A stretch of 64,000 bases of DNA from contig NZ_CP133038.1 of assembly GCF_033060595.1 (NCBI RefSeq), positions 992,001 to 1,056,000 on the forward strand. Reading direction: 5' to 3'. The notes beneath the pieces are model-generated. The model did not search any database. It was not told the origin of the DNA and worked only from the letters and a program-made list of their open reading frames with translations. This document shows, one piece after another, positions 1 through 64,000 of the stretch (the stretch's first letter is position 1; the number at the start of each line of letters is the position of its first letter). The position numbers and the translations under genes were made by a program. This stretch comes from Pyramidobacter sp. YE332 (GTDB lineage: Bacteria > Synergistota > Synergistia > Synergistales > Dethiosulfovibrionaceae).

Positions 1-844
1 GCGTGGACGTGATGTCCTTTTCTTCCGTCAGGCTGATGACCTTCTGGCAGGAGACCCACTCGTCGGCCGGCGGCGGCGAGATCGTTTCCGGCAGCGGTTC
101 GGCCATGGCGGAGCGCGCCTGCCGGTCGGTGATCCTGCCGCGCTCGCGCAGCAGCGAAATGGCCCAGTTGCGCCGCTGCCGCGCCGCTTGGGGATGCAGG
201 TCGGGACGGTAGGCGGTCGGTCCCTTGATCATGACGGCCAGCAGCGACGCCTGCGCGATGGTCAGGTCGCGGGCCGAGCGACGGAACCAGGCCAGCGAGG
301 CGGCTTCGACGCCGCGCAGATTGCTGCCCAGCGGGACCACGTTCAGGTAGATCTGGAGGATCTCGTCTTTCGATTTGATCTTTTCCAGTTGAGTTGCCTG
401 GGCGAACTCGCGCAGCTTGGTTTTCAGATTGCGTTCGGCCGGCCAGCAGAGGCGGATCACCTGGCTGGTGATTGTCGAGGCGCCGGAGCGCACCTTCCCG
501 GCCAGCAGATTGTCCTTGGCGGCGCGCAAAACGCCCCGCCAGTCCACGCCGCCGTGCGACCAGAAACGACGGTCCTCCACTTCCACGGCGACGAGCGGCA
601 TCCAGCGCCCCATCTCAGAAAGAAGGACGGGGAGACAAAACTCCCCGTCCTCTGACATGGTCACGCTGAGCATCGTCCCCTTGCGGTCGCGGACGACCGT
701 GGAGCGGGGCCAGGACGAGAGGCGCGCCTCGATCGGCTCGAGCCGGCCGAGCCGGTTCCAATAACGCCAACCGGCTGCGGCGGCGAGAAACGCGCAGAGA
801 AGCGCCGCCCCTCCCATCCAAAGCGTGAGCTTATGAAATTTCAT
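1..844 (-). CDS. pbpC: Penicillin-binding protein 1C, N-terminal part (cut by window edge)
   Basis: Peptidoglycan glycosyltransferase of the class A PBP family; polymerises lipid II at the outer face of the inner membrane. The visible 281 residues start with a short basic tail and one membrane segment (about residues 7-26), then a GT51 domain with the catalytic-glutamate motif EDRRFWSHGGVDWRG and the motif GASTITSQV. The transpeptidase part lies beyond position 1, so whether it is intact cannot be judged. The start is 13 bases after the stop of the macroglobulin gene, implying one transcript. The PBP1C/alpha-2-macroglobulin pairing is well known in Gram-negative bacteria and is the main reason to prefer PBP1C over another class A PBP. 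Confidence 0.88.
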   Translation of the reverse strand, partial: MKFHKLTLWMGGAALLCAFLAAAAGWRYWNRLGRLEPIEARLSSWPRSTVVRDRKGTMLSVTMSEDGEFCLPVLLSEMGRWMPLVAVEVEDRRFWSHGGVDWRGVLRAAKDNLLAGKVRSGASTITSQVIRLCWPAERNLKTKLREFAQATQLEKIKSKDEILQIYLNVVPLGSNLRGVEAASLAWFRRSARDLTIAQASLLAVMIKGPTAYRPDLHPQAARQRRNWAISLLRERGRITDRQARSAMAEPLPETISPPPADEWVSCQKVISLTEEKDITST

Positions 845-857
845 CTGTAATGAACGG

Positions 858-3800
858 TTACTGGATCGTCACCGTACCGGCCTTGCCGAGGTAACCGATG
901 CCCTTGTTGCCCAGCGCCTCGACGGAGATCGGCGGTACGGAGAACGTGCCGCGGTAGACGGCGCGGAGCGGCAGTTTCCATTCGAAGTTCTTGCCCTGCC
1001 CGTCGATGTGGAGCAGCAGACGGTCGAAGCGCAGGTCGGAGCGGACGGAGTAGCCTTCGCCGGCGGTCATTTCGCCGGCGCTGACCGCTTCGAATCCGGC
1101 GGGCAGCAGCGCGCTCAGCCGCAGCGCCGCGGGACGCGAGCTGGCGGTGACCTTGATCTTCATGGCCGCTTCCTGGCCGAAGGCGATGGAGGACAGATCG
1201 AGGTTTTCGCCCGTCTTGGCGTCGACGAAGCTGCGCTCCACTCGCAGGCCGCGGCTGTAGCTGCGCGGCTCCTTGTTGGGCACGCCGCTGGCGGTCCAGG
1301 AGTACCAGATCGAACCGGCGCCGCTGGCTTCGAGCTTCATGGTCCCGCCCTTGCCGCCGCGCCAGATCGCGGGCTTGCCGTCAAAGACCGCCGCCTCGTT
1401 GCCGTCGGCGTCGAACAGTTTGGCCGTGACGGGGCCGGGGACGACGTGAGTCGAGAACACGCCGAGCGCCATGATCATGCTGCCGGCGTCGCGGGCGCTG
1501 CGGCGTCCGCTGCCCTTGGCCAGTTCCGCGGCGATGCGGGCCGCGAGATCGCGGCTGGGCGCTCCGCCGGGTTCGATGGCGTCAAGCGCCAGCATCCTGA
1601 ATCCGGCTTCGGGCAGCGACAGCTTGGCGTCGGCCGAAGAGGATTCCGAACCGGCCAGCGCCTGGGCTTTTTCCTGATCGCCGGCGAGGGCGTAGCTGGC
1701 GGCCAGCAGCGCGCGGCCGGAGCCGCTCAGGTCGCCGATGCGCTCTTCGAGCCAGTTCATCCAGCCCAGCGGCGCTTCGCCGCCCAGCGCCAGCACGTAG
1801 GCGCCATAGGCGCGGGCGTTCATGGCTTCGCGGACGTTCTTTTCCGGCAGCGGCTCGGCCATGTAACGGCGCAGCCACTGAGCGCCGGCGTTCAGGCCGG
1901 AAGGTTCGATGACGCCGGCGGCTTTGACGGCCGTCAGCAGGTGCAGGGCGGCCACCGAGCCCCAGGCGTCGGTACCGTCGCCGCGCCAGGCGCTCCACGA
2001 GCCGTCGTAGAGCTGATAGCTCGCCAGACCGGCGAGGACGGTGTTCATGGCGATGCGGTTCTCGATCGGGTTGACCAGATCCTGATCTTCGTCGCTGAGC
2101 AGGCTGGGCATGTTCAGCGTGATCCAGCCGCGCGAGACGAGACGGTCAAGGCCGAAGCCCCACGTATCGACCGTCTCGAGCAGCGAGACCGCGTCGACCA
2201 CGGGCGCGCCGGAGATGGTCAGCGTCAGGCTGCCCGTACCGGGGTACCAGTCGTCGGGCAGGACGATGTCGGTCGAACCTTCGCCGGCGCTGCCGCCGCC
2301 GACCACGGAAGTCAGCGGCCAGCCGGGACGGATGGCAAGCCCGGTTTCGGACGCATAATCGCGGCCGTCCAGCGAGACGGAAGCTTTCAGGGCGCCGTGT
2401 TCGCTGGCGCTGCGAGCCGTCAGCGTGGGGATCAGCGACGTCAGTTCGAGACGCTTGTTGGCCGTCAGCGCGATCGTATCCTTCCACTCGCTTTGGCCGT
2501 TGAAGTTCAAGTCGAGCCCTTCCGCGGGAGTCACGACGGCGGAGGCGCTGCCGCCCTGTTCGGCGGTGACGTTCAGCGCCGCCTGGAGCTGGTCGCCGGG
2601 CGCGGTGAAGCGGGGCAGCGTCAGGTCGATGACCACGGGGCGGGCGATCTTCGACTCGCTTTCGGCGCGTCCCAGAGCCACGCCGTCGACAGCGATCGCT
2701 TCGACGCGAAGCGCGCCGGCGAACTCGGGCACCTGCGTGGTGATCTCCGCCGTGCCGTCCTTCAGCTCGACGGCGGGCAGCCAGATCGACAGCGGCTTGT
2801 AATCGGAAGCGCGGACCGGCGACATCATGTCGGCGTTGGCCATCAGCTTGGCTCTGCTCATTTCGGCGTCGTCGCCGCCGGCGGGATGGAGCAGCGCCGT
2901 GCCGCGGGCCTCGATGGGCAGCAGCGAGTCGTAAATGTCGCACATCTTGCCGTCCATGCCGCGGCGGCGCGTGAAGTACTTCCATGGATCGGCGTTGTCG
3001 CTGCCGCTCAAAAGCAGGATGCCGCGATCGACGAGGGCGACGGCCACGGTCCCCTTGGCGGGCTGTCCCTTGGCGTCGGCGACGCGGATCTTGGCGCTGA
3101 ACACGCCGGGCTCCGCCTTGTCGGGCGCCTCGACGGAGACGTTCAGACGGCGGTCGCTGAGGTCGAGCTTCAGCGGCAGGGCGCCCAGCGCGCGATACGG
3201 CGGCTTGGTGTCGGCGCTTTCGGGGCGGACGACCTGGATCGTGAGCCAGCCGTTGGGGAGCAGTTCTTCGGTGACGGGCACGTCGACGGTCGTTTCCTTG
3301 TCGGCCATGTCGAAGGACTTGACCATCACGGGGCGGTCGCTGCCGAGGGCGAGGATGGCGCGTCCGGCGAAGGGCGACTTGACGGTGATCCGCGCCGTGG
3401 CGCCGGGCAGATAGCTTTCCTTGTCGGCTTTCAGCTCGACGCGGTCGGGCATGACGGCGCCCATGGAAGCGGAGCCGGTCCAGTTTTCCCACACCCAGAG
3501 GCGCAGCGAGGCGCGTCCATCGGCGTGAGTGAAGGTCAGGCGGTATTCGCCCTCGTCCTTGGGCGTGAAGGCGTATTTGCCCTTGCCGTTCAGCGTGACC
3601 TTGTCCGTGACGGGCTCGGAGAACTCTTCCTGCCAGGTCATGCGGCTGCCGTTGTCGTCGCTGACCATCACGTAGCGGCTGGTGACCTTGCTGATCTCGA
3701 CGGCCACTTCGCCCAGGTTTACGGGCTTGTCGTCCGGATCGACGGCGACGAGGCCGATCTCGGCGGAGCTGTTGGGACGGACTTCGGCCTTCGGGGCCAT

Positions 3801-6128
3801 CACGCCGATCAGCGCCTTGGTGGGATAGATCGGCGCCGAAACCGTGCTGCCGGTCCAGCGGCCGTTGGCTTCCATGACGTTGAGACGCAGATGGGCGCGG
3901 ATGATCGAAGGAGCGTTCAGATCGGCCTCGGGCGTCCAGACGGCCTGAGCGGCGCCGTTCTCGTCAAGCTCTCCGCTGGCGATCTGGCCGGAAGAGCGCC
4001 CGGCGTCCTTGCCCATTTCGGAGCCGAAGACGTAGCTGGGATTCGCCTTGGAGACGTAGGCTTCGGGAACGGTGGTGTAATCGAGTTCCCAGTTCAGGCC
4101 GGCGCCGCTGCCGCCGAAGAGGTAGCGGGCGCTGAGTTCGAGCGTGGCTTCCTGCCCGGGATAAAACGCCTTGGGGGCCTGAAGCTTCGTTTCGATCTGA
4201 GGCGGACGGAACTCCTCGATCTGCACGGCGCGCTCGGCGACGACGGTCTTCGTGCCGGGAACGGTCAGCCGCAGCGAATAGGAACCGCTGTCGACCGTAG
4301 CGGGGATCGGTACGGAGACGACGCCCGTGCCGTCGGCGCCGAGCTTGATGACGCCGGAAGCCAGGTCGATGCCGCGGGCGGTCAGCGCCCAATTCAGCGG
4401 GAATTCGCCGGGCAGTTCGAGCACGGTGCTGCGCACGATCGCCTTGGCTTCGAGCGTTTCGCCCGGCTGCCAGAGCGCGCGCGGCAGGATCCACATGCCG
4501 TCGTAGGCGTCGTTCCACGGCGCGCCGGAGATGTCGACGTCGCGGCCGGAAAGCTGATTGACGCCGAGCTTGACGAAGGAGAGACGTCCTTCCTTTTCAA
4601 CGGTGGCCACGGAAGGCTGAAGGTCTTCCTGCCAACCTTCGGCGACGCCGAAGGAAACCAGGCCGTCGGCATCCGTCGTTCCGTTCAGGAGCAGCTGATT
4701 TTTGCTGGAGTAAACTTTCACTTCGGCTCCGGACAGCGGCTTGCTGTCCGAGATCGAATTGGCCCAGATCTGCAGGCCGCGCTTGTACATGCGCGCCGAC
4801 AGCGCCGTGTCGGTGATGGTGAGGAGCATTCTGGCGCTGTCCCACGTGGAGGGATCTCCGTTTTTGGCCTCGATCAGGTAGACGCCTTCGCCTTCGCAGC
4901 CGAGGCCGGCCAGATCGAGGGCGCGGCGCGCGGTCTCGTTGACCATGCCGCCGACGGCGTATTTCTTGGAACCGAGCGGTTTTGCCCAGCTGATGAAGCT
5001 GCCCTCGTCGTCAAGATCGAGCGCGGCGATCGGCACGTTGTTGTTGTAGAGCCGCCACGCCGAAACTTCGAGCGTTTCGATGTTGGCGCTCTCCACGGCG
5101 ACGCACGGGGCCTCCGCGGGCGTGAGGAACATTCCGGCGGCGGGGAAGCGCACGAAAGAGGGCATGTCGGGGAAGATGAACGCTTTGACGAAATCTTCTT
5201 TCATCGGTTGGGCGTCCTGCCCGGTCAGTCCCTTGCGGATCGTCAGTGTGACGCGGCTGCGGGGCGCGAAATCGCCCTCGATGTTGAAGCCGTCGTAACT
5301 GCCGGTCAGTGTGAAGGGAACGGCGGGAGACAGTTCGATGAATCCTTTGGCCTTGGCCAGATCGACGCTGTTGTTCAGACCGACGCGGATACGCCCGCGG
5401 CCGGATTCGTTCATGTAGGCGTTGGAATCGGTCACCAGCGTTTCGGTGGAGACGTTCAGCGTCGCTTCGAGCCCGCCTGCCTGCGGCAGGTCGCCCTTGT
5501 CGGGCAGCAGCCCGCCCTCGACGAGGACTTTGACGCTCTTGCCGTAGACGGAGCTGGTGCGGACGACGATCTCTTTGGCGGGCGTCGCGCCCTGGATGTT
5601 GTAGCTCACGGAGTTGCCGGCGGCGTTGAAGATCTTCAGGAAGCCGCGCAGGCGCACGGGCGAGACTTCGGCGCTGAAGTCGAGGCGCAGCGTCAGCTCG
5701 CGGTTGGGCGACGTGCCGATGATGGTCACGCGGTCGAAGCTGAGCGCCGGGCGGTGGAACGTGAAGCTCTGACGTCCCGCGACCAGCGATCCGCCGGCGG
5801 TGCGGAGCCCGCCGGGGCCGAAATCGGCGTCATAGCGCGTGGCCGGCTGCAGATTGGCGGACGGCGTGAAGACCAGCTGATTCGTCTTCACCCACTTGGC
5901 CGTACCGGCCAGAGCCGGACGGAATTTGAGCGGCACCGCGCCGCCCGTGAGGGGCTTGTTCAGCTGGTTGCTTTTCACCACGTCGCCGCTGAAAGTAACG
6001 GTGAACTTCGGGCGGTTGGCCGTCACTTCGCCCTCGGGGGAGAAGCTTTTGACGGTCACATCGTTGGCCGCCCATGCCGCGCCGGCGAGAATCAAGCCGC
6101 ACAGCAGGGCGCCGAAAAATTTGCGCAT
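858..6128 (-). CDS. Alpha-2-macroglobulin family protein lacking the thioester
   Basis: Large (1756 aa) bacterial macroglobulin, a periplasmic protease trap or envelope-guard protein of the YfhM type. It begins with a Sec signal peptide (cleavage near AWA-AN) and continues with MG and bait-like regions (Big_5-like N-terminus, then MG domains), and a C-terminal all-helical and receptor-type region. Two departures from the E. coli protein: there is no lipobox cysteine, so it is probably soluble in the periplasm; and where the YGCLEQ thioester is expected I read GFGLDRL (residues 1324-1330), so covalent trapping cannot occur by the classic route. It has a strong ribosome binding site (AAGGAGG). 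It is 60 bases from the upstream zinc-ribbon gene with no terminator between, and is followed directly by pbpC. Probably part of a four-gene operon driven from the promoter near 9.01 kb. Confidence 0.9.
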   Translation of the reverse strand: MRKFFGALLCGLILAGAAWAANDVTVKSFSPEGEVTANRPKFTVTFSGDVVKSNQLNKPLTGGAVPLKFRPALAGTAKWVKTNQLVFTPSANLQPATRYDADFGPGGLRTAGGSLVAGRQSFTFHRPALSFDRVTIIGTSPNRELTLRLDFSAEVSPVRLRGFLKIFNAAGNSVSYNIQGATPAKEIVVRTSSVYGKSVKVLVEGGLLPDKGDLPQAGGLEATLNVSTETLVTDSNAYMNESGRGRIRVGLNNSVDLAKAKGFIELSPAVPFTLTGSYDGFNIEGDFAPRSRVTLTIRKGLTGQDAQPMKEDFVKAFIFPDMPSFVRFPAAGMFLTPAEAPCVAVESANIETLEVSAWRLYNNNVPIAALDLDDEGSFISWAKPLGSKKYAVGGMVNETARRALDLAGLGCEGEGVYLIEAKNGDPSTWDSARMLLTITDTALSARMYKRGLQIWANSISDSKPLSGAEVKVYSSKNQLLLNGTTDADGLVSFGVAEGWQEDLQPSVATVEKEGRLSFVKLGVNQLSGRDVDISGAPWNDAYDGMWILPRALWQPGETLEAKAIVRSTVLELPGEFPLNWALTARGIDLASGVIKLGADGTGVVSVPIPATVDSGSYSLRLTVPGTKTVVAERAVQIEEFRPPQIETKLQAPKAFYPGQEATLELSARYLFGGSGAGLNWELDYTTVPEAYVSKANPSYVFGSEMGKDAGRSSGQIASGELDENGAAQAVWTPEADLNAPSIIRAHLRLNVMEANGRWTGSTVSAPIYPTKALIGVMAPKAEVRPNSSAEIGLVAVDPDDKPVNLGEVAVEISKVTSRYVMVSDDNGSRMTWQEEFSEPVTDKVTLNGKGKYAFTPKDEGEYRLTFTHADGRASLRLWVWENWTGSASMGAVMPDRVELKADKESYLPGATARITVKSPFAGRAILALGSDRPVMVKSFDMADKETTVDVPVTEELLPNGWLTIQVVRPESADTKPPYRALGALPLKLDLSDRRLNVSVEAPDKAEPGVFSAKIRVADAKGQPAKGTVAVALVDRGILLLSGSDNADPWKYFTRRRGMDGKMCDIYDSLLPIEARGTALLHPAGGDDAEMSRAKLMANADMMSPVRASDYKPLSIWLPAVELKDGTAEITTQVPEFAGALRVEAIAVDGVALGRAESESKIARPVVIDLTLPRFTAPGDQLQAALNVTAEQGGSASAVVTPAEGLDLNFNGQSEWKDTIALTANKRLELTSLIPTLTARSASEHGALKASVSLDGRDYASETGLAIRPGWPLTSVVGGGSAGEGSTDIVLPDDWYPGTGSLTLTISGAPVVDAVSLLETVDTWGFGLDRLVSRGWITLNMPSLLSDEDQDLVNPIENRIAMNTVLAGLASYQLYDGSWSAWRGDGTDAWGSVAALHLLTAVKAAGVIEPSGLNAGAQWLRRYMAEPLPEKNVREAMNARAYGAYVLALGGEAPLGWMNWLEERIGDLSGSGRALLAASYALAGDQEKAQALAGSESSSADAKLSLPEAGFRMLALDAIEPGGAPSRDLAARIAAELAKGSGRRSARDAGSMIMALGVFSTHVVPGPVTAKLFDADGNEAAVFDGKPAIWRGGKGGTMKLEASGAGSIWYSWTASGVPNKEPRSYSRGLRVERSFVDAKTGENLDLSSIAFGQEAAMKIKVTASSRPAALRLSALLPAGFEAVSAGEMTAGEGYSVRSDLRFDRLLLHIDGQGKNFEWKLPLRAVYRGTFSVPPISVEALGNKGIGYLGKAGTVTIQ

Positions 6129-6188
6129 GGAAAGACCTCCTTGCGAGAAAGATTTTATGATGCGGAAAACGAGCTTACGGAAGCCGCG

Positions 6189-7418
6189 TTAACACCAGAA
6201 ACGTTCCCCGTGGAACAGCTTCGGCCGGCGCGCGAATTCCGCCGGCAGGCTCGCGGTTGACCGCGCCGGGACGCGGAAGGACGACCGCACGGCCGGCGGC
6301 GTGGCCGGCGCCGACTTTTTGTTGATGAAGTACCAGGCGCCGCCGATAAGCGCCGCCGCCAGGAGCACGGCGATGGTGACGCGGAGCGCCGAGATCGGCG
6401 ACTTGCCGCCGACCCGTCCGGTCTGGCCGTTGACCATGAAGTTGTAGACCTTGCCGTTGTAGCGGAACGACGACAGCCACACCGGCAGCAGCAGATACTT
6501 GAACTTGAGGTCGTCGTAGCTGGTCTGTACGTTGACGTTGGCGACCGTGTCGGCGCGGCATTCGTAGCGGATCTTCTGCTTGACCTGGCGTTCGAGATGG
6601 TCGTGGATCTCTTCGCGTCCCTGTTCCCAGCCGTCGTTGAGGCCGACGGAGTAGCGTTCGGCGGCGTAGCCGGCCAGGTATCGGGGGTTATAAGCGACGT
6701 TGGCCTCGGTGTCGAAGGGCAGGATCTCGTTCAGGATCGAGGCGTCGTGGCGCGCCGTGGCGAGCACGGGATGATCGTTGACGAATTCGCTGTAATCGCC
6801 GGAAGTGTAGTACCAGTCGGTGACCGTGCGGGTTTTGCCGTCGGCCTCCCTGACCGTGCGGTAGATGCCGTAGCGCCCGTCGTACTCGGACTCGGTCTGC
6901 GTGTCGAAGGTCCAGTAAGGCAGATAGACGCCGTGGAAGGCGTCGGGACGCGCCTTCTGCTTGGCCAGCGACGGGCAGAACAGTTTGCCGGCGATCCAGC
7001 GCTTGAAGTTCGCGCCGGCGGTCTTCTTGTCGATCTTGAACGGGCAGACGCCGCCGGGGGCCATGGTGTCGTCGTCCTGCACTTCCATGACCTGGTTGGA
7101 ACCGCAGTAAGGGCATTCGTTGGCGACTTCGAGCGCGTCGTAGATCGTTTCCGCGCCGCAGGACTCGCAGAGAACCCTTTTCTTGGCGGCTCCCCAGTCG
7201 TGACTGGCGCGGTCTTCGGCGTCTTCGAAGTCGATCTCGCGGGCGGCCTCGCCGGCCGCGATCTCTTCGGCGTATTCGCAGTAGGGACATTTCATGCCGC
7301 CCGTGGCGGGGTCGAACTCCATGACGCCGCCGCACTGCGGGCATTTCTTGTCGGTCTCGTCCTTGGTTCGGACCCGTACAGGTTCCTGCTCATCCTGAAA
7401 GGCCGGTTTTTCTTCCAT
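6189..7418 (-). CDS. Zinc-ribbon, single-pass membrane protein of unknown function
   Basis: 409 aa. The N-terminal half has four CxxC knuckles (CPQCGG, CPYCEY, CESCGAE, CPYCGSN), i.e. two zinc ribbons. A mixed alpha/beta region follows, and one predicted membrane helix near the C-terminus (VTIAVLLAAALIGGAWYF). Proteins of this shape are usually annotated only as zinc-ribbon proteins and often sit beside SPFH/YdjI-type genes, as here. The start was placed at the second in-frame ATG because AAAGGAG lies 8 bases upstream; an upstream ATG seven codons earlier lacks such a site. It is 51 bases behind the SPFH gene with no terminator. The last codons overlap a degenerate parS-like palindrome (6202-6217). 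The function is unknown; a link to membrane-microdomain or envelope-stress proteins is inferred from context. Confidence 0.75.
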   Translation of the reverse strand: MEEKPAFQDEQEPVRVRTKDETDKKCPQCGGVMEFDPATGGMKCPYCEYAEEIAAGEAAREIDFEDAEDRASHDWGAAKKRVLCESCGAETIYDALEVANECPYCGSNQVMEVQDDDTMAPGGVCPFKIDKKTAGANFKRWIAGKLFCPSLAKQKARPDAFHGVYLPYWTFDTQTESEYDGRYGIYRTVREADGKTRTVTDWYYTSGDYSEFVNDHPVLATARHDASILNEILPFDTEANVAYNPRYLAGYAAERYSVGLNDGWEQGREEIHDHLERQVKQKIRYECRADTVANVNVQTSYDDLKFKYLLLPVWLSSFRYNGKVYNFMVNGQTGRVGGKSPISALRVTIAVLLAAALIGGAWYFINKKSAPATPPAVRSSFRVPARSTASLPAEFARRPKLFHGERFWC

Positions 7419-7469
7419 GGAATTTTCTCCTTTCGTCAAGCGCGATGCGGAAACTCTATGGGAAATCCC

Positions 7470-8825
7470 TTATTTGTTGATGTTGTCGTTCTCGTCGAAG
7501 GGATCGCCGCACTCGGGGCAGAACTTGGGCGGATGATGGGGATCCTTGGGCTCCCAGCCGCACTTGTCGCATCGGTAGAGCGGTTCGCCGGCGGGCTTTC
7601 TGGCGCCGCATTCGGGGCAGAACTTACCCTTGTTGACGTGGCCGCAGGTCGGGCAGGTCCAGCCTTCGGCCGAAGCCGGCGCGGGCTGAGGGGCGCCGCA
7701 CTCCGAGCAGAACTTGCCGCGATTGCCGTCGTGTCCGCACGCGCCGCACTTCCAGCCGGCGGGAACGGGAGCCGGCGCCGGCTTCGCGGCCTGCGGGGCG
7801 GAGGCGGCGTGCTGCTGCTGCGCGCCCATGGCGAACAGATTGGCTGCGTTCATGCCGCCGGCCTGAGAGGCCATGTTCATGCCCGCGAAGGCGAACATCG
7901 GCCCCGTCGCCGTGTTGGAGGCGGCGGCGCGCATGGCGTCGGCCTGCGCCTGGCCGAGATGGGCGGCCATCATGTTGGGATTGCGGAGCACGGCGCTGCG
8001 CTGCATTTCCTTGATCATCTTCTCGTCCTCTTCGGACGCCTTGACGGAGTTCACGCCGAAAGCCACGATCTCGATGCCGCGCAGGGCGCCCCACTGTTCG
8101 GAAAGGATGTCGTTCAGCGCCTTGGCCATTTCCATGGTATGGGCGGGCAGGGAGCTGTAACGGATGCCCTGTTCGGAAAGGCGGGCGAAGGCGGGCTGCA
8201 GCGCCGTCAGCAGCTCGGTCTTGAGCTGGCTGTCGATCTGGTCGCGCGTGTAGACCTCGTTCACGTTGCCGCAGACGTTGGTGTAGAACAGCATCGGGTT
8301 GGTGATGCGGTAGGAATATTCGCCGTTGCAGCGGATGGCGATGTCGATGTCGAGGCCGATGTTGCTGTCGACGACGCGGAACGGAACGGGGTTGGCCGTG
8401 CCGTAGCGGTTGCCCATGATCTCCTTGGTGTTGAAGTAGTAGACGCGCTGCTCCTTGGGCGCTTCGCCGCCGAAGGAAATGCGCTTGCCGATGGTCTTGA
8501 AGCTTTCCTTGAGGCCGTGCCCGAGCCCGCCGTAGAAGATGCTCGGCTCGCTGGACGTGTCGTAGACGAACTCGCCCGGTTCGGCGCAGAGCTCGACGAC
8601 TTTTCCCTGGTCGACGACGATCATGCACTGGCCGTCGGCCACGGAGATGATCGAGCCGTTGCTGATGATGTTGTCGCCGCCTTTGTTGTTGCCGCGCTTG
8701 CCCTTGCGTTTGTAGCCGCGTTCGACGAGCACGTCGCGTTCCATCGCGTCGCAGTAAAAGTACTCGCGCCACTGGTCGGAAAGCACGTCTCCCATGGCGC
8801 CGCCGATCGCTTTGAAAAGTCCCAT
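7470..8825 (-). CDS. SPFH/Band-7 domain protein with C-terminal zinc ribbons (YdjI-like)
   Basis: 451 aa. Residues of roughly 1-300 form an SPFH/Band-7 domain like that of the Bacillus YdjI/virion-core-protein-like family. An Ala/Met/Gly-rich linker follows, then three C-terminal zinc ribbons, visible as paired CxxC motifs (CGACGH..CSECGA, CPTCGH..CPECGA, CDKCGW..CPECGD). No signal peptide or membrane helix is evident, so membrane association would be peripheral. The chosen ATG has GAGGGG 8 bases upstream; a GTG three codons earlier is too close to that site. It is first in the operon with the zinc-ribbon membrane protein, macroglobulin and pbpC. YdjI-like proteins in Bacillus belong to an envelope-stress system with PspA; that parallel is suggestive only. 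Confidence 0.85.
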   Translation of the reverse strand: MGLFKAIGGAMGDVLSDQWREYFYCDAMERDVLVERGYKRKGKRGNNKGGDNIISNGSIISVADGQCMIVVDQGKVVELCAEPGEFVYDTSSEPSIFYGGLGHGLKESFKTIGKRISFGGEAPKEQRVYYFNTKEIMGNRYGTANPVPFRVVDSNIGLDIDIAIRCNGEYSYRITNPMLFYTNVCGNVNEVYTRDQIDSQLKTELLTALQPAFARLSEQGIRYSSLPAHTMEMAKALNDILSEQWGALRGIEIVAFGVNSVKASEEDEKMIKEMQRSAVLRNPNMMAAHLGQAQADAMRAAASNTATGPMFAFAGMNMASQAGGMNAANLFAMGAQQQHAASAPQAAKPAPAPVPAGWKCGACGHDGNRGKFCSECGAPQPAPASAEGWTCPTCGHVNKGKFCPECGARKPAGEPLYRCDKCGWEPKDPHHPPKFCPECGDPFDENDNINK

Positions 8826-9007
8826 TTTCAGCACCCCTCTCAGATTTCTTTCTCAAGTTTCCCCGAGAAATTATTCTTTATTAACATCATCGTAAGATTA
8901 ACATAAAAAGCCGTTTCATGCACGGGGTTTTTGTCGGTTTTCGAGGCTTTCCCGCTTTTGAAAAATGAAAAACGCGCGCGGAAAAAAGGCAGCCTGATCG
9001 ACGTTCT

Positions 9008-9058
9008 TGCCGCTATCATAAGCGCGCCGCCGCGAAAAGGCATCACCCGAAGGGGTGA
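9008..9058 (-). promoter_or_regulatory. Promoter A with 16-bp operator, upstream of the SPFH operon
   Basis: Read on the minus strand: inverted repeat TCACC-CCTTCG-GGTGA (9043-9058), 22 bases, then a -10 box TATGAT (9020-9015). The repeat centre falls near -42.5 and replaces the -35, the geometry of a class II activator site. Near-identical arrangements occur at 17.3 kb and 18.1 kb. The predicted leader to the SPFH start is about 180 nt. Confidence 0.6.
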
Positions 9059-9117
9059 AAACCGCGCCGCGTTCGTCCGCGGCGGCGCGGAAAGATTTTT
9101 TCGTCCCGCGCGGAACG

Positions 9118-9157
9118 AAAAAAAACGCCCCGCGAAACGTTTCGGCCTCGCGGGGCG
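9118..9157 (-). terminator. Rho-independent terminator of the exported-protein operon
   Basis: Minus strand: perfect 10-bp stem CGCCCCGCGA/TCGCGGGGCG (9157-9148 with 9135-9126), a 12-base loop and a run of eight T. It lies 14 bases after the stop of the 556-aa gene and separates that operon from promoter A. Confidence 0.9.
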
Positions 9158-9170
9158 GAAAGAACATTCC

Positions 9171-10841
9171 TTACTGGAGCGCGAACGGCAGTTTTTTGTA
9201 GATCACGACGACGCCGCCGGAAAAGCCGCGCGTCAGCTTTCCGTTTTCGAACTTGAGTTCGGCCTGGGCGAGCAAACTCTTGAGACTGAACGTGTAAACG
9301 CCGCTTTCGTTTGTCCACGCGCCGCAGTCGCGCCCGTCCGCGAAGACCGTGCCGTCGGAGCGGATCCAGATGGGACGGGCGTTGGCGCGGTAGTTGTCGC
9401 TGGCGATGCTCTTGGGCATTTCTTCGCCGTTTTTCGTCACGCCTGCGGGCTCCCAGCGGCCGATGAGCGGTTCGCTCTCGGCCGCCGCCGCTTCGGCCGC
9501 CAGCAGTTCGCTCATGAAAACGGACTTGAAGCGGCGCTCTTCGCCCTGGCGCGCGTAGATCACGCGCGCGCCGTCGGCGGCGAGGTTCTCGATGTGCGCG
9601 CCGCGCAGGACGAACTGATAGTTCTCGAACGTCATGACGAAGCGGTTGTTTTCGAGCTTCCACGAGCCGAACTTCTTGCCGTCGAAGAGCGTGCCGTCGG
9701 TGCGCACGGAAAGCGGCTGCAGCGGCGCGCGGGCCAGCCGGGCGGCGCGCTCGAGTTCGTCCCCCATGGCGTCTTTGCCGCCGGCGATCAGTTCCACCGG
9801 CGTCCACTCTCCGACGGCGGCGGCCAGCAGCTCGGGGTCGCTGGGGAACTCGCTGGGCAGCTTGCGGAAGACGAAGTGATAGCCGTCGGCGTCGCGGAAG
9901 TTGACGAGGCCGTTGTTCTCGACCCAGAGGCGGCCGCTGAAGTCGCCGAGCGTGTAGCCGCCCTTGCCGTCGGGCTTCCACGTCTCGTCGCGCGGCTCGA
10001 ATCGGTAGGCGCCGTCCGTGCCGAAGGTGACGGTGCGCAGGCGGCCGGCGGCGGCTTCTTCCATCTCGGCGCCGGTCAGCGTGCGTCCGTTCACGCGCAG
10101 CTCGGTGGGGACCCATGTGCCGGCCAGTTTGCCGACGGCGATCAGGCGCGTCACCGCGGCGGCGTCTTTCTGCTCCTGCGCCTGGCGGCGGATGGCGGCG
10201 AAGCGCGCGTGGTATCGTTTGGCGGGGCTGTCGGCAAAGGCAATGCTGTGCAGGATGGCCATGATCTCCACGTCGGGAAGGATGCCCTTGCGCAGCAGTT
10301 CGCCGGTTTGTTCGGGCTTCAGCGCCGTCTGCGCGTCGGGGCCGAGCAGCGGGCGCTCCAGAATGGAAATGTTCATGGCGTCGCGGAATTCGTTGCCGAC
10401 CGGTTCTTCCCTGCGGGGCCAGTCGGCCCACAGGATCATGTCGTACTGCGTGCCGGGGACGCGCTTGTCCTGATATTTCGACGGCGTTACGTAGAACGTG
10501 AAGGGAATGTCGTCGATCAGCGCGGACTGCAGCGTCGCGCCCGCTTTTTCCGCGGCGGCGGCGACCTTCTGCTGAAACTCTTCGGGCGAGTGGGAGTAGA
10601 GGATCTCCTGCGAGAAGCGCAGCGTCTTGGTGGTGATCCTGCCGGTCGGGGCCTTGAAGTCGAGCCAGCGGTCGGTGTCGAACGTGCCTTTCTTCCAGCC
10701 CTGCGGCAGCAGGAGCGTGGCGATCTTGCCCCGATATTCGCCGCCCGACTGGATCACTTCGGCCACGGTGACGGCGCTCCTCGCCGCGGCCGAACCTGCG
10801 GCGAGGAGCAGCGCCAGAACGAGGGCGCGCGGGATTTTCAT
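9171..10841 (-). CDS. Exported protein with three lipocalin-like repeats
   Basis: 556 aa, unrecognised as a named gene. A Sec signal peptide (cleavage near SAAARSA) is followed by a region of about 200 residues without recognisable motifs. Three repeats of about 110 residues then begin at about 237 (AGTWVPTELRVNGRTLTGAEM), 338 (VGEWTPVELIAGGKD) and 458 (IGRWEPAGVTKNGEEM). Each opens with G-x-W-x-P and later carries a charged turn, F.DG(.)..G.W and Y.F-type strands, which resembles the lipocalin-like beta-barrel proteins of anaerobes. Internal triplication of a small beta-barrel domain is an inference from this repeat pattern. It is third and last in a run of three exported-protein genes spaced by 16-23 bases, with a terminator straight after. 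Confidence 0.7.
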   Translation of the reverse strand: MKIPRALVLALLLAAGSAAARSAVTVAEVIQSGGEYRGKIATLLLPQGWKKGTFDTDRWLDFKAPTGRITTKTLRFSQEILYSHSPEEFQQKVAAAAEKAGATLQSALIDDIPFTFYVTPSKYQDKRVPGTQYDMILWADWPRREEPVGNEFRDAMNISILERPLLGPDAQTALKPEQTGELLRKGILPDVEIMAILHSIAFADSPAKRYHARFAAIRRQAQEQKDAAAVTRLIAVGKLAGTWVPTELRVNGRTLTGAEMEEAAAGRLRTVTFGTDGAYRFEPRDETWKPDGKGGYTLGDFSGRLWVENNGLVNFRDADGYHFVFRKLPSEFPSDPELLAAAVGEWTPVELIAGGKDAMGDELERAARLARAPLQPLSVRTDGTLFDGKKFGSWKLENNRFVMTFENYQFVLRGAHIENLAADGARVIYARQGEERRFKSVFMSELLAAEAAAAESEPLIGRWEPAGVTKNGEEMPKSIASDNYRANARPIWIRSDGTVFADGRDCGAWTNESGVYTFSLKSLLAQAELKFENGKLTRGFSGGVVVIYKKLPFALQ

Positions 10842-10857
10842 TTTTTGTGCCTCCCCT

Positions 10858-11973
10858 TTAATATTTCATCGTGTGCCAGCCTTGCGAGCCGCCGTAGGCG
10901 ACATCGAGGTGCACGACGGAGTCGTTCCAGATGCGGCGCAGCTCGGTCAGGCTTTTGCGCAGGCGGCGCGTGTAGACGGGACCGCCGCCGCTGGAAATGG
11001 AATCGCCGGTGTCGAAGGCGGTGGCGGCGACGTTCTTCCACGCGCGCAGGCTGCCGCCGATGGTGTCGCCGTCGTTCAGGGATTCGATGGTCGTCAGCGC
11101 TCCGTCGAGCAGATCGAACGCGTTGAGCAGGATCTTTTCGTCGGCGTCGACGATGGGCTGGATCTCGGCGTAACCGGGCAGTTTCAGCACGGCTTCTTTC
11201 GCCTGGCTGAACGAGGCGTGGGCTTTCTCCCATTCTTTCTTGAGCGCTTCGAACATGCTTTTCTGCTCGTTCAGTTTCGAGTCGCTGCAGGCGACGATCT
11301 GCGAGTCGAGGACGCGCATCTCGTTCTCGAAGTAGGGCTGGGCGCGCAGGACTTTCAGCGCGTATTCGTTCAGGCCGGCGTAGTTGAAGACGTCGACGAA
11401 ATCGACGTTCCAGGGATAAGGGCCGCTCGCTTTCACGCCCTTCAGATCGACGTTGTTCTTCAGCTTTTGGGCGGCTTCGACGAACTTGCGGTAGGCGGCG
11501 TCGTAGCCGTTCATGAGCTTTCTGTAAGCCGGCCCCATCTCTTCGAACCATTGGAAGGAAGTGTTCAGTTTCTTGGCGCGGATGACGGCCCGGTTGCCGG
11601 CGAGGATGTTGAGCATGCGCCCTAACGTGGTCCGGCAGAGGGAGGTATCGTTGTAGCGCTGGAAAGCGGCAGCTATCTCCCGGCAGCGCTGGATCTCCGC
11701 CGGCGTGCCGGTGAAATTCAGCGCTATCGAGAGCGTCGTCGGCGAATACATGAGGCTCACGTACTGTCTCAGATCGGCGTCGCGGTCGGGATCCCGAAAA
11801 GCGTCGCCCTTGACGAGCGCGGCGCGGGCGCTGAGTTCCTGCGCGATACAGCCTTTGCAGAAGGCAAGGTCGTTGGGCCTCTGCGCCTCGGACGGTTCCT
11901 GCGCGGCGGCGGGCAGCGCGGCGCTCAGGCAGAAGATCAGGACGGCGGTCAGTCTTTTTGCGGAAGGAAACAT
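10858..11973 (-). CDS. Exported helical protein of unknown function
   Basis: 371 aa, not recognised. A signal peptide (cleavage near AAA-QEP) precedes a mature part rich in Ala, Lys, Glu and Leu, consistent with a mainly alpha-helical domain. Five cysteines (CKGC early, then near 97 and 117, and one near 230) would allow disulfides in the periplasm. The central part (about 130-310) looks like long amphipathic helices, so a scaffold or adaptor role is possible, but no family is assigned. It is the middle gene of the three exported-protein operon (23 bases from the upstream gene, 16 from the downstream one), so probably works with its neighbours. Confidence 0.65.
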   Translation of the reverse strand: MFPSAKRLTAVLIFCLSAALPAAAQEPSEAQRPNDLAFCKGCIAQELSARAALVKGDAFRDPDRDADLRQYVSLMYSPTTLSIALNFTGTPAEIQRCREIAAAFQRYNDTSLCRTTLGRMLNILAGNRAVIRAKKLNTSFQWFEEMGPAYRKLMNGYDAAYRKFVEAAQKLKNNVDLKGVKASGPYPWNVDFVDVFNYAGLNEYALKVLRAQPYFENEMRVLDSQIVACSDSKLNEQKSMFEALKKEWEKAHASFSQAKEAVLKLPGYAEIQPIVDADEKILLNAFDLLDGALTTIESLNDGDTIGGSLRAWKNVAATAFDTGDSISSGGGPVYTRRLRKSLTELRRIWNDSVVHLDVAYGGSQGWHTMKY

Positions 11974-11996
11974 TTTTCTTCAGCTCCTCTCGGGGG

Positions 11997-13322
11997 TTAA
12001 AAGCGCGGCTGGTAGTCGTAAACGTACCAGCGCCCGCCGCCTTCGCGGCGCAGGCGGTGCGGATGCGGCGAACCGACGGCTTTGCCGTTTGCGTCCCAGG
12101 CGCGGGTCTCGACGACGGCTTCTTCGATCTTCGTGCCGCCGACTTTGTTCAGGGTTTCTTTCTGACCGGCGTCGAGGAAGAAGTTCTCCAGGTCGTTTTT
12201 GTCGTCGAAGCCTTTCAGCACGCTGATCTTCGCCTGGCCGAAGGTGACGTGCACGTACTCGCCGTGGAAACGCCCCTGATGCAGGTCCCAGTGGTAGGAA
12301 AGCAGTCCCTTGCCGGTGTCTTCCTTGTAGCAGTCGGGGTAGATGCACTCGCGGTAAAGGTCGTAGTTCTTTTCCTTGATGGCGGCGACGTAGATCTCCA
12401 TCAGCCGTTCGGGCGAGACGTCCGCTGGAACGGACGTGACGCTGTACCAGCTCTTTTTCCTCTCCGCGACGATGTCTTCGCCGGCGAACGCGCCGCCCGC
12501 CTCGCCGTCCGGCGTGTGATAGGCCATGACGTGCCCCGGGACGTACAGCGCCACGGGCGTGACCACCCAGCCGTACTGGAAGCCGCCGACTTTTTTCTCG
12601 CCGGCTTCGGGGATCTCGGCGGTGATGTCGGTGATCTTGCCGAGCACGGTCCAGCTCTTCGCCTCTTCGAGTTCGGTGTCCACCTGGCGGCGGAAGCGTT
12701 TGGCGGCCTCGTAAGGCCCAAGCCAGGCGCGGCTGCCGATGTCGACGAAGTAATAGCCGGCGGACGGCTTGCCGGCGAAAACGTACTCGCCCGTCGCGCC
12801 GTAGAACTGGTGCTGCGGGTACTGCACGTCGTCGAGCACGACGTATTTGCCTTCCAGGTCGCTGACGGCGGTCTGTTTGGAGTCGGGCGCGGGGAAAGGC
12901 TTGTCGATCAGCGTGTCCCGATATTCGGCGAGCTTCTCGTCCCACGCCTTTTTGCCCAGCGCGGCGATCTCGCGGCGCAGATTCTCCTCCGTGCGTAGGT
13001 AGGCGGTCATCTCGGGGGTGATCTGGATGTAGTCCCCCTTGCTCTTCATCAGCGCGCTCTTGGTGCGCTGGAACAGCTCTTCGACCTTGGGATCGTCGGG
13101 GTACTGGAGCTTGAGCGCCTGCACGCGGCTGAGCGCGTCCTGCTTGCCGCGCCAGACCGTCTTTTCGCCGCCGCGCTGGCGTTCCACCTCTTTCTCGAAC
13201 TCGCGCACGTAGTATTCGGCGTGTCCGATCAGATGCTCCTTGCTGATCGCGCTTGCGGGCGCGGCGTTCAGCGCTCCGGCGCAGACGGCGGCGGTGAAGA
13301 GCAGCAGCGATTTCCTTTTCAT
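11997..13322 (-). CDS. Exported protein of unknown function
   Basis: 441 aa, not recognised. A Sec signal peptide (cleavage near APASA-IS) is followed by a helical, charged region (residues about 30-150), then a beta-rich middle with many Tyr/Gly/Val (GYYFVDIGSRAWLGPYEAAKRF) and a C-terminal domain ending in RWYVYDYQPRF that recalls NTF2-like/DUF4440-type accessory domains, a weak resemblance only. It is the first gene of the three exported-protein operon. AAGGAGGCTTCACTGCGC places the ribosome site before the chosen ATG. The 252-base gap to the divergent response-regulator gene holds its promoter. Confidence 0.65.
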   Translation of the reverse strand: MKRKSLLLFTAAVCAGALNAAPASAISKEHLIGHAEYYVREFEKEVERQRGGEKTVWRGKQDALSRVQALKLQYPDDPKVEELFQRTKSALMKSKGDYIQITPEMTAYLRTEENLRREIAALGKKAWDEKLAEYRDTLIDKPFPAPDSKQTAVSDLEGKYVVLDDVQYPQHQFYGATGEYVFAGKPSAGYYFVDIGSRAWLGPYEAAKRFRRQVDTELEEAKSWTVLGKITDITAEIPEAGEKKVGGFQYGWVVTPVALYVPGHVMAYHTPDGEAGGAFAGEDIVAERKKSWYSVTSVPADVSPERLMEIYVAAIKEKNYDLYRECIYPDCYKEDTGKGLLSYHWDLHQGRFHGEYVHVTFGQAKISVLKGFDDKNDLENFFLDAGQKETLNKVGGTKIEEAVVETRAWDANGKAVGSPHPHRLRREGGGRWYVYDYQPRF

Positions 13323-13574
13323 GCGCAGTGAAGCCTCCTTAAATAGAATAAATGGATTGAACGATGCCGGTTTGCGATCTTCATAACTTATCGAAAAAAT
13401 ATGTTAGCACGAACGGATTGAAAAATCACCCTGCATAAATTTTTGAATCCTGATAAAATAACGCCGATGGAAGCAATCGAAATTTTTCGTCCGCGTTGTG
13501 CCGTGAAATGCAAAAAGCGTCGAAGCGCGCAACGCGGCGGAAAAAATCTCGAACGCCGGGCGGAGGCGAAGGAT
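13323..13574. promoter_or_regulatory. Divergent intergenic region between exported-protein operon and response regulator
   Basis: AT-rich relative to its surroundings. On the minus strand a single GGTGA half-site (13430-13426) lies 19 bases before TAACAT, so a degenerate version of the operator found at 9.0, 17.3 and 18.1 kb is possible but the second half (AATTT) does not match. On the plus strand GATAAAAT (13452-13459) is a plausible -10 for the regulator. No terminator is seen. Confidence 0.3.
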
Positions 13575-14186
13575 ATGGTCCGAATCATGATCGTCGAGGA
13601 TCAGACGATGGTGCGCGACGCGCTGAAAAACAGCCTGGACGGCGTCGAGGATTTCAACGTCATCGCCGCCATCGCCGACGCGGCGCTGGCGGAACTGTAC
13701 TGCGAGAGGACGTCTCCCGATCTGGTGCTGATGGACGTGTGCACCGAGAACGATTCCAGCGGGCTGGACGCGGCGGCGGCGATCAAAAAACGCTTCCCGC
13801 AGGTGCGCGTGGTGATGATGACGGGGCTGCCGGAGGTGACGTTCGTCGAACGGGCCCGCGAGGCGGGGGCCGACAGCTTCGTCTACAAGGATCTGGACGT
13901 GAACGGCCTGGCCGGCGTGATCCGCGACACCTGCGCGGGCAAAAGCGTCTATCCGGGACGACGCGAGGAAGTTCTCAACTTCGGCGAACTGACGCGGCGC
14001 GAGCGCGAGGTGCTGGTGCTGATCTGCGACGGGCTGTCGCGCCGGGAGATCGCCGAGCGGCTGAACATCACGGTCAACTCGGTGAAGACGCACTTTTCGA
14101 ACATCCTCTCGAAAACGGGCTACGAGAGCGTCGCCAAGCTGGCGATCTTCGCCGTCTCCAACGGTTTCATCAACACGAAAATATAG
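13575..14186 (+). CDS. LuxR/NarL-family response regulator
   Basis: 203 aa two-component response regulator. The receiver domain (1-120) has the acidic pocket E8-D9 and phospho-acceptor D54 (LVLMDV). The C-terminal LuxR-type helix-turn-helix (about 138-200) shows LTRREREVLVLICDG, SRREIAERL and TVNSVKTHFSNIL. The start was chosen at an ATG with GGAGG 8 bases upstream; the frame is open further upstream but without a ribosome site. It converges on a gene for a NarX-type histidine kinase, the natural partner. I propose that it binds the 16-bp inverted repeats upstream of three nearby promoters (near 9.05, 17.30 and 18.08 kb). That pairing is inferred from proximity and from the -41.5 geometry typical of this family. 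Confidence 0.88.
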   Translation: MVRIMIVEDQTMVRDALKNSLDGVEDFNVIAAIADAALAELYCERTSPDLVLMDVCTENDSSGLDAAAAIKKRFPQVRVVMMTGLPEVTFVERAREAGADSFVYKDLDVNGLAGVIRDTCAGKSVYPGRREEVLNFGELTRREREVLVLICDGLSRREIAERLNITVNSVKTHFSNILSKTGYESVAKLAIFAVSNGFINTKI

Positions 14187-14190
14187 GACG

Positions 14191-14222
14191 GAAGCTCCGG
14201 AACGGCCGGAGCTTCTTTTTTT
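14191..14222 (+). terminator. Terminator of the response-regulator gene
   Basis: Stem GAAGCTCCGG/CCGGAGCTTC with a 5-base loop followed by seven T. It overlaps the stop codon of the convergent kinase gene. Confidence 0.88.
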
Positions 14223-15642
14223 ATGCCTCGCGCTCTTCCGGCGGCAGTTTTACGGTCACGGTGAAGCGCGGCGAAGTCGCGATCTCCAGCGTGCCCCCCG
14301 CTTCGGCGGCGAGGCGGCGCATGCCGGCCAGCCCCTGGTTTTCTTTGAGCGGCCGGTCGCCGTCAAAGGGCGCGCCGTCGTTGGCGACGCGCATCGCCAG
14401 CCCCGCGCCGGTGCGCTCGATCCGCGCCTCGACGCGGGACGCGCCCGCGTGTTTGACAGCGTTGGTCGACGCTTCGCGCAGGATCTTGATCAGTACCGCG
14501 GCCTGCCGCTCGTCGCGGGGAAGCCGGCCTTCCACGCTCAGTTCGACGCCGATGAAGCCGAACGACCGCTGCAGGTCGGCCAGCAGCCGCGCGGCGGGCG
14601 CCGTGACGTCGGCGCGCAGGTCGTCGATCAGGCCGGAGAGGAGCGGCAGGAAGCGCTCGAGGTCGTGGAAATTTTCGCCGCCGCGCTGCAGGTACTGCTG
14701 CATCAGGTAGATGCGGTGTCCCGCCATGTCGTGGATGCGGCTCTGCAGACGCGCCAGCTCCTGCTCGCGTTTGACGGCGGCAAGCGCTGCTCCGGCTTCG
14801 CGCAGCTCTTCGGCGCGCGCGGCCAGTTCTTCGTGAAGCTTTTGCAGCTCGCGCGTGAGCCGGTCGGTCTCGGTCACGCAGGCGGCGAAGATCGCGCTGA
14901 ACGCGCGTCCCTCCACGTCGAGCAGGCGGCGCGAAAATTCCCACGACTGGCCGTCGGCGCGGAACAGCAGCGCATCCGCGAGCGCGATCCGCTCGACGCC
15001 CTCGCGGAGCGCGCCGCCGTTCAGCGCCTGCCAGAACGCCTCGCCGTCGCGCAGCGGCCGGGCCGTGAGCGTTTCGGCCAGAAGCAGCATCTGCCGGTTG
15101 GCGAGCACGGGGCGGCCCGTGGGATCGCTGAACAGAACGCCGTCCGGCAGCCGGTCGAGCGCTTCCTTGATGGAGTGGCGCGCGACGGAACGGCGGCGTT
15201 CGCGCCGCGCGCGGGCGTCGCACCAGGCGGCCCGCAGCGCGAAGAACGGCAGCCCGAGGACGAACAGCGGCGCGAAAAAGCGCGCGCGGTCGAAGCAGGG
15301 CAGCGCGGCGAACGCGAAAAACGCGCCCGGCAAAAACATCGACCGGCGCGAGACGACGCCGAAAACGACAAGCGGGACGGCGCTCAGCCACCGCCACGGC
15401 GTCAGCGGGAAAACGGCCTCTGTCCCCGCGTAGCCGCGGCAGTGGACGGAGAGAAGCAGCGCAAAAGCGCCCAACAAATACAAACCGGTCAAGAATTCTC
15501 CGAAGCGCTCGGCGCGCAGGCCGGGGCGTTTCCGCTGCAAGGCCAGCTCCAGCGACAGAAAAACTTCGAACAGCAGCGCCAGAGCGGTCAGCCCCATCAG
15601 GGCGATACGGAAAAAGGCGTCGAACGCCAGCAGCTCGTTCAT
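14221..15642 (-). CDS. NarX/LiaS-type membrane histidine kinase
   Basis: 473 aa. The N-terminal 140 residues hold about five hydrophobic segments (7TM-type input domain rather than a periplasmic loop). A PAS-like region (about 160-270, with PLANRQMLLLAE) and a short coiled coil follow. The HisKA_3-like motif RIHDMAGHRIYLMQQ has candidate phospho-acceptor H304. The HATPase domain is intact: N-box REASTNAVKHAGASR, G1 ANDGAPFDG, G2 NQGLAGMRRL. GGAGG lies ahead of the ATG, which overlaps the stop of the upstream membrane protein by four bases (ATGA), so the two are translated as a pair. The convergent LuxR-type regulator is the likely phosphorylation target. Confidence 0.87.
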   Translation of the reverse strand: MNELLAFDAFFRIALMGLTALALLFEVFLSLELALQRKRPGLRAERFGEFLTGLYLLGAFALLLSVHCRGYAGTEAVFPLTPWRWLSAVPLVVFGVVSRRSMFLPGAFFAFAALPCFDRARFFAPLFVLGLPFFALRAAWCDARARRERRRSVARHSIKEALDRLPDGVLFSDPTGRPVLANRQMLLLAETLTARPLRDGEAFWQALNGGALREGVERIALADALLFRADGQSWEFSRRLLDVEGRAFSAIFAACVTETDRLTRELQKLHEELAARAEELREAGAALAAVKREQELARLQSRIHDMAGHRIYLMQQYLQRGGENFHDLERFLPLLSGLIDDLRADVTAPAARLLADLQRSFGFIGVELSVEGRLPRDERQAAVLIKILREASTNAVKHAGASRVEARIERTGAGLAMRVANDGAPFDGDRPLKENQGLAGMRRLAAEAGGTLEIATSPRFTVTVKLPPEEREA

Positions 15643-17219
15643 GGGCGCGCCTCCTTTCCGTCGGCGAGAAGCGGCAAGCGGCAGGTCGCGTACAGGCTGC
15701 CCTCGTCGCGTTCGAGACGATACGCGCCGCCCAGACGGCGCAGCGTTTCCCGCAGCGGCGGCGGTAAAAGCGCCGCTTCGTCGGGCGGCTGCGCGCTTTC
15801 GATCACGAGACGCAGTTCCAATTCGTCGCCGGCGCGCCGCAGCCGCATCAGCAGCGACGCGGGCGCGGCCGTCAGGCAGCATTCCAGCGCTTCCTCGAAC
15901 AGATCGTAGACGAACATGCCTGTCCGCGCCGGCACGGCGCCGCTTTCGGCGCAGAACGGGGCGCAGTCCACGCCGGCCGGCGCGGCGCAGCGGGCCGATT
16001 CCATGGCGGCCTGCATGATCTCGGCCAGCGGCAGCCGGTTCGACTGTTTGCTTTTCAGGAACAGATGACTCTTGCGCTTTACGGCGCAGATCAGCACGCC
16101 CAGACGGGCGAGGGCGCGGCGGACCGTTTCGCGATCTCCCGCGGCGGGGCGTTCGGGAATGGCCGCGAGAAGCCGGCGCGCCGCTTCGATCTTGTCCTGC
16201 ATGCGTCGTTCGACTTCGGCGCAGAGGCGGTTCTGCCAGCGCAGTTCCAGCAGGCGGCCGCGGATCTGATTGCGCTGCGCCAGCAGGCGGTTGCCGCGTT
16301 CGCGTTCGCGCGTCAGTTCGCGCAGTTTTTCCTGAAGCGCCAGGAGTTCGCTCACGTCCTCCTCCCACAGGACCGAGCCGCCGCGCAGCGGCCACAAACG
16401 GCGCTGCGTCCCCGGCGGCGCGTCCGCCCCCGGACGGGGCGGGGCGAGGCGGGTGCGGTAGACGGGCGTTCCCCGTTCGTCCTCGATCCACATCCGCGCC
16501 GGGGCGAGCGCGAACAGTTCCTCGTAGCGGCTGTTGCAGGGAAGCGCGCCGCTGCACAGGCAGCTTTCCCAGAAGAGGAAGACCGCGACGGCCGTGGCGA
16601 AAATAAAGCCGCCGCCCGGCAGCCAGGCGGGCCGTTTGACGAAATACAGCCAGACGTAGAGCGCGAAAGCGACGAGGATCGCGATCGGCGCGGCGGCGCG
16701 GCGGGCGCGGGCCGGCGAGGCGGCGTTTTTGATCAGCCCGGCGGCGAAGCACAGCGTCGAGAGCGCGATCCAGCCGACGAGGATTTTTTTCGCCCCCGCG
16801 GCCAGCGGCAGGACCGCCGCCAGCCACAGCGCCAGCGAAACCGTCAGATGGAGCGTCAGCGCCCGGTCCAGCGGCGGCGCGTCGAGCGGCTGCGAGGAAA
16901 CGCGCAGGATCAGCAGATCGAGCCACGGCAGCAGCGCGAAGATCAGCCAGCTGACAACGTCCATGCCGCGCAGCGCCGCCGTCTGCATGAGGCGGTATGC
17001 CTGCCACCGGTCGCGGGCCATGGGCAGATTGAACGCCGCCAAAAACTGCAGCGCCCGCAGCGCGATCCAGAAAAACAGCAGCAGCGCCGTTCCCTGCATG
17101 CCGCGGCGCAGCGCCGGATGAACGACGCGGCGCTGCAGCGACCAGCTCCATCCGCACAGGACCGCGAGAAAAAGCAGATGCCCCAGCCCCTGCCCGACGC
17201 CGCCTTCCAGTGCCGTCAT
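15639..17219 (-). CDS. Membrane sensor protein resembling a degenerate histidine kinase
   Basis: 526 aa. Seven to eight hydrophobic segments fill about residues 1-230. A PAS-like piece (near LAPARMWIEDERGTPVYRTR) and a coiled coil (about 285-350, LQEKLRELTRERERGNRLL) lead to a C-terminal part shaped like a HisKA/HATPase module. I cannot find a clear phospho-acceptor histidine, an N-box asparagine (the position reads LFEEALECCLTAAP) or glycine boxes, so it is probably catalytically inactive. It overlaps the active kinase gene by four bases and has the operator-bearing promoter B 40 bases upstream. I infer a co-sensor that forms a complex with, or gates, the downstream kinase; similar kinase-like co-sensors are known in other systems but this one is not recognised. 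Confidence 0.7.
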   Translation of the reverse strand: MTALEGGVGQGLGHLLFLAVLCGWSWSLQRRVVHPALRRGMQGTALLLFFWIALRALQFLAAFNLPMARDRWQAYRLMQTAALRGMDVVSWLIFALLPWLDLLILRVSSQPLDAPPLDRALTLHLTVSLALWLAAVLPLAAGAKKILVGWIALSTLCFAAGLIKNAASPARARRAAAPIAILVAFALYVWLYFVKRPAWLPGGGFIFATAVAVFLFWESCLCSGALPCNSRYEELFALAPARMWIEDERGTPVYRTRLAPPRPGADAPPGTQRRLWPLRGGSVLWEEDVSELLALQEKLRELTRERERGNRLLAQRNQIRGRLLELRWQNRLCAEVERRMQDKIEAARRLLAAIPERPAAGDRETVRRALARLGVLICAVKRKSHLFLKSKQSNRLPLAEIMQAAMESARCAAPAGVDCAPFCAESGAVPARTGMFVYDLFEEALECCLTAAPASLLMRLRRAGDELELRLVIESAQPPDEAALLPPPLRETLRRLGGAYRLERDEGSLYATCRLPLLADGKEARP

Positions 17220-17256
17220 GGTCGTCTCACCTCCGTGCGGCGAAATTTCTTTTTCT

Positions 17257-17306
17257 GGAGCTTATCCTATCATGACGCGGCGGAAAAGCATCACCCGAAG
17301 AGGTGA
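17257..17306 (-). promoter_or_regulatory. Promoter B with 16-bp operator, upstream of the sensor pair
   Basis: Minus strand: inverted repeat TCACC-TCTTCG-GGTGA (17306-17291), 21 bases, then TAGGAT (17269-17264). The repeat centre falls at -41.5 from the inferred start near 17257, leaving a 38-nt leader. The repeat and 20 flanking bases closely match promoter A, suggesting autoregulation of the sensor genes. Confidence 0.62.
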
Positions 17307-17372
17307 AGTTTTGAATTTTTTCAAAGGCAGGCGGCGCGAAATAAATACGGTCAATCATCATGCAGGATAAAA

Positions 17373-17388
17373 TGTTCCATGTAGAACG
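17373..17388. other. parS-like palindrome, degenerate
   Basis: TGTTCCATGTAGAACG matches the parS-type 16-mer TGTTCCACGTGGAACA at 13 of 16 positions and is intergenic. It is weaker than the copies at 31.5, 49.9 and 59.8 kb. Confidence 0.4.
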
Positions 17389-17431
17389 TTTTTCGCGAGC
17401 CCTTGCGGCGTCTTGTGGGGATTTGCATGTT

Positions 17432-17470
17432 AAAAAGCCGATAACCGACCGGTGGTTGGCTATCGGCTTT
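17432..17470 (-). terminator. Terminator of the 143-aa exported protein gene
   Basis: Minus strand stem AAAGCCGATA/TATCGGCTTT, extended by inner CC/GG and ACC/GGT pairs, followed by five T. It lies 40 bases after the stop. Confidence 0.8.
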
Positions 17471-17512
17471 CGTTGCCGTTGGCATATGCGAAGAGAAGCG
17501 CGCGACGGCTGT

Positions 17513-17944
17513 TTATTTTTTGAACTCGATCGAATTGAACACGTCGGTGGCCGCGTCGCTCCCGTGATCGCCGACGATGGTGATGCAGCCGTACGCGCCG
17601 CCGCCGAGGTCGAAAACTTGGGCGTACAGGGGCTGGCCGTTGGCCGCGCCGGTGTATTCCCAGGCTTCGCCTTCGCCCTCCATCCTGACGAGGTCCTGAG
17701 AGCCGTGCGCTTCGGCCATGCGGGATGCGGCGTCCTGCAACGGCGTGCCCGCCGCGGGCATTTTCGTCACCGTGAAGACGATCGCTTTGTCGGGAGACGC
17801 AAGCGCGGCGGAGTTTTCGCCGTCCGCCTGGAGCGTCCAGCCTGCGGACGGCGTCTCGGCGGTGAAAAAACCGGCGTCGACTGGGGCGGCGGACGCCGTC
17901 GCGGCCATCGCCAGCGTCGCCGCGAGCGCGAGAATTTTTTTCAT
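17513..17944 (-). CDS. Small exported protein of unknown function
   Basis: 143 aa with a clear Sec signal peptide (cleavage near SAAP-VD). The mature 120 residues are acidic and beta-rich (GWTLQADGENSAALASPD, IVFTVTKMP, GCITIVGDHGSDAATDVF), a profile seen in small periplasmic PsbP/DUF-type ligand-binding proteins, but no family is assigned. GGAGGAAT precedes the ATG. It is transcribed alone; the leader carries a 20-bp perfect palindrome. On the minus strand TATGAT (18026-18021) is a plausible -10. The operator C repeat would be centred about -63.5 from that start, so the gene might share control with the divergent 509-aa exported protein. Confidence 0.72.
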   Translation of the reverse strand: MKKILALAATLAMAATASAAPVDAGFFTAETPSAGWTLQADGENSAALASPDKAIVFTVTKMPAAGTPLQDAASRMAEAHGSQDLVRMEGEGEAWEYTGAANGQPLYAQVFDLGGGAYGCITIVGDHGSDAATDVFNSIEFKK

Positions 17945-17973
17945 GGAAGATTCCTCCTCAAAAAGTCACGACG

Positions 17974-17993
17974 CTCCGGCCGCGCGGCCGGAG
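17974..17993. repeat. 20-bp perfect GC palindrome in a leader
   Basis: CTCCGGCCGCGCGGCCGGAG is fully self-complementary and lies in the inferred 5' leader of the 143-aa exported protein. It is followed on the plus strand by TTTT. Possible hairpin or protein site; role unknown. Confidence 0.4.
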
Positions 17994-18069
17994 TTTTCGG
18001 ATTCCCGATCTACGGCTGTAATCATATCACGCCGGCGCGTTTCGCGAAAAGACGCAGGAGGCGAAAAAA

Positions 18070-18119
18070 TCGCCTTTTCAGGTGAGGCCGCGGACCTTTT
18101 TTCTGATAAGATAAGGGAA
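18070..18119 (+). promoter_or_regulatory. Promoter C with 16-bp operator, upstream of the 509-aa exported protein
   Basis: Plus strand: imperfect inverted repeat TCGCC-TTTTCA-GGTGA (18070-18085), exactly 21 bases, then TAAGAT (18107-18112). This has the same spacing and the same YYTTCR spacer orientation as promoters A and B. Inferred transcription start near 18119, about 73 nt before the ATG. Confidence 0.52.
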
Positions 18120-18191
18120 CGGAAAACAATCTTTTCGTCAGCGTCCGGCCGTCGAAAAACGCCGGGCGGAATCGAGAAAGGCGTGAGATCG

Positions 18192-19721
18192 ATGAAGGCA
18201 AGGAAACTGATCGTGGGAGTTCTCGCGGCGCTGGTATCCGTTTCGCCGGCTTTCGCCGCGCCGGCGAAAACGCGGGAACTCTACGCGGCGGATCCCGGCG
18301 AAGGCAGGGTGTACAAGCTGGAACCGGGACGGAAGACCGAACTCGGCTTCGAACTTCACGAGGTCAAATCGGGCGGCGAAACGCGGTATTACTGGGCGGC
18401 GCTCGATCCGAACGCGACGGACGAGGCGCTTCCCGAGTCCGGCGTGGCGTTTTTTGCGCCGGACGGGCGCCAGAGCGCGCTGCTGCCCTTGCAGGGCGGA
18501 TTCGACGGCGCCTGCGTGGCCGCTTCGCCTGACGCGGCCAGATTCGTGCTTTCGGTGCCCGACGGCGAGGCCGGGCGCGTCAACCGCGTCTACGATTTTG
18601 CGCAGATGAAGCCGCTGACCTCGGTGCGCGGTTCCATCGTCGACTGGGGCGGCCCCGTCTGGGTGGACGAACGCCGCTTCGTCTACACGTCGTTCGACGA
18701 CGCGAAGATGAAGAAGCCCGGCCTTGAAGGCGCGGAAGCCGGTTATCTCTCCGTGCGCCTTTTCGACGCGGACAGCCGCCGTTCGCAGACGCTCAAAGCG
18801 GCCACGCCGACGGACGAGTACGCGATGATGGGTTATTGCGACGGCTTCGTCACCATGGCGCATTATTACGTGGACGACGCGTCGCAGTGGGCGGCCGGCG
18901 GCCCCGAGGAAAACGGGGCGCTGCGCTCGGAGCGCACCTATTGCTGGCTGCCGGGCTGGAAGCCCGGCGAGTGGTGGCGGACGCCGAAAGCGGTGTTCAG
19001 CGTCGATGCCGAAAACGGCCGCGTGTTTGCCGGCGAGGGGCGCGAGCGCAGGGAATACGCCGTCGAGCTTCGCCAGGGACAGTTCCCGGACGCTTTCTCG
19101 CCGTTCGACGACGAAGCGGTGAGGGTGGACTATTACTGGTTCGTCGCCGGCGGCGAAGGGGATCCGGCCGGCGAGATCCCCGTGCTCTACGTCTTCACGC
19201 TCTCGCAGGACAACGCCGAGGCCGACGATCCGGCGCTGACGGCGGCTTTTTTCGTGGGCGAGCCGGAGAGGATCCGCGACGTCGGCATCTCGCCCAAGGG
19301 CGAGCGCCTGATCGTGGCCGTCGGCGAAGAAGGGTCGCAGGTCCGCGACCTCGAACTGTACCGACTGAGCTATTACGAGCACGAGGCGTTTTGCCACCTG
19401 GCGACGCTGCGCCCTGCCTACGGGGCGTTTTACTGGTTCGATCCCTGGCGCGCGGTCTATTCGGCGCTGAACCTCGAGGCCGACCTGCAGAGCGGGCGCG
19501 AGCCGGGCTACGCGCTGGACGTGCGCGTGTACGACAGCGCCGTGGGCGAGGATTATCGGATCACGGAGAGTTCGACGCTCGACAGCTATCAGGCCGTGGG
19601 GCTGAGCGAAGACGGGGACATCGAGATGGAGCAGATCTCCGTTCCCGATCTGGCGGACTGGAAAGACCCGGGCAGGGAACGGCGCACGCGCCTGAAGGGG
19701 CGGATGCCCGCCGCCGGCTAA
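18192..19721 (+). CDS. Exported protein of unknown function, possibly beta-propeller
   Basis: 509 aa. A Sec signal peptide (cleavage near AFA-APA) is followed by a long beta-rich region with repeated segments of the kind VAASPDAARFVLSV, GISPKGERLIVAV and VGLSEDGDIEME, spaced irregularly. This pattern is seen in WD40/TolB-like beta-propellers, and I infer a propeller fold on that basis only. No catalytic motif or cysteine pairing stands out. The ATG follows AAAGGCGTGAGATCG, a modest ribosome site. It is monocistronic, with a strong terminator after it. Its promoter carries the shared operator, so it is a candidate member of the two-component regulon. Confidence 0.7.
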   Translation: MKARKLIVGVLAALVSVSPAFAAPAKTRELYAADPGEGRVYKLEPGRKTELGFELHEVKSGGETRYYWAALDPNATDEALPESGVAFFAPDGRQSALLPLQGGFDGACVAASPDAARFVLSVPDGEAGRVNRVYDFAQMKPLTSVRGSIVDWGGPVWVDERRFVYTSFDDAKMKKPGLEGAEAGYLSVRLFDADSRRSQTLKAATPTDEYAMMGYCDGFVTMAHYYVDDASQWAAGGPEENGALRSERTYCWLPGWKPGEWWRTPKAVFSVDAENGRVFAGEGRERREYAVELRQGQFPDAFSPFDDEAVRVDYYWFVAGGEGDPAGEIPVLYVFTLSQDNAEADDPALTAAFFVGEPERIRDVGISPKGERLIVAVGEEGSQVRDLELYRLSYYEHEAFCHLATLRPAYGAFYWFDPWRAVYSALNLEADLQSGREPGYALDVRVYDSAVGEDYRITESSTLDSYQAVGLSEDGDIEMEQISVPDLADWKDPGRERRTRLKGRMPAAG

Positions 19722-19736
19722 GACTTGCCGGACGGT

Positions 19737-19787
19737 AAAAATTCCGCCGCGCTTCGAGGCAGCTGGAAGCGCGGCGGAATTTTTTTT
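19737..19787 (+). terminator. Terminator of the 509-aa exported protein gene
   Basis: Long stem ATTCCGCCGCGCTTC/GAAGCGCGGCGGAAT with an 11-base loop and eight T. Confidence 0.93.
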
Positions 19788-19978
19788 ACGCGGGGACGGG
19801 CTTATACTATTTCTTGATAAAAAGCGTTAACATAGTTTGCAGGGCGCTGCGAGGGAGTTCAGTCGCTCAGAACTCTCTCGACCGCTGCGCAGTCTGCGCA
19901 GCTCGCTTTGTGAATCTCCCCCGCAGCGCCCTTATGTTCGGCCTTTTAGGGCTTGTTTAAAAAACATTTCAGCTTGTA

Positions 19979-20386
19979 TTATTTCAATAAAATAACACTG
20001 GCAGCGACAAGAACAAAAGCGAAAAACGAAGCGTCAAGTTTGTCATAGCGGGTGAAAATTCTACGGAACCATTTGATTTTCTGAAAGAAACATTCAACCA
20101 AGTGTCGTTCCTTGTAAACATGCTCATCTATAAACCACGGTTCGGGATTATCGCTCTTCGGCGGGATAGTGTAACTTCCCTCCCGAGAAGTAATGTACTC
20201 TCTGATGGCTTGCGAACCGTAAGCCTTATCGCCGATGACGTTGCTCCCTCTGATTTCCGCTTGCCCGAGCAAGGACACGGCATGGCGGGAATCGTGGTCA
20301 TTGCCGGGACTGAGCAGGAGCGCCAGCGGATTGCCTAAACCATCTACTATCGCATGAATTTTCGTATTCTTGCCGCCTCTGGACAT
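19979..20386 (-). CDS. IS5-family transposase, second frame (catalytic C-terminal part)
   Basis: 135 aa reading frame holding the second aspartate (NVIGDKAYGS) and the catalytic glutamate (RHLVECFFQKIKWFRRIF) of the DDE transposase. It has no ribosome site of its own. It is expected to be made as the C-terminal half of a fusion after a -1 frameshift at the A6/G4 run (plus-strand 20401-20410) in the overlap with the first frame. The hydrophobic C-terminus (FAFVLVAASVILL) is typical of this family. Confidence 0.85.
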   Translation of the reverse strand: MSRGGKNTKIHAIVDGLGNPLALLLSPGNDHDSRHAVSLLGQAEIRGSNVIGDKAYGSQAIREYITSREGSYTIPPKSDNPEPWFIDEHVYKERHLVECFFQKIKWFRRIFTRYDKLDASFFAFVLVAASVILLK

Positions 20387-20769
20387 GCCAATCGCTTGAG
20401 CCCCTTTTTTCCCCCTTCCGGGGTTTTCCCTCTCCCGTTGGCACTTTGATGTACTTTGCAGGACGTGGAGTCGATAGAGAGATTTTCCATGTCGGCATCA
20501 GCGCTTAGGGCGGCAAAGATCGCCTCGAATATTCCCCGCTGTTTCCACAGCCTGAAACGTGCGTAAACTGCCTGCCATTTGCCGTAACGCTCCGGAAGAT
20601 CTCTCCATGGCGCTCCACTTCTGGCAAGCCACAGAATCCCATTGATGATCCTGCGGTTATCGTATTTTGCCGGGCGTCCACGTTGACCTGATTTCGGGTG
20701 TTCGGGCGGCAGCATTCTCTTGATTCGATTCCACTCGCTGGAGGTCAGTTCATATCTTCTCTCTTCCAT
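20347..20769 (-). CDS. IS5-family transposase, first frame (N-terminal part)
   Basis: 140 aa frame with the DUF4096-type N-terminal domain (YELTSSEWNRIKRMLPP, RRIINGILWLARSGAPWRD) and the first catalytic aspartate (LSIDSTSCKVH). The frame then meets AAAAAAGGGG, a classic slippery heptamer (A-AAA-AAG), beyond which it diverges from transposase-like sequence. A -1 slip would join it to the second frame. Full-length fusion of about 260 aa is normal for IS427-group elements. Confidence 0.87.
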   Translation of the reverse strand: MEERRYELTSSEWNRIKRMLPPEHPKSGQRGRPAKYDNRRIINGILWLARSGAPWRDLPERYGKWQAVYARFRLWKQRGIFEAIFAALSADADMENLSIDSTSCKVHQSANGRGKTPEGGKKGLKRLACPEAARIRKFMR

Positions 20770-20844
20770 GAGAAAAGTTTAAGCGATTGGATCGATTTAG
20801 GCAACTTTGACGTTTTTTAAACAAGCCCTAATTGAGAAATAGTA

Positions 20845-21222
20845 TTATTCGTAGCGCGGCGGCGCGTGACGCTTGGCGTCGGCGTCGCGCTCTTCCAGGC
20901 CGTGGATCTCCTTGCCCAGCGAGACGCTGAGCACGACGCGGATGATGACGATGGCGGCGAGGACGCTGACCGTCTGCAGATCGGGGTTGCAGATCGTCAG
21001 GATGATGTCGGCGGCGACGAGAAACTGCAGCCCGAGCAGCATGATCTCGCCGAAAGTGCGGCGCAGCCGCAGCCAGCCGCCGCGCATGTCGACGTCGACG
21101 CGGTAGTTTTCCAGCGCCAGCGCCACGATGCGGTACAGGGCCAGCAGCACGCCCTAGGCGATGATGAAGATACTGATCAGTTCGATCGCGGACGCGACCC
21201 AGCGGGCGATTTCTACGCTCAC
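20845..21222 (-). pseudogene. DUF1622 membrane protein gene interrupted by an in-frame amber codon
   Basis: Small membrane protein of the DUF1622 family (about 125 aa). Starting at a GTG with GGAGG 8 bases upstream, the frame reads 22 residues (ARWVASAIELISIFIIA), then TAG (21156-21154), then continues in frame as GVLLALYRIVALALENYRVD to the normal family end. Both sides of the stop match the family, so one nonsense change (or a sequencing error) is the simplest view. An internal GTG at 21150 could restart translation but would lack the first membrane helix. The 3' end abuts the 158-bp repeat; the stop codon TAA is formed by the flanking TTA. Confidence 0.75.
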
Positions 21223-21418
21223 AATAGTTCCTCCTTACGGGAAACAGCAAATTCATATTTAACGATTCGTTGGTATAATAACCGATTTGGGCGCTGTTGA
21301 AAAGAAGCAATTTCCCGTCCGGAAAAATCTGAAGTCTGGGCGGCGGCGCTTCTTTCATCTATAATGGACGGGAGAAACGGCGCCTTTTTGGCGAAAAGAA
21401 CGGAGCGGAGGAAAAACG

Positions 21419-22222
21419 ATGATCAGGATGATCGCGACCGATCTCGACGGCACGCTGCTGGCCCCCGGCGGCCTGTCCATGCCGGAGCGCAACCGCGCGG
21501 CGCTGGAAAAAGCGGCGTCCCTGGGCGTGCGCGTGGTGATCTGCACGGGGCGGCTGTTCGCGGGCGGGCGCAGGTACGCTTTGACGGCGCCGGGCGACCA
21601 GCCGGTGATCTGCGTCAACGGCGCGGTCGTGCGCATGAGCCGGTCGGAGACATACCTGCGCCGCGTCGGTCTCGAACCGGGACTGGCGCGCGAGGCGCTG
21701 GACCGTTTTCGCGCGGCGGGGGCGAAGCCGTGGTTTTACGTCGGCGACGTCTGCTTCGCCGAAGAAAGCTCCGACGCGCTCGACGCCCTGAAACGGCGCA
21801 CGGGCGCGTCGGTGGAGCTCGTCCCCGACCTGGCGGCGAAATACGGCGAACGGCCGGAAAAACTTCTCGCGCTTCTGACGCCGCAGCAGGTCGAGGCGCT
21901 GCACGGCGATCTGACGGCGCGCTTCGGTCCCCGGCTCTACGTGACGCGCTCCAGCGAGCGCCAGATCGAAGCGCTGGCGCCGCAGGCGAACAAGGGACTG
22001 GCGCTGGCGATGGTGGCGCGGCGCTTCGGCGTCGCCCGCGAGGAGATCGCCGCGTTCGGCGACAACTACAACGACCTCGAGCTGTTCCGGGCCGCGGGCA
22101 TCCGCGTAGCGATGGAAAACGGCGCAAGAGAGCTGAAAGAACAGGCCGATATTATCGCCCCGCCGAACGGCGAGGGCGGCGTCGGGCAGATCGTCGAGCG
22201 CCTGCTGGCGCAGCGGCGGTGA
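21419..22222 (+). CDS. HAD-superfamily (Cof-type) phosphatase
   Basis: 267 aa cytosolic phosphatase of the Cof/YidA subfamily (type IIB cap), acting on sugar phosphates or similar small substrates; the exact substrate cannot be told. Motif I is DLDGTLL near residue 8, motif II is the serine/threonine in VVICTGRL, the lysine is near ANKGLAL, and motif III is FGDNYNDLELF. It has a TATAAT -10 (21360-21365). A bidirectional terminator follows immediately. It stands alone, with no pathway neighbours. Confidence 0.9.
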   Translation: MIRMIATDLDGTLLAPGGLSMPERNRAALEKAASLGVRVVICTGRLFAGGRRYALTAPGDQPVICVNGAVVRMSRSETYLRRVGLEPGLAREALDRFRAAGAKPWFYVGDVCFAEESSDALDALKRRTGASVELVPDLAAKYGERPEKLLALLTPQQVEALHGDLTARFGPRLYVTRSSERQIEALAPQANKGLALAMVARRFGVAREEIAAFGDNYNDLELFRAAGIRVAMENGARELKEQADIIAPPNGEGGVGQIVERLLAQRR

Positions 22223-22257
22223 GGCGGGGACAGGAAAAGAGGCGCGTAAACAAAAAA

Positions 22258-22290
22258 GCTCGAAGCGGCAGGGCCGCTTCGAGCTTTTTT
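22258..22290. terminator. Bidirectional terminator between HAD and ankyrin genes
   Basis: Perfect 13-bp stem AGCTCGAAGCGGC/GCCGCTTCGAGCT with a 2-base gap, T-run on the plus side and A-run on the minus side; serves both convergent genes. Confidence 0.92.
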
Positions 22291-22303
22291 ATACGGCGCG
22301 GCG

Positions 22304-23821
22304 TCAGCGGGCCAGCTTTTCGCGGAGCAGGCGCAGCAGACGCTTTTTGTCTTGGGGGCTCATGCGCTCGTTGAAGCGGAGCAGGCGGCGCAGGCCGTTG
22401 CCGTTGATCGTGGCGCGCGGGTCGGCGCCGGCGTTCAGCAGGGCTTCCGCCGCCAGCGGGCTGGGGTTGTAGCGCACGGCGCAGATCAGCGCCGTGCGTC
22501 CTTCGCCGTCCCTGGCTTCGAGCGCTTCGCCTTTTTCGAGCAGATAGGCGATGATCTCCGGCGCGGCGGCGTTGGGATTGGCGGCGGCGAGCATCAGCGG
22601 CGTGACGCGGGCCGGGTCGCGCTTCAGCGCGGCGTTCAGCTTTTTGAGACGGCGGCGTTTGGCGGACGCGGACAGCGCCGCCGAAGCGCGGATGCGCGCG
22701 GCGCGCAGCGCCGGGCGCGAGAGCAGGCGCGTGTTCCGCGACACGGCGGCCAGCGCCGGAGCTTCTATAAAGCGTGATCTCTGTCCGGCGGCCGGCTGCG
22801 GCGAACGGCCGGACGCCTTGTTGACGAGAGCGGGGGAAGCGGCGCGGTGCGGCGGCCGGGGCGCGGAAAGCGGCGCTCGTTCGCCGCGGACGCTCACGAG
22901 CCGGGCGCATTCTTTCACCGTGCGGCAGACGGGCAGGACCGCAAGGAGCGCCGTCTGCCGGGCGACGCTGCGGGGCGTCAGTTCACGGTCGAGAAAGCGG
23001 ACCATCGCCGCGGAATGGCCGCTGCGCACGGCCACCAGCGCGGCGGTGCGGCCGGAGCGGTCGGCCGTTTCCGGATCGGCGCCGGCGTCCAGGAGCTTTT
23101 TTGCGATCGCCACGGCCGCGGGCGCTTCGTTGGCGGCGGCGAGCATCAGCGCGGTCAGACCGTCGCGATTGCGGGCGTTGACGTCGGCCCCAGCGGCTAC
23201 CAGCGCGTCGATGACGTCGGTCCTCGTGCTGAAGCGGGCGGCCGTCATCAGCGGCGTCCAGCCGGCGTCGTTCGCCTGGTTCGCGTCCGCGCGGCTGTTG
23301 AGCAGGAACGCGATGATGCCGGGCGCGCCGTCCGTGGCGTTGCGGGCGGCGAAATGGATCGGGCAGTCTCCGCCGCGGCGCGGCTGCACGGCGTCGGCGT
23401 CGGCGGCGTAAAGCGCTTCGACGACGGCGGGATCGCTTGCGTACTGACAGGCGATCATCATCGCCGTCGTGCCGTCTTCGCTCTCGGCCGACGCCAGCGC
23501 ATGGTATTGCGTGAGCAGCCTGGCGACGAACGCGGCGGGTTTGTCGAAGCGCAGCGCGAACATCAGCGGCGTCCAGCGCTCTTTGCTGCGGGCGTTGACG
23601 TCGGCCCCGGCGGCCAGAAGCGCTTCGGCGGCGGCCGTGTCCCCGCCGGCGCAGAGCGCGAGCGTCAATGGCGTCCAGCGGTTCGTGCCGGCGACGTTGA
23701 CATCGGCGCCGCCGACGGACGACGACTCGGCGGCGTCCAGCGCATCCGCCGTCGGCGCGGCGGCCTCGCCGGCGCCGCAGGCCGTCAGCCAGACCACGAT
23801 CAGCAGTTTTTTCAGATTCAT
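22304..23821 (-). CDS. Ankyrin-repeat lipoprotein
   Basis: 505 aa. A type II signal peptide ends in the lipobox LTAC (Cys15), so the protein should be lipid-anchored in the envelope. About nine ankyrin repeats are visible: seven in the N-terminal half (WTPLTLALCAGG, WTPLMFALRF, LTALMLAAAN, each closing with GADVNA-type turns) and two near the C-terminus (VTPLMLAAAN, RTALICAVRY). They are interrupted at about 315-410 by a basic, Pro/Arg/Ala-rich stretch without repeats. Ankyrin lipoproteins bind protein partners; no partner is suggested by the neighbours. It is transcribed alone and divergently from citC. Confidence 0.85.
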   Translation of the reverse strand: MNLKKLLIVVWLTACGAGEAAAPTADALDAAESSSVGGADVNVAGTNRWTPLTLALCAGGDTAAAEALLAAGADVNARSKERWTPLMFALRFDKPAAFVARLLTQYHALASAESEDGTTAMMIACQYASDPAVVEALYAADADAVQPRRGGDCPIHFAARNATDGAPGIIAFLLNSRADANQANDAGWTPLMTAARFSTRTDVIDALVAAGADVNARNRDGLTALMLAAANEAPAAVAIAKKLLDAGADPETADRSGRTAALVAVRSGHSAAMVRFLDRELTPRSVARQTALLAVLPVCRTVKECARLVSVRGERAPLSAPRPPHRAASPALVNKASGRSPQPAAGQRSRFIEAPALAAVSRNTRLLSRPALRAARIRASAALSASAKRRRLKKLNAALKRDPARVTPLMLAAANPNAAAPEIIAYLLEKGEALEARDGEGRTALICAVRYNPSPLAAEALLNAGADPRATINGNGLRRLLRFNERMSPQDKKRLLRLLREKLAR

Positions 23822-23984
23822 GGCAGAACCTCCGGTGAAATTCTTTGTTGGGGGAAAAGAGCGAATTTTCGCAGTTCATCATATCACAACCGAAGCCCGA
23901 ATGAGCGCGGCAATCTTTTGTTTCGCCGCGGGGTAGTGTAGAATCAATGAGACGATTCGAACTTGCGAAGGGAGGACTGAGCCG

Positions 23985-24977
23985 ATGGATATGATGCAAG
24001 GGCGTCCGTTCAAGGGCAGAACGCTGGAACGGATCGAAAAATTTCTGGCGTCGCTGGGGCTGGACTACGACGACGGCGTGGAGATGACGGCCTGCGCCTG
24101 CGACGAGGAGGGCGAGGTGGTCGCCACGGCGTCGCGCCAGGGCGCGGTGATCAAGTGCGTCGGCGTCAGCGCGGCGCGTCAGGGCGAGGGGCTGGCGGCG
24201 TCGGTCGTGAGCGAGGTCGTGACCGACGCGATCCAGGCGGGGCTGACTCATCTGTTCGTGTTCACGAAGCCGTCGAACCGGCAGATCTTCGACGATCTGG
24301 GATTTTTCCCGATGGCGGAGACCGCCGACGTGCTGCTGATGGAAAACCGCCGCGACGGCGTGAAGCGCTTCGTCGCTTCGCTGGAACGTCCCGTCCGGGA
24401 CGGCGTGATCGGCGCCGTGGTGGTGAACTGCAATCCGTTCACGAAAGGGCATCGCTACCTGATGGAGACGGCGGCGTCGCAGTGCGATTTTCTGCACGTC
24501 TTCGTGCTTTCGGCGGAAAAGAGCCTTTTCCCCGCGGCGCTGCGGCTGGAGATGGTGCGCCGCGGCACCGCGCACCTGAAAAACGTCGCCGTGCATCCGA
24601 CCGGAGATTATCTGATCTCGGCGGCGACGTTCTCCGATTATTTCCTCAAGGACAAGGCGCGCGCCGGCGACGTCAAGTGCGAACTCGACCTGACCATCTT
24701 CGCGCGCTGTTTCGCCGAACCGATGAACATCACGCGGCGCTTCGTCGGCACGGAGCCACTCAGTCCCGTGACGGAGCGTTACAACGAAGCCATGAAGGTG
24801 TTTTTGCCGCCATTGGGCGTCGAAGTGACGGAAATCCCCCGCTGCGAGGCCGGCGGCGCGCCGATCAGCGCCATGCGCGTGCGCGCGCTGCTGGAACGCG
24901 GCGGCCTTGACGAGCCGGAGTTGGCGGCGCTGTTGCCGGAAACGACGCTGGCGCTGCTGCGCGAGTACCGCCGATAG
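23985..24977 (+). CDS. citC: [Citrate (pro-3S)-lyase] ligase, orphan
   Basis: 330 aa. Enzyme that acetylates the prosthetic group of the citrate-lyase acyl carrier protein using acetate and ATP. An N-terminal GNAT-like domain (about 1-135, VSAARQGEGLAASVVSEVV) precedes the nucleotidyltransferase domain with the T/HxGH-type motif NCNPFTKGHRYL and the C-terminal ISAMRVRALL. Length and domain order match CitC. GGGAGG precedes the ATG. No citDEF or other citrate-fermentation gene is in view, so the substrate protein must be encoded elsewhere or the enzyme serves another carrier. It is followed 42 bases later by the addB-like gene, possibly on one transcript. Confidence 0.87.
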   Translation: MDMMQGRPFKGRTLERIEKFLASLGLDYDDGVEMTACACDEEGEVVATASRQGAVIKCVGVSAARQGEGLAASVVSEVVTDAIQAGLTHLFVFTKPSNRQIFDDLGFFPMAETADVLLMENRRDGVKRFVASLERPVRDGVIGAVVVNCNPFTKGHRYLMETAASQCDFLHVFVLSAEKSLFPAALRLEMVRRGTAHLKNVAVHPTGDYLISAATFSDYFLKDKARAGDVKCELDLTIFARCFAEPMNITRRFVGTEPLSPVTERYNEAMKVFLPPLGVEVTEIPRCEAGGAPISAMRVRALLERGGLDEPELAALLPETTLALLREYRR

Positions 24978-25019
24978 CGGCCGCGGCCGCATGGGACGAG
25001 GAACGAAAGGAGAAGCGCC

Positions 25020-27857
25020 ATGCCCTTTGAACTGTACGCTTACCGGCGTATCGGCGATCTGGAACGGCTGCTGCGCGCCCTGCCGCCGGCGCGGGGCCGC
25101 ACGTTCCTCGTGGCCGGTTCGGGCGACCGCGAACTGCTGGCCGAAACGCTGTCGGGAACGGAGACGTCGCCGGAGTATCGGATCCGCCGCTGGGACGAGA
25201 TCTACCGCTTCTTTGCGGAAGAACTGAGCGTCGAAAAGCCGCGCGTACAGATCGACCCGCCCGACCACTGGCTGCTGCTCTGGAGCATCGTCAAGCGTTA
25301 CCGTGAATCCGGCGGCGTCCTGCCGGCGGGCGCGCAGCGCCGCGGCTTTCTGACGCTGCTGGGCTCGCAGATCCGCGAGCTGATCAGCGAAGAGGTGCCG
25401 CCGGAAAGCCTCGCGGCCGTCTGCGAAGAAGGCGACCAGCTCGGCCGGGCCTTCGTCAGCCTGTACCGCGCGTATCTCGGAGCGCTCGACCGGCAGGGGC
25501 TTTCGGACAGCGCCGGCGTCACCACGGAAACGCGCAAACTCCTCGACCTGCCCGGCGCGGCGGACGTGTGCCGTTCTCTCGATCTCGTGCTCGTCGGATT
25601 TTCCAGCCTGACCCATTCGCAGCTGGCGCTCGTGCGCGCGCTCGTCGGGCACGGCGCGGCCGTGCGCCTGTGCGCGCCCGTCGCCGATCTGGCCGGGGCC
25701 TACGGCGCGGCGCAGCAGTTCGGCGTCGACGGCGAAGCGCTGTCGGAACGGCGGCCGCTGCGCGCGGTGAAGATCCAGGGCGGCGACCCGCGCCAGGAAC
25801 TGGAAACGGCGGCGCGCTCGCTGGCGCTTTGGGAGCGAGGCGAAGGGCCGCTGGCGGAGTTGGGGCCGTGGCCGGGGCTGGAAGCCGTGGCCTTTTCGAT
25901 GCCGCGCTCCCGCCTCGCCGAGGCAAAAGAAGTCTTTGCACGCTACGGCCTGCCCGTCTTTTGGGATTTCCGCCGCGCGATCAGCGAGACGCCGCTCTGG
26001 CAGCTCTCGTCGGCCTGTCTCGAAGCGGCCGAGAGCGGCTGGCAGACGGAGCCGACGCTGCGGCTGCTGTCGCTGCCGTGGCTGTGCGGATCCGAGCTCG
26101 ACATAGAACGGTTGAGAGCGTTCCATCCCCGCGGCGCCAAAGGCTGGGAAAAAGCGCTCGACGGCGCCGGCGCTTCCGCCCGCGCCGCGTTCGTCGACTG
26201 CCGCCGCTATGCCGCGAAAGTGCGGCGCGGCGGGACGGCGCTGGAACTGCTGACGGCGCTGCGCGCGTTTGCCTCGGGGCGGGCGCTGATCGTGGCGCGG
26301 CTGACGGTCGATGCGCCGGAGCTGGACGGCCGCATCGCCCTGTTCTCGGAAGCGCTGCGCGAGCTGGACCGCAAGATCCTTTTCATCAAAGAAGTCGTAC
26401 GCGACCTCGGCGAGTTCGGCTCGCAGAAACTTTCCGGCGCCGACGCGCGCGCCTACCTGTCGGCGTGGGCCGACGGCACGACCGCCTCGCCGGGGCAGCG
26501 CGAGGCCGGCTGCCTGACGGTCTTCGCCGGCGCGCCGTCGCCGCTGTTCCACGCGCCGTACTGGTTCATGATCGGCACGGAAGCTTCGCAGTGGCCGGGC
26601 GGCCTTCGTGAGTCGCCGCTGCTCGACGAGGCGCGCAAGGAGCGCCTCCACGGTCTGAGTTCTCTGGGGCTGGACCGCAGCCATCTGCCCCTGCTGTCGG
26701 AACAGCGGTGGCAGCGCGAGTTCCTTTTCCGCCGTTTGATCGCCTGCGGCGACCTCTGTACGTTCCTCTGCCGCAGCGCCGTGGACGCGCAGGAGCGGCC
26801 GCAGGAGGAATCGGCGCTGATCGCCGCCGCCGCGGCCGACCGTTGGATCTCCGTGGAAAGAACGGTCGCGCGCGGGCTCGATCGTCTTCTCGCCGCGCCG
26901 CAGGAAGCGGCGCTGACGCCCGTCGAGACGCGGCAGCCGGATTTCCGCGCCGAGAACTCGCTGCCGGCCAGCCGCGTGCCGCTGGGACGCCTCGAAGCCG
27001 CGGCCGCCGAAGTGCGCCTGAGTTCCGTGGACGACTTCGCCGAGTGCCCGTACCTTTTCGCGCTGCGTGCCGTCCTCGGTTACGAGGAGCCGCCGCGCGA
27101 GGACGAGTATGACCCGCTCCGCGGCGGCACGGCCATGCACGCCCTCTGGGAGCGCGTCTGGCGCGAATACGCCGCGTCGGGCTGCCGCGGCTCGGTCGAA
27201 GAGAGGACGCGCCGTCTGTTCGACGGAGTCGTCGGCGAAAACTATCCGGCGCTGCTGCGCTCTCCGTCGCTGAGCCGCGCGCTGCTGGAACTGCGCAGCG
27301 GCGCGGAACGCTGCGCAGCGAAACAGGACGAGTGGGAAACGGCGCTGCGACCGCTGCGCGCGGAGATCCTCTGCGAGCTCGACCTGCCGCCGCTGCGACG
27401 CGGCGCGGTCACGTTCCGCGGCCGCTGCGACCGCCTCGACCGCCTCAAAGACGGCCGTTTCCTGCTCTGGGACTACAAAGCGGGAAAAGCCTCCGCTTAC
27501 GGCAAGGCGTTCCAGCTGGGCTGCTACGCGCTGGCCCTCGAAAGCGGCGGCTTGGGCGGAGGCGGATGCGCCGGCTGGGGCTACGTCGGCCAGAAGGACG
27601 CCGCCGTTTCCGGCTGTTGGGACGACGACGTCGCCTCGCTGCTGAACAAACGGAGCGGATCGAAAACGCTGCGCGAGCGGAAAGACGGGGCCGGCCAGCT
27701 GCTGTCGGATATCGCCCTGGCCATGGACGCCGGGCAGTTCCCGCCGCGCTACGAGAGCAAACGCTGCCGCGCCTGCGCCTTCGCGGCGATCTGCCGCCGC
27801 GGCGAGATGAGCGGCGAACTCGAAGAATCGGAAGAGGAGGGCGCCGATGACGAATAA
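25020..27857 (+). CDS. addB: AddB/RexB-like nuclease subunit of a RecBCD-type complex
   Basis: 945 aa. Double-strand-break processing subunit. An N-terminal inactive helicase-like region (no Walker A; the position reads FLVAGSGDRELLAE) is followed by a C-terminal PD-(D/E)XK nuclease with FLLWDYKAGK (near 817). Four cysteines, C676 (FAECPYLFAL) and C916-x2-C919-x5-C925, match the iron-sulfur cluster of AddB nucleases. The length is shorter than Bacillus AddB (about 1160 aa). The stop overlaps the start of the addA-like gene by 11 bases, so the two are coupled. Assignment to AddB rests on order, cluster and nuclease. Confidence 0.82.
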   Translation: MPFELYAYRRIGDLERLLRALPPARGRTFLVAGSGDRELLAETLSGTETSPEYRIRRWDEIYRFFAEELSVEKPRVQIDPPDHWLLLWSIVKRYRESGGVLPAGAQRRGFLTLLGSQIRELISEEVPPESLAAVCEEGDQLGRAFVSLYRAYLGALDRQGLSDSAGVTTETRKLLDLPGAADVCRSLDLVLVGFSSLTHSQLALVRALVGHGAAVRLCAPVADLAGAYGAAQQFGVDGEALSERRPLRAVKIQGGDPRQELETAARSLALWERGEGPLAELGPWPGLEAVAFSMPRSRLAEAKEVFARYGLPVFWDFRRAISETPLWQLSSACLEAAESGWQTEPTLRLLSLPWLCGSELDIERLRAFHPRGAKGWEKALDGAGASARAAFVDCRRYAAKVRRGGTALELLTALRAFASGRALIVARLTVDAPELDGRIALFSEALRELDRKILFIKEVVRDLGEFGSQKLSGADARAYLSAWADGTTASPGQREAGCLTVFAGAPSPLFHAPYWFMIGTEASQWPGGLRESPLLDEARKERLHGLSSLGLDRSHLPLLSEQRWQREFLFRRLIACGDLCTFLCRSAVDAQERPQEESALIAAAAADRWISVERTVARGLDRLLAAPQEAALTPVETRQPDFRAENSLPASRVPLGRLEAAAAEVRLSSVDDFAECPYLFALRAVLGYEEPPREDEYDPLRGGTAMHALWERVWREYAASGCRGSVEERTRRLFDGVVGENYPALLRSPSLSRALLELRSGAERCAAKQDEWETALRPLRAEILCELDLPPLRRGAVTFRGRCDRLDRLKDGRFLLWDYKAGKASAYGKAFQLGCYALALESGGLGGGGCAGWGYVGQKDAAVSGCWDDDVASLLNKRSGSKTLRERKDGAGQLLSDIALAMDAGQFPPRYESKRCRACAFAAICRRGEMSGELEESEEEGADDE

Positions 27858-30800
27858 AGAACGCGGACGGCCGCCTCTGCCGGAAGAAGACCTGGCGCTG
27901 CTGAAAAATTACGTCGCCTCGCAGGGCCTGCCCGAGCAGGTCGAGGCGATCACGTCCGACGCGCCGCTGACGGTGGTCGGCGCCGGGGCCGGCACGGGCA
28001 AGACCTGGACGCTGGCCTGGCGCTTCGTCTGGACCGTGCTGACGCGCGAAGACGTGCGCCATACGCTGACGCTGACGTTTACCGAAAAAGCGGCGTCGGA
28101 GATGCGCCGCCGCATCGCTGCGCTGCTGGCGGACCTCGAGCCGGCGCTCGCCGCTTCGGCCGAACTTTCGCGCCGCCGCGCCGCCGCGCTGGCTTCGCTC
28201 GATCAGGCCTACATCTCCACGATCCACGGCTTCGGCGCGCGCGTCATCGGCGAAGCGGGGCTGTCGCTGCCCGTCGAACCGTCGCTGCGCCTCGTCGGCG
28301 ACGCGGAGGCCGACGAGTTCTGGCGCGAACTGACCGGCGCGCTGGACCGGCTCGACGCCGAATGGTTCTGCTGGGGCATGGACCGCGGGTACGGAGCCTC
28401 CGCGCGCGCGCTGCTGAGCGACCCCGGAGCCGCCGACGTGGTGAACTGCTGGCGGCCCGAAGGCGTCGCCGATTTCGCCCGCAGCTTCGAGGGCATGATG
28501 TCCGACTTCGGCGAAACCCCCGACAGCGTTCTCGAAAAGTTGAGCTCCCCCGACGCGCAGGCGCTGGAGCTGCTGCGGCAAAATCTCGGCGCCGAGTTCG
28601 CGCGGCTGGCCGACTGCTGGACCGAAGGCTTCGACGTCGATCCCGTTCGATGCGGCGGCACGGGCGATTTCGTCGCGCGCTTCGCCGCCTTCCGCGACCG
28701 CTGGAACGCGCGCGGTTTCGCGAGCGAAGCGGACTGCCGCGAGTTCGTCTTCGACGCCGCCGACACCGTCAAAAACGCGCGCGGCAAGCTGGCCGACGCG
28801 CTGGCGGAGGCGATGGGTGTCAAGCTGGCCGACTGGCGCAGGGACGCCGACGCGCTGCGAGTCTTCGAGCGCCTGCTCGCCGACGGGTGGAGCGCCGACG
28901 AGCTGAGGCTGCGCGCGCTGCTGATCCGCTTCGGCTGGCTGTGCTGGCGCAAGTGGCAGGCGTACAAGTCCTCGCGCGGCGGCATCTCTTTTTCCGACAT
29001 GATCGCTCTGGCCGCTCAGGCGCTGGAACATGACGAATCTTACGCCGCGCGCTTTTCCGAAGTGCTCGTGGACGAATTCCAGGACACCAACGACCAGCAG
29101 GACGCCCTGCTGCGCGCCGTCCGGCGCGCGGCGCGCGCGCGGCTGTTCGTGGTCGGCGACCTGAAACAGTCCATTTACCGCTTCCGCCACGCCGAGCCGG
29201 CCATCTTCGAGCGCTATGTCGCCGCGGCGCGCCGCGGCGGCCGTTACGTGAGCCTGTCGGTGTCGTTCCGCAGCGGCGAAAAAGTTCTGGACGCCGTCAA
29301 CGGCCGTTTCGAAAAAATCTGGAAAGACCGCCTCGGCGCGGAACTGAACCAGCCCTACGAGGCGTTGCGTTCGCCGCGCGGTCTGGCGCGCGCCGCCGCG
29401 TGGATCGACGAACGCCAGCGCACGGAACTGCCCGTCTGCGAACGGCTGCTGGAAGAATTCCAGCGCGACGAAGAGGGAAGGGCGCGCGAAAGCGCGGCCG
29501 CCGCGCGCGACCGTCTGGCGCTGCGTCTGGCGCTGCGTCTCTGCGAGCTGCGCGGACAGGAGGCGAAAATCTGGGACCGCGACCGCCTGCGCCCCGTCCG
29601 CTGGGGCGACATGGCCGTGCTGACGCCGACCCGCAGCTCCTACGAGAACCTGCAGAGAGCTTTTTCACTCTGCGGCGTCCCCGCCGCCTTTACCGGCGGG
29701 CGCAGTTTTTACGCGCGGCCGGAGATCCGCGACGCCTGCGCGCTCTGCGCGTTTCTCGCCGATCCGCGCGACCGCACGGCGCTGGCGGGGTTTTTGTGTT
29801 CACCTTTCTCCGGCCTGCCGCTCGCGGACGCCCAGGCGCTGCTGCCGCTGCTCGACCGCGGCGAGCCGCCGAAAACGCTGGCGGAGCATTGGCCCGGCCC
29901 GGCCGCGAAACTGAGATCCCTGGCCCGGCAGGCCATGCTCGAAGGCCCGTCGGCGGCGCTGGCTTCGCTGCTGGCCCGCGGCGACTGCCTGAAAAACGTC
30001 CATCCGAAACGGCGCGCCGCGGCGCTGGCCAATCTGCGCCGCGCCGTGGCTCTGCTGGAAGAGTACGAAGCGGGCGTCGGCCCGTCGTCGGCGGGCGTCG
30101 CCGCGTATCTTCGCAGCGCCCTGCGCCGCGGCGCGGCCGATCCCGAAGCCAGCGCCGAAGCCGACGGCGACACGGTCAGGGTGATGACGATCCACGCCTC
30201 CAAGGGGCTGGAATTCCCGCTCGTGGCCGTCTTCGGCCTGGAGCATGGCGGCCGCGCCGGCGCGCGGGAAAAAGGCGTGGCTCCTTCGCGCCATCTGCTG
30301 GCGGCCGCGCCGCGTTTCCCCGACGGCTGGCCCGAAGGCGACTGCCTGCTCGGCAAGGCGCACGCCCGTCTCGACGAACGCGCCGAGTACGAAGAACGGA
30401 CGCGCCTTTATTACGTGGCGCTGACCCGCGCGCGCGACGGCCTGATCCTGTGCGGCCTCATGCCCGGCGGGGGAAAACGCGCGGAAAAAGACCGTTCGCT
30501 GCTGTCGATCGAGCGCGCCGGCGGCGAGTTCGTCCCCGCGTCCGGCGAAGTCTCCCGTCGCCAGGCCGACGCCTGGCTGCGCCGCAACGCGGCCGGCGCG
30601 CGCGAAAAGACGATCCCCGGCGCCGACGTGCCGCTGACCGTCCTCTGCCCGCGCGCGCTGCGCCGCGTCAGCGCCACCTCGCACGCCCTCTGGAGCCTGT
30701 GCCCGGCGGCGTGGCGCCTGTCCTTCCGCCAGAACCTCGACCTGAGCTGGAACGCCGGCGAAGGCGAATCGCTTCGCGAAGCGTCCGGTGGCGCCGAGCT

Positions 30801-31476
30801 GGGCGACGTCGCGCACTGGATCCTTTCCAAATGGGACTTCAGCGACGGCGATTACCGACGCATCCTCGGCCTCCGCGACGGGCACCTGCGCCCCGAATTC
30901 CGCCGCGTCTGGCGCGATCCGGCCTCGCGCCGCGAGCTGGAACGCTTTTTGCAGAACTTCCACAGCACCGGCGGCGAAAAGCTGCTGGCGCGGCTGCGCC
31001 GGGCGCTGGCAGAAGGGACGCTGGCGCGCGAATACCCGTTCAAGGTCCGCCTCGGCCCCGTCGAGCTGGTCGGCGCCGTCGACGCCTTCTGGATCGAAAG
31101 CGCCGCCGGCCGTCCGGCGCGGCTGTGCGTGCGCGACTACAAGACCACGCGCCTGCCGAAAGACCCGTTGCGCCGCCGCTGGATGGACGATTTTTACGCG
31201 CGGCAGCTGCGGTTTTATGCGCTGGCCCTGCGCCGCCAGCGTCCCGAGTTTGCGCCGCTGCAGCTCGATCTGGCGCTGTGGAACCTGCGCGGCGGCGCGG
31301 AACAGAAGCTCGAAGCGCTGGACGCGGAGGCCGAAAAAGCGCTGGAAGCCGCGCTCCTGGCGCAGGCGTCCCAGGCGGCCTCCGGCCCGTGGCCGCCCGA
31401 CCGCTCGCGCTGCGCCGGCTGCGCTTACGCGCGCGCCTGCGTGTTCTGGAGGCACGGAGATCCTTTGGAAATGTGA
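27847..31476 (+). CDS. addA: AddA-like UvrD-family helicase/nuclease
   Basis: 1209 aa. ATP-dependent helicase with nuclease domain that partners the preceding subunit in recombinational repair. Helicase motifs are complete: Walker A GAGAGTGKT (about 41-49), Ia TFTEKAASEMRRR, II VDEFQDTND (about 407), GDLKQSIYRFR, and later VMTIHASKGLEFP (about 780). The C-terminal nuclease has CVRDYKTTRLPKDP (about 1096). Unusually for AddA it also has a four-cysteine set, C952 (SLCPAAW) and C1189-x2-C1192-x5-C1198, of the kind that holds a 4Fe-4S cluster in AddB and Cas4. It ends just before a parS-like site and terminator. Confidence 0.87.
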   Translation: MTNKERGRPPLPEEDLALLKNYVASQGLPEQVEAITSDAPLTVVGAGAGTGKTWTLAWRFVWTVLTREDVRHTLTLTFTEKAASEMRRRIAALLADLEPALAASAELSRRRAAALASLDQAYISTIHGFGARVIGEAGLSLPVEPSLRLVGDAEADEFWRELTGALDRLDAEWFCWGMDRGYGASARALLSDPGAADVVNCWRPEGVADFARSFEGMMSDFGETPDSVLEKLSSPDAQALELLRQNLGAEFARLADCWTEGFDVDPVRCGGTGDFVARFAAFRDRWNARGFASEADCREFVFDAADTVKNARGKLADALAEAMGVKLADWRRDADALRVFERLLADGWSADELRLRALLIRFGWLCWRKWQAYKSSRGGISFSDMIALAAQALEHDESYAARFSEVLVDEFQDTNDQQDALLRAVRRAARARLFVVGDLKQSIYRFRHAEPAIFERYVAAARRGGRYVSLSVSFRSGEKVLDAVNGRFEKIWKDRLGAELNQPYEALRSPRGLARAAAWIDERQRTELPVCERLLEEFQRDEEGRARESAAAARDRLALRLALRLCELRGQEAKIWDRDRLRPVRWGDMAVLTPTRSSYENLQRAFSLCGVPAAFTGGRSFYARPEIRDACALCAFLADPRDRTALAGFLCSPFSGLPLADAQALLPLLDRGEPPKTLAEHWPGPAAKLRSLARQAMLEGPSAALASLLARGDCLKNVHPKRRAAALANLRRAVALLEEYEAGVGPSSAGVAAYLRSALRRGAADPEASAEADGDTVRVMTIHASKGLEFPLVAVFGLEHGGRAGAREKGVAPSRHLLAAAPRFPDGWPEGDCLLGKAHARLDERAEYEERTRLYYVALTRARDGLILCGLMPGGGKRAEKDRSLLSIERAGGEFVPASGEVSRRQADAWLRRNAAGAREKTIPGADVPLTVLCPRALRRVSATSHALWSLCPAAWRLSFRQNLDLSWNAGEGESLREASGGAELGDVAHWILSKWDFSDGDYRRILGLRDGHLRPEFRRVWRDPASRRELERFLQNFHSTGGEKLLARLRRALAEGTLAREYPFKVRLGPVELVGAVDAFWIESAAGRPARLCVRDYKTTRLPKDPLRRRWMDDFYARQLRFYALALRRQRPEFAPLQLDLALWNLRGGAEQKLEALDAEAEKALEAALLAQASQAASGPWPPDRSRCAGCAYARACVFWRHGDPLEM

Positions 31477-31525
31477 AATGAACTGTCGTAATTTTATTCA
31501 CTGACTGTCTGGTTTTAGATAAAAA

Positions 31526-31541
31526 TGTTCCACGTGGAACA
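31526..31541. other. parS-like palindrome (perfect)
   Basis: TGTTCCACGTGGAACA, a perfect 16-bp palindrome identical in core to chromosomal parS sites of the ParB/Spo0J family (consensus TGTTNCACGTGNAACA). It is intergenic between the addA-like stop and a terminator. Confidence 0.72.
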
Positions 31542-31551
31542 TTCCGAAACG

Positions 31552-31605
31552 AAAACGCGAGGGCGAACGGCCGGATGAAATCCAGCCGTTCGCCCTCGCG
31601 TTTTT
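31552..31605. terminator. Bidirectional terminator after addA-like and glyoxalase genes
   Basis: Stem AACGCGAGGGCGAACGG/CCGTTCGCCCTCGCGTT with a 15-base loop, T-run on the plus side and A-run on the minus side; it lies between two convergent genes. Confidence 0.92.
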
Positions 31606-31644
31606 GCCGCGGTGCGGCGATCCTTTTTCTTGGGCGAAAAAAGA

Positions 31645-32010
31645 TTATCCGCGCGTGGGCAGCACTTCGATCCAGTACTGGTCGGGATCCTGAATGAAGT
31701 AGATGCCCATGGACGGGTTTTCGTAGCAGATGCAGCCCATTTCCTCGTGAAGCCGGTGCGCTGCCTCGAAATCGTCGACGCGCAGCGCCAGATGGAACTC
31801 CTGCTCGCCGAGGTCGTACGGCTCGGTACGGTCGTGCATCCAAGTCAGCTCGAGCTGAAAATCGGTGACGCCGTCGCCCAGGTAAACGATCGTGAAACCG
31901 TCTCCCTCGATGCGGCGCGCTTCTTTCAGCCCCAGCGCCTTTTCGTAAAAAGCCATGCTCCGTTTCAGGTCGAGGACGTTGAAGTTCGTGTGGATGAAGT
32001 GAAATTTCAT
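31645..32010 (-). CDS. Glyoxalase I-like (VOC superfamily) protein
   Basis: 121 aa, one VOC-fold chain. The four metal ligands of glyoxalase I are in place: His in FIHTNFNV, Glu in FQLELTW, His in FHLALRVDD, Glu in YWIEVLP. Length and motifs fit lactoylglutathione lyase (methylglyoxal detoxification). Since glutathione use by this kind of anaerobe is uncertain, the thiol cofactor is open. It stands alone, with its own upstream -10-like GATAAAAT on the minus strand, and converges on the addA-like gene. Confidence 0.83.
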   Translation of the reverse strand: MKFHFIHTNFNVLDLKRSMAFYEKALGLKEARRIEGDGFTIVYLGDGVTDFQLELTWMHDRTEPYDLGEQEFHLALRVDDFEAAHRLHEEMGCICYENPSMGIYFIQDPDQYWIEVLPTRG

Positions 32011-32110
32011 CAGGAAACCCCCTTGTGTCGTTTGAGTTTTCTCATTTTATCACGGCGTCCGTGGAAAAACGAGGACGCCGGATCGCTGAGCCGTTGTTCG
32101 GCGAATGCGG

Positions 32111-32134
32111 CAAATTAAGTTTTGACTTAATTTG
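32111..32134 (+). promoter_or_regulatory. ArsR-type operator 1, overlapping the -35
   Basis: Inverted repeat CAAATTAAG-TTTTGA-CTTAATTTG, perfect 9-bp arms. The -35 TTGACT (32122-32127) lies within it; 17 bases on is the -10 TATCAT (32145-32150). Repressor binding here would block RNA polymerase. Confidence 0.72.
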
Positions 32135-32161
32135 TTTGAGGTAGTATCATCTAACCGTTCG

Positions 32162-32185
32162 CAAATTAAGCTTGTACTTAATTAC
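32162..32185 (+). promoter_or_regulatory. ArsR-type operator 2, just after the transcription start
   Basis: Second copy, CAAATTAAG-CTTGTA-CTTAATTAC, 51 bases downstream of operator 1 and about 5 bases after the inferred start. The two sites bracket the promoter and end 20 bases before the ArsR gene, a classic autoregulation layout. Confidence 0.7.
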
Positions 32186-32204
32186 AGGACGGGGGAGGAA
32201 TGGC

Positions 32205-32939
32205 ATGGATATCGCTGAATATCTCAAGGCGCTTGGAGAACCTACGCGGTTTCAGATTTTCAGACTGTTGTTGAACCGCAGGCACTGTACGCGCTCGCTC
32301 TCGAGAAGAATGGGGATCAGCGAGCCCGCGGTGTCTCAGCATCTGCGCGTATTGAGGGAAGCTGGTCTGGTTTATCGTGAGCAGTACGGCGCTCACAAAC
32401 ATTATCTTCCCAGTCAGGACGCCGTTGATTTTCTTGCCGCTTCGTTTGAAGAAATGAGACGGGCGTCCATGCTTCTGGATCGCGATGAGAAGGAATGTCA
32501 GTGCGAATTTCGGAAGCAGTTCGAAAATCAGGCGCTTCCTGTTGCGCAGGACATCGTTCCCAAAGAAATCCCGGCTGTGAGGATCGCCGTTCCGTGCGCC
32601 AGGGGAGAGATTTTTCAAAAGTTTGGACTCGCGGAAACGTTCAAACTCTATGACACGGCGGGGGAGAAAGTGACGCGCAGCCAGATCGTGGACACGGAGG
32701 GATACCGTCGCGCCGCTCTGGCGGCGTTTCTGAAGCAATGCCAAGTCGATGCGGTGATCTGCGGAGACATCGGCGAAGGCGCTCGAAACGCGCTTGTGGA
32801 AAGGGGGATCCGCTTCTGCGCGGGCTGTGCGGGGGCCGCGGATCAGGCGGTGCGGAGTCTGCTCAACGGCTTACTGACATATGACGAGCATCCGCCGCGC
32901 TCCTCGCGGGAACACGGTGACAAAGGCGCCGGGAATTGA
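32205..32939 (+). CDS. ArsR-family repressor fused to a NifX/NafY-type cofactor-binding domain
   Basis: 244 aa. Residues 1-90 are an ArsR winged helix (EYLKALGEPTRFQIFRLLL, ISEPAVSQHLRVLREAGLV). Residues about 125-230 are a dinitrogenase iron-molybdenum cofactor (NifX/NafY/MTH1175) domain: VRIAVPCARGEIFQKFGLAE, AVICGDIGEGARNALVERGI, the final helix SLLNGLLTY. In that family the domain binds FeMo-co precursors or other metal clusters, so I infer that the repressor senses a metal cluster or metal-loaded cofactor. Possible ligands include the linker DEKECQCEF and CAGCAG. The ATG has GGGGGAGG 6 bases upstream. It is the first gene of the metal locus and probably controls it through the two operators upstream. 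Confidence 0.85.
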   Translation: MDIAEYLKALGEPTRFQIFRLLLNRRHCTRSLSRRMGISEPAVSQHLRVLREAGLVYREQYGAHKHYLPSQDAVDFLAASFEEMRRASMLLDRDEKECQCEFRKQFENQALPVAQDIVPKEIPAVRIAVPCARGEIFQKFGLAETFKLYDTAGEKVTRSQIVDTEGYRRAALAAFLKQCQVDAVICGDIGEGARNALVERGIRFCAGCAGAADQAVRSLLNGLLTYDEHPPRSSREHGDKGAGN

Positions 32940-33123
32940 CGCGATTGGAAAGAATCGCTACGTTCCGGAGAGTCATGCTGCGCCCATTCCGAATTGATCG
33001 ATTTCGTTGGAGCGCCCGCGTATATTGAAACACTCGGTTAGCTCCTTCTAATTGTTTTCGTGCCTGCGGCTCGAAAAGCGTGAAACGGTGACCGACATCA
33101 AACGAACGAAGGAGACTTATGCT

Positions 33124-33696
33124 ATGCGTATCTTTGCCGCGCTGTTCTGGACTTTCGCCAAGGTGGGGCTTTTTACCTTCGGAGGAGGCTACGCCATGCT
33201 GGCGCTGATCGAAGACGCTTGCGTCGGCAAGCGTGGGTGGATCAGCCACGACGAGATGATGGACATGACCGTCGTCGCCGAATCTACTCCCGGCCCTATC
33301 GCCATCAACTGCGCGACCTACGCGGGCTGGCGGCAGGCAGGAGTCATGGGCGCGGTCGCAGCCACCGTGGGGATGGTCCTGCCGTCTTTTCTCGTCATTT
33401 TCTTTCTGGCCGGTTTTCTTAAAAACTGGCTGGAGATCCCGTGGGTACCCCACGCCTTTCAAGGTATTCGGATCGCGGTCGCGCTCCTGATCCTGGACGC
33501 GGGGGTCGCAATGCTGAAAAGGACGCCGAAAAAAACGCTGCCGCTCGGCGTTATGGCGGCGTCTTTTATGATCCCGCTGACGGGCGCGCTGGCGGGCGTT
33601 CACGTTTCGTCCGTTGTGTTGATGGTCGCGTCCGGCATATTCAGCTTGGCGTATTTCGGCGTGACTCGATATCGAAAGAAAGGCGGGGAAAAATGA
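33124..33696 (+). CDS. Chromate-type (CHR) transporter, first half
   Basis: 190 aa, single CHR domain with about five to six membrane segments. Family motifs FAKVGLFTFGGGYAML, WISHDEMMD and ESTPGPIAINCATYAG are clear. Short CHR proteins work as pairs, and a second copy follows with a 4-base overlap (ATGA). Family members export chromate in some bacteria, but many short-chain pairs in anaerobes have no proven substrate; here an oxyanion (molybdate- or sulfate-like) is a guess from the cofactor-related context. AAGGAG is upstream of the ATG. It is 184 bases behind the ArsR/NifX gene without an evident terminator. Confidence 0.87.
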   Translation: MRIFAALFWTFAKVGLFTFGGGYAMLALIEDACVGKRGWISHDEMMDMTVVAESTPGPIAINCATYAGWRQAGVMGAVAATVGMVLPSFLVIFFLAGFLKNWLEIPWVPHAFQGIRIAVALLILDAGVAMLKRTPKKTLPLGVMAASFMIPLTGALAGVHVSSVVLMVASGIFSLAYFGVTRYRKKGGEK

Positions 33697-34247
33697 TCCT
33701 GCTGGAGTTGTTTCTCGGTTTTCTCCGGGTCGGCTGCTTTGCCTTTGGCGGAGCTTACGGGGCGATTCCGCTGATTCGGGACGTGGCGCTCTCGTACGGT
33801 TGGCTGACGGAAGAGGCGCTGATGGATATGATCGCCGTCAGCGAAAGTACGCCGGGTCCGATCATGGTGAACCTTGCCACGTATGTCGGCGGTTCTCGGG
33901 CGGGTTTTGCGGGCGCGCTGCTGGCTACGCTGGCGGTGGTCTTGCCGTCGTTTCTGGTGGTCCTGCTTGTGGCCGCGGCGCTGCGCGGGGCGGTCAAAAA
34001 CCCGTATGTACAGTTTGCGGTCAGGGGCCTGAAACCCTGCGTGGTCGGGATGGTCCTCGCGACCGGCAGCGTGCTGGCCGTGAATCAGTGCCGCGGAAAG
34101 CCGGCGGCGGAGGCCGGAAAAACGGCGCTGCTGTTTGCGGTCATGGGCGTGCTGATAATCGGTTATCGTGGCGTTCGAAAGAAGAAGCTGCCGCCGGTTA
34201 TGCTGATCCTCGCGTCCGCTGTACTGGGGATCTTTGTTTGGTCGTGA
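33693..34247 (+). CDS. Chromate-type (CHR) transporter, second half
   Basis: 184 aa, single CHR domain: FLRVGCFAFGGAYGAIPLI, WLTEEALMDM, VSESTPGPIMVNLATYVGG, followed by several hydrophobic helices. It is antiparallel partner to the preceding protein in short-chain pairs. The start codon overlaps the preceding stop, and the next gene begins 35 bases later, so it is embedded in the operon. Confidence 0.87.
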   Translation: MILLELFLGFLRVGCFAFGGAYGAIPLIRDVALSYGWLTEEALMDMIAVSESTPGPIMVNLATYVGGSRAGFAGALLATLAVVLPSFLVVLLVAAALRGAVKNPYVQFAVRGLKPCVVGMVLATGSVLAVNQCRGKPAAEAGKTALLFAVMGVLIIGYRGVRKKKLPPVMLILASAVLGIFVWS

Positions 34248-34282
34248 TGCCGGAGCCATGGATATCAATTCGAGGAAATAAC

Positions 34283-35113
34283 ATGCTGAAAGCGCAGAAA
34301 CTCTGTTTTCGATATGGGCGCACCGAGGTGCTGAGCGACGTCGATTTTTCCGCTGGCAAGGGGCAGATCATTTCGTTGATCGGACCGAACGGCTCCGGAA
34401 AATCAACGCTTCTCAGATGTCTGTGCGGTTTGATGCCTGCTGCCGGAAATTCGGTTTTGCTCGATGGGCGCCCGATTCGCCGGATGAGCGGCAGGGAAAT
34501 CGCCAAGAAGATCGCTTTTTTACCGCAATTCCATGCAAACATGCAGGGCACGACCGTACGGGAACTGATCGCTATGGGCCGGGCTCCCTATCATCGATCC
34601 GGCTGGCTCGAAAATGCCGAAGACAGGGAAAAGATACGCTGGGCTTCTTCGTATATGAATGTGGAGCGATATTTGGACCGGTATGTGGAAAACCTGTCGG
34701 GCGGTGAGAAACAACGCGTCTGGATCGCCATGATCCTTGCGCAGGATACGCCCGTCGTCCTTCTCGATGAACCGGTCACCTATATGGATCTGAGGCATCA
34801 GTACGATCTGCTTCAGGTCATCCTGAGCCTGAAGCGGCATTTCCACAAGACGGTCGTTTCCGTATTTCATGACATCAATCACGCGATCGAAGTGTCGGAT
34901 CGCGTGTATGCGCTGAAAAACGGAAGAGTGTTTCGGTCCGGTCCATGCGAACAGGTCGTTACGGAAGAAACGATCCGCGAGGTGTTCCAGATCAGGGCGC
35001 ATGTCTGCCGGTTTGAAAAATGCTGCCGCAACGTGGTGATCCCCACGCGGGAAACGTGTGCGTGCCGGCGCTCGTGCGCCGAGATGAAAAAACGAGAGGA
35101 GCGACGCCGTTGA
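34283..35113 (+). CDS. FecE-type ABC importer ATPase with a cysteine-rich tail
   Basis: 276 aa. ATP-binding subunit of an iron-siderophore/heme/cobalamin-type importer: Walker A GPNGSGKST, Q-loop FLPQFHANM, signature LSGGEKQRVWIAM, Walker B VVLLDEP, H-loop VFHDINH. The last 35 residues add six cysteines (VCRFEKCCRN, ETCACRRSC), absent from ordinary FecE proteins and possibly a metal-binding regulatory tail. The permease and lipoprotein-type binding protein lie 2.4-3.5 kb downstream in the same operon. The stop overlaps the TTG start of the next gene. Confidence 0.85.
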   Translation: MLKAQKLCFRYGRTEVLSDVDFSAGKGQIISLIGPNGSGKSTLLRCLCGLMPAAGNSVLLDGRPIRRMSGREIAKKIAFLPQFHANMQGTTVRELIAMGRAPYHRSGWLENAEDREKIRWASSYMNVERYLDRYVENLSGGEKQRVWIAMILAQDTPVVLLDEPVTYMDLRHQYDLLQVILSLKRHFHKTVVSVFHDINHAIEVSDRVYALKNGRVFRSGPCEQVVTEETIREVFQIRAHVCRFEKCCRNVVIPTRETCACRRSCAEMKKREERRR

Positions 35114-36024
35114 AACGATTGATGGTACATATCCCCGTCAACATGCGGGGGTATCTGTCCGACAGGCTGGGAGAAGCGCTGGGCAAATTCCGAGCGGAGA
35201 CGGGCGAGGATGTGCTGCTTTGCACGCCTCATGATCCCGAGTATACCGGCGATTGCACGGAGGAATGGCTGCTGCCCGCCGTTCGGAAGGGTATCCTGCC
35301 CGATCTGACGGTTGTAAACGCGACGGAACTCGCGCCGCTGGATAAAACGGTGAAGGAAGCCGTTTTGGGACGGGATGCTCCGCTGTTTGTAGAAAAGCAT
35401 CCTGTGCGAAAAGAAATGCAAGCGCTGCTGGATCCGGAGGGTTATTTCTATCCCATTTCCGTAACGCCGCTGGTCATGATCTACAATCCGGGGAAAATAG
35501 CGGCGGAGAAGCTGACGCATTCCTGGAAAGATCTGTTCAACCCCGATTTCCGCGTCGTTTTTCCGGACCGAGATAAGCCGCTGACGCGGGCGGCGGGGGC
35601 GTATCTTCTCTCCGTATGGCCGGACGAGTTCGCCGCCTTTGAGCGTCGCGTCGTTTATGACGGGCCCCCTGCCAGCGTCGTGCGTTCCGTCATGTCCGGG
35701 GAGTATGACGTCGCCATGACCAACGTCGGATTCGCCTCTGTGGGGACGGGCGACCGGCTTGCCGTCAATGCGGCGAAAGAAGGCGCCGTCCTGCTGCCGC
35801 AGATGCTTGTCTGGAAAAAGAATACGGGCGCCGCCTTGCTTCCCTTTGCCGAATTCATGGCGGGGCGCGCCATGCAAAGTTATTTCAGCGGGCAGGGCTC
35901 GTGGCCTGTTCATGCGGAGGTCGCGGCTCCGTGCGATCTGAGTCGTGAAAAACAGCTTCGGGAATGGCGCGGCTGGACGGCATATTTCAATTCTGTTCTG
36001 GCGTTTGACAATTATCGGGCTTGA
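35110..36024 (+). CDS. Periplasmic-binding-protein-like protein without a signal peptide
   Basis: 304 aa with the fold signature of iron(III)/spermidine-type (SBP_bac_6/8) binding proteins: YPISVTPLVMIYNPGKI, HSWKDLFNPDFRVVFPD, VVRSVMSGEYDVAMTNVGFA, FAEFMAGRAMQSYFSGQGSW. It lacks any export signal, so it should stay in the cytosol. I chose the TTG start because GAGGAG lies 8 bases before it and it overlaps the preceding stop; the ATG four codons on has no ribosome site. A cytosolic ligand-binding or metal-handling role is inferred. Homologues occur beside Fec-type transporters in anaerobes, but the function is not known to me. Confidence 0.7.
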   Translation: MKRLMVHIPVNMRGYLSDRLGEALGKFRAETGEDVLLCTPHDPEYTGDCTEEWLLPAVRKGILPDLTVVNATELAPLDKTVKEAVLGRDAPLFVEKHPVRKEMQALLDPEGYFYPISVTPLVMIYNPGKIAAEKLTHSWKDLFNPDFRVVFPDRDKPLTRAAGAYLLSVWPDEFAAFERRVVYDGPPASVVRSVMSGEYDVAMTNVGFASVGTGDRLAVNAAKEGAVLLPQMLVWKKNTGAALLPFAEFMAGRAMQSYFSGQGSWPVHAEVAAPCDLSREKQLREWRGWTAYFNSVLAFDNYRA

Positions 36025-36037
36025 AGGGACGGGAAAA

Positions 36038-36643
36038 ATGTTAAGAACGGACGACAATTATCAGATCCTGCAGCCCATGTATCCATTGCTGATCCAGCAG
36101 TTTGTGGACGATTACCGACTTCAAAACGGGATCGCCGTGGATATCGGCGTCGGACCTGGCTGGCTGGGGATGGAACTGGCCAAGATCACGGACATGCGCA
36201 TCGTCTTCCTGGATATCAGCCGGGATTCTCTCGACCTGGCCAAAAAGAACTATGAAGCGTTGCCGGTGGACAACGAAGTCTCCTTCGTCCAGGCGGATGT
36301 CTGCGAAATGCCCTTGGAAGACGACAGCGTCGATTTCGTGATGAGCCGCGGTTCCATCTGGTTCTGGGAGCGTCCTGAGGAGGGATTGCGGGCTGTCCAT
36401 CGGATCCTCAAGCCCGGCTGTTTCGCCGTCGTCGGCGGCGGATTGGGCCGCTATATCCCGCCAAGCATGCGCGAACGCATGCAGAAGGCGGTGCAGGCAG
36501 GCTTGAAAAGGAGAAATGAGAAGCGTCCCTCGCTGGTGGAACTCGCCGCCCTGGTCGAACGCGCGGGACTGACGGGATGCAGGGTCGTCTCGGACGGCGA
36601 ACATGCCGGGGGACGATGGATCGAGATCGAAAAGAAAAAATAA
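36038..36643 (+). CDS. Class I SAM-dependent methyltransferase
   Basis: 201 aa, Methyltransf_11 type: motif I VDIGVGPGWLGMEL, acidic loop IVFLDISRDSL, VSFVQADVCEMPLEDDSVD, motif IV VMSRGSIWFWE, post-motif AVHRILKPGCFAVVGG. The substrate is unknown. Methyltransferases of this kind next to Fec-type importers are a recurring, uncharacterised pairing; modification of an imported chelate or a metallophore is a reasonable guess. It lies 13 bases after the cytosolic binding protein and 12 bases before the exported one. Confidence 0.85.
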   Translation: MLRTDDNYQILQPMYPLLIQQFVDDYRLQNGIAVDIGVGPGWLGMELAKITDMRIVFLDISRDSLDLAKKNYEALPVDNEVSFVQADVCEMPLEDDSVDFVMSRGSIWFWERPEEGLRAVHRILKPGCFAVVGGGLGRYIPPSMRERMQKAVQAGLKRRNEKRPSLVELAALVERAGLTGCRVVSDGEHAGGRWIEIEKKK

Positions 36644-36655
36644 CGGGAGGATATC

Positions 36656-37591
36656 ATGATGGAAAAATTGAAAGAACGCGTCGCCTTCATGGCGCTGGTT
36701 GCGATGACGCTGATCGCCTCGCAGGCGGCCGCGTTTGCCGCGGGAGCTTCTTTGGCGGTAAAGGACGACTTGGGACGGGAAGTGACGATCCCCGAAAATC
36801 CGCAGCGGGTCCTGGCGCTTACCTCCGCCGCCATGCAGGCGGTCGTCAATTCCGGCGCGATGCCTGTAGGCAAAGTCGAGGATTACAGGATTTCGGAAAA
36901 AGGCATGGCCCTGCCGTCCGTGGGCAGGGCCGACAGTATCAACATCGAAGCCGTTTATGCCTTGAAACCCGATCTGATCGTCGCCAGCAGCCGTTTTCAC
37001 GCTGCGTTGAAGGAAGAACTGATCCGGACCGGCGCGGTCGTCTTCTTCTTCGACCCGGATGCCGTCGGCGAGATCCCTCTGGTCGAGCTGACCGGATACG
37101 TCGGCCATCTGATCGGCCGCGACAAGGAAGCGAACGCCTATATGGACATGGTCTTTGACCGCGCGGCGGCGCTGAAAAAGAAAGTCGCCAACGGCGCCGG
37201 AGTCAAGACCGGCGTCGTCCTGCAGGCCGGAAGCGGCGTAAAGGCGGCGCAGAGCGCTTCCAGTTTCGGCAGCATGCTTACCCTGCTGGGGATCGAAAAC
37301 GTCGTTCCCGCCGATCTGCCCAACGCGAAGAAAGCGTCCTTCGTGACTTTTGACGTGGAGGCCGTTCTCGCGGCGGACCCGGACCTGGTCTTCATTGTGA
37401 CGAACAGTAAAGACCGAAAAGAGAACCAGAGGATTCTCCGGCAGTTCAAGGCGGACGTCAAGTGGCAGACCCTCGGCGCCGTGAAAAACGGCAGGGTGCT
37501 GATCCTTCCTTTCGCTGTCAATCCGAACCGCTCCGCCGCGGAAGTGATGCTCGAAAAAACGGCGGAAGCGATTCTGGAAAACGCGAAATAA
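36656..37591 (+). CDS. FecB/BtuF-type periplasmic binding protein
   Basis: 311 aa. A Sec signal peptide (cleavage near AFA-AGA) is followed by the two-lobed Peripla_BP_2 fold: VTIPENPQRVLALT, the inter-lobe helix, and SFVTFDVEAVLAADPDLVFIV. It delivers a metal chelate (siderophore, heme or corrinoid) to the permease encoded next. There is no lipobox, so it is free in the periplasm. CGGGAGG lies before the ATG. A 158-bp repeat and a hairpin separate it from the permease gene. Confidence 0.9.
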   Translation: MMEKLKERVAFMALVAMTLIASQAAAFAAGASLAVKDDLGREVTIPENPQRVLALTSAAMQAVVNSGAMPVGKVEDYRISEKGMALPSVGRADSINIEAVYALKPDLIVASSRFHAALKEELIRTGAVVFFFDPDAVGEIPLVELTGYVGHLIGRDKEANAYMDMVFDRAAALKKKVANGAGVKTGVVLQAGSGVKAAQSASSFGSMLTLLGIENVVPADLPNAKKASFVTFDVEAVLAADPDLVFIVTNSKDRKENQRILRQFKADVKWQTLGAVKNGRVLILPFAVNPNRSAAEVMLEKTAEAILENAK

Positions 37592-37602
37592 TGTTCTTTC
37601 TA

Positions 37603-37760
37603 TACTGTTTCTTGATAAAAAGAATCAACGTAGCTCGCCGGGCGCCGCGGGAGAGGTCAGTCGCGCGGAACTCTCTCGACCGTTGCGCGCTCTGCGTAAC
37701 TCGCTTTGTGGCTCTCTCTCGGAGCGCCGCAAGATTCGATCTTTCAATCAAGAAATAGTA
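37603..37760. repeat. 158-bp palindromic repeat, copy 2 (intact)
   Basis: Terminal inverted repeats TACTGTTTCTTGAT and TACTATTTCTTGAT (reversed), same length as the reconstructed copy 1. Internal hairpins are kept with paired changes: GCTGCGCA/TGCGCAGC in copy 1 is GTTGCGCG/TGCGTAAC here (C-G replaced by T-A). It lies between the binding-protein and permease genes of one operon. Confidence 0.8.
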
Positions 37761-37763
37761 TGA

Positions 37764-37802
37764 CTCCTGCCCGAATGGTTCTCCGCCAGGGCAGGAGATT
37801 TT
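37764..37802 (+). terminator. Terminator-like hairpin between binding protein and permease
   Basis: Stem CTCCTGCCC/GGGCAGGAG with a 16-base loop and ATTTTC after it. It may attenuate expression of the permease relative to the binding protein, or end the transcript so that the permease depends on another promoter. Confidence 0.5.
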
Positions 37803-37831
37803 CATCATCCGATTCTGGAGGTGCTCGTTAC

Positions 37832-38857
37832 ATGAAAAACGTGCTCAGACGGCCGATGACGGCGCGAGCGAAAACGGTGCTGATTTTCCTTTCCGCGCTG
37901 GCGCTGGGAGCCGTGACGCTGATCGGCCTGGTCTCGGGGACAATCCGGTTTTCGCTGGAAGAGGTCCTGGTTTGGATGTCGGGGCGCGCCGGGAACGACC
38001 TGGCTGTTCAAATTCTTGGAAACGTGAGAATGCCCCGGATCATCACAGGCATATTGGTCGGTATGAACCTTGGCGTCGCGGGCGTGCTGCTGCAGGGCGT
38101 TCTGCATAATCCCATGGCTTCTCCCAATATTATCGGCGTCAACGCCGGAGCGGGCTTGGCGGCCGTCGTCGTGATGACGGTTTTCCCCGGGCGGGTACCG
38201 ATGATCCCGGCCGCTTCCTTTTTGGGAGCTTTGCTGACGGCGACGCTTATCTGTTTTTTGTCTGCGGCTTTCGGAAAGAGCCGCACGGTCCATATCGTTC
38301 TCGCCGGCATCGCCGTTTCCAACCTGATGAGCGCGGTCGCTTCAGGACTGATGACGATCAACAGCGATACGTTGGACATCACTTATTCGTGGCTTCTCGG
38401 CAGTCTTTCCGGGAAGAGCTGGGCCGCGGTGCAGTCCATTTTGCCCTACAGCGTTGCGGCGCTAGCGCTTTCGGCGTTTATCAGTCCCAAGATCAACTTG
38501 CTGACGCTCGGGGAAGAAATGGCGGAAAGCGTAGGGCTCTCGGTAAAAGTCTGCCGGATGATCGCGCTGCTGTTCGCGGCGATACTTGCAGGAAGCGCGG
38601 TCAGCGTAGCGGGAACGATCGGCTTTATCGGCCTGATCGCGCCGCACGCCGCCAGGCTGCTCGTCGGAAACGATCACCGCTTCCTGGTGCCGTTGTCCGC
38701 GCTGTTCGGCGCGCTTCTGTTGGCGGCGTCGGATACGATCGCCCGCACCGTGTTTTTGCCCGTGGAACTGTCGGTCGGTATCATCACTTCCGTGTTGGGG
38801 GCCCCCTTCTTCCTGGTTTTGCTCTGCCGGAAGGGAAAAGCGGAGTCCGTCCGGTGA
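37832..38857 (+). CDS. FecCD-type ABC importer permease
   Basis: 341 aa with about ten membrane helices. Family motifs RMPRIITGILVGMNLGVAGV, LQGVLHNPMASPNIIGVNAG, the EAA-like coupling loop AGTIGFIGLIAPHAARLL and the C-terminal GAPFFLVLL are present. It forms the homodimeric membrane channel with the ATPase at 34.3 kb and the binding protein at 36.7 kb. GGAGG is 10 bases before the ATG. The stop is 20 bases before the GTPase gene. Confidence 0.92.
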   Translation: MKNVLRRPMTARAKTVLIFLSALALGAVTLIGLVSGTIRFSLEEVLVWMSGRAGNDLAVQILGNVRMPRIITGILVGMNLGVAGVLLQGVLHNPMASPNIIGVNAGAGLAAVVVMTVFPGRVPMIPAASFLGALLTATLICFLSAAFGKSRTVHIVLAGIAVSNLMSAVASGLMTINSDTLDITYSWLLGSLSGKSWAAVQSILPYSVAALALSAFISPKINLLTLGEEMAESVGLSVKVCRMIALLFAAILAGSAVSVAGTIGFIGLIAPHAARLLVGNDHRFLVPLSALFGALLLAASDTIARTVFLPVELSVGIITSVLGAPFFLVLLCRKGKAESVR

Positions 38858-38877
38858 ATGAAATGAGGAAAACGAAA

Positions 38878-39600
38878 ATGAGATTTGCAACGTTTTCGGG
38901 GCCTCCCTCGTCGGGAAAGACCTCGGTCATCCTGCGGACTGTCTCGGAAATGCGGAAAAAAAGCGCCAGGATATGCGTCTTGAATTTTGACTGCCTCGCC
39001 ACCGACGACGGCCGCCTGTATCGGGAGAACGGCGTCGACTGCGCCGTGGGACTTGCCGGAAGCCTGTGTCCGGATCATTACTTCGTCAGCAATATCGACG
39101 ACTGCTTCGATTGGGGGACGCGGAACGGGTACGATCTGATGGTCAGCGAAAGCGCGGGCCTGTGCAATCGCTGTTCGCCCCATATTCAGGGATGCCTTTC
39201 CATCTGCGTGATCGACAGTCTGATGGGCATCGGCGCGCCGAAAAAAATCGGCCCCATGCTGAAAATGGCGGACATCGTGGTGATCACCAAAGGCGACATC
39301 GTCTCGCAGGCGGAGCGGGAGATCTTTGCCTTAAAGGTTCGTCAGGCCAATCCGCGAGGGATCGTCATGCATATCAACGGCATCACGGGACAGGGCGCGT
39401 ACCGGCTGGCGGCGCTCTTGCAGCAGGCGGGAGAACCCGACACGCTTAAGGGCGCCAAGCTTCGGATCAGTATGCCCTCGGCGCTCTGTTCCTATTGTCT
39501 GGGCGAAACGCGGATCGGAAAGGAAAAACAAAAAGGGAACGTCCGGAGAATGGACCTGGATCAGGCGGTAACGCATCATGAGAAACACGAAGATACGTGA
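38878..39600 (+). CDS. G3E/UreG-HypB-like metallochaperone GTPase
   Basis: 240 aa SIMIBI P-loop GTPase: Walker A GPPSSGKTSV at the N-terminus, a switch-type ESAGLCNRCSPHIQGC with three cysteines, a TKGD specificity motif (VVITKGDIV) and later CSYC. The TKGD motif and position in a metal locus fit the G3E group (UreG, HypB, CobW), which couples GTP hydrolysis to metal insertion. The cysteine cluster could bind the metal. The start was placed at the ATG with GAGG 9 bases upstream; two earlier in-frame starts (38854, 38863) are possible. It overlaps the next gene by 23 bases. Confidence 0.82.
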   Translation: MRFATFSGPPSSGKTSVILRTVSEMRKKSARICVLNFDCLATDDGRLYRENGVDCAVGLAGSLCPDHYFVSNIDDCFDWGTRNGYDLMVSESAGLCNRCSPHIQGCLSICVIDSLMGIGAPKKIGPMLKMADIVVITKGDIVSQAEREIFALKVRQANPRGIVMHINGITGQGAYRLAALLQQAGEPDTLKGAKLRISMPSALCSYCLGETRIGKEKQKGNVRRMDLDQAVTHHEKHEDT

Positions 39601-40579
39601 GCTTTTCGCCCGCTTTCCCGGCTCGGAAGACTTCTTCGAAGTCAATAGTCTCCATCCGCGGGATGGAAATCTGACCGTAGCGCAGTATATCGAGTCTTTG
39701 GCTTATGCTTTTGTCACCGATATGGGGATCGATCATGAAGCGCTTCTGGAGAGATTCGATCTGTTTATGGAGCAGCTCGTTGATTTGCGCCGCGGCGTTT
39801 CCTTCGACGTGCGCGTCTTGACGATTCTCGGCGGGGAAGATAAGCATGGCGCTCCGGAAGTGGATGAGATCGAGATCCGCCAAGGGGAAGTCGTCTGCGT
39901 CGTGGGCCCTACGGGATCGGGAAAAAGCAGGCTGCTGGCGGATATCGAATGGATGGCCCAGGGAGATACGCCCACAAAGCGGAGGATCCTGATCAATGGA
40001 CGCGAGCCGCCTGAAGAGTGGCGTTTCTCGCTGGATAAGCGACTGGTGGCGCAGCTGTCCCAGAACATGAACTTTGTGATGGACATCACCGTCGTCGATT
40101 TTCTCAAGCTGCACGCCGCCAGCAGAAATCGTGAACGGGGAGATCGTCTGGCGGAAAAGGTCATTCAAAGGGCGAATGAACTGTCCGGCGAGCCGTTCGA
40201 TCCCGCCGCGCCTCTGACCGCGCTCAGCGGCGGTCAGTCCCGCGCGTTGATGGTGGCGGACATTGCGTATCTGAGCTTTTCGCCGATCGTGCTGATCGAT
40301 GAGATCGAAAACGCCGGCATAGATCGGGAGCGGGCTTTGGAATTGCTGATCCAAAATCAGAAGATCGTGCTGATCGTGACCCATGATCCGTTGCTTGCGC
40401 TGCGCAGCGATCGCCGGATGGTGATCCGCGACGGCGGGATATCCGGGATCATCGAGACGACGGCGGAAGAAAAGGCGTGCCTGAGCGAGCTGTACCGCAT
40501 GGACCGCGTTCTGATGAACTATCGCGAGCGTCTGAGAAATGGAAAAACGCTCGCAGCGAAAGAAGACTCCGAAGGATGA
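39578..40579 (+). CDS. Soluble ABC-type ATPase with N-terminal helical domain
   Basis: 333 aa. An N-terminal helical region of about 100 residues (IRELFARFPGSEDFFEV; resembles DUF1858-like domains) precedes one ABC ATPase domain: Walker A GPTGSGKSRLL, signature LSGGQSRALMVAD, Walker B IVLIDEIENAG, H-loop VTHDP. There are no membrane segments and it differs from the importer ATPase, so it probably powers a soluble step such as metal-centre assembly or enzyme activation. Overlap with the GTPase gene indicates a joint function. It is last in the metal operon; the next DNA is a truncated 158-bp repeat and a terminator. Confidence 0.78.
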   Translation: MRNTKIRELFARFPGSEDFFEVNSLHPRDGNLTVAQYIESLAYAFVTDMGIDHEALLERFDLFMEQLVDLRRGVSFDVRVLTILGGEDKHGAPEVDEIEIRQGEVVCVVGPTGSGKSRLLADIEWMAQGDTPTKRRILINGREPPEEWRFSLDKRLVAQLSQNMNFVMDITVVDFLKLHAASRNRERGDRLAEKVIQRANELSGEPFDPAAPLTALSGGQSRALMVADIAYLSFSPIVLIDEIENAGIDRERALELLIQNQKIVLIVTHDPLLALRSDRRMVIRDGGISGIIETTAEEKACLSELYRMDRVLMNYRERLRNGKTLAAKEDSEG

Positions 40580-40581
40580 TC

Positions 40582-40692
40582 GGCGCTGCGAGGGGGGCGG
40601 CCGCGCGGGACTATTCCCGACCGCCGCACGGCTTGTTTTGTGGATTTTCCTCGCAGCGCCCTTGAGTTCGGCCTTTTATTTAAGAAACGGTA
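40582..40692. repeat. 158-bp palindromic repeat, copy 3 (5' end missing)
   Basis: Starts within the long stem arm (GGCGCTGCG) and runs through CGCAGCGCCC, TTCGGCCTTTTA and the right end AAGAAACGGTA. It keeps hairpins (GGCGG/CCGCC, CGGGA/TCCCG) with sequence different from copies 1 and 2. Confidence 0.65.
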
Positions 40693-40729
40693 TTGGAACG
40701 AAAACGGTCGTTATTCGGGAAATCTCCCC

Positions 40730-40761
40730 GAGCGTTTACTTTCGTAGACGCTCGTTTTTTT
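40730..40761 (+). terminator. Terminator of the metal operon
   Basis: Stem GAGCGTTTAC/GTAGACGCTC (one mismatch) with a 4-base loop and seven T. The 356-base gap from 40580 to 40935 holds copy 3 of the repeat, this terminator and the pyr promoter. Confidence 0.88.
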
Positions 40762-40831
40762 ATGGGAGCGACGTCATGGTTTTCCCCGTTTCATGATGGC
40801 GCGAGCGGAAAAACGGCGTGATTTTTAATTG

Positions 40832-40870
40832 ATGCAATCGGTTGCATAAAATCGTTTCGCGGAGTATAAT
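40832..40870 (+). promoter_or_regulatory. pyr operon promoter with LacI/PurR-like operator
   Basis: -35 TTGCAT (40842-40847), 17 bases, perfect -10 TATAAT (40865-40870). The palindrome ATGCAATCGGTTGCAT (40832-40847) with central CG overlaps the -35 and has the shape of LacI-family operators such as PurR boxes. Binding would repress. No regulator of that family is encoded in this window. Confidence 0.7.
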
Positions 40871-40935
40871 CCGTCTCGGTAAAACCGCGCCGCAGGGTTG
40901 GAAGGAAGAACCGCAGTGCCGGAAGGAGGAGTTTT

Positions 40936-41868
40936 ATGTCCTGGAACCGAAAGAACCTGCTCGATCTGAACGACTGGACGCCGCAGGATTTCGAGGATTT
41001 CGTGAAGCGCGCTCTGGCGTTGAAACCGCGCCTTGTGAGCGTGCCGAAGCGGCCGCTCGATTCGCTGCGAGGCCTCACCGTGGCGAATCTTTTCTTCGAG
41101 AATTCCACGCGCACCCGCAACTCGTTCGACGTCGCCGAACGGATGACCGGGGCCGAGGTGATCGACTGGAGCGCTTCCGGATCGAGCATGTCCAAGGGCG
41201 AGAGCCTGCGCGACACGGTCTGGACGCTCTGCGAGATGGGAGTCAACGGGCTGGTGGTGCGCCATTCCGCGACGGGGATGCCTTATTACATCCAGAAGCT
41301 CGTGCCGCACGTCCCGGTGTTCAACGCCGGCGACGGCGCGCGCAGCCACCCGACGCAAGGTTTGCTCGACGTCACGGCGGCCGTGGAGCGTTTGGGCAGT
41401 CTGAAGGGGAAAACGCTGGCGATCATCGGCGACGTCCGTTACAGCCGCGTGGCGCGCAGCGACGTCAAAGCCTTTCGCGGCATGGGCGCGCGCGTGATCC
41501 TCAGCGGCCCGCGCACGCTGATGCCGACGCGTCCCGAGGCGCTGGGCGCGGAGTACGAGCCCGACCCGCGCGCGGCGGCCGCGCAGGCGGACATCCTCGG
41601 CCTGCTGCGCGTGCAGCTGGAGCGTCAGGAAGCGGGGCTGTTCCCGTCGGTAAAGGAATATCACGCGCGCTACGGCGCCACGGAGGAACTGCTGGCCTGC
41701 GCCCGTCCCGGCGCGGTGGTGATGCATCCGGCGCCGATCAACCGCGGCGTCGAGGTCGCTTCGTCGGTGGCCGACGGCCCGTCGAGCCTGATCCGCGAGC
41801 AGGTGCTCTGCGGCGTGCTGACGCGTATGGCTCTGCTCGACATTTGCCTGGGAGGTGGCGCGCGATGA
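40936..41868 (+). CDS. pyrB: Aspartate carbamoyltransferase catalytic chain
   Basis: 310 aa. It condenses carbamoyl phosphate and aspartate, the first committed pyrimidine step. Carbamoyl-phosphate motif FFENSTRTRNSF, then HSATGMPYYIQ, HPTQGLLD and the C-terminal HPAPINRGVEV, with catalytic residues intact. AAGGAGGAG precedes the ATG. There is no pyrI regulatory-chain gene; instead the stop overlaps the start of a dihydroorotase-like gene, as in enzymes where an inactive dihydroorotase props up the ATCase assembly. First gene of the pyr operon. Confidence 0.96.
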   Translation: MSWNRKNLLDLNDWTPQDFEDFVKRALALKPRLVSVPKRPLDSLRGLTVANLFFENSTRTRNSFDVAERMTGAEVIDWSASGSSMSKGESLRDTVWTLCEMGVNGLVVRHSATGMPYYIQKLVPHVPVFNAGDGARSHPTQGLLDVTAAVERLGSLKGKTLAIIGDVRYSRVARSDVKAFRGMGARVILSGPRTLMPTRPEALGAEYEPDPRAAAAQADILGLLRVQLERQEAGLFPSVKEYHARYGATEELLACARPGAVVMHPAPINRGVEVASSVADGPSSLIREQVLCGVLTRMALLDICLGGGAR

Positions 41869-42911
41869 GTTCTCGTTATGCCGTGGATCCGCGAACGCTG
41901 AAACTTTCCGAAAAAGTCCTGGAAGCCTGGCGCATCCCCGCCGCGATCGACCTGTTCTGCCGCGCCGGCGCCAAAAGCGGCGCGGCGCTGGCCGCGGAAG
42001 CCCGCCGCGGCGGCTGGGGGCTGACGGCCCTGACGGCCGAAGCCGGCAGCGACGGCCCGGGCGCGTTGAAGGCCGCCCGCCTGCTGGCGTCGGAAGACGG
42101 CGCGGGGGTGTGGCCGCTGCCCGCGGCGCTGCGCGACAACGGCGCGATGGCCGAGATCGGCCTGATGGCGCGAGACGGCGAAAAGCTGTTCTGCGTGCCC
42201 GAAGGATTCGAAGACTGGCGGCGGCTGCGGGCGCTGTTCTGCTACGCTTCCGGGCTGGGCTGCCGCCTCGCCGTGAGGCCGTGCCTGGGCGAGCTGTGCG
42301 CTTTCGGCCAGATCAACGACGGCGACGCGGCCGACCGGCTGGGCATGAAAGGCGTCCCCGCCGTCGCCGAAGCGATCGCCGTGGCGGCGGTCCTGACGCT
42401 GGCGGGCGAGTGGGGCGTGCCGCTGCACGTGCGCGGCGTCAGCTGCCGCGCTTCGCTGGAAGCGATCCGTGCGGCGCGGGACGGCGGGCAGGACGTGACC
42501 TGCGACGTGCCCTTCATGAACCTGCTCCATACCGAAGACGAGTACGACGCGGCGTCCCTTGAGGGCGCGCTCAAAGTCTGGCCGGTGCTGCGCGGCGCGG
42601 ACGACCGCGCCGCCCTGTGGCGGGCGCTCGACGAAGGTCTGATCGCGGCGGTCGTGAGCAATCACTGCGCGCGCAGCGCCGATCAGCTGAGCCTGCCTTT
42701 CGAGGAGATCCCCTTCGGCAGCGAAAAGTTGAACGGCGTCCTGCCGGAACTGCTGGACGGCTGGGAGGCGCAGGGCCGCCCCTGCGGCATCGAACGGCTG
42801 CTGGCGGCCCTCGGCGAGGGGCCGGCGAAAGTGCTCGGCCGTCCCGCCGCCGGGCGCACGCTGCTGGTTCGCGCCGCATCGGGCTGGCGGGCATTTTACG
42901 AAGACGAATGA
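41865..42911 (+). CDS. Non-catalytic dihydroorotase homologue (PyrC' type)
   Basis: 348 aa, dihydroorotase fold with the expected landmarks GVPAVAEAIAVAAVL and LPFEEIPFGSEKLNGVLPEL. The metal and catalytic residues are lost: there is no N-terminal HxH, the HHL segment reads FMNLLHTEDEYD, and the TDHAPH motif reads SNHCARS. It cannot be an active zinc dihydroorotase. Such pseudo-dihydroorotases in Pseudomonas and relatives are structural partners of PyrB, which fits the four-base overlap with pyrB. A working pyrC must lie elsewhere. GGAGG precedes the ATG. Confidence 0.83.
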   Translation: MSSRYAVDPRTLKLSEKVLEAWRIPAAIDLFCRAGAKSGAALAAEARRGGWGLTALTAEAGSDGPGALKAARLLASEDGAGVWPLPAALRDNGAMAEIGLMARDGEKLFCVPEGFEDWRRLRALFCYASGLGCRLAVRPCLGELCAFGQINDGDAADRLGMKGVPAVAEAIAVAAVLTLAGEWGVPLHVRGVSCRASLEAIRAARDGGQDVTCDVPFMNLLHTEDEYDAASLEGALKVWPVLRGADDRAALWRALDEGLIAAVVSNHCARSADQLSLPFEEIPFGSEKLNGVLPELLDGWEAQGRPCGIERLLAALGEGPAKVLGRPAAGRTLLVRAASGWRAFYEDE

Positions 42912-42969
42912 CCGTGGACGAAAAATGGCGCCGCGCGGCGGCGCGGACGGAGAAAAGAGGGTGAGGACT

Positions 42970-44064
42970 TTGAGAGAGAAAGCCTATCTGGTGCTGCAAA
43001 ACGGGCGCGTTTTTGCCGGAGAACGCTTCGGCGCGGCCGGCGACGTGACGGCGGAGATCGTTTTCGCCACGGGCATGACCGGTTATCTGGAAACGCTCAC
43101 CGACCCCAGCTACCACGGGGAGATCGTCGTGCAGACCTTTCCGCTGATCGGCGACTGCGGCGTCATCCGCGAGGATTTCGAAAGCCCGCGCCCGCGGCTG
43201 AGCGCGTATATCGTGCGCGAACTGTGCGACGCTCCTTCGAACTTCCGCAGCGGCGGCACGCTTGACGATTATCTGCGGGAAAGCGGCGTAGCCGGACTTG
43301 CCGGCGTGGATACGCGCACGCTGACGCGCATCATCCGCGAGCACGGCGCGATGAACGCCGCCGTCTGCTCGCGTCTGCCCGAGGACCTGCCGGCTTTCAC
43401 GGCGGATCTGGCGGGACGGCGGCTGTCGAGCGACGTCTTTGCGGTGACCTGCGACAAGCCCTTTATCCTCAACCCCGACGGCACGCGCCACATCGTGCTC
43501 TGGGACTTTGGCTGCAAAGGCGGCATTGCCCGCGCGCTGACGGAGCGCGGCTGCCGCGTCACCGTGGTGCCGGCGGACACGGCGGCGGTGAAGATCCTTG
43601 CCCTGCGTCCCGACGGCGTGCTGCTGTCCAACGGTCCCGGCGATCCCGCCTCCTGCCGCGGCATCGTCGAGAACGTCAACACCGTGGCCGAGACGGGGCT
43701 GCCCATGTTCGGCATCTGCCTTGGCCATCAGCTTCTGGCCCTGGCCCGCGGCGCGCGCACGACGAAGCTGAAGTACGGTCACCGCGGCGAAAACCAGCCC
43801 GTGCGCGAAACGGCGACGGGGCGTCTGCTGATCACCAGTCAGAACCACGGTTACGCGGTGGAGAACGACAGCATTCCGGCGGAGAACCGTCTGAGCTACG
43901 TCAACGTGAACGACGGCACCTGCGAGGGCATCGATTACGGCGGCGTCAACGCCTTTTCCGTGCAGTTCCATCCCGAAGCCTGTGCCGGTCCGCAGGACAC
44001 GGCGTTCCTGTTTGACCGCTTTTTGAAGAATTGCGAGGAGGCCGTCCGCCATGCCGCTCGATAA
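42970..44064 (+). CDS. carA: Carbamoyl-phosphate synthase small (glutaminase) chain
   Basis: 364 aa. It releases ammonia from glutamine for the large chain. The N-terminal domain opens AYLVLQNGRVFAGERFG; the class I glutamine amidotransferase domain has catalytic Cys in MFGICLGHQLLAL and the His/Glu pair in VQFHPEACAGP. I placed the start at a TTG with AGAGGG 8 bases upstream; a GTG three codons earlier, also with a possible ribosome site, is the alternative. It overlaps carB by 14 bases. Confidence 0.94.
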   Translation: MREKAYLVLQNGRVFAGERFGAAGDVTAEIVFATGMTGYLETLTDPSYHGEIVVQTFPLIGDCGVIREDFESPRPRLSAYIVRELCDAPSNFRSGGTLDDYLRESGVAGLAGVDTRTLTRIIREHGAMNAAVCSRLPEDLPAFTADLAGRRLSSDVFAVTCDKPFILNPDGTRHIVLWDFGCKGGIARALTERGCRVTVVPADTAAVKILALRPDGVLLSNGPGDPASCRGIVENVNTVAETGLPMFGICLGHQLLALARGARTTKLKYGHRGENQPVRETATGRLLITSQNHGYAVENDSIPAENRLSYVNVNDGTCEGIDYGGVNAFSVQFHPEACAGPQDTAFLFDRFLKNCEEAVRHAAR

Positions 44065-47000
44065 AAAACTGAAACGGGTGATGATCATCGGCTCCGGCCC
44101 GATCGTGATCGGCCAGGCCGCCGAATTCGACTATGCCGGCACTCAAGCCTGCCGGGCCCTGCGCGCGCTCGGCATCGAGGTGATCCTGGTCAACTCCAAT
44201 CCTGCCACGATCATGACCGACAGCGACATCGCCGACAAGGTCTACATCGAACCGCTGACGGTAGAGATCCTGAAGCGCCTGATCGAGAAGGAACGCCCCG
44301 ACGGACTGCTCTCCACCATCGGCGGCCAGAACGGGCTGACCCTGTCCATGCAGCTGGCCCGGGACGGCTGGCTTGAATCGAAAGGCGTCAGACTGCTGGG
44401 CGCGTCGCTGGATACGATCGAACGAGCCGAGGACCGTCAGCTTTTCAAGGACATGCTGGAGAAAATCGGCGAACCCGTCATCCCCTCGGCGATCGCGACC
44501 CGACTGGACGAAGCCATGAACTTCGGCGCCAAAATCGGTTATCCCGTCATCATCCGCCCCTCCTTCACGCTGGGCGGCACCGGCGGCGGCATCGCCCACA
44601 GCGCCGCGGAGATGGAGCAGCTCGCGCGACGCGGACTGGAAGTCTCGCCCGTGGGGCAGATCCTCGTGGAGCGCAGCGTCGCCGGTTGGAAAGAGATCGA
44701 GTTCGAGATGATGCGCGACGGCGACGACAACTGTATCGCCATTTGCTCCATGGAGAACCTCGATCCCGTAGGCGTGCACACCGGCGATTCCATCGTCGTG
44801 GCGCCGGCGCTGACGCTGGCCGATAGGGAGTACCAGCTGCTGCGCAGCGCGGCGCTTCGCATCGTGCGCGAGCTCGAAGTGCAGGGCGGCTGCAACGTGC
44901 AGTTCGCGCTCAACCCCGGCAGCTTCGAATATGCCGTGATCGAAGTCAACCCGCGCGTGTCGCGCTCTTCGGCGCTGGCCTCCAAGGCGACCGGCTACCC
45001 GATCGCCAAGGTTTCGGCGCAGATCGCCATGGGCCTGCGCCTTGACGAGATCCCCAACGCCGTCACCGGCAAGACGTCGGCTTTCTTCGAGCCGGCGCTG
45101 GACTACGTGGTGGTGAAGATGCCGCGCTGGCCCTTCGACAAGTTCAGCAGCGCCACGCGCACGCTGGGACCGCAGATGAAAGCCACCGGCGAAGTGATGG
45201 CGATCGCGCCGACCTTTGAGGAAGCTCTGCTCAAATCGCTGCGCGGCGCCGAGATCGGTATGGATTCGCCGCGCCTCGCTTCCCTGAAGGAGCTCGGCGA
45301 CGATCAGCTCGAGGCCTGCCTGCGAGAGCCTACCGACCAGCGGCTGTCCGTCGTGTACGAGGCTTTGGGCCGCGGCGTGTCGGTCGATCACGTCCACGAC
45401 GTGACGAAGATCGACCGCTGGTTCCTGTGGAAGCTGAAAAAAATCCTTGCCGTCGAGAGCGCTTTGCAGAAGTGCGGCGGCGTCCTGCCCGACGAACTGT
45501 ACGCCGGCGCCAAGGCGACAGGTTTTCTTGACCGCACGATCGAGAAGCTTTCAGGCGCGAAAGTGGAAAAACATTTGGCGCCGGTCTACCGCATGGTCGA
45601 TACCTGCGCCGCCGAATTTGCGGCCGAAACGCCTTACTTCTACGCCGCCGCTCCGGTCTCGGGCAGCGAAGACGAAGCGGCCGGATTCATCGCCCATCAT
45701 GCCGGCCTTGTCGCCTCCAAAGGGACCATCGTCGTCCTCGGCAGCGGGCCGATCCGCATTGGCCAGGGCATCGAGTTCGACTACGCCGCCGTGCACTGCG
45801 TGTGGGCGCTGAAGCGCCTGGGGTACACGGTCGTGATGATCAACAACAATCCCGAGACGGTCAGCACCGATTTCGACACGGCCGACCGCCTTTACTTCGA
45901 ACCGCTCACGCCGGAGGACGTGATGGACATCATCCGTCTGGAAAGGCCTCTCGGCGTGGTCGTGGCCTTTGGCGGGCAGACTGCCATCAAGCTGACGAAA
46001 TCCCTCAGCGAAAACGGCGTCGCCATCCTCGGCACCAGCGCCGACGCCATCGACGCCGCCGAGGACCGCGAGCGCTTCGACGCGATTCTGAACCGCTGCG
46101 GCATCGACCGCCCCAGGGGGCATGGCGTGGAAACGCTGGAGCAGGCGCTCGACGCCGCCCGCGACATCGGCTACCCCGTGCTCGTGCGCCCGTCCTACGT
46201 GCTGGGGGGCCAGAACATGATCATCGCTTACGACGACGAAAGCGTCAGCAATTACATGCGGCGTCTTCTCGCCATCGGTACCGACGGCCCCGTGCTGATC
46301 GACAAATACCTCGAAGGCACCGAGGTTGAAGTCGACGCCGTTTGCGACGGGACCGACGTGCTGATTCCCGGGATCATGGAACACATCGAACGCGCCGGAG
46401 TCCATTCCGGCGACAGCATCGCCGCTTATCCGGCCTGGAACCTTTCCGGCCCCGTCACCGAAAAATTGGTGGAGAGCACAGCCCGCATCGCCATCGAACT
46501 GGGCGTGAAGGGACTGGTCAACATCCAGTACGTGATCTACAACAACCAAGTTTACGTGATCGAGAGCAATCCCCGCGCCAGCCGCACGATCCCTTACATC
46601 AGCAAAGTCACCGGGCTGCCGCTGGTGGATATCGCCACGCAGGTGATGCTCGCCACGCTGACGCCCGACGCGCCGAAGCTGCGCGACCTGCCCTGCGGCA
46701 CGGGCCTGTACCGGCCCAGCCCTTACTGCGCCGTCAAGGTGCCCGTGTTCTCCTTCGAAAAACTGAGCGGCGCCGACGTGCAGCTGGGGCCGGAAATGAA
46801 GTCCACTGGCGAAGTGCTCGGCGTGGGCAAAAATCTCGAAGAGGCCCTGTACAAAGGGCTGATTGCGGCCGGTTACGCCGTGCGCCATCATGAACCGGGC
46901 GGCGTGCTGATCAGCGTGCAAGACCGCGACAAGCCCGAGATCGTGGAACTGGCCCGCCGCCTCGCTTCGCTGGGCTGCCGCCTTTACACCACCGGCGGCA

Positions 47001-48145
47001 CCGCCGAGTACCTGAAAAGCCGTGGCATTCGCAGCGCCTCGGTGGGCAAGATCAGCCAGGGCAACCGCGATATTCCTTATCTGCTCGATCAGGGACGCGT
47101 GCAGTACGTGCTCTCGACCAGCTCGCCCGACAGCAGCGAGCGCGCCGACGCTCAGGTGCTGCGCAGCAAGGCCATCGAGCGCCGCGCCGCCTGCATGACC
47201 AGCCTCGACACGGCCCGCGCTCTCGTAGACTGTATGGTCAGCGGTTACGACGAGGGCAACGTGGAGCTCGTCGACATGGCCCATTTGCCGGAACGCAAAC
47301 GTCCCGTCCATTTTGTCAAGATGCGTTGCGGCGGCAACGAATACATTTATGTCGATGCGATCCGCCAGAGCGTCGCCGAGCCGGCCAGCCTCAGCGTGGC
47401 CCTGTGCGGGCGGCGGCGCAGCGTCGGCGGCGATGGTCTCGTGATCGTCGCCCCGGCTCGGGGAAAAGCCGACGCGCGCATGATCCTTTACGATGCCGAC
47501 GGCACGCGCGCCCGCATCGGCGGCAACGCGCTGCGCGGCGTAGGCAAATATGTTTACGAGAAACTGGACGTGAAGAAAAAAGATCTGTCGATCGAAACCG
47601 ACGACGGCGTCAAGGCGCTTCGCCTTTACGACCGCGACGGCGAGATCTACAGCGTCGAGGCGCTGATCGGCCGACCCGATTTCGACCCCGCGCGCGTGCC
47701 CGTCACGCTCAACGCCGACGGCCGGCCCGTGGTCAGTCAGTATTATTCCTGCGGCGGATTCGACGATCAGATTACCTGCCTGTCGCTGGGCGACCCGCAG
47801 TGCGTGATTCTGACCGACGACTGCGACGGCGCGGAACTGAACGTGGCGGGCCCGTTGATGGAACGCGCGGAGATATTTCCGGAAGGGACCAACGTCAGCT
47901 GCGTCAGCGTTGCCGACCGCCACACGCTGCGGGTGCGTACATGGGAGCGCCGCATCGGCGAAACCATGAGCTGCGGCACTTCGGCCTGCGCCGCGGCCGT
48001 CGTCGCGGCCAGACTGGGGCTGGTAGACGAAGGCGAGATCTCCGTGAGGACGGCGGGGGGGCTGCTGGTCGTCCGTCTCGCGCCCGAAGGGGTATTCCTG
48101 ATCGGCGGCGTGGACTGCGACTTTGAGGGTGTCATCGAGATGTAG
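44051..48145 (+). CDS. carB: Carbamoyl-phosphate synthase large chain fused to a diaminopimelate-epimerase-like domain
   Basis: 1364 aa. Residues 1 to about 1078 are a full CarB: two ATP-grasp halves (VMIIGSGPIVIGQAAEFDYA; VVLGSGPIRIGQGIEFDYA) and the C-terminal MGS-like domain (YTTGGTAEYLKSRGI). Residues about 1085-1364 are a complete DapF-like domain (VHFVKMRCGGNEYIYVD, SVGGDGLVIV, GDPQCVIL, FPEGTNVSCVSV). DapF uses two cysteines: the second is present (C1308 in MSCGTSACAA), but the first, in the family motif CGNG, is Gly1157 (IGGNALRG). The epimerase is therefore probably inactive or altered. No stop or frameshift separates the parts, and GAGGAGG precedes the ATG. I know of no described CarB-DapF fusion. 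Confidence 0.92.
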   Translation: MPLDKKLKRVMIIGSGPIVIGQAAEFDYAGTQACRALRALGIEVILVNSNPATIMTDSDIADKVYIEPLTVEILKRLIEKERPDGLLSTIGGQNGLTLSMQLARDGWLESKGVRLLGASLDTIERAEDRQLFKDMLEKIGEPVIPSAIATRLDEAMNFGAKIGYPVIIRPSFTLGGTGGGIAHSAAEMEQLARRGLEVSPVGQILVERSVAGWKEIEFEMMRDGDDNCIAICSMENLDPVGVHTGDSIVVAPALTLADREYQLLRSAALRIVRELEVQGGCNVQFALNPGSFEYAVIEVNPRVSRSSALASKATGYPIAKVSAQIAMGLRLDEIPNAVTGKTSAFFEPALDYVVVKMPRWPFDKFSSATRTLGPQMKATGEVMAIAPTFEEALLKSLRGAEIGMDSPRLASLKELGDDQLEACLREPTDQRLSVVYEALGRGVSVDHVHDVTKIDRWFLWKLKKILAVESALQKCGGVLPDELYAGAKATGFLDRTIEKLSGAKVEKHLAPVYRMVDTCAAEFAAETPYFYAAAPVSGSEDEAAGFIAHHAGLVASKGTIVVLGSGPIRIGQGIEFDYAAVHCVWALKRLGYTVVMINNNPETVSTDFDTADRLYFEPLTPEDVMDIIRLERPLGVVVAFGGQTAIKLTKSLSENGVAILGTSADAIDAAEDRERFDAILNRCGIDRPRGHGVETLEQALDAARDIGYPVLVRPSYVLGGQNMIIAYDDESVSNYMRRLLAIGTDGPVLIDKYLEGTEVEVDAVCDGTDVLIPGIMEHIERAGVHSGDSIAAYPAWNLSGPVTEKLVESTARIAIELGVKGLVNIQYVIYNNQVYVIESNPRASRTIPYISKVTGLPLVDIATQVMLATLTPDAPKLRDLPCGTGLYRPSPYCAVKVPVFSFEKLSGADVQLGPEMKSTGEVLGVGKNLEEALYKGLIAAGYAVRHHEPGGVLISVQDRDKPEIVELARRLASLGCRLYTTGGTAEYLKSRGIRSASVGKISQGNRDIPYLLDQGRVQYVLSTSSPDSSERADAQVLRSKAIERRAACMTSLDTARALVDCMVSGYDEGNVELVDMAHLPERKRPVHFVKMRCGGNEYIYVDAIRQSVAEPASLSVALCGRRRSVGGDGLVIVAPARGKADARMILYDADGTRARIGGNALRGVGKYVYEKLDVKKKDLSIETDDGVKALRLYDRDGEIYSVEALIGRPDFDPARVPVTLNADGRPVVSQYYSCGGFDDQITCLSLGDPQCVILTDDCDGAELNVAGPLMERAEIFPEGTNVSCVSVADRHTLRVRTWERRIGETMSCGTSACAAAVVAARLGLVDEGEISVRTAGGLLVVRLAPEGVFLIGGVDCDFEGVIEM

Positions 48146-48160
48146 GCCGCGGCAGGACGA

Positions 48161-48195
48161 CATAGGGGTTTCGGCGCCAGGCCGAAACCCCTATG
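48161..48195. terminator. Hairpin between carB and the flavoprotein gene
   Basis: Perfect 15-bp stem CATAGGGGTTTCGGC/GCCGAAACCCCTATG with a 5-base loop, between convergent genes. No T-run follows on either strand, so termination would be weak or factor-assisted. Confidence 0.6.
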
Positions 48196-48213
48196 TTGTA
48201 TGCGCGGTGAAAT

Positions 48214-48837
48214 TCAACCGATGAAGTGCGTCCAAACGTGTTCCTCGTAGGCCGGCGCGGGAATGCCGGCTTTCTGTCCGGCGTCGATGGAACGGAGCAT
48301 CCAGGCCATGTTGACCCCCAGCGTGCGCATGGTCTGAAGTCCTTCGGCATCCTGGCGCACGTCGTCGGGCGTGAAGCCGTGCACTTGGTTCCAGTACTGC
48401 GAGCCGACAACGAACATGTTGCTGATCAGAAAGTACTGATTGAGCCGTTCGAACGAAGCCGTGGATCCGCCGCGCCGGCAGGACACCACGGCCGCCCCCA
48501 GCTTGCCGGCCATGCGGTCGCCGCCGGCGTAGAAAAGGCGGTCGAGAAACGAACACAGGCGTCCCGTCGCCCCGGAATAGTACACCGGCGAGCCGGCCAC
48601 GATGGCGCCGTAATCGTCGAGCTGGTCCAGCACTTCGTTGACCTGGTCGACGAAAACGCAGCGTCCCGTCGCTTCGCAGCGGCCGCAGGAGGTACAGTCC
48701 TGCATGGGCTTTGTCCCCAGCCAAAGCAGATCGCCGGCGACGCCCGCGCCGCTCAACGCCTTTTGCAGTTCGGCCAGCGCGGTGAAAGTGCAACCTTCCC
48801 GATGCGGGCTGCCGTTGATCAAAAGCGCTTTTTTCAT
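48214..48837 (-). CDS. Flavodoxin-fold NAD(P)H-dependent oxidoreductase / iron-sulfur flavoprotein
   Basis: 207 aa. FMN-binding N-terminus LLINGSPHREGCT; a cysteine motif CTSCGRCEATGRC (about 48-60) as in the iron-sulfur flavoproteins of anaerobes; and GSPVYYSGATGRL, the FMN-phosphate/ribityl loop. The family reduces quinones, O2 or peroxide, or carries electrons; the substrate is not determined. GGGGGGATT lies before the chosen ATG, and the frame is open 32 codons further upstream without support. Transcribed alone. Confidence 0.87.
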   Translation of the reverse strand: MKKALLINGSPHREGCTFTALAELQKALSGAGVAGDLLWLGTKPMQDCTSCGRCEATGRCVFVDQVNEVLDQLDDYGAIVAGSPVYYSGATGRLCSFLDRLFYAGGDRMAGKLGAAVVSCRRGGSTASFERLNQYFLISNMFVVGSQYWNQVHGFTPDDVRQDAEGLQTMRTLGVNMAWMLRSIDAGQKAGIPAPAYEEHVWTHFIG

Positions 48838-48965
48838 ATGAAATCCCCCCATGGAAATAGATTCTCTGCGGAAATTGTACCACGCTCCGTGTCGTTTTCC
48901 CGCGGCCGCCAGGCGGAAGGAGAAAATAAGCAAAGTTGTGTACTGGATATTTTACGAAAATTAGA

Positions 48966-48971
48966 TATAAT
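48966..48971 (+). promoter_or_regulatory. -10 box upstream of rmlA
   Basis: Perfect TATAAT 33 bases before the ATG, in an AT-rich stretch; no convincing -35 at the right distance. Confidence 0.5.
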
Positions 48972-49004
48972 GTAGGAGAACATCACTGTGAAGGAGGCCC
49001 GTTC

Positions 49005-49892
49005 ATGGCCAGAAAAGGAGTAATTCTCGCGGCTGGACTCGGCACCAGGCTCCATCCCATGACTTTAGCCGTGAATAAACAGCTTATCCCCGTCTATGAC
49101 AAACCGATGATCTACTACGCGATCTGGGTGCTGATCAAGGCCGGCGTGCGCGATATCATGCTGGTCACTTCCGAAGTTGACAAGAGCAGTTTCGAGCGGC
49201 TGCTCGGCGACGGCTCCCGCTTCGGCATCCACATGCATTACACGGTCCAATACGTGCCCAACGGTCTGGTCGACGCGTTTGTCCAGACGGAGGATTTCAT
49301 CGCCGGCGATCCCTGCGTGCTGATCCTCGGCGACAACATCTTCTACGGTTCCGGGTTCCCCGCCATGCTCAGCAAGGCGTCCGCGCAGACGGAGGGCGCC
49401 ACCGTTTTCGGCGCCGTCGTCCCCGATCCGGAACGTTTCGGCGTCGCTTCTTTCAACGAAGAGGGCAAGGTCCTGACGCTCGAGGAAAAGCCTGCGCATC
49501 CCAAATCGAACTGCGCCGTCGTCGGCCTGTACTTCTTCGACGGCAAGGTCATGCAGTACGCCCATGAGCTGCGCCGGCAGATCCCGGCTGACAGGGAGGT
49601 GTCGATCACCGACGTGAATCGCGTTTACATGGAGCAGGGCAAGCTCGACCTGCAGGTGTTCCCGCAGGGATTCGCGTGGCTCGACTCCGGCACGTACGAC
49701 AGTCTGCTGGAGGCGTCCAATTACGTGGCGCGCGTCGAGCGCGAGCAGGGGCACATGATCTGCTGTCCCGAGGAGGCGGCTTACAGCGCCGGATTCCTCG
49801 CCCTCGAAAAATTGCGCGAGTACGGCGAGGCGGACAAGAACAACAATTACGGCCGCTATTTGGCAAAGCTTTACCATCAGTTCAAGAAGTGA
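49005..49892 (+). CDS. rmlA: Glucose-1-phosphate thymidylyltransferase
   Basis: 295 aa, first enzyme of dTDP-sugar synthesis: glucose 1-phosphate + dTTP to dTDP-glucose. The nucleotide-binding motif GVILAAGLGTRLHPMTLAVN, KQLIPVYDKPMIYY, LILGDNIFYG and FAWLDSGTYDSLLEAS all match RmlA/RfbA, as does the length. AAGGAGG precedes the ATG. rmlB, rmlC and rmlD are not adjacent, so surface-sugar genes are split on the chromosome. Confidence 0.95.
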   Translation: MARKGVILAAGLGTRLHPMTLAVNKQLIPVYDKPMIYYAIWVLIKAGVRDIMLVTSEVDKSSFERLLGDGSRFGIHMHYTVQYVPNGLVDAFVQTEDFIAGDPCVLILGDNIFYGSGFPAMLSKASAQTEGATVFGAVVPDPERFGVASFNEEGKVLTLEEKPAHPKSNCAVVGLYFFDGKVMQYAHELRRQIPADREVSITDVNRVYMEQGKLDLQVFPQGFAWLDSGTYDSLLEASNYVARVEREQGHMICCPEEAAYSAGFLALEKLREYGEADKNNNYGRYLAKLYHQFKK

Positions 49893-49908
49893 TTTCCGCT
49901 GGCGAAAG

Positions 49909-49956
49909 CAAAGGCGGGGAGGAATGTTCCACGTGGAACATTCCTCCCCGCCTTTG
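49909..49956. terminator. 48-bp perfect palindrome: terminator with an embedded parS-like site
   Basis: Perfectly self-complementary over 48 bases, with TGTTCCACGTGGAACA (49925-49940) at its centre. The outer arms CAAAGGCGGGGAGGAA/TTCCTCCCCGCCTTTG form a long stem between two convergent genes (rmlA and the M20 peptidase). It may serve both as bidirectional terminator and as a ParB site. Confidence 0.75.
49925..49940. other. parS-like palindrome (perfect)
   Basis: TGTTCCACGTGGAACA, identical to the copy at 31526-31541, located at the centre of the 48-bp palindrome. Confidence 0.72.
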
Positions 49957-50012
49957 TCTATGCGCCGCAGCGCCCGGAAAACTATGTTTGTGCTTTCTCT
50001 CGGGAATCGGTA

Positions 50013-51119
50013 TCAGTCGGTCATCAGACGCAGGACGAGCCTGGCCGTGTCTTCGAGGTTTTTGACGGTGATCGTTTCGTTGACGGTGTGCACGTCCTTC
50101 ATGCCGGTGCCGAGCACGACGGGCGTGATGCCGGAAAGCGCCATCACGTTGGCGTCGCTGCCGCCGCCTCCGTCGACGCGGCGGACGGGGCAGCCGATCG
50201 CTTCGCAGGCGGCGCGCAGGCGCTTCATCAGCGGATGATCGTCGGGGCAGGCGAAGCTGACGTAGGTCGTCTTCAGCTCGCAGTCGAGCGTGGCGCCCAG
50301 ATCGTCGCAGGCTTTCTGCAGGCAGCCGCGCATGTGCGCGGCCTGGGCGTTGAGCTTGTCGAGATTGCGGCTGCGGATTTCGGCGACGATCTCCGCTTTG
50401 GCGGGGACGATGTTGGTCGCGCCTTCGGACTTGAACGTGCCGATGTTGCAGGTCGTTTCCTCGTCGATGCGCAGCAGGTTCATGGCGGCGACGCCGCGGG
50501 CGGCCGCCTGGATGGCGCTGACGCCTTTTTCCGGCGCCAGGCCCGCGTGGGCGCTGCGCCCCGTGACGACGGCGTGCATCTTGATCTGGCCGGGCGCGTT
50601 GGGGACGATCGTGCCGACGTCGCCGGCGCCGTCGAGGACCACGGCTTCCCTGCCCTTGACGCGGCTGAAATCGAAATGCTTGGCGCCCAGCAGGCCCTGT
50701 TCTTCGCCGATGGTGACGATGATCTCGAAGTCGTGGCAGGGCAGTCCCTTTTCACGGACGACGGTCAGCGCCTCGACGATGCCGGCGATGCCCGACTTGT
50801 CGTCGGCGGCGAGGATCGTGTCGCCGCCGCTGGAAATGACGCCGTCTTTGACGACGGGCGCGACGCCTTTTCCGGGCGCGACGGTGTCCATGTGGCACGA
50901 GTAGATTAGCGGCTCGCCGGGCAGCGTGCCCTTGTAAAAGGCGTAAATGTTGTTGCCGGTGGAGCCTGTTTTGGCCCCGGCGCCGTCGGTGCGGACCTCG
51001 CAGCCGAGCTCCTCGAGGTCTTTGACGAGGCGTTTCTCCATGAGCCCCTCGTCGAAGCTCTCGCTGTCGATCCGCGCGTAGGCGCAGAAGTTCTTTACCA
51101 GTCGTTCGCTGTCGATCAT
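50013..51119 (-). CDS. M20-family metallopeptidase (peptidase T-like)
   Basis: 368 aa cytosolic peptidase/deacylase. Metal ligands are in place: His-Asp in SCHMDTVAPG, Asp in LAADDKSG, the Glu-Glu pair in TIGEEQGLLG, Asp in VLDGAGDVG, and the last His in GMKDVHTVNE. A dimerisation domain sits in the middle (HAVVTGRSAHAG). Length and motifs fit the PepT-like M20 subgroup, so a tripeptidase or small-peptide role is likely. AAGGAG precedes the ATG, which overlaps the stop of the NERD-domain gene by four bases. Confidence 0.88.
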   Translation of the reverse strand: MIDSERLVKNFCAYARIDSESFDEGLMEKRLVKDLEELGCEVRTDGAGAKTGSTGNNIYAFYKGTLPGEPLIYSCHMDTVAPGKGVAPVVKDGVISSGGDTILAADDKSGIAGIVEALTVVREKGLPCHDFEIIVTIGEEQGLLGAKHFDFSRVKGREAVVLDGAGDVGTIVPNAPGQIKMHAVVTGRSAHAGLAPEKGVSAIQAAARGVAAMNLLRIDEETTCNIGTFKSEGATNIVPAKAEIVAEIRSRNLDKLNAQAAHMRGCLQKACDDLGATLDCELKTTYVSFACPDDHPLMKRLRAACEAIGCPVRRVDGGGGSDANVMALSGITPVVLGTGMKDVHTVNETITVKNLEDTARLVLRLMTD

Positions 51120-51766
51120 GATTTTCTCTCCTTTTTCCATTCCGTAAGCGCAAGCGCCCGGATGATTTCGTCCCGAACGGAACGCTCCATGGCGGGGTGC
51201 TCCGGCTGAGAATGATACCACTTTTTCAGGTCTCCGTAAGCGACGGCGCAGGCGCCGCCTTCGAGGCTGAGACGGGGGGAGTCGAAGGGATCGGCGAAGA
51301 CGGCCAGCGGCTGCACCGCGGCGGCGAGCCCTTTTTCCGCCAGGCGGACGTTCAGCGCCGCGGCGGCCGCGCCCGCTTGCGCGAGAGGATTGGGGATGGC
51401 GCGTTTCTCGTTGTTGTCCTCGACGCGCCACTGCGGACTTTCGATGCTGCCGAAAACACGGATCCCCCAGCCGATGCAGCGCAGCGCAAAGATCCCGCGC
51501 TGCGAAACCAGCAGGGCGTCGGCCGTTCCCGGCGGCACGGCGGGCGGGGACGCGCTACAAACGGTTCCTTCCTTTTTGCAGAGCCGCCGCAGTTTCCGGA
51601 CGACGCGCTCCGTCGCGGCGGCGTCGTTGCGGCGTTTGCCGATGCGTTTCGCCAGAAGGACGAAAACGAGAACGCCGGCCGCCATGAAAAAGAAAAACCG
51701 CGCATAATCCGAAACGGAGCGCAGCTTCCAGAGCTCCAGATTCATGCCGAAAAATTTGAATTCCAT
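51116..51766 (-). CDS. Membrane-anchored NERD-like domain protein
   Basis: 216 aa. One N-terminal membrane helix (about 22-40, ARFFFFMAAGVLVFVLLA) and a cytosolic domain with the NERD-type strand pattern DALLVSQRGIFALRCIGWG followed by a substituted region. NERD (nuclease-related) domains often sit on membrane proteins of unknown role; the nuclease residues are not all evident here. It is coupled to the M20 peptidase gene (ATGA overlap), which suggests a joint transcript rather than a proven joint role. Confidence 0.65.
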   Translation of the reverse strand: MEFKFFGMNLELWKLRSVSDYARFFFFMAAGVLVFVLLAKRIGKRRNDAAATERVVRKLRRLCKKEGTVCSASPPAVPPGTADALLVSQRGIFALRCIGWGIRVFGSIESPQWRVEDNNEKRAIPNPLAQAGAAAAALNVRLAEKGLAAAVQPLAVFADPFDSPRLSLEGGACAVAYGDLKKWYHSQPEHPAMERSVRDEIIRALALTEWKKERKS

Positions 51767-51849
51767 GAGGCGTCTCTCTCCTGTCGGTAGGATTTTGGAA
51801 ACGTCTTATTCTAACACATCCGGCTTGATAAAGTATGCAAAAAGTCTTA

Positions 51850-51879
51850 TTGTAGTTTTGTATCCACGTATGATATAAT
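51850..51879 (+). promoter_or_regulatory. Promoter of the AbgT-type transporter
   Basis: -35 TTGTAG, 18-base spacer, perfect -10 TATAAT (51874-51879), about 100 bases before the ATG. The leader contains a small ACCC/GGGT hairpin. Confidence 0.7.
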
Positions 51880-51983
51880 TTCCGAAAGTGAACCCAAGAT
51901 CGGGTTTACCGGCGCAGGACGCTCGAAAGAAGCTTGCGCGGCGTTATCTCAAATCACTTTATCTTTTTGAGGGGGTCAGAAAC

Positions 51984-53558
51984 ATGACTGACACTGCAGC
52001 AGCGAAGAAATCATGGGTAGACCGCTTTTTGGACGGCATCGAGCGCGTGTGCAACAAACTGCCGCCGCCCGCCATCCTGTTCTGCTGGCTCTTCCTGATC
52101 GTCGCCGTGATCGGCGCCATCTTCACCGTGACGGATTTCTCGATGATCAATCCGGCCATTTCGGATCCCGCCAAGGCGGTCGTGAAATCCCAAAACCTGT
52201 TCTCCGCCACCGGACTTCAGTGGCTTCTCGACAACATGGTCAAGAACTTCACCGGCTTCGCGCCGCTGGGGCTCGTCATCACGATGACGCTCGCCATCGG
52301 CATGTGCGAGGAGTCCGGCCTGCTTCTGGCCATGCTCAGCAAGTGCATGAGAAACGTTCCGCCCGCTCTGGTGCCCTTCGTGATCGCGTTCCTCGGCACC
52401 GTCGGCAACATCGCTTCCGACACCGCCATGGTCGTGATCCCGCCGATGGCCGCCATCGTTTACATGGGCGTGGGCAAGCATCCCGTCGTCGGCATGATCA
52501 ACGGCTACGCCGGCGCCCAGGCCGGGTTCACCGCCAACCTGATGATCGCCGGCACCGACTCCCTGCTTCAAGGGCTGACCAATCAGGCCATCAAAGGCTT
52601 TATCCCCGACAGTACGTTCACGGTCGACGTGACCTGCAACTGGTTCTTCCTGATCGCCTCCACGTTCCTCTGCACTCTCGTCATCGGCGGCATCTGCACC
52701 TGGCTCGTCGAGCCCCGTTTCGGCAAGTACGAGGGCGGCGCCGACGACGCCAAGATCGAAGAGCTGAGCGACAGCCAGAAAAAGGGACTGCGCCGCGCCG
52801 GATGGGTGGCGCTGGCTTACGTTGCGCTGCTGGTCGCCGGCTTCTTCTTCGGCCCGCTGGCGAAGATCGCCGCCGACGGCTCGCGCATCTTCGTGGGATC
52901 GCCGCTGCTCAAGGGCATGATCCCGCTTCTGTTCTTCTTCTTCGCGCTGCCGGGCATCGTGTACGGTTATTCCGCCGGCACGATCAAGAACAGCGGCGAC
53001 CTCAACAAAGGCATGGTCAAGCAGGCCGCGGCCATGGGCGGCTACGTCGTGTTCTGTTTCTTCGCCGGACAGTTCAACATGCTGTTCAACTGGACCAAGC
53101 TGGGCACCATGCTCGCCATCGGCGGCGCCGATTTCCTCAAGGGCATCGGCTTCACGGGGACGTCTATGTGCGTCGCCTTCATTTTGCTGGCGATGGTCGT
53201 CAACCTTTTCGTCGCCTCCGGCTCGGCCAAGTGGGCCATCTTCGCTCCCATTTTCGTGCCCATGTTCATGCTGCTCGGCTATCACCCCGGCTTTACCCAG
53301 CTGCTGTACCGGCTCGGCGACTCTCCCACCAACTGCTTCACGCCCATGAGTCCCTATATCTGGATGGTCCTGAGCGTCGCGCAGGCCAAATACATGAAGG
53401 ACATCAAGATCGGCACGCTCGTGGCCAATCTCGTGCCGATCGCGTTCTTCATGCAGATCGCCTGGATCGTCTTCTTCATCGTTTGGGATTACTTCGGGCT
53501 GCCGATCGGCCCCGGCGTCTACGCCACGCTGCCCGCCGGCGTCCTGCCGCCGATGTAG
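51984..53558 (+). CDS. AbgT-family transporter
   Basis: 524 aa with about twelve membrane segments. Family features: PPPAILFCWLFLIVAVIG near the N-terminus, the hairpin region TVGNIASDTAMVVIPPMAA, GYAGAQAGFTANLMIAGTD, and late SGSAKWAIFAPIFVPMFM with GDSPTNCFTPMSPY. The E. coli member imports p-aminobenzoyl-glutamate; in amino-acid fermenters, family members may carry other acyl-amino acids or dipeptides. Downstream, a citrate/dicarboxylate-type sensor and regulator may control uptake genes. GAGGGGG lies ahead of the ATG. Confidence 0.9.
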   Translation: MTDTAAAKKSWVDRFLDGIERVCNKLPPPAILFCWLFLIVAVIGAIFTVTDFSMINPAISDPAKAVVKSQNLFSATGLQWLLDNMVKNFTGFAPLGLVITMTLAIGMCEESGLLLAMLSKCMRNVPPALVPFVIAFLGTVGNIASDTAMVVIPPMAAIVYMGVGKHPVVGMINGYAGAQAGFTANLMIAGTDSLLQGLTNQAIKGFIPDSTFTVDVTCNWFFLIASTFLCTLVIGGICTWLVEPRFGKYEGGADDAKIEELSDSQKKGLRRAGWVALAYVALLVAGFFFGPLAKIAADGSRIFVGSPLLKGMIPLLFFFFALPGIVYGYSAGTIKNSGDLNKGMVKQAAAMGGYVVFCFFAGQFNMLFNWTKLGTMLAIGGADFLKGIGFTGTSMCVAFILLAMVVNLFVASGSAKWAIFAPIFVPMFMLLGYHPGFTQLLYRLGDSPTNCFTPMSPYIWMVLSVAQAKYMKDIKIGTLVANLVPIAFFMQIAWIVFFIVWDYFGLPIGPGVYATLPAGVLPPM

Positions 53559-53604
53559 AGATTCCCGTCGTCCCATCGACGACGATTCATGATTCCGGCC
53601 TGGA

Positions 53605-53642
53605 AACGCGGCGCTGCCTTTTTCGGCGGCGCCGCGTTTTTT
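53605..53642 (+). terminator. Terminator of the AbgT-type transporter gene
   Basis: Stem AACGCGGCGC/GCGCCGCGTT with a 14-base loop and six T. Confidence 0.9.
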
Positions 53643-54040
53643 GCGGCCCTCACGAACTTGCGGCGTTACGAGGCGAATCTTTGGAGGCGCTTCGAATCAC
53701 CGCGTTGCCAGTGAAGTTTCTTTGATTGAAAATGCGCATTATTCAGGTTTTATCATTTTAGTTATTGCGTTTCCTCAGGAGGGTATGATATTATACATAC
53801 TAAGTAAATGAGAACTCCGGGACAAAAGGACGCCGGAGGGTGAAATTTTTGCGCCGCCGTCGGGTGTTGCGCGATTTTCTGCGGATATGGAACGTTATCG
53901 TCATGATTGATAGTTATTGTTCTTTTGGGATGGAACTAAAATCTCCAAAAAGTGCCAAAGTATGATAAAATAACTTTCATGTGAACAGGCGCTTCCGGCG
54001 GGCCGTCGGCGCACTTCTTACGAAGAGTTGGGAGACGAAC
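53643..54040. other. AT-rich intergenic region upstream of the sensor kinase
   Basis: No gene seen. It holds a TATGATATTATACATA stretch (53786-53801), a CTCCGG/CCGGAG hairpin (53815-53838) and, on the plus strand, TATGATAAAAT (53961-53971), a plausible -10 for the kinase about 70 bases before its start. Confidence 0.35.
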
Positions 54041-55657
54041 ATGAAAACAGGCAAGAATGCCCGCGTCATGCTTTTGTCGCAGAAGCTCATGCTGGGCAGC
54101 GTTATTCTTGTGTTTTTGACGATCGGCTTTACGATCGTGATGGTCCTGCGCCTCAATCTGAAGCTTCAAAGCCACCGGATCGAGACGACGCTGCACGACC
54201 TGGGCGAAATGGTCGCCGCCAATCCGCTGGTCATTCAGGCTTTCAAGGAAGACCAGAGCAGCGAGGAATTGATCCTTTATCTGGACAATCTTATCAAGGG
54301 GCTGCGCGACGTCGACGTGATCACGCTGGCGGACATGCGTTTGCGGCGTCTGTACCACGTGAACCGTTCCCGGATCGGCGAGAATTTCGTCGGCGGCGAC
54401 GAGGAACGGGTGCTGAGGGGAGAACGTTACTTTTCCCGAGCCGTCGGTTCGCTGGGCGACCAAAAACGCTATTTCGTGCCGGTCCTCGACGCGGAGACGC
54501 AGAAAGAGATCGGTTTCATCGTGGTCGCTTCGCTGATGACCAACATCGCCTCGCAGCGCTGGGAAATTTACGAAGCGCACTTCGGCGCGCTGCTGTCGAT
54601 CTTGGCGATCGGCCTGCTGGCGGCATGGCTGACGGCCCGCGGCATCAAAAAATCGCTGCTGGGGTACGAACCGGAACAGCTGTCGAAGTTCTTCCTCGAG
54701 CGCGACGAAGTTCTGAATTCGCTGGAGGAGGGGATCGTGGCCGTCAATGCGGCCGGCTATATTACGCTGGTCAACAAGGCGGCGGGGACGATGCTCCACA
54801 TTGCCCCAGGAGACCTGCGCGTTCGCCTCCTCGACGACATTTACCCGCAGATCCGCATCGGCGAAACGCTGGCGTCGGGGGAGCCGCTGTACAACAACGG
54901 CATCATCCTGGGCGACGTCAACATTCTCTGTAACCGCATCCCGATCAGGGAGAACGGAACGCTTCTCGGGGCGGTGGCCATCCTGCGCAACCGCACCGAA
55001 CTGACCCGTATGGCGGAAGAGCTGACCGGCGTCAACCACATGATCGACGCGCTGCGCAGCAACAGCCATGAGTTCATGAACAAGATGCAGGTGATCCTCG
55101 GCCTGCTGCGCATCGGCGAGCCGGAGGAAGCCGAGCGTTACATCACCGGGATCGCCCGGGAACAGTCGGATGTGATCGCGGCGGTCCTGCAGAAGATCCA
55201 AAACAAGAACTTGGGGGCTCTGCTCCTTGGCAAAATGTCTCACTGCCGGGAGCTGGATATAGAGTTCAATCTGGTTGGTTCCAGCTCGGTCCCGGCAGTC
55301 AGCCGGTTTCTGTCTGGCAACGCCTTTGTGACGCTGGTCGGCAACCTTGTCGAGAACGCTATCGAAGCGGTGAACGCCAAGGCCAAGGGCGAAGGCGATC
55401 GTGAGGTGTCTCTGTTGGTTCACGAGGACGAGCGGAGCCTGATGGTCACGGTTGACGACACGGGAGAGGGCATGACGCCGGAAGAGATCGAACACGTAAG
55501 GCAAGGCGGTTATAGTTCCAAAGGTCGGCATCGCGGTACGGGAATGAGGCTGATTCGTTCCGTGCTCGAGTCGAGCGGCGGAGAAATGCAGATCGATTCA
55601 GAAAAAGGAGTGGGCACATCCATCACGGTGTGTTTCACCAGGGAGGGAAAACTGTGA
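54041..55657 (+). CDS. CitA/DcuS-family sensor histidine kinase
   Basis: 538 aa. Membrane helix 1 (about 13-36), a periplasmic Cache/PASp domain (about 37-180, with RIGENFVGGDEERVLRGERY), membrane helix 2 (about 181-205), a cytosolic PAS domain (DEVLNSLEEGIVAVN), then a SpoOB-type dimerisation domain with phospho-acceptor H343 (RSNSHEFMNKMQ) and HATPase (NLVENAIEA, VDDTGEGM, STGMR-like GTGMRLIRS). The family senses citrate, malate or other C4/C6 carboxylates outside the cell. GGGAG precedes the ATG; the stop overlaps the GTG of its regulator by four bases. Confidence 0.92.
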   Translation: MKTGKNARVMLLSQKLMLGSVILVFLTIGFTIVMVLRLNLKLQSHRIETTLHDLGEMVAANPLVIQAFKEDQSSEELILYLDNLIKGLRDVDVITLADMRLRRLYHVNRSRIGENFVGGDEERVLRGERYFSRAVGSLGDQKRYFVPVLDAETQKEIGFIVVASLMTNIASQRWEIYEAHFGALLSILAIGLLAAWLTARGIKKSLLGYEPEQLSKFFLERDEVLNSLEEGIVAVNAAGYITLVNKAAGTMLHIAPGDLRVRLLDDIYPQIRIGETLASGEPLYNNGIILGDVNILCNRIPIRENGTLLGAVAILRNRTELTRMAEELTGVNHMIDALRSNSHEFMNKMQVILGLLRIGEPEEAERYITGIAREQSDVIAAVLQKIQNKNLGALLLGKMSHCRELDIEFNLVGSSSVPAVSRFLSGNAFVTLVGNLVENAIEAVNAKAKGEGDREVSLLVHEDERSLMVTVDDTGEGMTPEEIEHVRQGGYSSKGRHRGTGMRLIRSVLESSGGEMQIDSEKGVGTSITVCFTREGKL

Positions 55658-56400
55658 TTAAGACGATTATTGTTGAAGACGACCCGATGGTTGCGCAGAT
55701 CAACCGGCGCTATCTTGACACAGCCAACGACATTCAGGTGGCTGCGGTCTTTGATAACGGCAAGGATGCGCTGGCGTATATCGAGGATGAAGAACCCGAT
55801 TTGATCATCCTCGACGTGTACATGCCGGTGATGAACGGTCTGGAGCTGCTTCGCGAGATCCGCAAGGCCGACATCCAGTCCGACGTGATCATGGTCACGG
55901 CGGCCAACGACGTGAAAAACGTCGAGGAAGCCCTGCGTCTCGGCATCGTGGACTATCTTGTCAAGCCCTTCGAGTACGAGCGCTTCATGGAAGCCATCGA
56001 AAAGTACCGCAAGAAGGCGCACGTGCTGAAAGACGCTTCGACGCTGAACCAGGACGCCATCGACGCGCTTGTCAGCGTGGGCGCTCCCCAGCCCCAGGCC
56101 CCCGCGCGCGATCTGAAGAAAGGGCTTCAGCAGCGCACGCTGGACATGATCCGTTCGCATCTCGACAAGATGAAGGGCGAGACCTGCACCTGCGACACCC
56201 TGGCCGGCGTGGTCGGCCTGTCGAAGGTGACGGTGCGCCGCTATCTGAACTACCTCGCCGAAATCGGCGAGATCGACAGCTCCGTCGATTACGAGACGGG
56301 CGGACGCCCCTGCATCAAGTACTTCATCCGTCCCGACAGCGTCGAAAAGAAGGACGAGACGACGGAAGAAAGCAGTTCGAACGAAGAAGAGAAGAAATAG
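55654..56400 (+). CDS. CitB/DcuR-family response regulator
   Basis: 248 aa. The receiver domain has E8-D9-D10 and phospho-acceptor D54 (IILDVYMP), and a conserved VKPFEYERF. The C-terminal helix-turn-helix (about 175-225: CDTLAGVVGLSKVTVRRYLNYL) is typical of this subfamily. An acidic Glu/Ser tail ends the protein. The GTG start with GGGAGG overlaps the kinase stop. Likely targets are carboxylate or peptide uptake genes; none of its sites is identified. Confidence 0.92.
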   Translation: MIKTIIVEDDPMVAQINRRYLDTANDIQVAAVFDNGKDALAYIEDEEPDLIILDVYMPVMNGLELLREIRKADIQSDVIMVTAANDVKNVEEALRLGIVDYLVKPFEYERFMEAIEKYRKKAHVLKDASTLNQDAIDALVSVGAPQPQAPARDLKKGLQQRTLDMIRSHLDKMKGETCTCDTLAGVVGLSKVTVRRYLNYLAEIGEIDSSVDYETGGRPCIKYFIRPDSVEKKDETTEESSSNEEEKK

Positions 56401-56433
56401 CGTTTTTCCGTTTTTTCCTCCTACGTGATGGGA

Positions 56434-56474
56434 CCTTCTGCGGCTTTTGCCATGCAGGGCCGCAGAAGGGGATT
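56434..56474 (+). terminator. Terminator of the two-component operon
   Basis: Perfect 11-bp stem CCTTCTGCGGC/GCCGCAGAAGG with a 14-base loop followed by GGATTTT. Confidence 0.75.
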
Positions 56475-56826
56475 TTGTGTGGGTTCGGTTTGTTTTTAAA
56501 GAAGAGACGTGGCAGACTCCGCGGGGAACGTTGTTGAAAGAACCTCGCGAGAGTCTCTGTTGTGTTGGAAAAGACTGCATTTGAAGACGGCTGAAAAGAG
56601 GCCGTCATTTTTGTGCTCACCGTCGCCGGCTGGCGCACGAACAGACGAAAATGACCGCACAGTTAGGCCCCGGCAGCGCACGTTCGCGCTGCCGGGGCCC
56701 ATGTATGTGCGGCGCCTGCGTACGGGATCGCCGCGCTGAAACGCCGAAACTTCAGCAGTGGTTTCGGCAACGATGCAAGGATGAAGACGGCACCCGCCGG
56801 CGGGATTGGGCAGACAGCGGGAGCGG
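56475..56826. other. Gene-free stretch with two strong hairpins
   Basis: No protein gene is supported. Stem GACGGC/GCCGTC followed by ATTTTTG (56586-56612) looks like a terminator without an upstream gene, so a small RNA ending there is possible. A 14-bp perfect hairpin GGCCCCGGCAGCGC/GCGCTGCCGGGGCC (56666-56699) with a 6-base loop lacks a T-run. Confidence 0.35.
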
Positions 56827-57531
56827 CTACAGCTCCGTCTCGCGGTGGGAAGCGTCGAGAAAATCGCTCTTCACGTCGCGGCAGCCGAAGATGTGAGCGC
56901 AGCAATCGGCCAGTTCGCGGCGGGCGGCGAAGATCGCCTCTTTGTTCGCGGAGGCGAAGCCGTCGATGGGAAAGAAAATGTCCTGGGACTGCGGACCGAT
57001 CTTGCCCAGCTCGCTTTGCCGCCAGATCCAGCGGCGCGTGCGAATCTTCCGGCCGACCGCGTAGACAGGTTCACCGGCGGGCACCGGTTCGGCCTCGGCT
57101 TCGCCGAAGGGGACGAAGCTGTCGCCCTCGCGCGTGAAGCGCACTTCGATGTCGCCGTCCATCCGGCCGATATCGTGAGCTCCCATGGGCAGCGCGTATT
57201 TGAGCGAGAGCGCGTTGCCGAGGTCGACGACGGGATTGATGTGCGGCAGTCCTTTGCCCTTGCCGACGCGGGTGAACATGGCCTCGATAGAACTCATGAA
57301 TTTGTTGGGATTGAGCTCCAGCGCCCGAAAGGCCTGCCGATAAGGCAGAATGGCCGGTTCGTCCTTGATTTTTCGCCCTTCATAGCGAGCCGCGGCCGCC
57401 GCGGCCGCCTCCGCGAGCATCGCGTCGATCTGCGGGTAAACCGCCGCGTTGTCGATGTTTCTGGCGACCACGACGCCGAAGCAGACGTCGGGAAGTTTCT
57501 CGAAAAATTGGGGCGCGACGATGAATTTCAT
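56827..57531 (-). CDS. B3/B4 tRNA-binding-domain protein
   Basis: 234 aa stand-alone B3/B4 domain, the editing/tRNA-binding module of the phenylalanyl-tRNA synthetase beta chain. Recognisable parts: RALELNPNKFMSSIEAMF, LPHINPVVDLGNALSLKYAL, MGAHDIGRMDGDIEVRF, and near the end FFPIDGF. Free-standing copies may act as editing or amino-acid-binding factors; the activity is unproven. The ATG has GGAGG upstream. Transcribed alone from a good promoter. Confidence 0.87.
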   Translation of the reverse strand: MKFIVAPQFFEKLPDVCFGVVVARNIDNAAVYPQIDAMLAEAAAAAAARYEGRKIKDEPAILPYRQAFRALELNPNKFMSSIEAMFTRVGKGKGLPHINPVVDLGNALSLKYALPMGAHDIGRMDGDIEVRFTREGDSFVPFGEAEAEPVPAGEPVYAVGRKIRTRRWIWRQSELGKIGPQSQDIFFPIDGFASANKEAIFAARRELADCCAHIFGCRDVKSDFLDASHRETEL

Positions 57532-57565
57532 GTGAGCCTTCCTCCTTCGTGTCGCTTTTCGGCCG

Positions 57566-57594
57566 ATTATACGGACTTTGCCGGAAGAACTCAA
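57566..57594 (-). promoter_or_regulatory. Promoter of the B3/B4-domain gene
   Basis: Minus strand: TTGAGT (57594-57589), 17 bases, perfect TATAAT (57571-57566), 35 bases before the ATG. Confidence 0.75.
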
Positions 57595-57737
57595 GTTTCC
57601 GCCTCGTGAGACCGGCTGCGGAAACGCCTTCCGCACATGAATTTGTTTTCGCCGTTCATCAAAAGAGGAGCGGCAGACTCGGCTTGGGCGGAACGGAGTG
57701 CGGAATTCTTCAGGTGTCGGGCAGTTGTTTTTGACAG

Positions 57738-57766
57738 TTGTTTTCTTAAAGTTTTTCTGCTAGACT
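57738..57766 (+). promoter_or_regulatory. Probable promoter of the proline-rich exported protein
   Basis: TTGTTT (57738-57743), 17 bases, TAGACT (57761-57766), about 100 bases before the ATG. The rest of the 57532-57868 gap shows nothing else I can support. Confidence 0.45.
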
Positions 57767-57868
57767 GAAAAACATAAATAAACGGCGTGGTCGTGAGATT
57801 GGAAGCATTGCGGGCATCCCGGCAGGGCCGTGCTCCGGAAATCTTGAGAATAAAAGGAGGCAGAAGAA

Positions 57869-58501
57869 ATGAAGTTTTATGGCAAATGCGCAGCCGCAGC
57901 CGCGGCGGTGCTGATGTTCAGCGCAGCGGCCTGGGCCTTTCCCAACGAGCCGGCGGGATTCAACGGCATTGCCTGGGGTTCGCGTTGGGAAGGCATGAGC
58001 GATCAGTTCCGCGAGGCGCCCCAGGCGCCTTCGGGCGGGAAGTATTATTACGAGAGGATTTTCGGCGGCAGCGAATGGCTGGGTTATCCGCTGAATACGC
58101 TCTATTACGCTTTCCGCGACGACGGCCGCTTTTGGGGAGTGGAGGGGCAGGTCGACGACCGCAGCTCTTCCTATGCGGATGTTCTTCACTACGCCGTTCG
58201 CCGTTACGGACGCCCTCAGTACGGGACGACGAACAACGGGTACCAGAAAGCGAGCTGGTATGGACGCGACGTCACTATCGTGCTGGCAAAGACTTATCGC
58301 GGGTGGCGCTTTACGATCGGTTGGCGCGGTCCCCGCGTCGCGCCGCCGCCTCCATCGCCGCCTCCGCCGCCGCATCATGGCCGGCGCCCCGGTTACGGTC
58401 CACCGCCACCACCTCCTCCTCCCCCGCGGCGTCCCGGACACCGACCTCCCCCTCCTCCGCGTCCCGGACAGCGGCCGCCTCCGCCGCCGTATCACATCTG
58501 A
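57869..58501 (+). CDS. Exported protein with a polyproline tail
   Basis: 210 aa. A Sec signal peptide (cleavage near AWA-FPN) precedes a compact domain of about 120 residues with many aromatic residues (GFNGIAWGSRWEGMSDQF, ERIFGGSEWLGYPL, TLYYAFRDDGRFWGVEG) and then, from about residue 153, a Pro/Arg/His/Gly-rich tail with runs of up to nine prolines. Such a tail is extended, often wall- or membrane-spanning, and its translation should need EF-P. No family is assigned. AAAGGAGG is ahead of the ATG. Transcribed alone. Confidence 0.78.
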   Translation: MKFYGKCAAAAAAVLMFSAAAWAFPNEPAGFNGIAWGSRWEGMSDQFREAPQAPSGGKYYYERIFGGSEWLGYPLNTLYYAFRDDGRFWGVEGQVDDRSSSYADVLHYAVRRYGRPQYGTTNNGYQKASWYGRDVTIVLAKTYRGWRFTIGWRGPRVAPPPPSPPPPPHHGRRPGYGPPPPPPPPPRRPGHRPPPPPRPGQRPPPPPYHI

Positions 58502-58598
58502 GCCGCTGTCAGTTCGAAGAACTTGTGCCGCCGTTGTTTCGCTTCGGCGGCATTGTTATTTTGGGGGGGATGACGACGCATAAAACGCCGTTGTGCGT

Positions 58599-58604
58599 TA
58601 TAAT
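58599..58604 (+). promoter_or_regulatory. -10 box upstream of the nitroreductase gene
   Basis: Perfect TATAAT 33 bases before the ATG, preceded by an ACGCA/TGCGT inverted repeat spanning the expected -35 region; the repeat could be an operator. Confidence 0.5.
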
Positions 58605-58637
58605 AAAATCGCTATGGAAACGAAAGGAGGAGTCATC

Positions 58638-59162
58638 ATGAACGAAGTCATGAAAGCGATCCTGGAACGCCGCAGCTGTAAGAAGTATAAGCCCGATCTC
58701 GTGCCGCAGGAACTGATCGATCAGGTTATCGAGGCGGGGACTTATGCCGCTTCGGGCATGGGCAAGCAGTCGCCCGTCATCGTTGCCGTCACCAACAGGG
58801 AACTGCGCGATAAACTGTCGCGGGTGAACGCCGAGATCCGCGGCAACCCGGGCGCCGACATGTTTTACGGTGCGCCGGTCGTGTTGATCGTGTTGGCCGA
58901 CACGTCCGTCCCCACCTATGTCTATGACGGCTCGCTGGTGATCGGCAATATGCTGCTTGCCGCCCATGCGCTCGGATTGGGCAGCTGCTGGATCCATCGC
59001 GCCAAAGAGACTTTCGAACGCGACGAGTTCAGGGAACTCCTGAAAAAACTTGGCCTCGAGGGCCGCTATGAGGGCATCGGCAACTGTGTGCTCGGCTATC
59101 CCGCCGAAGAGCCCAAAGCGGCGGCATCGCGCAAAGCGGGCTACGTCCGTTACGTGAAATAA
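58638..59162 (+). CDS. Nitroreductase-family protein
   Basis: 174 aa FMN-dependent oxidoreductase of the short nitroreductase type: N-terminal AILERRSCKKYKPDLVP (FMN-phosphate arginines), GTYAASGMGKQSPVI, and the C-terminal GIGNCVLGYPAE. These reduce nitro compounds, flavins or quinones with NAD(P)H; the physiological substrate is unknown. AAGGAGG precedes the ATG. Transcribed alone and ended by a strong hairpin. Confidence 0.92.
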   Translation: MNEVMKAILERRSCKKYKPDLVPQELIDQVIEAGTYAASGMGKQSPVIVAVTNRELRDKLSRVNAEIRGNPGADMFYGAPVVLIVLADTSVPTYVYDGSLVIGNMLLAAHALGLGSCWIHRAKETFERDEFRELLKKLGLEGRYEGIGNCVLGYPAEEPKAAASRKAGYVRYVK

Positions 59163-59176
59163 AGGGATCTCCGAGA

Positions 59177-59216
59177 AAAAAAGCGCTTTTCCCGAGGGCG
59201 GGGAGAGCGCTTTTTT
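59177..59216. terminator. Terminator of the nitroreductase gene
   Basis: Stem AAAAAAGCGCTTTTCCCG/CGGGGAGAGCGCTTTTTT with two inner mismatches, A-run before and T-run after. Confidence 0.85.
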
Positions 59217-59245
59217 GCGTTGAGGCATTGGGAACGCCGCGATGA

Positions 59246-59421
59246 TATAATGGGATGGATTTTAAACTTTATCGCCGGTGAAGGCATGCCCCGTAAGTCC
59301 GGAGGACCGGGGATCGGCGCCATCTGCGGCGCGCCGATCCCCGCGCGAGCGAGGCGCGCGGCCGAGGTGTCCGCCTGACGGACGCGGACGGGAGCGGCGG
59401 GGGATGCAGAGGAGGACTACG
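59246..59421 (+). ncRNA. Structured leader of the cupin gene
   Basis: A TATAAT (59246-59251) starts a leader of about 160 nt holding three successive hairpins: a perfect 12-bp stem GGGGATCGGCGC/GCGCCGATCCCC (59309-59342), CGCGC/GCGCG, and GTCCG/CGGAC (59369-59383), then the ribosome site. It matches no riboswitch class I recognise. Confidence 0.4.
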
Positions 59422-59757
59422 ATGGAGATAAAACGCGGGCGTCTTTTCGCGCTTTCGCGGCGCTGCGCGCCGGGCGGCAACGAACTCCTCGACGAACTGG
59501 CGGCCGGCCAGGGCTGCCGCGTCGAGCGCATCGTTTCCATGGGGCAGATCACGCCCGCGGGGCAGTGGTACGATCAGGACGGCGACGAATGGGTGGCGCT
59601 GCTGCAGGGAAAGGCGCGCCTGCTCTGGGCGGACGGCGGCGAAAGCGCGCTCTCGTCCGGCGACTGGCTGCTGATCCCCGCCCATGTCCGCCACCGCGTC
59701 GTCTATACCAGCGCCGAACCGCCCTGCGTGTGGATCGCAGTCCATTTTCAACGCTGA
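59422..59757 (+). CDS. Small cupin-domain protein
   Basis: 111 aa single-cupin beta-barrel. Conserved core: QWYDQDGDEWVALLQGKARLL (motif 1, with Asp/Glu in place of the usual His pair) and GDWLLIPAHVRHRVVYTS (motif 2, HxxHR). Metal ligands are thus Asp/Glu plus His. Cupins of this size are often enzymes or binding proteins of unknown substrate. GGAGG is 8 bases ahead of the ATG. A 160-nt structured leader precedes it and a parS-like site follows. Confidence 0.82.
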   Translation: MEIKRGRLFALSRRCAPGGNELLDELAAGQGCRVERIVSMGQITPAGQWYDQDGDEWVALLQGKARLLWADGGESALSSGDWLLIPAHVRHRVVYTSAEPPCVWIAVHFQR

Positions 59758-59775
59758 TAGTCTTCTCGGAATACA

Positions 59776-59791
59776 TGTTCCATGTGGAACA
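59776..59791. other. parS-like palindrome
   Basis: TGTTCCATGTGGAACA differs from the copies at 31.5 and 49.9 kb by one central base; it is intergenic between the cupin gene and hisS. Confidence 0.65.
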
Positions 59792-59907
59792 TTTTTCATG
59801 AGAAGGTATCTGGAAGATTCTCAAGACGTCCTGACGGGATCTTTCTCGCCTCGTTTCGCCTGGCGGATTTTGTGAAAAGAGCCTCTTCCCAGATCCGCGA
59901 TCTGCGG

Positions 59908-59913
59908 TATAAT
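59908..59913 (+). promoter_or_regulatory. -10 box upstream of hisS
   Basis: Perfect TATAAT with a weak TTCCCA -35 16 bases before; 90 bases ahead of the hisS start. Confidence 0.5.
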
Positions 59914-60002
59914 ATTTGCTTTATAGAAGCAGTGCTTTCTCATGCGGCGGTTCGCGAAAGCCGTATCGTTAAAATTTTTCGACACGCAGGAGGTACGGAT
60001 CG

Positions 60003-61274
60003 ATGTCTGAATCTATCAAGGGACCGCGCGGAGTCCGCGACATTCTTCCCGACGAGTCTTGGAAATGGGCCTATGTGCTCGGCCGCGCCGCGGAAACGGC
60101 GGGCAGGTTCAATTACAGCGAGGTCCGGCTTCCGATCTTCGAGCATACCGAGCTTTTCAGTCGCGGCGTGGGCGACACGACCGACATCGTGGAGAAGGAA
60201 ATGTACACCTTCACCGACAAGGGCGACCGCAGCATCACGCTGCGTCCGGAGATGACGGCCGGCATGATGCGCAGCTACGTGGAGCACTCGCTCGGCGTGC
60301 CCGGCGGCAACCCCGCCAAGCTGTGGGGCGCGGGGCCGATGTTCCGTTACGAGCGCCCTCAGAAGGGGCGCTACCGTCAGTTCTGGCAGCTCGACTACGA
60401 GGAGATCGGCTCCGAGAGCCCGCTCGTCGACGCGGAGGTGATCATGACTGCCATCGAGCTGTTCCGTACTCTGGGGATGCGGAACCTCGAGGTGGTGATC
60501 AATTCCGTGGGCTGCCCCAAGTGCCGTCCCGTCTACCGCGAGAAGCTGATCGGCTATCTGCAGGGTCGGTGCGACGAACTCTGCGACACCTGCAAAAGCC
60601 GTCTGCAGCGCAACCCGCTGCGCGTGCTCGACTGCAAAGAAGACCGCGAGATCGTCGCCGGCGCGCCCGACATTTTCGACAGTCTCTGCGACGAATGCGC
60701 CGAACACTTCAAGACCGTCACCGCGGCGCTGACCCGGCTGGGCGTCAAATACACGCTCGACAAAACGCTGGTGCGCGGCCTCGACTATTACACCAAGACC
60801 GCTTTCGAGGTCAAGTCCGGCGACCTCGGCGCGCAGAGCGCCGTGTGCGGCGGCGGGCGTTACGACAACCTGGCGGAGGCGATCGGCGGGCCGCACGTGC
60901 CGGGCGTGGGCTTCGCGGCCGGACTCGACCGCGTCATCCTCGTCATGGATGAGCAGGGCTGCTCGTTCGGCGCGCAGCCGGCGCTCGACGCCTACGTGGT
61001 CTGCCCCGACGATTCGGCGCGGCTGAACGCCGTGGAGCTGCTCTACGCGCTGCGCCGCGCCGGGCTGAAAGCCGACATGGACTACGCCGGCCGCGGCATG
61101 AAGGGGCAGATGAAAACGGCGGTCGCCAGCGGCGCCAAAGCTGCCTGCATCCTCGGCGGCGACGAGATCGCGCGCGGCGTGGCCGCGGTGCGCGACTTGA
61201 GCGCGGCGGCGCAGGAAGAAGTGCCTCTCGCCGACGTGCCCGCCCGCGTGGCGTCTCTGGCCGGCACACGGTAA
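60003..61274 (+). CDS. hisS: Histidine-tRNA ligase
   Basis: 423 aa class II synthetase. Motif 1 region LPIFEHTELFSRGVGD, TLRPEMTAGMMRSYVEH (motif 2 entry), MFRYERPQKGRYRQFWQLD, histidine loop LVRGLDYYTKTAFEV, motif 3 GVGFAAGLDRVIL, then the anticodon-binding domain. A zinc-like CPKC/CDTC pair occurs in the insertion domain. Length is normal. GGAGG precedes the ATG. Followed by aspS after 72 bases, an order found in many bacteria. Confidence 0.96.
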   Translation: MSESIKGPRGVRDILPDESWKWAYVLGRAAETAGRFNYSEVRLPIFEHTELFSRGVGDTTDIVEKEMYTFTDKGDRSITLRPEMTAGMMRSYVEHSLGVPGGNPAKLWGAGPMFRYERPQKGRYRQFWQLDYEEIGSESPLVDAEVIMTAIELFRTLGMRNLEVVINSVGCPKCRPVYREKLIGYLQGRCDELCDTCKSRLQRNPLRVLDCKEDREIVAGAPDIFDSLCDECAEHFKTVTAALTRLGVKYTLDKTLVRGLDYYTKTAFEVKSGDLGAQSAVCGGGRYDNLAEAIGGPHVPGVGFAAGLDRVILVMDEQGCSFGAQPALDAYVVCPDDSARLNAVELLYALRRAGLKADMDYAGRGMKGQMKTAVASGAKAACILGGDEIARGVAAVRDLSAAAQEEVPLADVPARVASLAGTR

Positions 61275-61280
61275 AAAACG

Positions 61281-61320
61281 CGAAGCGCCGTTCCAACGCG
61301 GCGCTTCGTTGGACTTTTTT
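61281..61320 (+). terminator. Hairpin between hisS and aspS
   Basis: Perfect 10-bp stem CGAAGCGCCG/CGGCGCTTCG with an 8-base loop; the T-run begins 6 bases after the stem, so it may be a partial terminator. Confidence 0.5.
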
Positions 61321-61346
61321 GAACAGACAAGGGAGTTTGGAGAAAA

Positions 61347-63155
61347 ATGCGCAAGGGAATTTTCGATTCAAGCTGGAAGCGAACCGTCAAATGCGGGCTG
61401 GTCGGCGAAGAGCTGGTCGGCAAGGAGATCGTGCTCAACGGCTGGGTCCGCAACCGCCGCGACCATGGCGGCGTGATTTTCATCGAGCTGTGGGACAAGT
61501 CGGGCAGCGTGCAGGTGGTCTTCACGCCGGAGGTGGACGTGCAGATGCACGCCGACGCCGGCGATCTGCGCAGCGAATACGTGATCGCCGTGAAAGGCAG
61601 AATGCGCGTGCGCCCCGACGGCATGATCAATCCCCACATGACGACCGGACGCTGGGAGATGGTGGCGAGCGACTTCCTGCTGCTGTCGGCGGCCGCGCCG
61701 ATCCCTTTCGAGATCGGCGACGAGACGGAAAACGTCGACGAAAACCTGCGTCTCACCTACCGTTATCTCGACCTGCGCCGCGAGCGCATGCAGAACAACC
61801 TGCGCACGCGCCACGAGGTGGCTCAGTACACGCGCGCCTATCTGAACGGCCGCGATTTCACCGAGGTGGAAACGCCGATCCTGATGAAGTCTACGCCCGA
61901 AGGCGCGCGCGACTACCTCGTGCCCAGCCGCGTCGCGCCCGGCTCGTTCTACGCGCTGCCCCAGTCGCCGCAGCTGTTCAAGCAGATCCTGATGATCTCC
62001 GGCATGGACCGTTACTATCAGATCGCCAAATGCTTCCGCGACGAGGACCTGCGCGCCGACCGCCAGCCCGAGTTCACACAGGTCGATCTGGAGATGAGCT
62101 TCGTCACCGAAGAAGACGTGTACGATCTGCTCGAGGGCTACGTCGTCGGCCTGTGGAAGAAGATCCTCGGCGTCGAAATCGCGGCGCCCTTCCGCCGCCT
62201 CGGCTACGGCGAGGCGATGCGCCGCTTCGGCAGCGACAAGCCCGACCTGCGCATCCCCTTCGAAATTCACGACGTCACCGCCGCTTTCGAAAGCACGAGC
62301 TTCGCTCCCTTCCAGAATCTGATCGCCAACGGCGGCGTGATCCGCACGATCTCCGTGCCCGGCGGCGCCGCATGGTCGCGCAAGCAGTGCGAGGACGTCG
62401 CTGCCGCCGGCAAGAAGCTGGGCGCGCCCGACGTGGCGTTTTTCCAGATCAAGGAAGGAACGCTCAAGGGGCCGCTGGCCAAATACCTCGACGACGAACA
62501 CAAGGCGCAGTTCCTCGAACTGGCGCAGGCGCAGGACGGCGACGCGATTTTCCTGATCGCCAACGTCGACGCCATGCTGGTCGCCACGGTGCTGGGGCAG
62601 CTTCGTCTCGACGTCGCCAGGGCGCACGGCCTGGTGCGAGAGGGCTGGGAGTTCCTCTGGGTCACCAACTTCCCGCTGCTGGAGTGGAGTCCCGATGAAA
62701 ACCGCTGGGTGGCCACGCATCACCCGTTCACCCAGCCCAACCCCGAGGACCTGCCCTATCTCGAAAGCGATCCCGCGCGCTGCGGCTCGCGCACCTACGA
62801 CCTCGTGCTCAACGGCATCGAGGTGGGCGGCGGCTCGATCCGCATCCACGACGAAGAAGTGCAGGAAAAGGTCTTCAAGTGTCTGGCCTTCACGCCCGAA
62901 GAAGCGCGAAGCCGTTTCGGTTTCTTCCTCGACGCGCTCAAGTACGGCACGCCGCCCCACGGCGGGCTGGCCATCGGTTTCGACCGCCTCTGCATGCTGC
63001 TGTGCGGCTGCAAGGGCATTCGCGAGGTGATGGCCTTCCCCAAGACGGCCAAGGCCCAGGACCTGATGGCCGGCGCGCCTTCGCCGGTCGAATCGCTTCA
63101 GCTCGACGAGCTGGGCATCTCCGTGCGCGCGTTCGCCGCCGCAGCGAAAAAGTGA
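61347..63155 (+). CDS. aspS: Aspartate-tRNA ligase
   Basis: 602 aa, bacterial-type AspRS. An N-terminal OB-fold anticodon domain (VLNGWVRNRRDHGGVIFIEL), motif 1 (FTEVETPILMKSTPEGARDY), motif 2 (KCFRDEDLRADRQPEFTQVD), the bacterial GAD insertion (about 290-420) and motif 3 (PPHGGLAIGFDRLCMLLCG). Length matches the family. Whether it is Asp-specific or also charges tRNA-Asn cannot be told from these motifs. GGAG precedes the ATG. Confidence 0.96.
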   Translation: MRKGIFDSSWKRTVKCGLVGEELVGKEIVLNGWVRNRRDHGGVIFIELWDKSGSVQVVFTPEVDVQMHADAGDLRSEYVIAVKGRMRVRPDGMINPHMTTGRWEMVASDFLLLSAAAPIPFEIGDETENVDENLRLTYRYLDLRRERMQNNLRTRHEVAQYTRAYLNGRDFTEVETPILMKSTPEGARDYLVPSRVAPGSFYALPQSPQLFKQILMISGMDRYYQIAKCFRDEDLRADRQPEFTQVDLEMSFVTEEDVYDLLEGYVVGLWKKILGVEIAAPFRRLGYGEAMRRFGSDKPDLRIPFEIHDVTAAFESTSFAPFQNLIANGGVIRTISVPGGAAWSRKQCEDVAAAGKKLGAPDVAFFQIKEGTLKGPLAKYLDDEHKAQFLELAQAQDGDAIFLIANVDAMLVATVLGQLRLDVARAHGLVREGWEFLWVTNFPLLEWSPDENRWVATHHPFTQPNPEDLPYLESDPARCGSRTYDLVLNGIEVGGGSIRIHDEEVQEKVFKCLAFTPEEARSRFGFFLDALKYGTPPHGGLAIGFDRLCMLLCGCKGIREVMAFPKTAKAQDLMAGAPSPVESLQLDELGISVRAFAAAAKK

Positions 63156-63173
63156 TTTTCGCGAAAAACGTGA

Positions 63174-63211
63174 AACGCCGCGTCCCCCGTGAAAAGGACG
63201 CGGCGTTTTTT
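63174..63211 (+). terminator. Terminator of aspS
   Basis: Perfect 12-bp stem AACGCCGCGTCC/GGACGCGGCGTT with a 10-base loop and six T. Confidence 0.93.
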
Positions 63212-63299
63212 GTGCGGCGGCGCGCGGTGTGTTAGAATCGTTTTGTTGCGAAGCGTCGGCAGATCCGGCGCGTAAAGATCGTCGAAAGGAGGTGAATGG

Positions 63300-64000
63300 A
63301 TGAACGAAAAAAACATGCCCAAGGAGTTCTGGCAGCGCGCCGACAGCCTGCAGAAGCGCACCGGCTATCAGTTCCGCGATCCCGAGCTGCTGCGCCTGGC
63401 CTTCACGCAGCGGTCCGGCGCCGGCGGCCAGAGCCCGAGCATGAACAACGAACGCCTCGAATTCCTTGGCGACGCCGCCTTGGGGCTGCTGGTCGGCGAG
63501 GCCCTCTACCAGGAATATCCCGAGGCCGACGAAGGTTTTATGACCATCGAGCGCTCCAAATTGGTCTGCGGCCGCAATCTCAGCGCCTGGGGCTACGAGG
63601 CCGGCTTCGACCGGATGCTGCGCGTGTGCGAGGGCGTGGAAGTTTCCGACGCCATGGTGGAAGACTCGGTCGAGGCCGTGGCCGGCGCCTTTTTTCTCGA
63701 CGGCGGGCTGGACGCCGTGCGCGCGCTGCTGCAGAGCTTTGCCGACTACCCCGACCAGGGCGCGGGCTTCGATTCGCGCCGCCACCTCGAGCGCGACTGC
63801 TCGTACGAAAAGCTCGGCGCGCCGCGCTACAGCACGATGCGCCGCCGCGCCAACGGCAAGATCATCTTCGAGAGCACCGTCTCCCTCGACAAAGAGCCCT
63901 CGGGCACGGGCCTCGGCGCCGACCGCACCGAGGCGGAGCGCAACGCCGCGCGCGACGCCATGTGCCGCCTCAGTCACGCTTCCGCCGAGGAACAGAAAAA
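63300..64000 (+). CDS. rnc: Ribonuclease III, 3' end cut by window edge
   Basis: Visible 233 residues. dsRNA endonuclease for rRNA and mRNA processing. Signature NNERLEFLGDAALGL (about 41-55), the second acidic cluster EDSVEAVAGAFFLDGG, then a double-stranded-RNA-binding domain (SYEKLGAPRYSTMRRR to DRTEAERNAARDAM), nearly complete. AGGAGGTGAATGG precedes the ATG. No stop codon is reached before the window ends. Confidence 0.93.
   Translation, partial: MNEKNMPKEFWQRADSLQKRTGYQFRDPELLRLAFTQRSGAGGQSPSMNNERLEFLGDAALGLLVGEALYQEYPEADEGFMTIERSKLVCGRNLSAWGYEAGFDRMLRVCEGVEVSDAMVEDSVEAVAGAFFLDGGLDAVRALLQSFADYPDQGAGFDSRRHLERDCSYEKLGAPRYSTMRRRANGKIIFESTVSLDKEPSGTGLGADRTEAERNAARDAMCRLSHASAEEQK

Follow-up and report, generated by a model that had tools for sequence, protein, structure and literature searches.

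The window analysed here, a 64,000-nt stretch of the genome of Pyramidobacter sp. YE332, carries an operon that runs from position 8834 to the window start, encodes an SPFH protein, a zinc-ribbon protein, an alpha-2-macroglobulin and a PBP1C-like protein, and may extend past the window (Table 1). The SPFH gene is the only match to Band_7_1 in the genome. Judged from its neighbourhood alone, the zinc-ribbon protein may be called YdjG-like; YdjG has a zinc ribbon. At higher coordinates the window holds the genes of a two-component system. Its response regulator has the NarL/FixJ (LuxR-type) layout of a receiver and a GerE helix-turn-helix domain (Response_reg, 2.4e-18; GerE, 7.8e-14). HK2, predicted to be catalytic, has an HDxxG histidine box, and its gene overlaps that of HK1 by 4 bases. 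An earlier reading of this DNA from the sequence alone had described these two proteins as a sensor pair; an operator does lie ahead of both genes, and the description has to be qualified in that one of the sensors, HK1, has no conserved phospho-accepting histidine.

Table 1. Genes, putative operators and -10 boxes of the locus (window coordinates).
Feature	Position	Strand	Remarks
PBP1C-like protein, N-terminal part	2..844	-	transglycosylase domain; continues past window edge
Bacterial alpha-2-macroglobulin	858..6128	-	
Zinc-ribbon protein	6189..7439	-	membrane segment by eye; likely start near 7418
SPFH protein	7470..8834	-	Pfam Band_7_1 (2.8e-19) and double zinc ribbon; likely start 8825
-10 box of S1, TATGAT	9015..9020	-	22 nt from S1
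Operator S1, TCACCCCTTCGGGTGA	9043..9058	-	heads SPFH/zinc-ribbon/macroglobulin/PBP1C operon
NarL/LuxR-type response regulator	13575..14186	+	proposed binder; receiver and GerE; recognition helix VNSVKTH, residues 167-173
HK2 (P0002), histidine kinase, predicted catalytic	14221..15642	-	invariant H340, D341, N430, G473 (P0002 numbering)
HK1, membrane sensor, kinase-like architecture	15639..17219	-	no conserved phospho-accepting histidine
-10 box of S2, TAGGAT	17264..17269	-	21 nt from S2
Operator S2, TCACCTCTTCGGGTGA	17291..17306	-	heads sensor pair
Operator S3, TCGCCTTTTCAGGTGA	18070..18085	+	heads 509-aa exported protein gene
-10 box of S3, TAAGAT	18107..18112	+	21 nt from S3
509-aa exported protein	18192..19721	+	no Pfam family

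The three operator sites claimed by the sequence-only reading were recovered where it had placed them, together with their -10 boxes (Table 1). With the -10 box set at -12 to -7, spacings of 21 and 22 nt put the repeat centre at -41.5 and -42.5, respectively, as had been proposed. The operator is a 16-bp inverted repeat, TCACCC-N4-GGGTGA; the TTCR centre of the original motif was dropped because the middle four bases vary between sites. In a 7-2-7 layout (two 7-base elements with 2 bp between), the ten sites described below form 5 to 7 of the 8 possible inverted pairs. The base composition of the window would lead one to expect about 0.002 exact matches; it holds three, and six when up to two mismatches are allowed, against a shuffled mean of 1.87 (2 of 100 shuffles reached six). 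The promoters had also been said to have no -35 element of their own, and indeed, at the ten sites, the closest approach to TTGACA 15-19 nt away amounted to 2-4 of 6 bases, which is the level of chance (random mean 2.6).

The genome-wide search suggested by that reading placed the motif far above chance, with six exact matches in 2.8 Mb against about 0.1 expected from the composition of the window, and none for the reversed control motif in the whole genome. All six, found without regard to a -10 box, have TANNNT 21 or 22 nt away in one orientation. The idea of a purely local regulon was abandoned because seven more promoters carry the operator, giving about ten across the genome. The -10 spacing was a requirement of the searches that recovered four of the ten sites (S7 to S10), so it adds no evidence in these cases; S10 pools the copies at 2745641 and 2771599 with that at 20533. 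Most of these promoters precede genes for exported or membrane-linked proteins, and the genes behind the operators are those of the SPFH operon and the sensors, of DUF4428 zinc-ribbon proteins, of CsgG/LpoB-like proteins and of several exported proteins without assigned function. No clear operator was found for the regulator's own gene. Upkeep of the membrane or envelope under stress is the most likely role of the regulon, and its targets suggest that membrane or envelope stress is the signal.

Conservation upstream of orthologues, a check proposed along with the original claim, was borne out within the genus, many of the sites being kept in four other Pyramidobacter genomes. S1 retains its spacing in G001 and G003. 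The SPFH orthologue is preceded by an operator in G002 and G004, the flanks of which have visibly diverged, and in these two genomes sites also precede the orthologues of the 509-aa protein gene and of the S4, S6, S7 and S8 genes. The G004 contig ends before the sensor gene, and the S2 site was placed there opposite the orthologues of the 17513-17944 and 509-aa genes. Among 61 genomes of the order, the gapped motif is found in all five Pyramidobacter genomes versus one of the 56 others; regulator matches of at least 73% identity are confined to the same five, the next best in the order reaching 36%.

Outside the genus, a 16-mer weight matrix built from the genus sites only gave two matches scoring at least 14 within about 1.5 kb of close relatives of the regulator, and none near distant ones. 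It found few sites elsewhere because the outer bases differ there, and tests based on geometry were therefore used. The same operator geometry is found beside relatives of the regulator in Bacillota. Of 46 close loci, 17 have an operator within 3 kb of the regulator, where 30 shuffles gave 4.2 on average and 8 at most. For the distant loci the figure is 1 of 33, with 2.4 in shuffles; this distant set was gathered partly through the shared peptide EIAERLNI, so it does not sample regulators at random, and it includes L183, possibly a broken close relative. The other 29 close loci have no site under the ACCC/GGGT rule, some of them having repeats that share the geometry but differ in their letters; one site within 3 kb, at L158, looks like chance and was rejected. 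Repeats sought without regard to their letters behind 60 regulator genes had a -10 box at 21 nt in seven cases and at 22 nt in 17, any other spacing between 8 and 44 had at most four cases, and none was seen at 21 or 22 nt in the 33 distant loci. Re-examination of 21 loci with a looser core yielded a convincing repeat behind the regulator at L152 only, with the -10 box at 23 nt; that of L145 was found by eye. One set of 16 genomes was picked because the site was already known there. In a weak test on 150 Oscillospiraceae genomes, the strict site occurred in 2 of the 15 that have a related regulator and in 2 of the 135 that lack one; the two with both are those whose regulator is at least 85% identical to the query.

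Both sensors are close by in the Bacillota loci, and at some of these SPFH, DUF4428 and zinc-ribbon target genes are also near. Among 45 close loci, relatives of HK2 were found in 42, of HK1 in 36, of SPFH and DUF4428 in 11 each and of the zinc ribbon in 5; the 33 distant loci gave one, none, none, none and one, respectively. The Coriobacteriia, where no operator was found, are linked by gene content only. The targets had been characterized as a 'periplasmic defence set', which is too narrow: SPFH, DUF4428 and zinc-ribbon genes are shared, and the macroglobulin and the PBP1C fragment have no match in the 45 related loci.

The position of the repeat bears on the direction of regulation. A regulator bound across the -35 region, which the repeat overlaps, could in principle repress, but there would be little to repress because none of the ten promoters has a -35 above chance; moreover, a spacing to the -10 box that is fixed across phyla is what would be expected for contact with the polymerase. 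We regard repression as very unlikely. The 21/22-nt spacing at all six exact sites predicts an operator near -41.5, and the -35 matches at chance level predict that no functional -35 is present, the arrangement of class II promoters. From this position and the poor -35 alone, class II activation is the most likely mode of action of the regulator.

The LuxR-type regulator encoded between the sites had been named as their binder. This attribution is backed by the shared operator geometry beside its relatives in other phyla, by the partial physical linkage, elsewhere, of the same two-component genes to genes that in this genome are dispersed under the operator, and by co-variation of the operator letters with the recognition helix. 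Residues 167-173 were the best of 195 seven-residue windows for co-variation (partial r 0.63, with 0 of 5000 permutations as high) among 20 regulators, L145 and L152 included; the test did not draw on L138, L146, L164, L148 (almost a duplicate of L147) or the Oscillospiraceae loci, and three reduced sets gave the same result. The half-site classes match the helices, for example TCACC going with NSVKTH or NTVK[TS]H, GTACCC with DCVKKH and TCCCCC with ETVKSQ, and therefore provide a natural data set in which regulator and operator change together at a fixed promoter geometry. In the regulator tree, a fully supported branch separates 43 rows from 26, and the 20 site-bearing rows (two identical) all belong to the same side; 12 of the 80 fetched loci (L137, L138, L146, L164, L168, L183, L190, L196, L199, L200, L201 and L203) had been dropped because they were short or had stops within the matched stretch.

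These data also weigh on two other explanations of the repeat. It is unlikely that another dimeric protein (a Crp/Fnr-type regulator, or the second response regulator, at C1:71325) recognizes it and that the regulator of the window is a mere neighbour: many dimeric activators would suit a 16-bp repeat at -41.5, and the protein at C1:71325 is a paralogue in the same genome (35% identity), but its helix, PSSIKGC, differs, loci with distant regulators are without the geometry, and in other phyla the operator letters follow the helix of this regulator. If the conserved block instead comprised the -35 and -10 elements recognized by an alternative sigma factor, the fixed distance to a -10-like box would be accounted for; we find this extremely improbable, as the block is an inverted repeat that persists while its letters change in step with the recognition helix, and the -10 is of the ordinary TATAAT type. 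The regulator at 13575-14186 thus very probably binds the 16-bp repeat.

We consider it highly probable that the repeat is the regulator's operator, serving class II activation of a regulon of about ten promoters with HK2 and HK1 upstream. HK2, working with the kinase-like membrane sensor HK1, would phosphorylate the regulator, a dimer of which would then occupy the repeat at -41.5/-42.5, replace the -35 element and recruit RNA polymerase. The operator ahead of the sensors would create positive feedback on HK1/HK2 synthesis. The analysis provides a conserved two-component system with an operator, its regulator and a list of targets, and would place SPFH and zinc-ribbon proteins, macroglobulin and PBP1C under a single signal in a Gram-negative anaerobe of the gut.

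A wider proposal, for and against which we see the arguments as evenly balanced, is that Synergistota, Bacillota and possibly Coriobacteriia share an envelope-stress signalling system that has no name. In it, a catalytic kinase would be paired with a kinase-like sensor lacking a conserved histidine, and the operator of the regulator would hold its exact position (-41.5/-42.5) as its letters change along with the recognition helix. Among Bacillota, the first gene downstream of the operator often encodes a receiver-fold protein, which may close a feedback loop. If the proposal is true, membrane repair based on SPFH proteins would be reached by one more route in addition to Psp, Lia and sigma-W.

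No description of this two-component system was found in the open-licence literature searched. By sequence, the solved protein nearest to the regulator is VraR (E 2.6e-30). VraSR and LiaSR are envelope-stress systems, and the HDxxG box of HK2 and the envelope-linked targets recall them; in contrast, there are two sensors here, one without a conserved phospho-accepting histidine, and HK2 (P0002) scores 25.4 bits against a cut-off of 450 for LiaS-type kinases. With NarL the system shares a REC and GerE regulator and two inverted 7-base elements 2 bp apart. The half-site consensus of NarL is TACYYMT, from which TCACCCG and TTACCCA differ, their ACCC being shifted by one base. According to one report, the 7-2-7 operator of E. 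coli NarL lies just upstream of the -35 at one NarL-dependent promoter and is centred at -44.5 at an engineered one (PMC7419079). Here, the centre is at -41.5/-42.5 (at the six sites located independently of the -10 box), and the targets are envelope genes rather than those of nitrate respiration.

Band_7_1 also matches in B. subtilis a protein that we take to be YdjI, and the SPFH protein of the window has the YdjI-type SPFH domain. According to PMC8581546, pspA-ydjGHI of B. subtilis likewise sets an SPFH protein beside a membrane protein and is connected with membrane stress; the SPFH gene is there under sigma-W and joined to pspA, whereas here it is probably under two-component control and joined to macroglobulin and PBP1C. 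A palindromic operator has been described in the same genus for a CodY-like regulon of Synergistetes; it differs in its AT-rich arms (ATTTTY-N14-AAAAAT), its regulator and its targets (PMC9318921).

The three operators of the window and their −10 boxes lie exactly where the sequence-only reading had placed them. The exact pattern, TCRCC-YYTTCR-GGTGA, occurs three times in the 64-kb window, where base composition predicts about 0.002 occurrences, and six times in the 2.8-Mb genome against about 0.1 expected from the window composition and none in a reversed control; a random frequency is thus contradicted. A TANNNT box follows at 21 or 22 nt, in one orientation, at all six exact matches, which extends the spacing first described for three promoters. 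The proposed TTCR centre was an artefact of having three examples only: when aligned in the −10-facing orientation, the sites form a 16-bp inverted repeat, TCACCC-N4-GGGTGA. The absence of a −35 element of their own was borne out, the best −35 match at the ten sites of the genome reaching 2–4 of six positions (random mean 2.6). The dinucleotide TG directly after the repeat at eight of these ten sites (9059, 17290, 18086 and others), and at many sites in other phyla, may be left over from a −35 element. Motif searches of the window found no clear site upstream of the regulator's own gene. On the opposite strand, S3 lies 43 nt upstream of a TATGAT box (18021–18026, −) preceding a gene for a 143-aa exported protein (17513–17944). 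This gap is two helical turns beyond the usual spacing, and S3 might also serve this gene from about −63.5.

The regulon had been regarded as local. Relaxed searches of the whole genome, which demanded the −10 spacing and assigned genes via the reading frames behind the matches, add sites S4–S10 outside the local set, with S4–S6 belonging to the six exact matches. Reversed controls gave no match in one search and one in the other; a few weaker matches located elsewhere were left out of the count.

Operator sites and regulatory genes in Pyramidobacter sp. YE332 (C1, contig NZ_CP133038.1)
Feature	Position	Genes behind the site, or product
S1	window 9043–9058 (−)	SPFH operon
S2	window 17291–17306 (−)	sensor pair
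S3	window 18070–18085 (+)	509-aa exported protein
S4	C1:1111817	515-aa frame for exported protein, then DUF4428 protein
S5	C1:1960683	short frame, then frame resembling window 10858–11973 by eye (L119:6684–8175)
S6	C1:2572170	269-aa exported protein, vWA-like by eye, then CreA
S7	C1:561281	exported protein and two CsgG/LpoB-like proteins
S8	C1:976890	511-aa exported protein
S9	C1:1058249	membrane protein (by eye)
S10	C1:20533, two further copies	DUF4428 and zinc ribbon
Regulator	window 13575–14186 (+)	NarL/LuxR-type response regulator
HK1	window 15639–17219 (−)	sensor
HK2	window 14221–15642 (−)	sensor

The S10 region is tripled near the contig ends (C1:15000–26000, L114; 2740000–2750000, L121; 2766000–2777081, L122), and its copies include a CRISPR-looking repeat array, with many broken frames in one copy; the triplication is either a recent duplication or an assembly artefact.

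The gapped motif was sought in 61 genomes of the order and occurs in all five of Pyramidobacter and in one of the 56 others, there as a single match. Regulator matches of 73–100% identity are confined to the same five genomes, the next best reaching 36%; the closest named match, Pyramidobacter sp. C12-8, has a 100% identical regulator. The expected conservation upstream of orthologues was found in the four other genomes of the genus (G001–G004), to an extent that differs by genome. G003 retains all ten sites, and G001 eight, with one more preceding its S6 orthologue. G002 and G004 are more distant (regulator 73–76% identical), and both carry a site ahead of the SPFH orthologue (78–79%), G004 also ahead of the orthologues of the 509-aa gene and the S4 gene (51% each), and G002 ahead of those of S6 (71%), S7 (57%) and S8 (51%). 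The upstream flanks of these sites differ visibly. The G004 site at the S2 place stands on a short contig without the sensor gene, and some other matches in both genomes precede genes outside the query set or no obvious gene. Downstream of S5, G001 and G003 (L069, L074) encode a 440-aa relative of window gene 11997–13322 (62–63% identical).

Scanning with the window's regulator yielded 80 loci, and a tree was built from 69 regulator rows. A branch with support 100/100 places the window's row together with 42 others and apart from the remaining 26; all 20 site-bearing rows (two identical) fall on the 43-row side. ACCC-N4-GGGT with a −10 box at 21 or 22 nt, searched within 3 kb of the regulator with one mismatch allowed, was present in 17 of 46 loci with a closely related regulator (L125–L170; shuffled mean 4.2, largest 8 in 30) and absent by this rule from the other 29; only 1 of 33 distant loci carried it, against 2.4 after shuffling. 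When only CC/GG was demanded, the spacings of the close loci peaked at 21 and 22 nt (5 each, at most 2 elsewhere). Inverted repeats sought regardless of their letters in 250 bp behind 60 regulator genes lay at 21 nt in 7 cases and at 22 nt in 17, against 50 in total, and never more than 4 each, at the other 35 spacings; the 33 distant loci had none at 21 or 22 nt. Because near relatives are present in this set of loci, not all of the counts are independent. The letters of the repeat therefore vary, but its position is conserved. Whole-genome searches of 16 regulator carriers in which a site was already known gave 18 matches, 14 of them (13 places) at that site; the reversed control gave 3. The strict site was found in 2 of 15 regulator-positive Oscillospiraceae genomes versus 2 of 135 regulator-negative ones (150 in all), and of the latter two one precedes an exported protein and the other looks like chance. 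Three coriobacterial loci (L127, L129, L132) have linked genes and no site detectable by the ACCC rule or a looser core.

Half-site distances among the 20 site-bearing regulators were compared with distances per 7-residue regulator window, corrected for receiver-domain divergence. Residues 167–173, the recognition helix, were the best of 195 windows (partial r 0.63, 0/5000 permutations), and remained so when the hand-found L145 was omitted, when the set was limited to ACCC/CCCC types and when close relatives were thinned out (0/2000 each). TCACC half-sites pair with helix NSVKTH or NTVK[TS]H (window, L126, L142, L153), GTACCC with DCVKKH, TTACCC or CTACCC with DTVKAH, and TCCCCC with ETVKSQ. 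The genome encodes a second regulator (L241:3281–3946, C1 about 71280–71945), 35% identical to the window's and with a different recognition helix, adjoining an exported protein that resembles window 17513–17944 by eye.

Pyramidobacter proteins were compared by tBLASTn with the 45 close loci from outside Pyramidobacter and the 33 distant loci. Relatives were found in close versus distant loci for HK2 (42 versus 1), HK1 (36 versus 0), SPFH (11 versus 0; eight at 51–64% over at least 420 residues, three short or weak), DUF4428 (11 versus 0), the zinc ribbon (5 versus 1) and the S4 exported protein (3 versus 0). Neither group yielded a match to the remaining operator-linked proteins used as queries, which included macroglobulin, the PBP1C fragment, the proteins of S6–S9, the 509-aa protein and the small zinc ribbon of S10. 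Among 161 ORFs of the window of at least 120 aa, just three others matched several close loci, shadow frames of the same genes aside (ORF 33800, 6 close and 8 distant; 55630, 15 and 18; 39578, 4 and 1). Locus L143 (Ruminococcaceae RUG14158) unites HK1, HK2, regulator, operator, a receiver-like gene, SPFH, DUF4428, the S4 protein and the zinc ribbon. Part of the set joined by the operator in Pyramidobacter is joined by position in L143 and the close loci. The gene that comes first after the operator in Bacillota often encodes a 127-aa protein without a Pfam family (L136:5638–6021, L143:5039–5422, L224, L238 and others), with relatives in 19 of the 45 close loci. Its AlphaFold model (pLDDT 88) has a receiver fold, receiver domains are its best Foldseek matches, and inspection by eye suggests that the typical active-site residues are missing; it is possibly a feedback decoy.

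HK2 matches HATPase_c, and its H340, D341, N430 and G473 are invariant over 13 sequences. HK1 has no Pfam match of its own, its homologue in L131 matching HisKA_7TM. The HK1 model (pLDDT 83.7, pTM 0.50) is helical in its N-terminal part and alpha/beta in its C-terminal part, with a small beta domain and a long helical hairpin in between. The hairpin region contains no conserved histidine over 30 sequences (the best column is H in 14 and E in the window's protein), and H385 of the window's HK1 is replaced by N in 28 of 30. We infer that HK1 is a sensor without phosphate chemistry, acting as a partner of HK2.

Searches of the open-licence literature turned up neither this system nor its operator; the CodY-like regulon of Synergistetes has a different operator, which is AT-rich, unlike TCACCC-N4-GGGTGA (PMC9318921). 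VraR is the nearest solved relative of the regulator. The grouping of exported proteins, PBP1C, macroglobulin and LpoB-like proteins under one operator makes envelope or membrane stress the likeliest theme of the regulon, a reading we hold with some reserve. In the macroglobulin (858–6128), the CxEQ thioester motif is apparently absent by eye, as in the second bacterial type. The Band_7_1 family is also present in B. subtilis. In this bacterium recruitment of PspA to the membrane requires the SPFH protein YdjI along with YdjG and YdjH, and the system is controlled by sigma-W (PMC8581546).

Follow-up and report, generated by a model that had tools for sequence, protein, structure and literature searches.

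The regulatory gene described here encodes a fusion of an ArsR-type winged helix and a NifX-like domain, and is found in a stretch of 64,000 nucleotides from Pyramidobacter sp. YE332 (contig NZ_CP133038.1, positions 992,001 to 1,056,000), which is referred to below as the window. In the reading that we favor, with a probability of roughly 0.55, the protein is a thiolate-type ArsR repressor of its own gene and of the chrAB pair that follows, and its NifX domain has been re-tooled or disarmed. Here, dimers would bind TTAAG-N6-CTTAA dyads, one on the -35 box and another just beyond the transcription start, so that RNA polymerase would be kept off the promoter. An inducer, most probably acting at the ArsR thiolates (Cys28, Cys98/Cys100), would release the repressor from the DNA and thereby turn on the gene itself, the chrAB pair and perhaps, through read-through, the Fec/GTPase genes further downstream. 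The NifX half would belong to a type of sensor or carrier that has become fused to different DNA-binding domains several times; in this particular protein its cluster-binding residues are lost. We infer DNA binding, repression and transcription through chrAB, as well as thiolate sensing and the identity of the inducer, from the features collected in Table 1 and from comparison with relatives.

Table 1. Features of the fusion gene, its promoter region and the adjoining genes (window positions)
Feature	Positions	Strand	Basis or remark
Insert absent from congeners, ~8.7 kb	32090..40800 (approximate ends)		low GC, flank comparison
Operator 1, AAATTAAG-N6-CTTAATTT	32112..32133	+	AAATTAAGTTTTGACTTAATTT, 0 mismatches; overlaps -35 box; core kept in relatives
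-35 box TTGACT	32122..32127	+	inside operator 1
-10 box TATCAT	32145..32150	+	17-nt spacer from -35
Operator 2, AAATTAAG-N6-CTTAATTA	32163..32184	+	AAATTAAGCTTGTACTTAATTA, 1 mismatch; past predicted start, 5' of ribosome-binding site
ArsR-NifX fusion gene P0001, 244 aa	32205..32939	+	Pfam, NCBIfam, AlphaFold2 model, Foldseek
ArsR/SmtB winged-helix domain, residues 1-92, invariant Cys28	32205..32480	+	profiles, model, alignment
CxC (Cys98, Cys100), 3' of helix alpha-5	32496..32504	+	alignment
NifX-like domain, residues 124-222, KFG replaces HFG	32574..32870	+	Pfam, model, alignment
chrN, chromate-transporter (CHR) family half	33124..33696	+	PF02417 1e-45, 156 bits
chrC, CHR family half, 4-nt overlap with chrN	33693..34247	+	PF02417 1e-42, 146 bits
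FecE-like ATPase, SBP_bac_6 protein, methyltransferase, FecB, FecCD permease, HypB/CobW-like GTPase, atypical ABC ATPase	34283..40579	+	profiles

The first-pass annotation had described the protein as an ArsR-NifX fusion, and this assignment holds: HTH_5 (PF01022; residues 13-57, E 3e-14, 53.1 bits against a cut-off of 22) and Nitro_FeMo-Co (PF02579; residues 134-219, E 5.5e-14, 52.7 bits against 26.3) both exceed their Pfam cut-offs, and both folds are matched in the PDB. The first half also passes the NCBIfam profile for ArsR/SmtB metalloregulators (NF033788; 69.5 bits, cut-off 55), while the top NCBIfam match of the second half is the C-terminal domain of MrpORP, at a score under the cut-off of that family. 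An AlphaFold2 model calculated from 36 input sequences displays two domains (mean pLDDT 87) connected by a weakly predicted linker at about residues 91-120. Using Foldseek against the PDB, the ArsR half of the model was matched to the folds of NolR, CzrA and SmtB, and the NifX half to 2yx6, 1o13, the ORP structure 2wfb and NafY (1p90), with TM-scores of 0.85, 0.83, 0.77 and 0.67, respectively. The protein is like SmtB, CzrA, NolR and BigR in combining a winged helix with an inverted-repeat operator on its own promoter and a short regulon, but differs from ArsR/SmtB repressors in the extra NifX-like domain, in the alpha-3 motif, which is HCTRSL instead of ELCVCDL, and in the CxC found after alpha-5. 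Its second domain resembles the PF02579 domains of NifX, NafY, ORP and MrpORP (C-terminal) in both sequence profile and fold; unlike these, it is joined to a DNA-binding domain.

The two operators that had been proposed to surround a TTGACT-17-TATCAT promoter are also confirmed at the sequence level, in positions suited to autorepression and with a sequence that is conserved in relatives, including archaea. When up to three mismatches are tolerated, AAATTAAG-N6-CTTAATTT is matched twice, against 0.01 matches expected, and two copies occurred in none of 100 shuffles. The promoter is the best sigma-70-type match of the region (10 of 12 consensus positions); operator 2 begins about 6 nt beyond the predicted transcription start, and the ATG of the fusion gene lies five bases downstream of GGGGGAGGA. 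The operator centers are 51 bp, i.e., about five helical turns, apart, which suggests that two bound dimers could share one face of the DNA. A search with Rfam detected no riboswitch or other known RNA at 31.4-41.0 kb, including the 184-bp gap between the fusion gene and chrN, a distance that leaves room for a second promoter.

In congeners, chrAB is preceded by a plain ArsR that shares about 40-44% identity with the ArsR half of the window protein. Upstream of the ArsR gene, G001 and G003 carry TTAATTAAG-N6-CTTAATTAA, G002 a near-identical site, and the plain ArsR-chrAB paralog in the window's own genome a site with one change. In G004 there are two degenerate copies 40 bp apart, one on the TTGACT and the other 3' of the -10 box of a TTGACT..TACGAT promoter enclosed in this two-site layout. 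These operons share the operator core, the promoter plan and the directly downstream chrAB pair with the fusion locus, but have no NifX domain, and they are found in five genomes of the genus whereas the fusion is found in the insert of one strain. In the archaeal ArsR-NifX genes, TTTAAG-N6-CTTAAA or TTAAG-N6-CTTAA was seen in all seven examined (one with a mismatch), with a TATA-like box on one side and the gene start on the other, and in G189, G265 and G289 the sole perfect genomic match is at the ArsR-NifX promoter. Because the core is found before both the congeners' plain ArsR-chrAB genes and the archaeal ArsR-NifX genes, TTAAG-N6-CTTAA is very probably the operator of this ArsR subfamily. 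The operator is absent from the 300 nt 5' of the gene in L059, the closest fusion among the matches listed.

A search for the operator before other genes, as had been suggested in the first-pass annotation, added the promoter of the ArsR-chrAB paralog and no further good sites: at up to two mismatches, the window's genome contains three in total, the remaining two being those at the fusion promoter. The regulon therefore appears to be small, a wider one was rejected on the same count, and the inner genes of the Fec cluster and the NifDK-like locus are left without an operator link. The paralog and the fusion could cross-regulate each other. The archaeal ArsR-NifX genes L140 and L142-L147 are solitary and the operator is essentially confined to their own promoters, such that these proteins seem to control just themselves. 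The protein itself might alternatively be the effector, i.e., a chaperone or buffer for a cofactor or metal whose own level is set via the ArsR half, in keeping with the solitary archaeal gene that has the sole good genomic site at its own promoter; we regard this as improbable, because the window gene heads a transporter cluster and its protein has lost the chaperone-type ligands.

The cofactor-binding domain had been described as taking the place of simple thiolate ligands. The alignment does not support this view: Cys28 aligns with Cys61 of SmtB and is invariant in 12 aligned ArsRs, all of which have a further Cys after alpha-5. The window protein has Cys28 and the CxC, which is also found in L059, and lacks the full ELCVC metal motif. 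In its NifX domain the fold residues are kept and substitutions are found at conserved putative ligand positions. The HFG motif has become KFG by replacement of His139 with Lys (codon 32619-32621) and the GHG loop reads RRA, with Arg at position 169; each of these histidines is found in 35 of 35 aligned relatives, and L059 and the archaeal fusions keep them. Position 142 is Leu where most relatives have His, and the C-terminal CxHH is replaced by RSSR, while among the 35 relatives Cys232 is kept in all and His234 in 34. Two cysteines, Cys131 and Cys205, are new, the latter being present in two relatives as well.

The key ligand of FeMo-co in NafY is His121, which is part of a conserved His-Phe-Gly motif, and the H121L variant does not hold the cofactor in gels (PMC8496260). 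His35 of NifX holds NifB-co (PMC13128457), and a 3Fe-4S cluster is bound by the MrpORP domain, in which the motifs CxHFGHCE and CDH are conserved (PMC6345978). In having lost the HFG His, the window protein resembles NifY and NafX, both of which are without the cofactor His (PMC13128457). The earlier proposal that the NifX half holds an Fe-S or Mo/Fe cluster, which would control DNA binding, is weakened by the changes of His139 to Lys and His169 to Arg and by the missing CxHH tail, i.e., residues that nearly all relatives keep, as well as by the behavior of NafY H121L. We now consider it unlikely, even though the domain passes PF02579, has a fold like those of NafY and ORP, finds its best NCBIfam match in the 3Fe-4S binder MrpORP, and has counterparts in other fusions that retain both histidines, and even though a NifH/NifDK-like locus is present elsewhere in the window's genome. 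A NifX domain devoid of ligand-binding ability had been named as an outcome that would speak against that proposal, and the window copy goes part of the way toward it, since the HFG His, His169 and the CxHH are absent. Given these losses and the presence of Cys28 and the CxC, the signal is more probably received by the ArsR thiolates or a changed NifX pocket than by a NifX-bound cluster.

As to the second of these sites, Lys139, Arg168, Arg169, Cys131 and Cys205 might together form a positively charged or thiol-containing oxyanion site, with a ligand such as chromate, molybdate or thiomolybdate that would fit the downstream CHR transporter. The changes at conserved putative ligand positions in an intact fold, and output genes belonging to a family of oxyanion transporters, are compatible with such a pocket. 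It is nevertheless a doubtful explanation, considering that the histidines are retained in other NifX-regulated chrAB operons and that chrN and chrC score only 64-71 bits with the NCBIfam ChrA and ChrB equivalogs, for which the cut-off is 250. 

In 85,000 genomes, a scan with NifX-type motifs and an alignment query identified at least 80 NifX-type loci; a single-sequence scan of genome contigs had returned no matches, and the fusions were recovered by the alignment query instead. Among the matches listed, two are true ArsR-NifX fusions, L059 from rumen Clostridia and L060 from a Methanomethylophilaceae archaeon. The former is about 52% identical to the window fusion over its whole length and has an MBL-fold gene instead of chrAB downstream of it. 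A profile built from the three fusions (window, L059, L060) retrieved eight full-length ArsR-NifX proteins from 147 genomes of the archaeal order, counting that of G189, the genome of L060, but none other than that of G188 itself from 396 genomes of the Clostridia order of L059. Elsewhere in 188 genomes of the window's phylum no ArsR-NifX scored above threshold, and plasmids yielded just NifX or DUF134-NifX. The archaeal fusion genes have no adjacent chrAB. A NifX tree places the archaeal fusions together with the stand-alone NifX proteins of archaea (98/91) and away from the bacterial ones, which suggests that the ArsR-NifX fusion arose at least two separate times; the window domain is found on a long branch with no resolved placement, and the ArsR tree is poorly settled, so that no grouping was drawn from it. 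The linker of L140-L147 (residues ~90-130) is conserved and Cys-rich (PCDPDLEGC..RGRC..CPGC), possibly a metal site of its own.

Most other NifX fusions among the loci listed carry DUF134, which is an unrelated DNA-binding domain. Among the other loci listed that have a NifX domain, 78 in number, 11 lie next to a chrAB pair, all of them DUF134-NifX: by the motif filter, 11 of 45 DUF134-NifX loci as compared to 0 of 33 stand-alone NifX. Reclassification by eye shifts about seven loci to DUF134 and changes the numbers to ~11/52 and 0/26 (p ~0.008, a value that overstates independence because several of the eleven loci are closely related). A twelfth DUF134-NifX gene beside chrAB is found in G170, where two TGACATATGTCA palindromes 34 bp apart bracket a TTGACA-17-TAATAT promoter; the same pair is present at L072 and L111, spaced by 32-33 bp. 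The DUF134-NifX loci beside chrAB (G170, L062, L072, L111, L132 and others) have the sensor-type domain and the partner genes in common with the window, and in G170, L072 and L111 also the layout of two palindromes 5' of the start, at 32-34 bp. They differ in the DNA-binding domain, the operator (TGACATATGTCA) and the retained histidines, so that layout and partner genes are shared although both the DNA-binding domain and its operator are others.

A broader reading, which we put forward tentatively, is that NifX domains act as a portable sensor module serving CHR-type (chrAB) transporters and related genes, and that they became fused independently to DUF134 and, on at least two occasions (in bacteria and in Methanomassiliicoccales archaea), to ArsR, with an ArsR operator common to two domains of life and a window copy that has exchanged a cluster-type ligand for a new one. 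If this is correct, the short-chain "chromate" transporters of gut anaerobes would serve a metal-sulfur or molybdenum-type signal, not chromate. The case shows one sensor-type domain combined with two unrelated DNA-binding scaffolds, the DUF134 version being found beside the same transporter pair, and it offers a route to the true substrate of the short-chain CHR transporters of anaerobes. A literature search returned nothing on ArsR-NifX, nor on DUF134 in connection with chromate, and the operator defined above is a testable one for a regulator family for which no description was found. The natural loss of the HFG His in one member provides a ready comparison for the role of this residue in the sensor.

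The fusion and the transporter block are taken as a recently gained island. The flanks of the block are only 15 bp apart in G002; in G003, which belongs to the same species, they match two contig ends and the fusion has no match. Genes of the block have a GC content of 0.55-0.61, as compared to 0.66-0.71 in the nearby helicase and pyrimidine genes, and 0.57 was found for the glyoxalase-like gene that adjoins the island. In the chrAB tree, the window pair joins the ArsR-linked pair of G004 with moderate support (86/84). The Fec-GTPase-ABC cluster is found without chrAB in two genomes (G113 and G117) of another genus of the family. This uncharacterized Fec/SBP/methyltransferase/GTPase/ABC cluster (window, L050, L051) has the appearance of metal or cofactor handling. 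A nitrogenase-like locus elsewhere in the window's genome, L203 (G000:C1:282000-301500), groups one NifH-like gene with two NifDK-like ones and with genes for Fec-type transport. The loci suggest that the bacterium is an anaerobe of the gut type. A palindromic repeat of 164 bp with a long terminal hairpin is located between fecB and fecD (37602-37765), with a second copy at 19804-19930; it is MITE- or REP-like and has dozens of matches in G001, G002 and G003, but hardly any in G004 and G005. Another dispersed repeat family, about 114 bp long and likewise matched many times in congeners, is represented at the right edge of the island (40582-40695).
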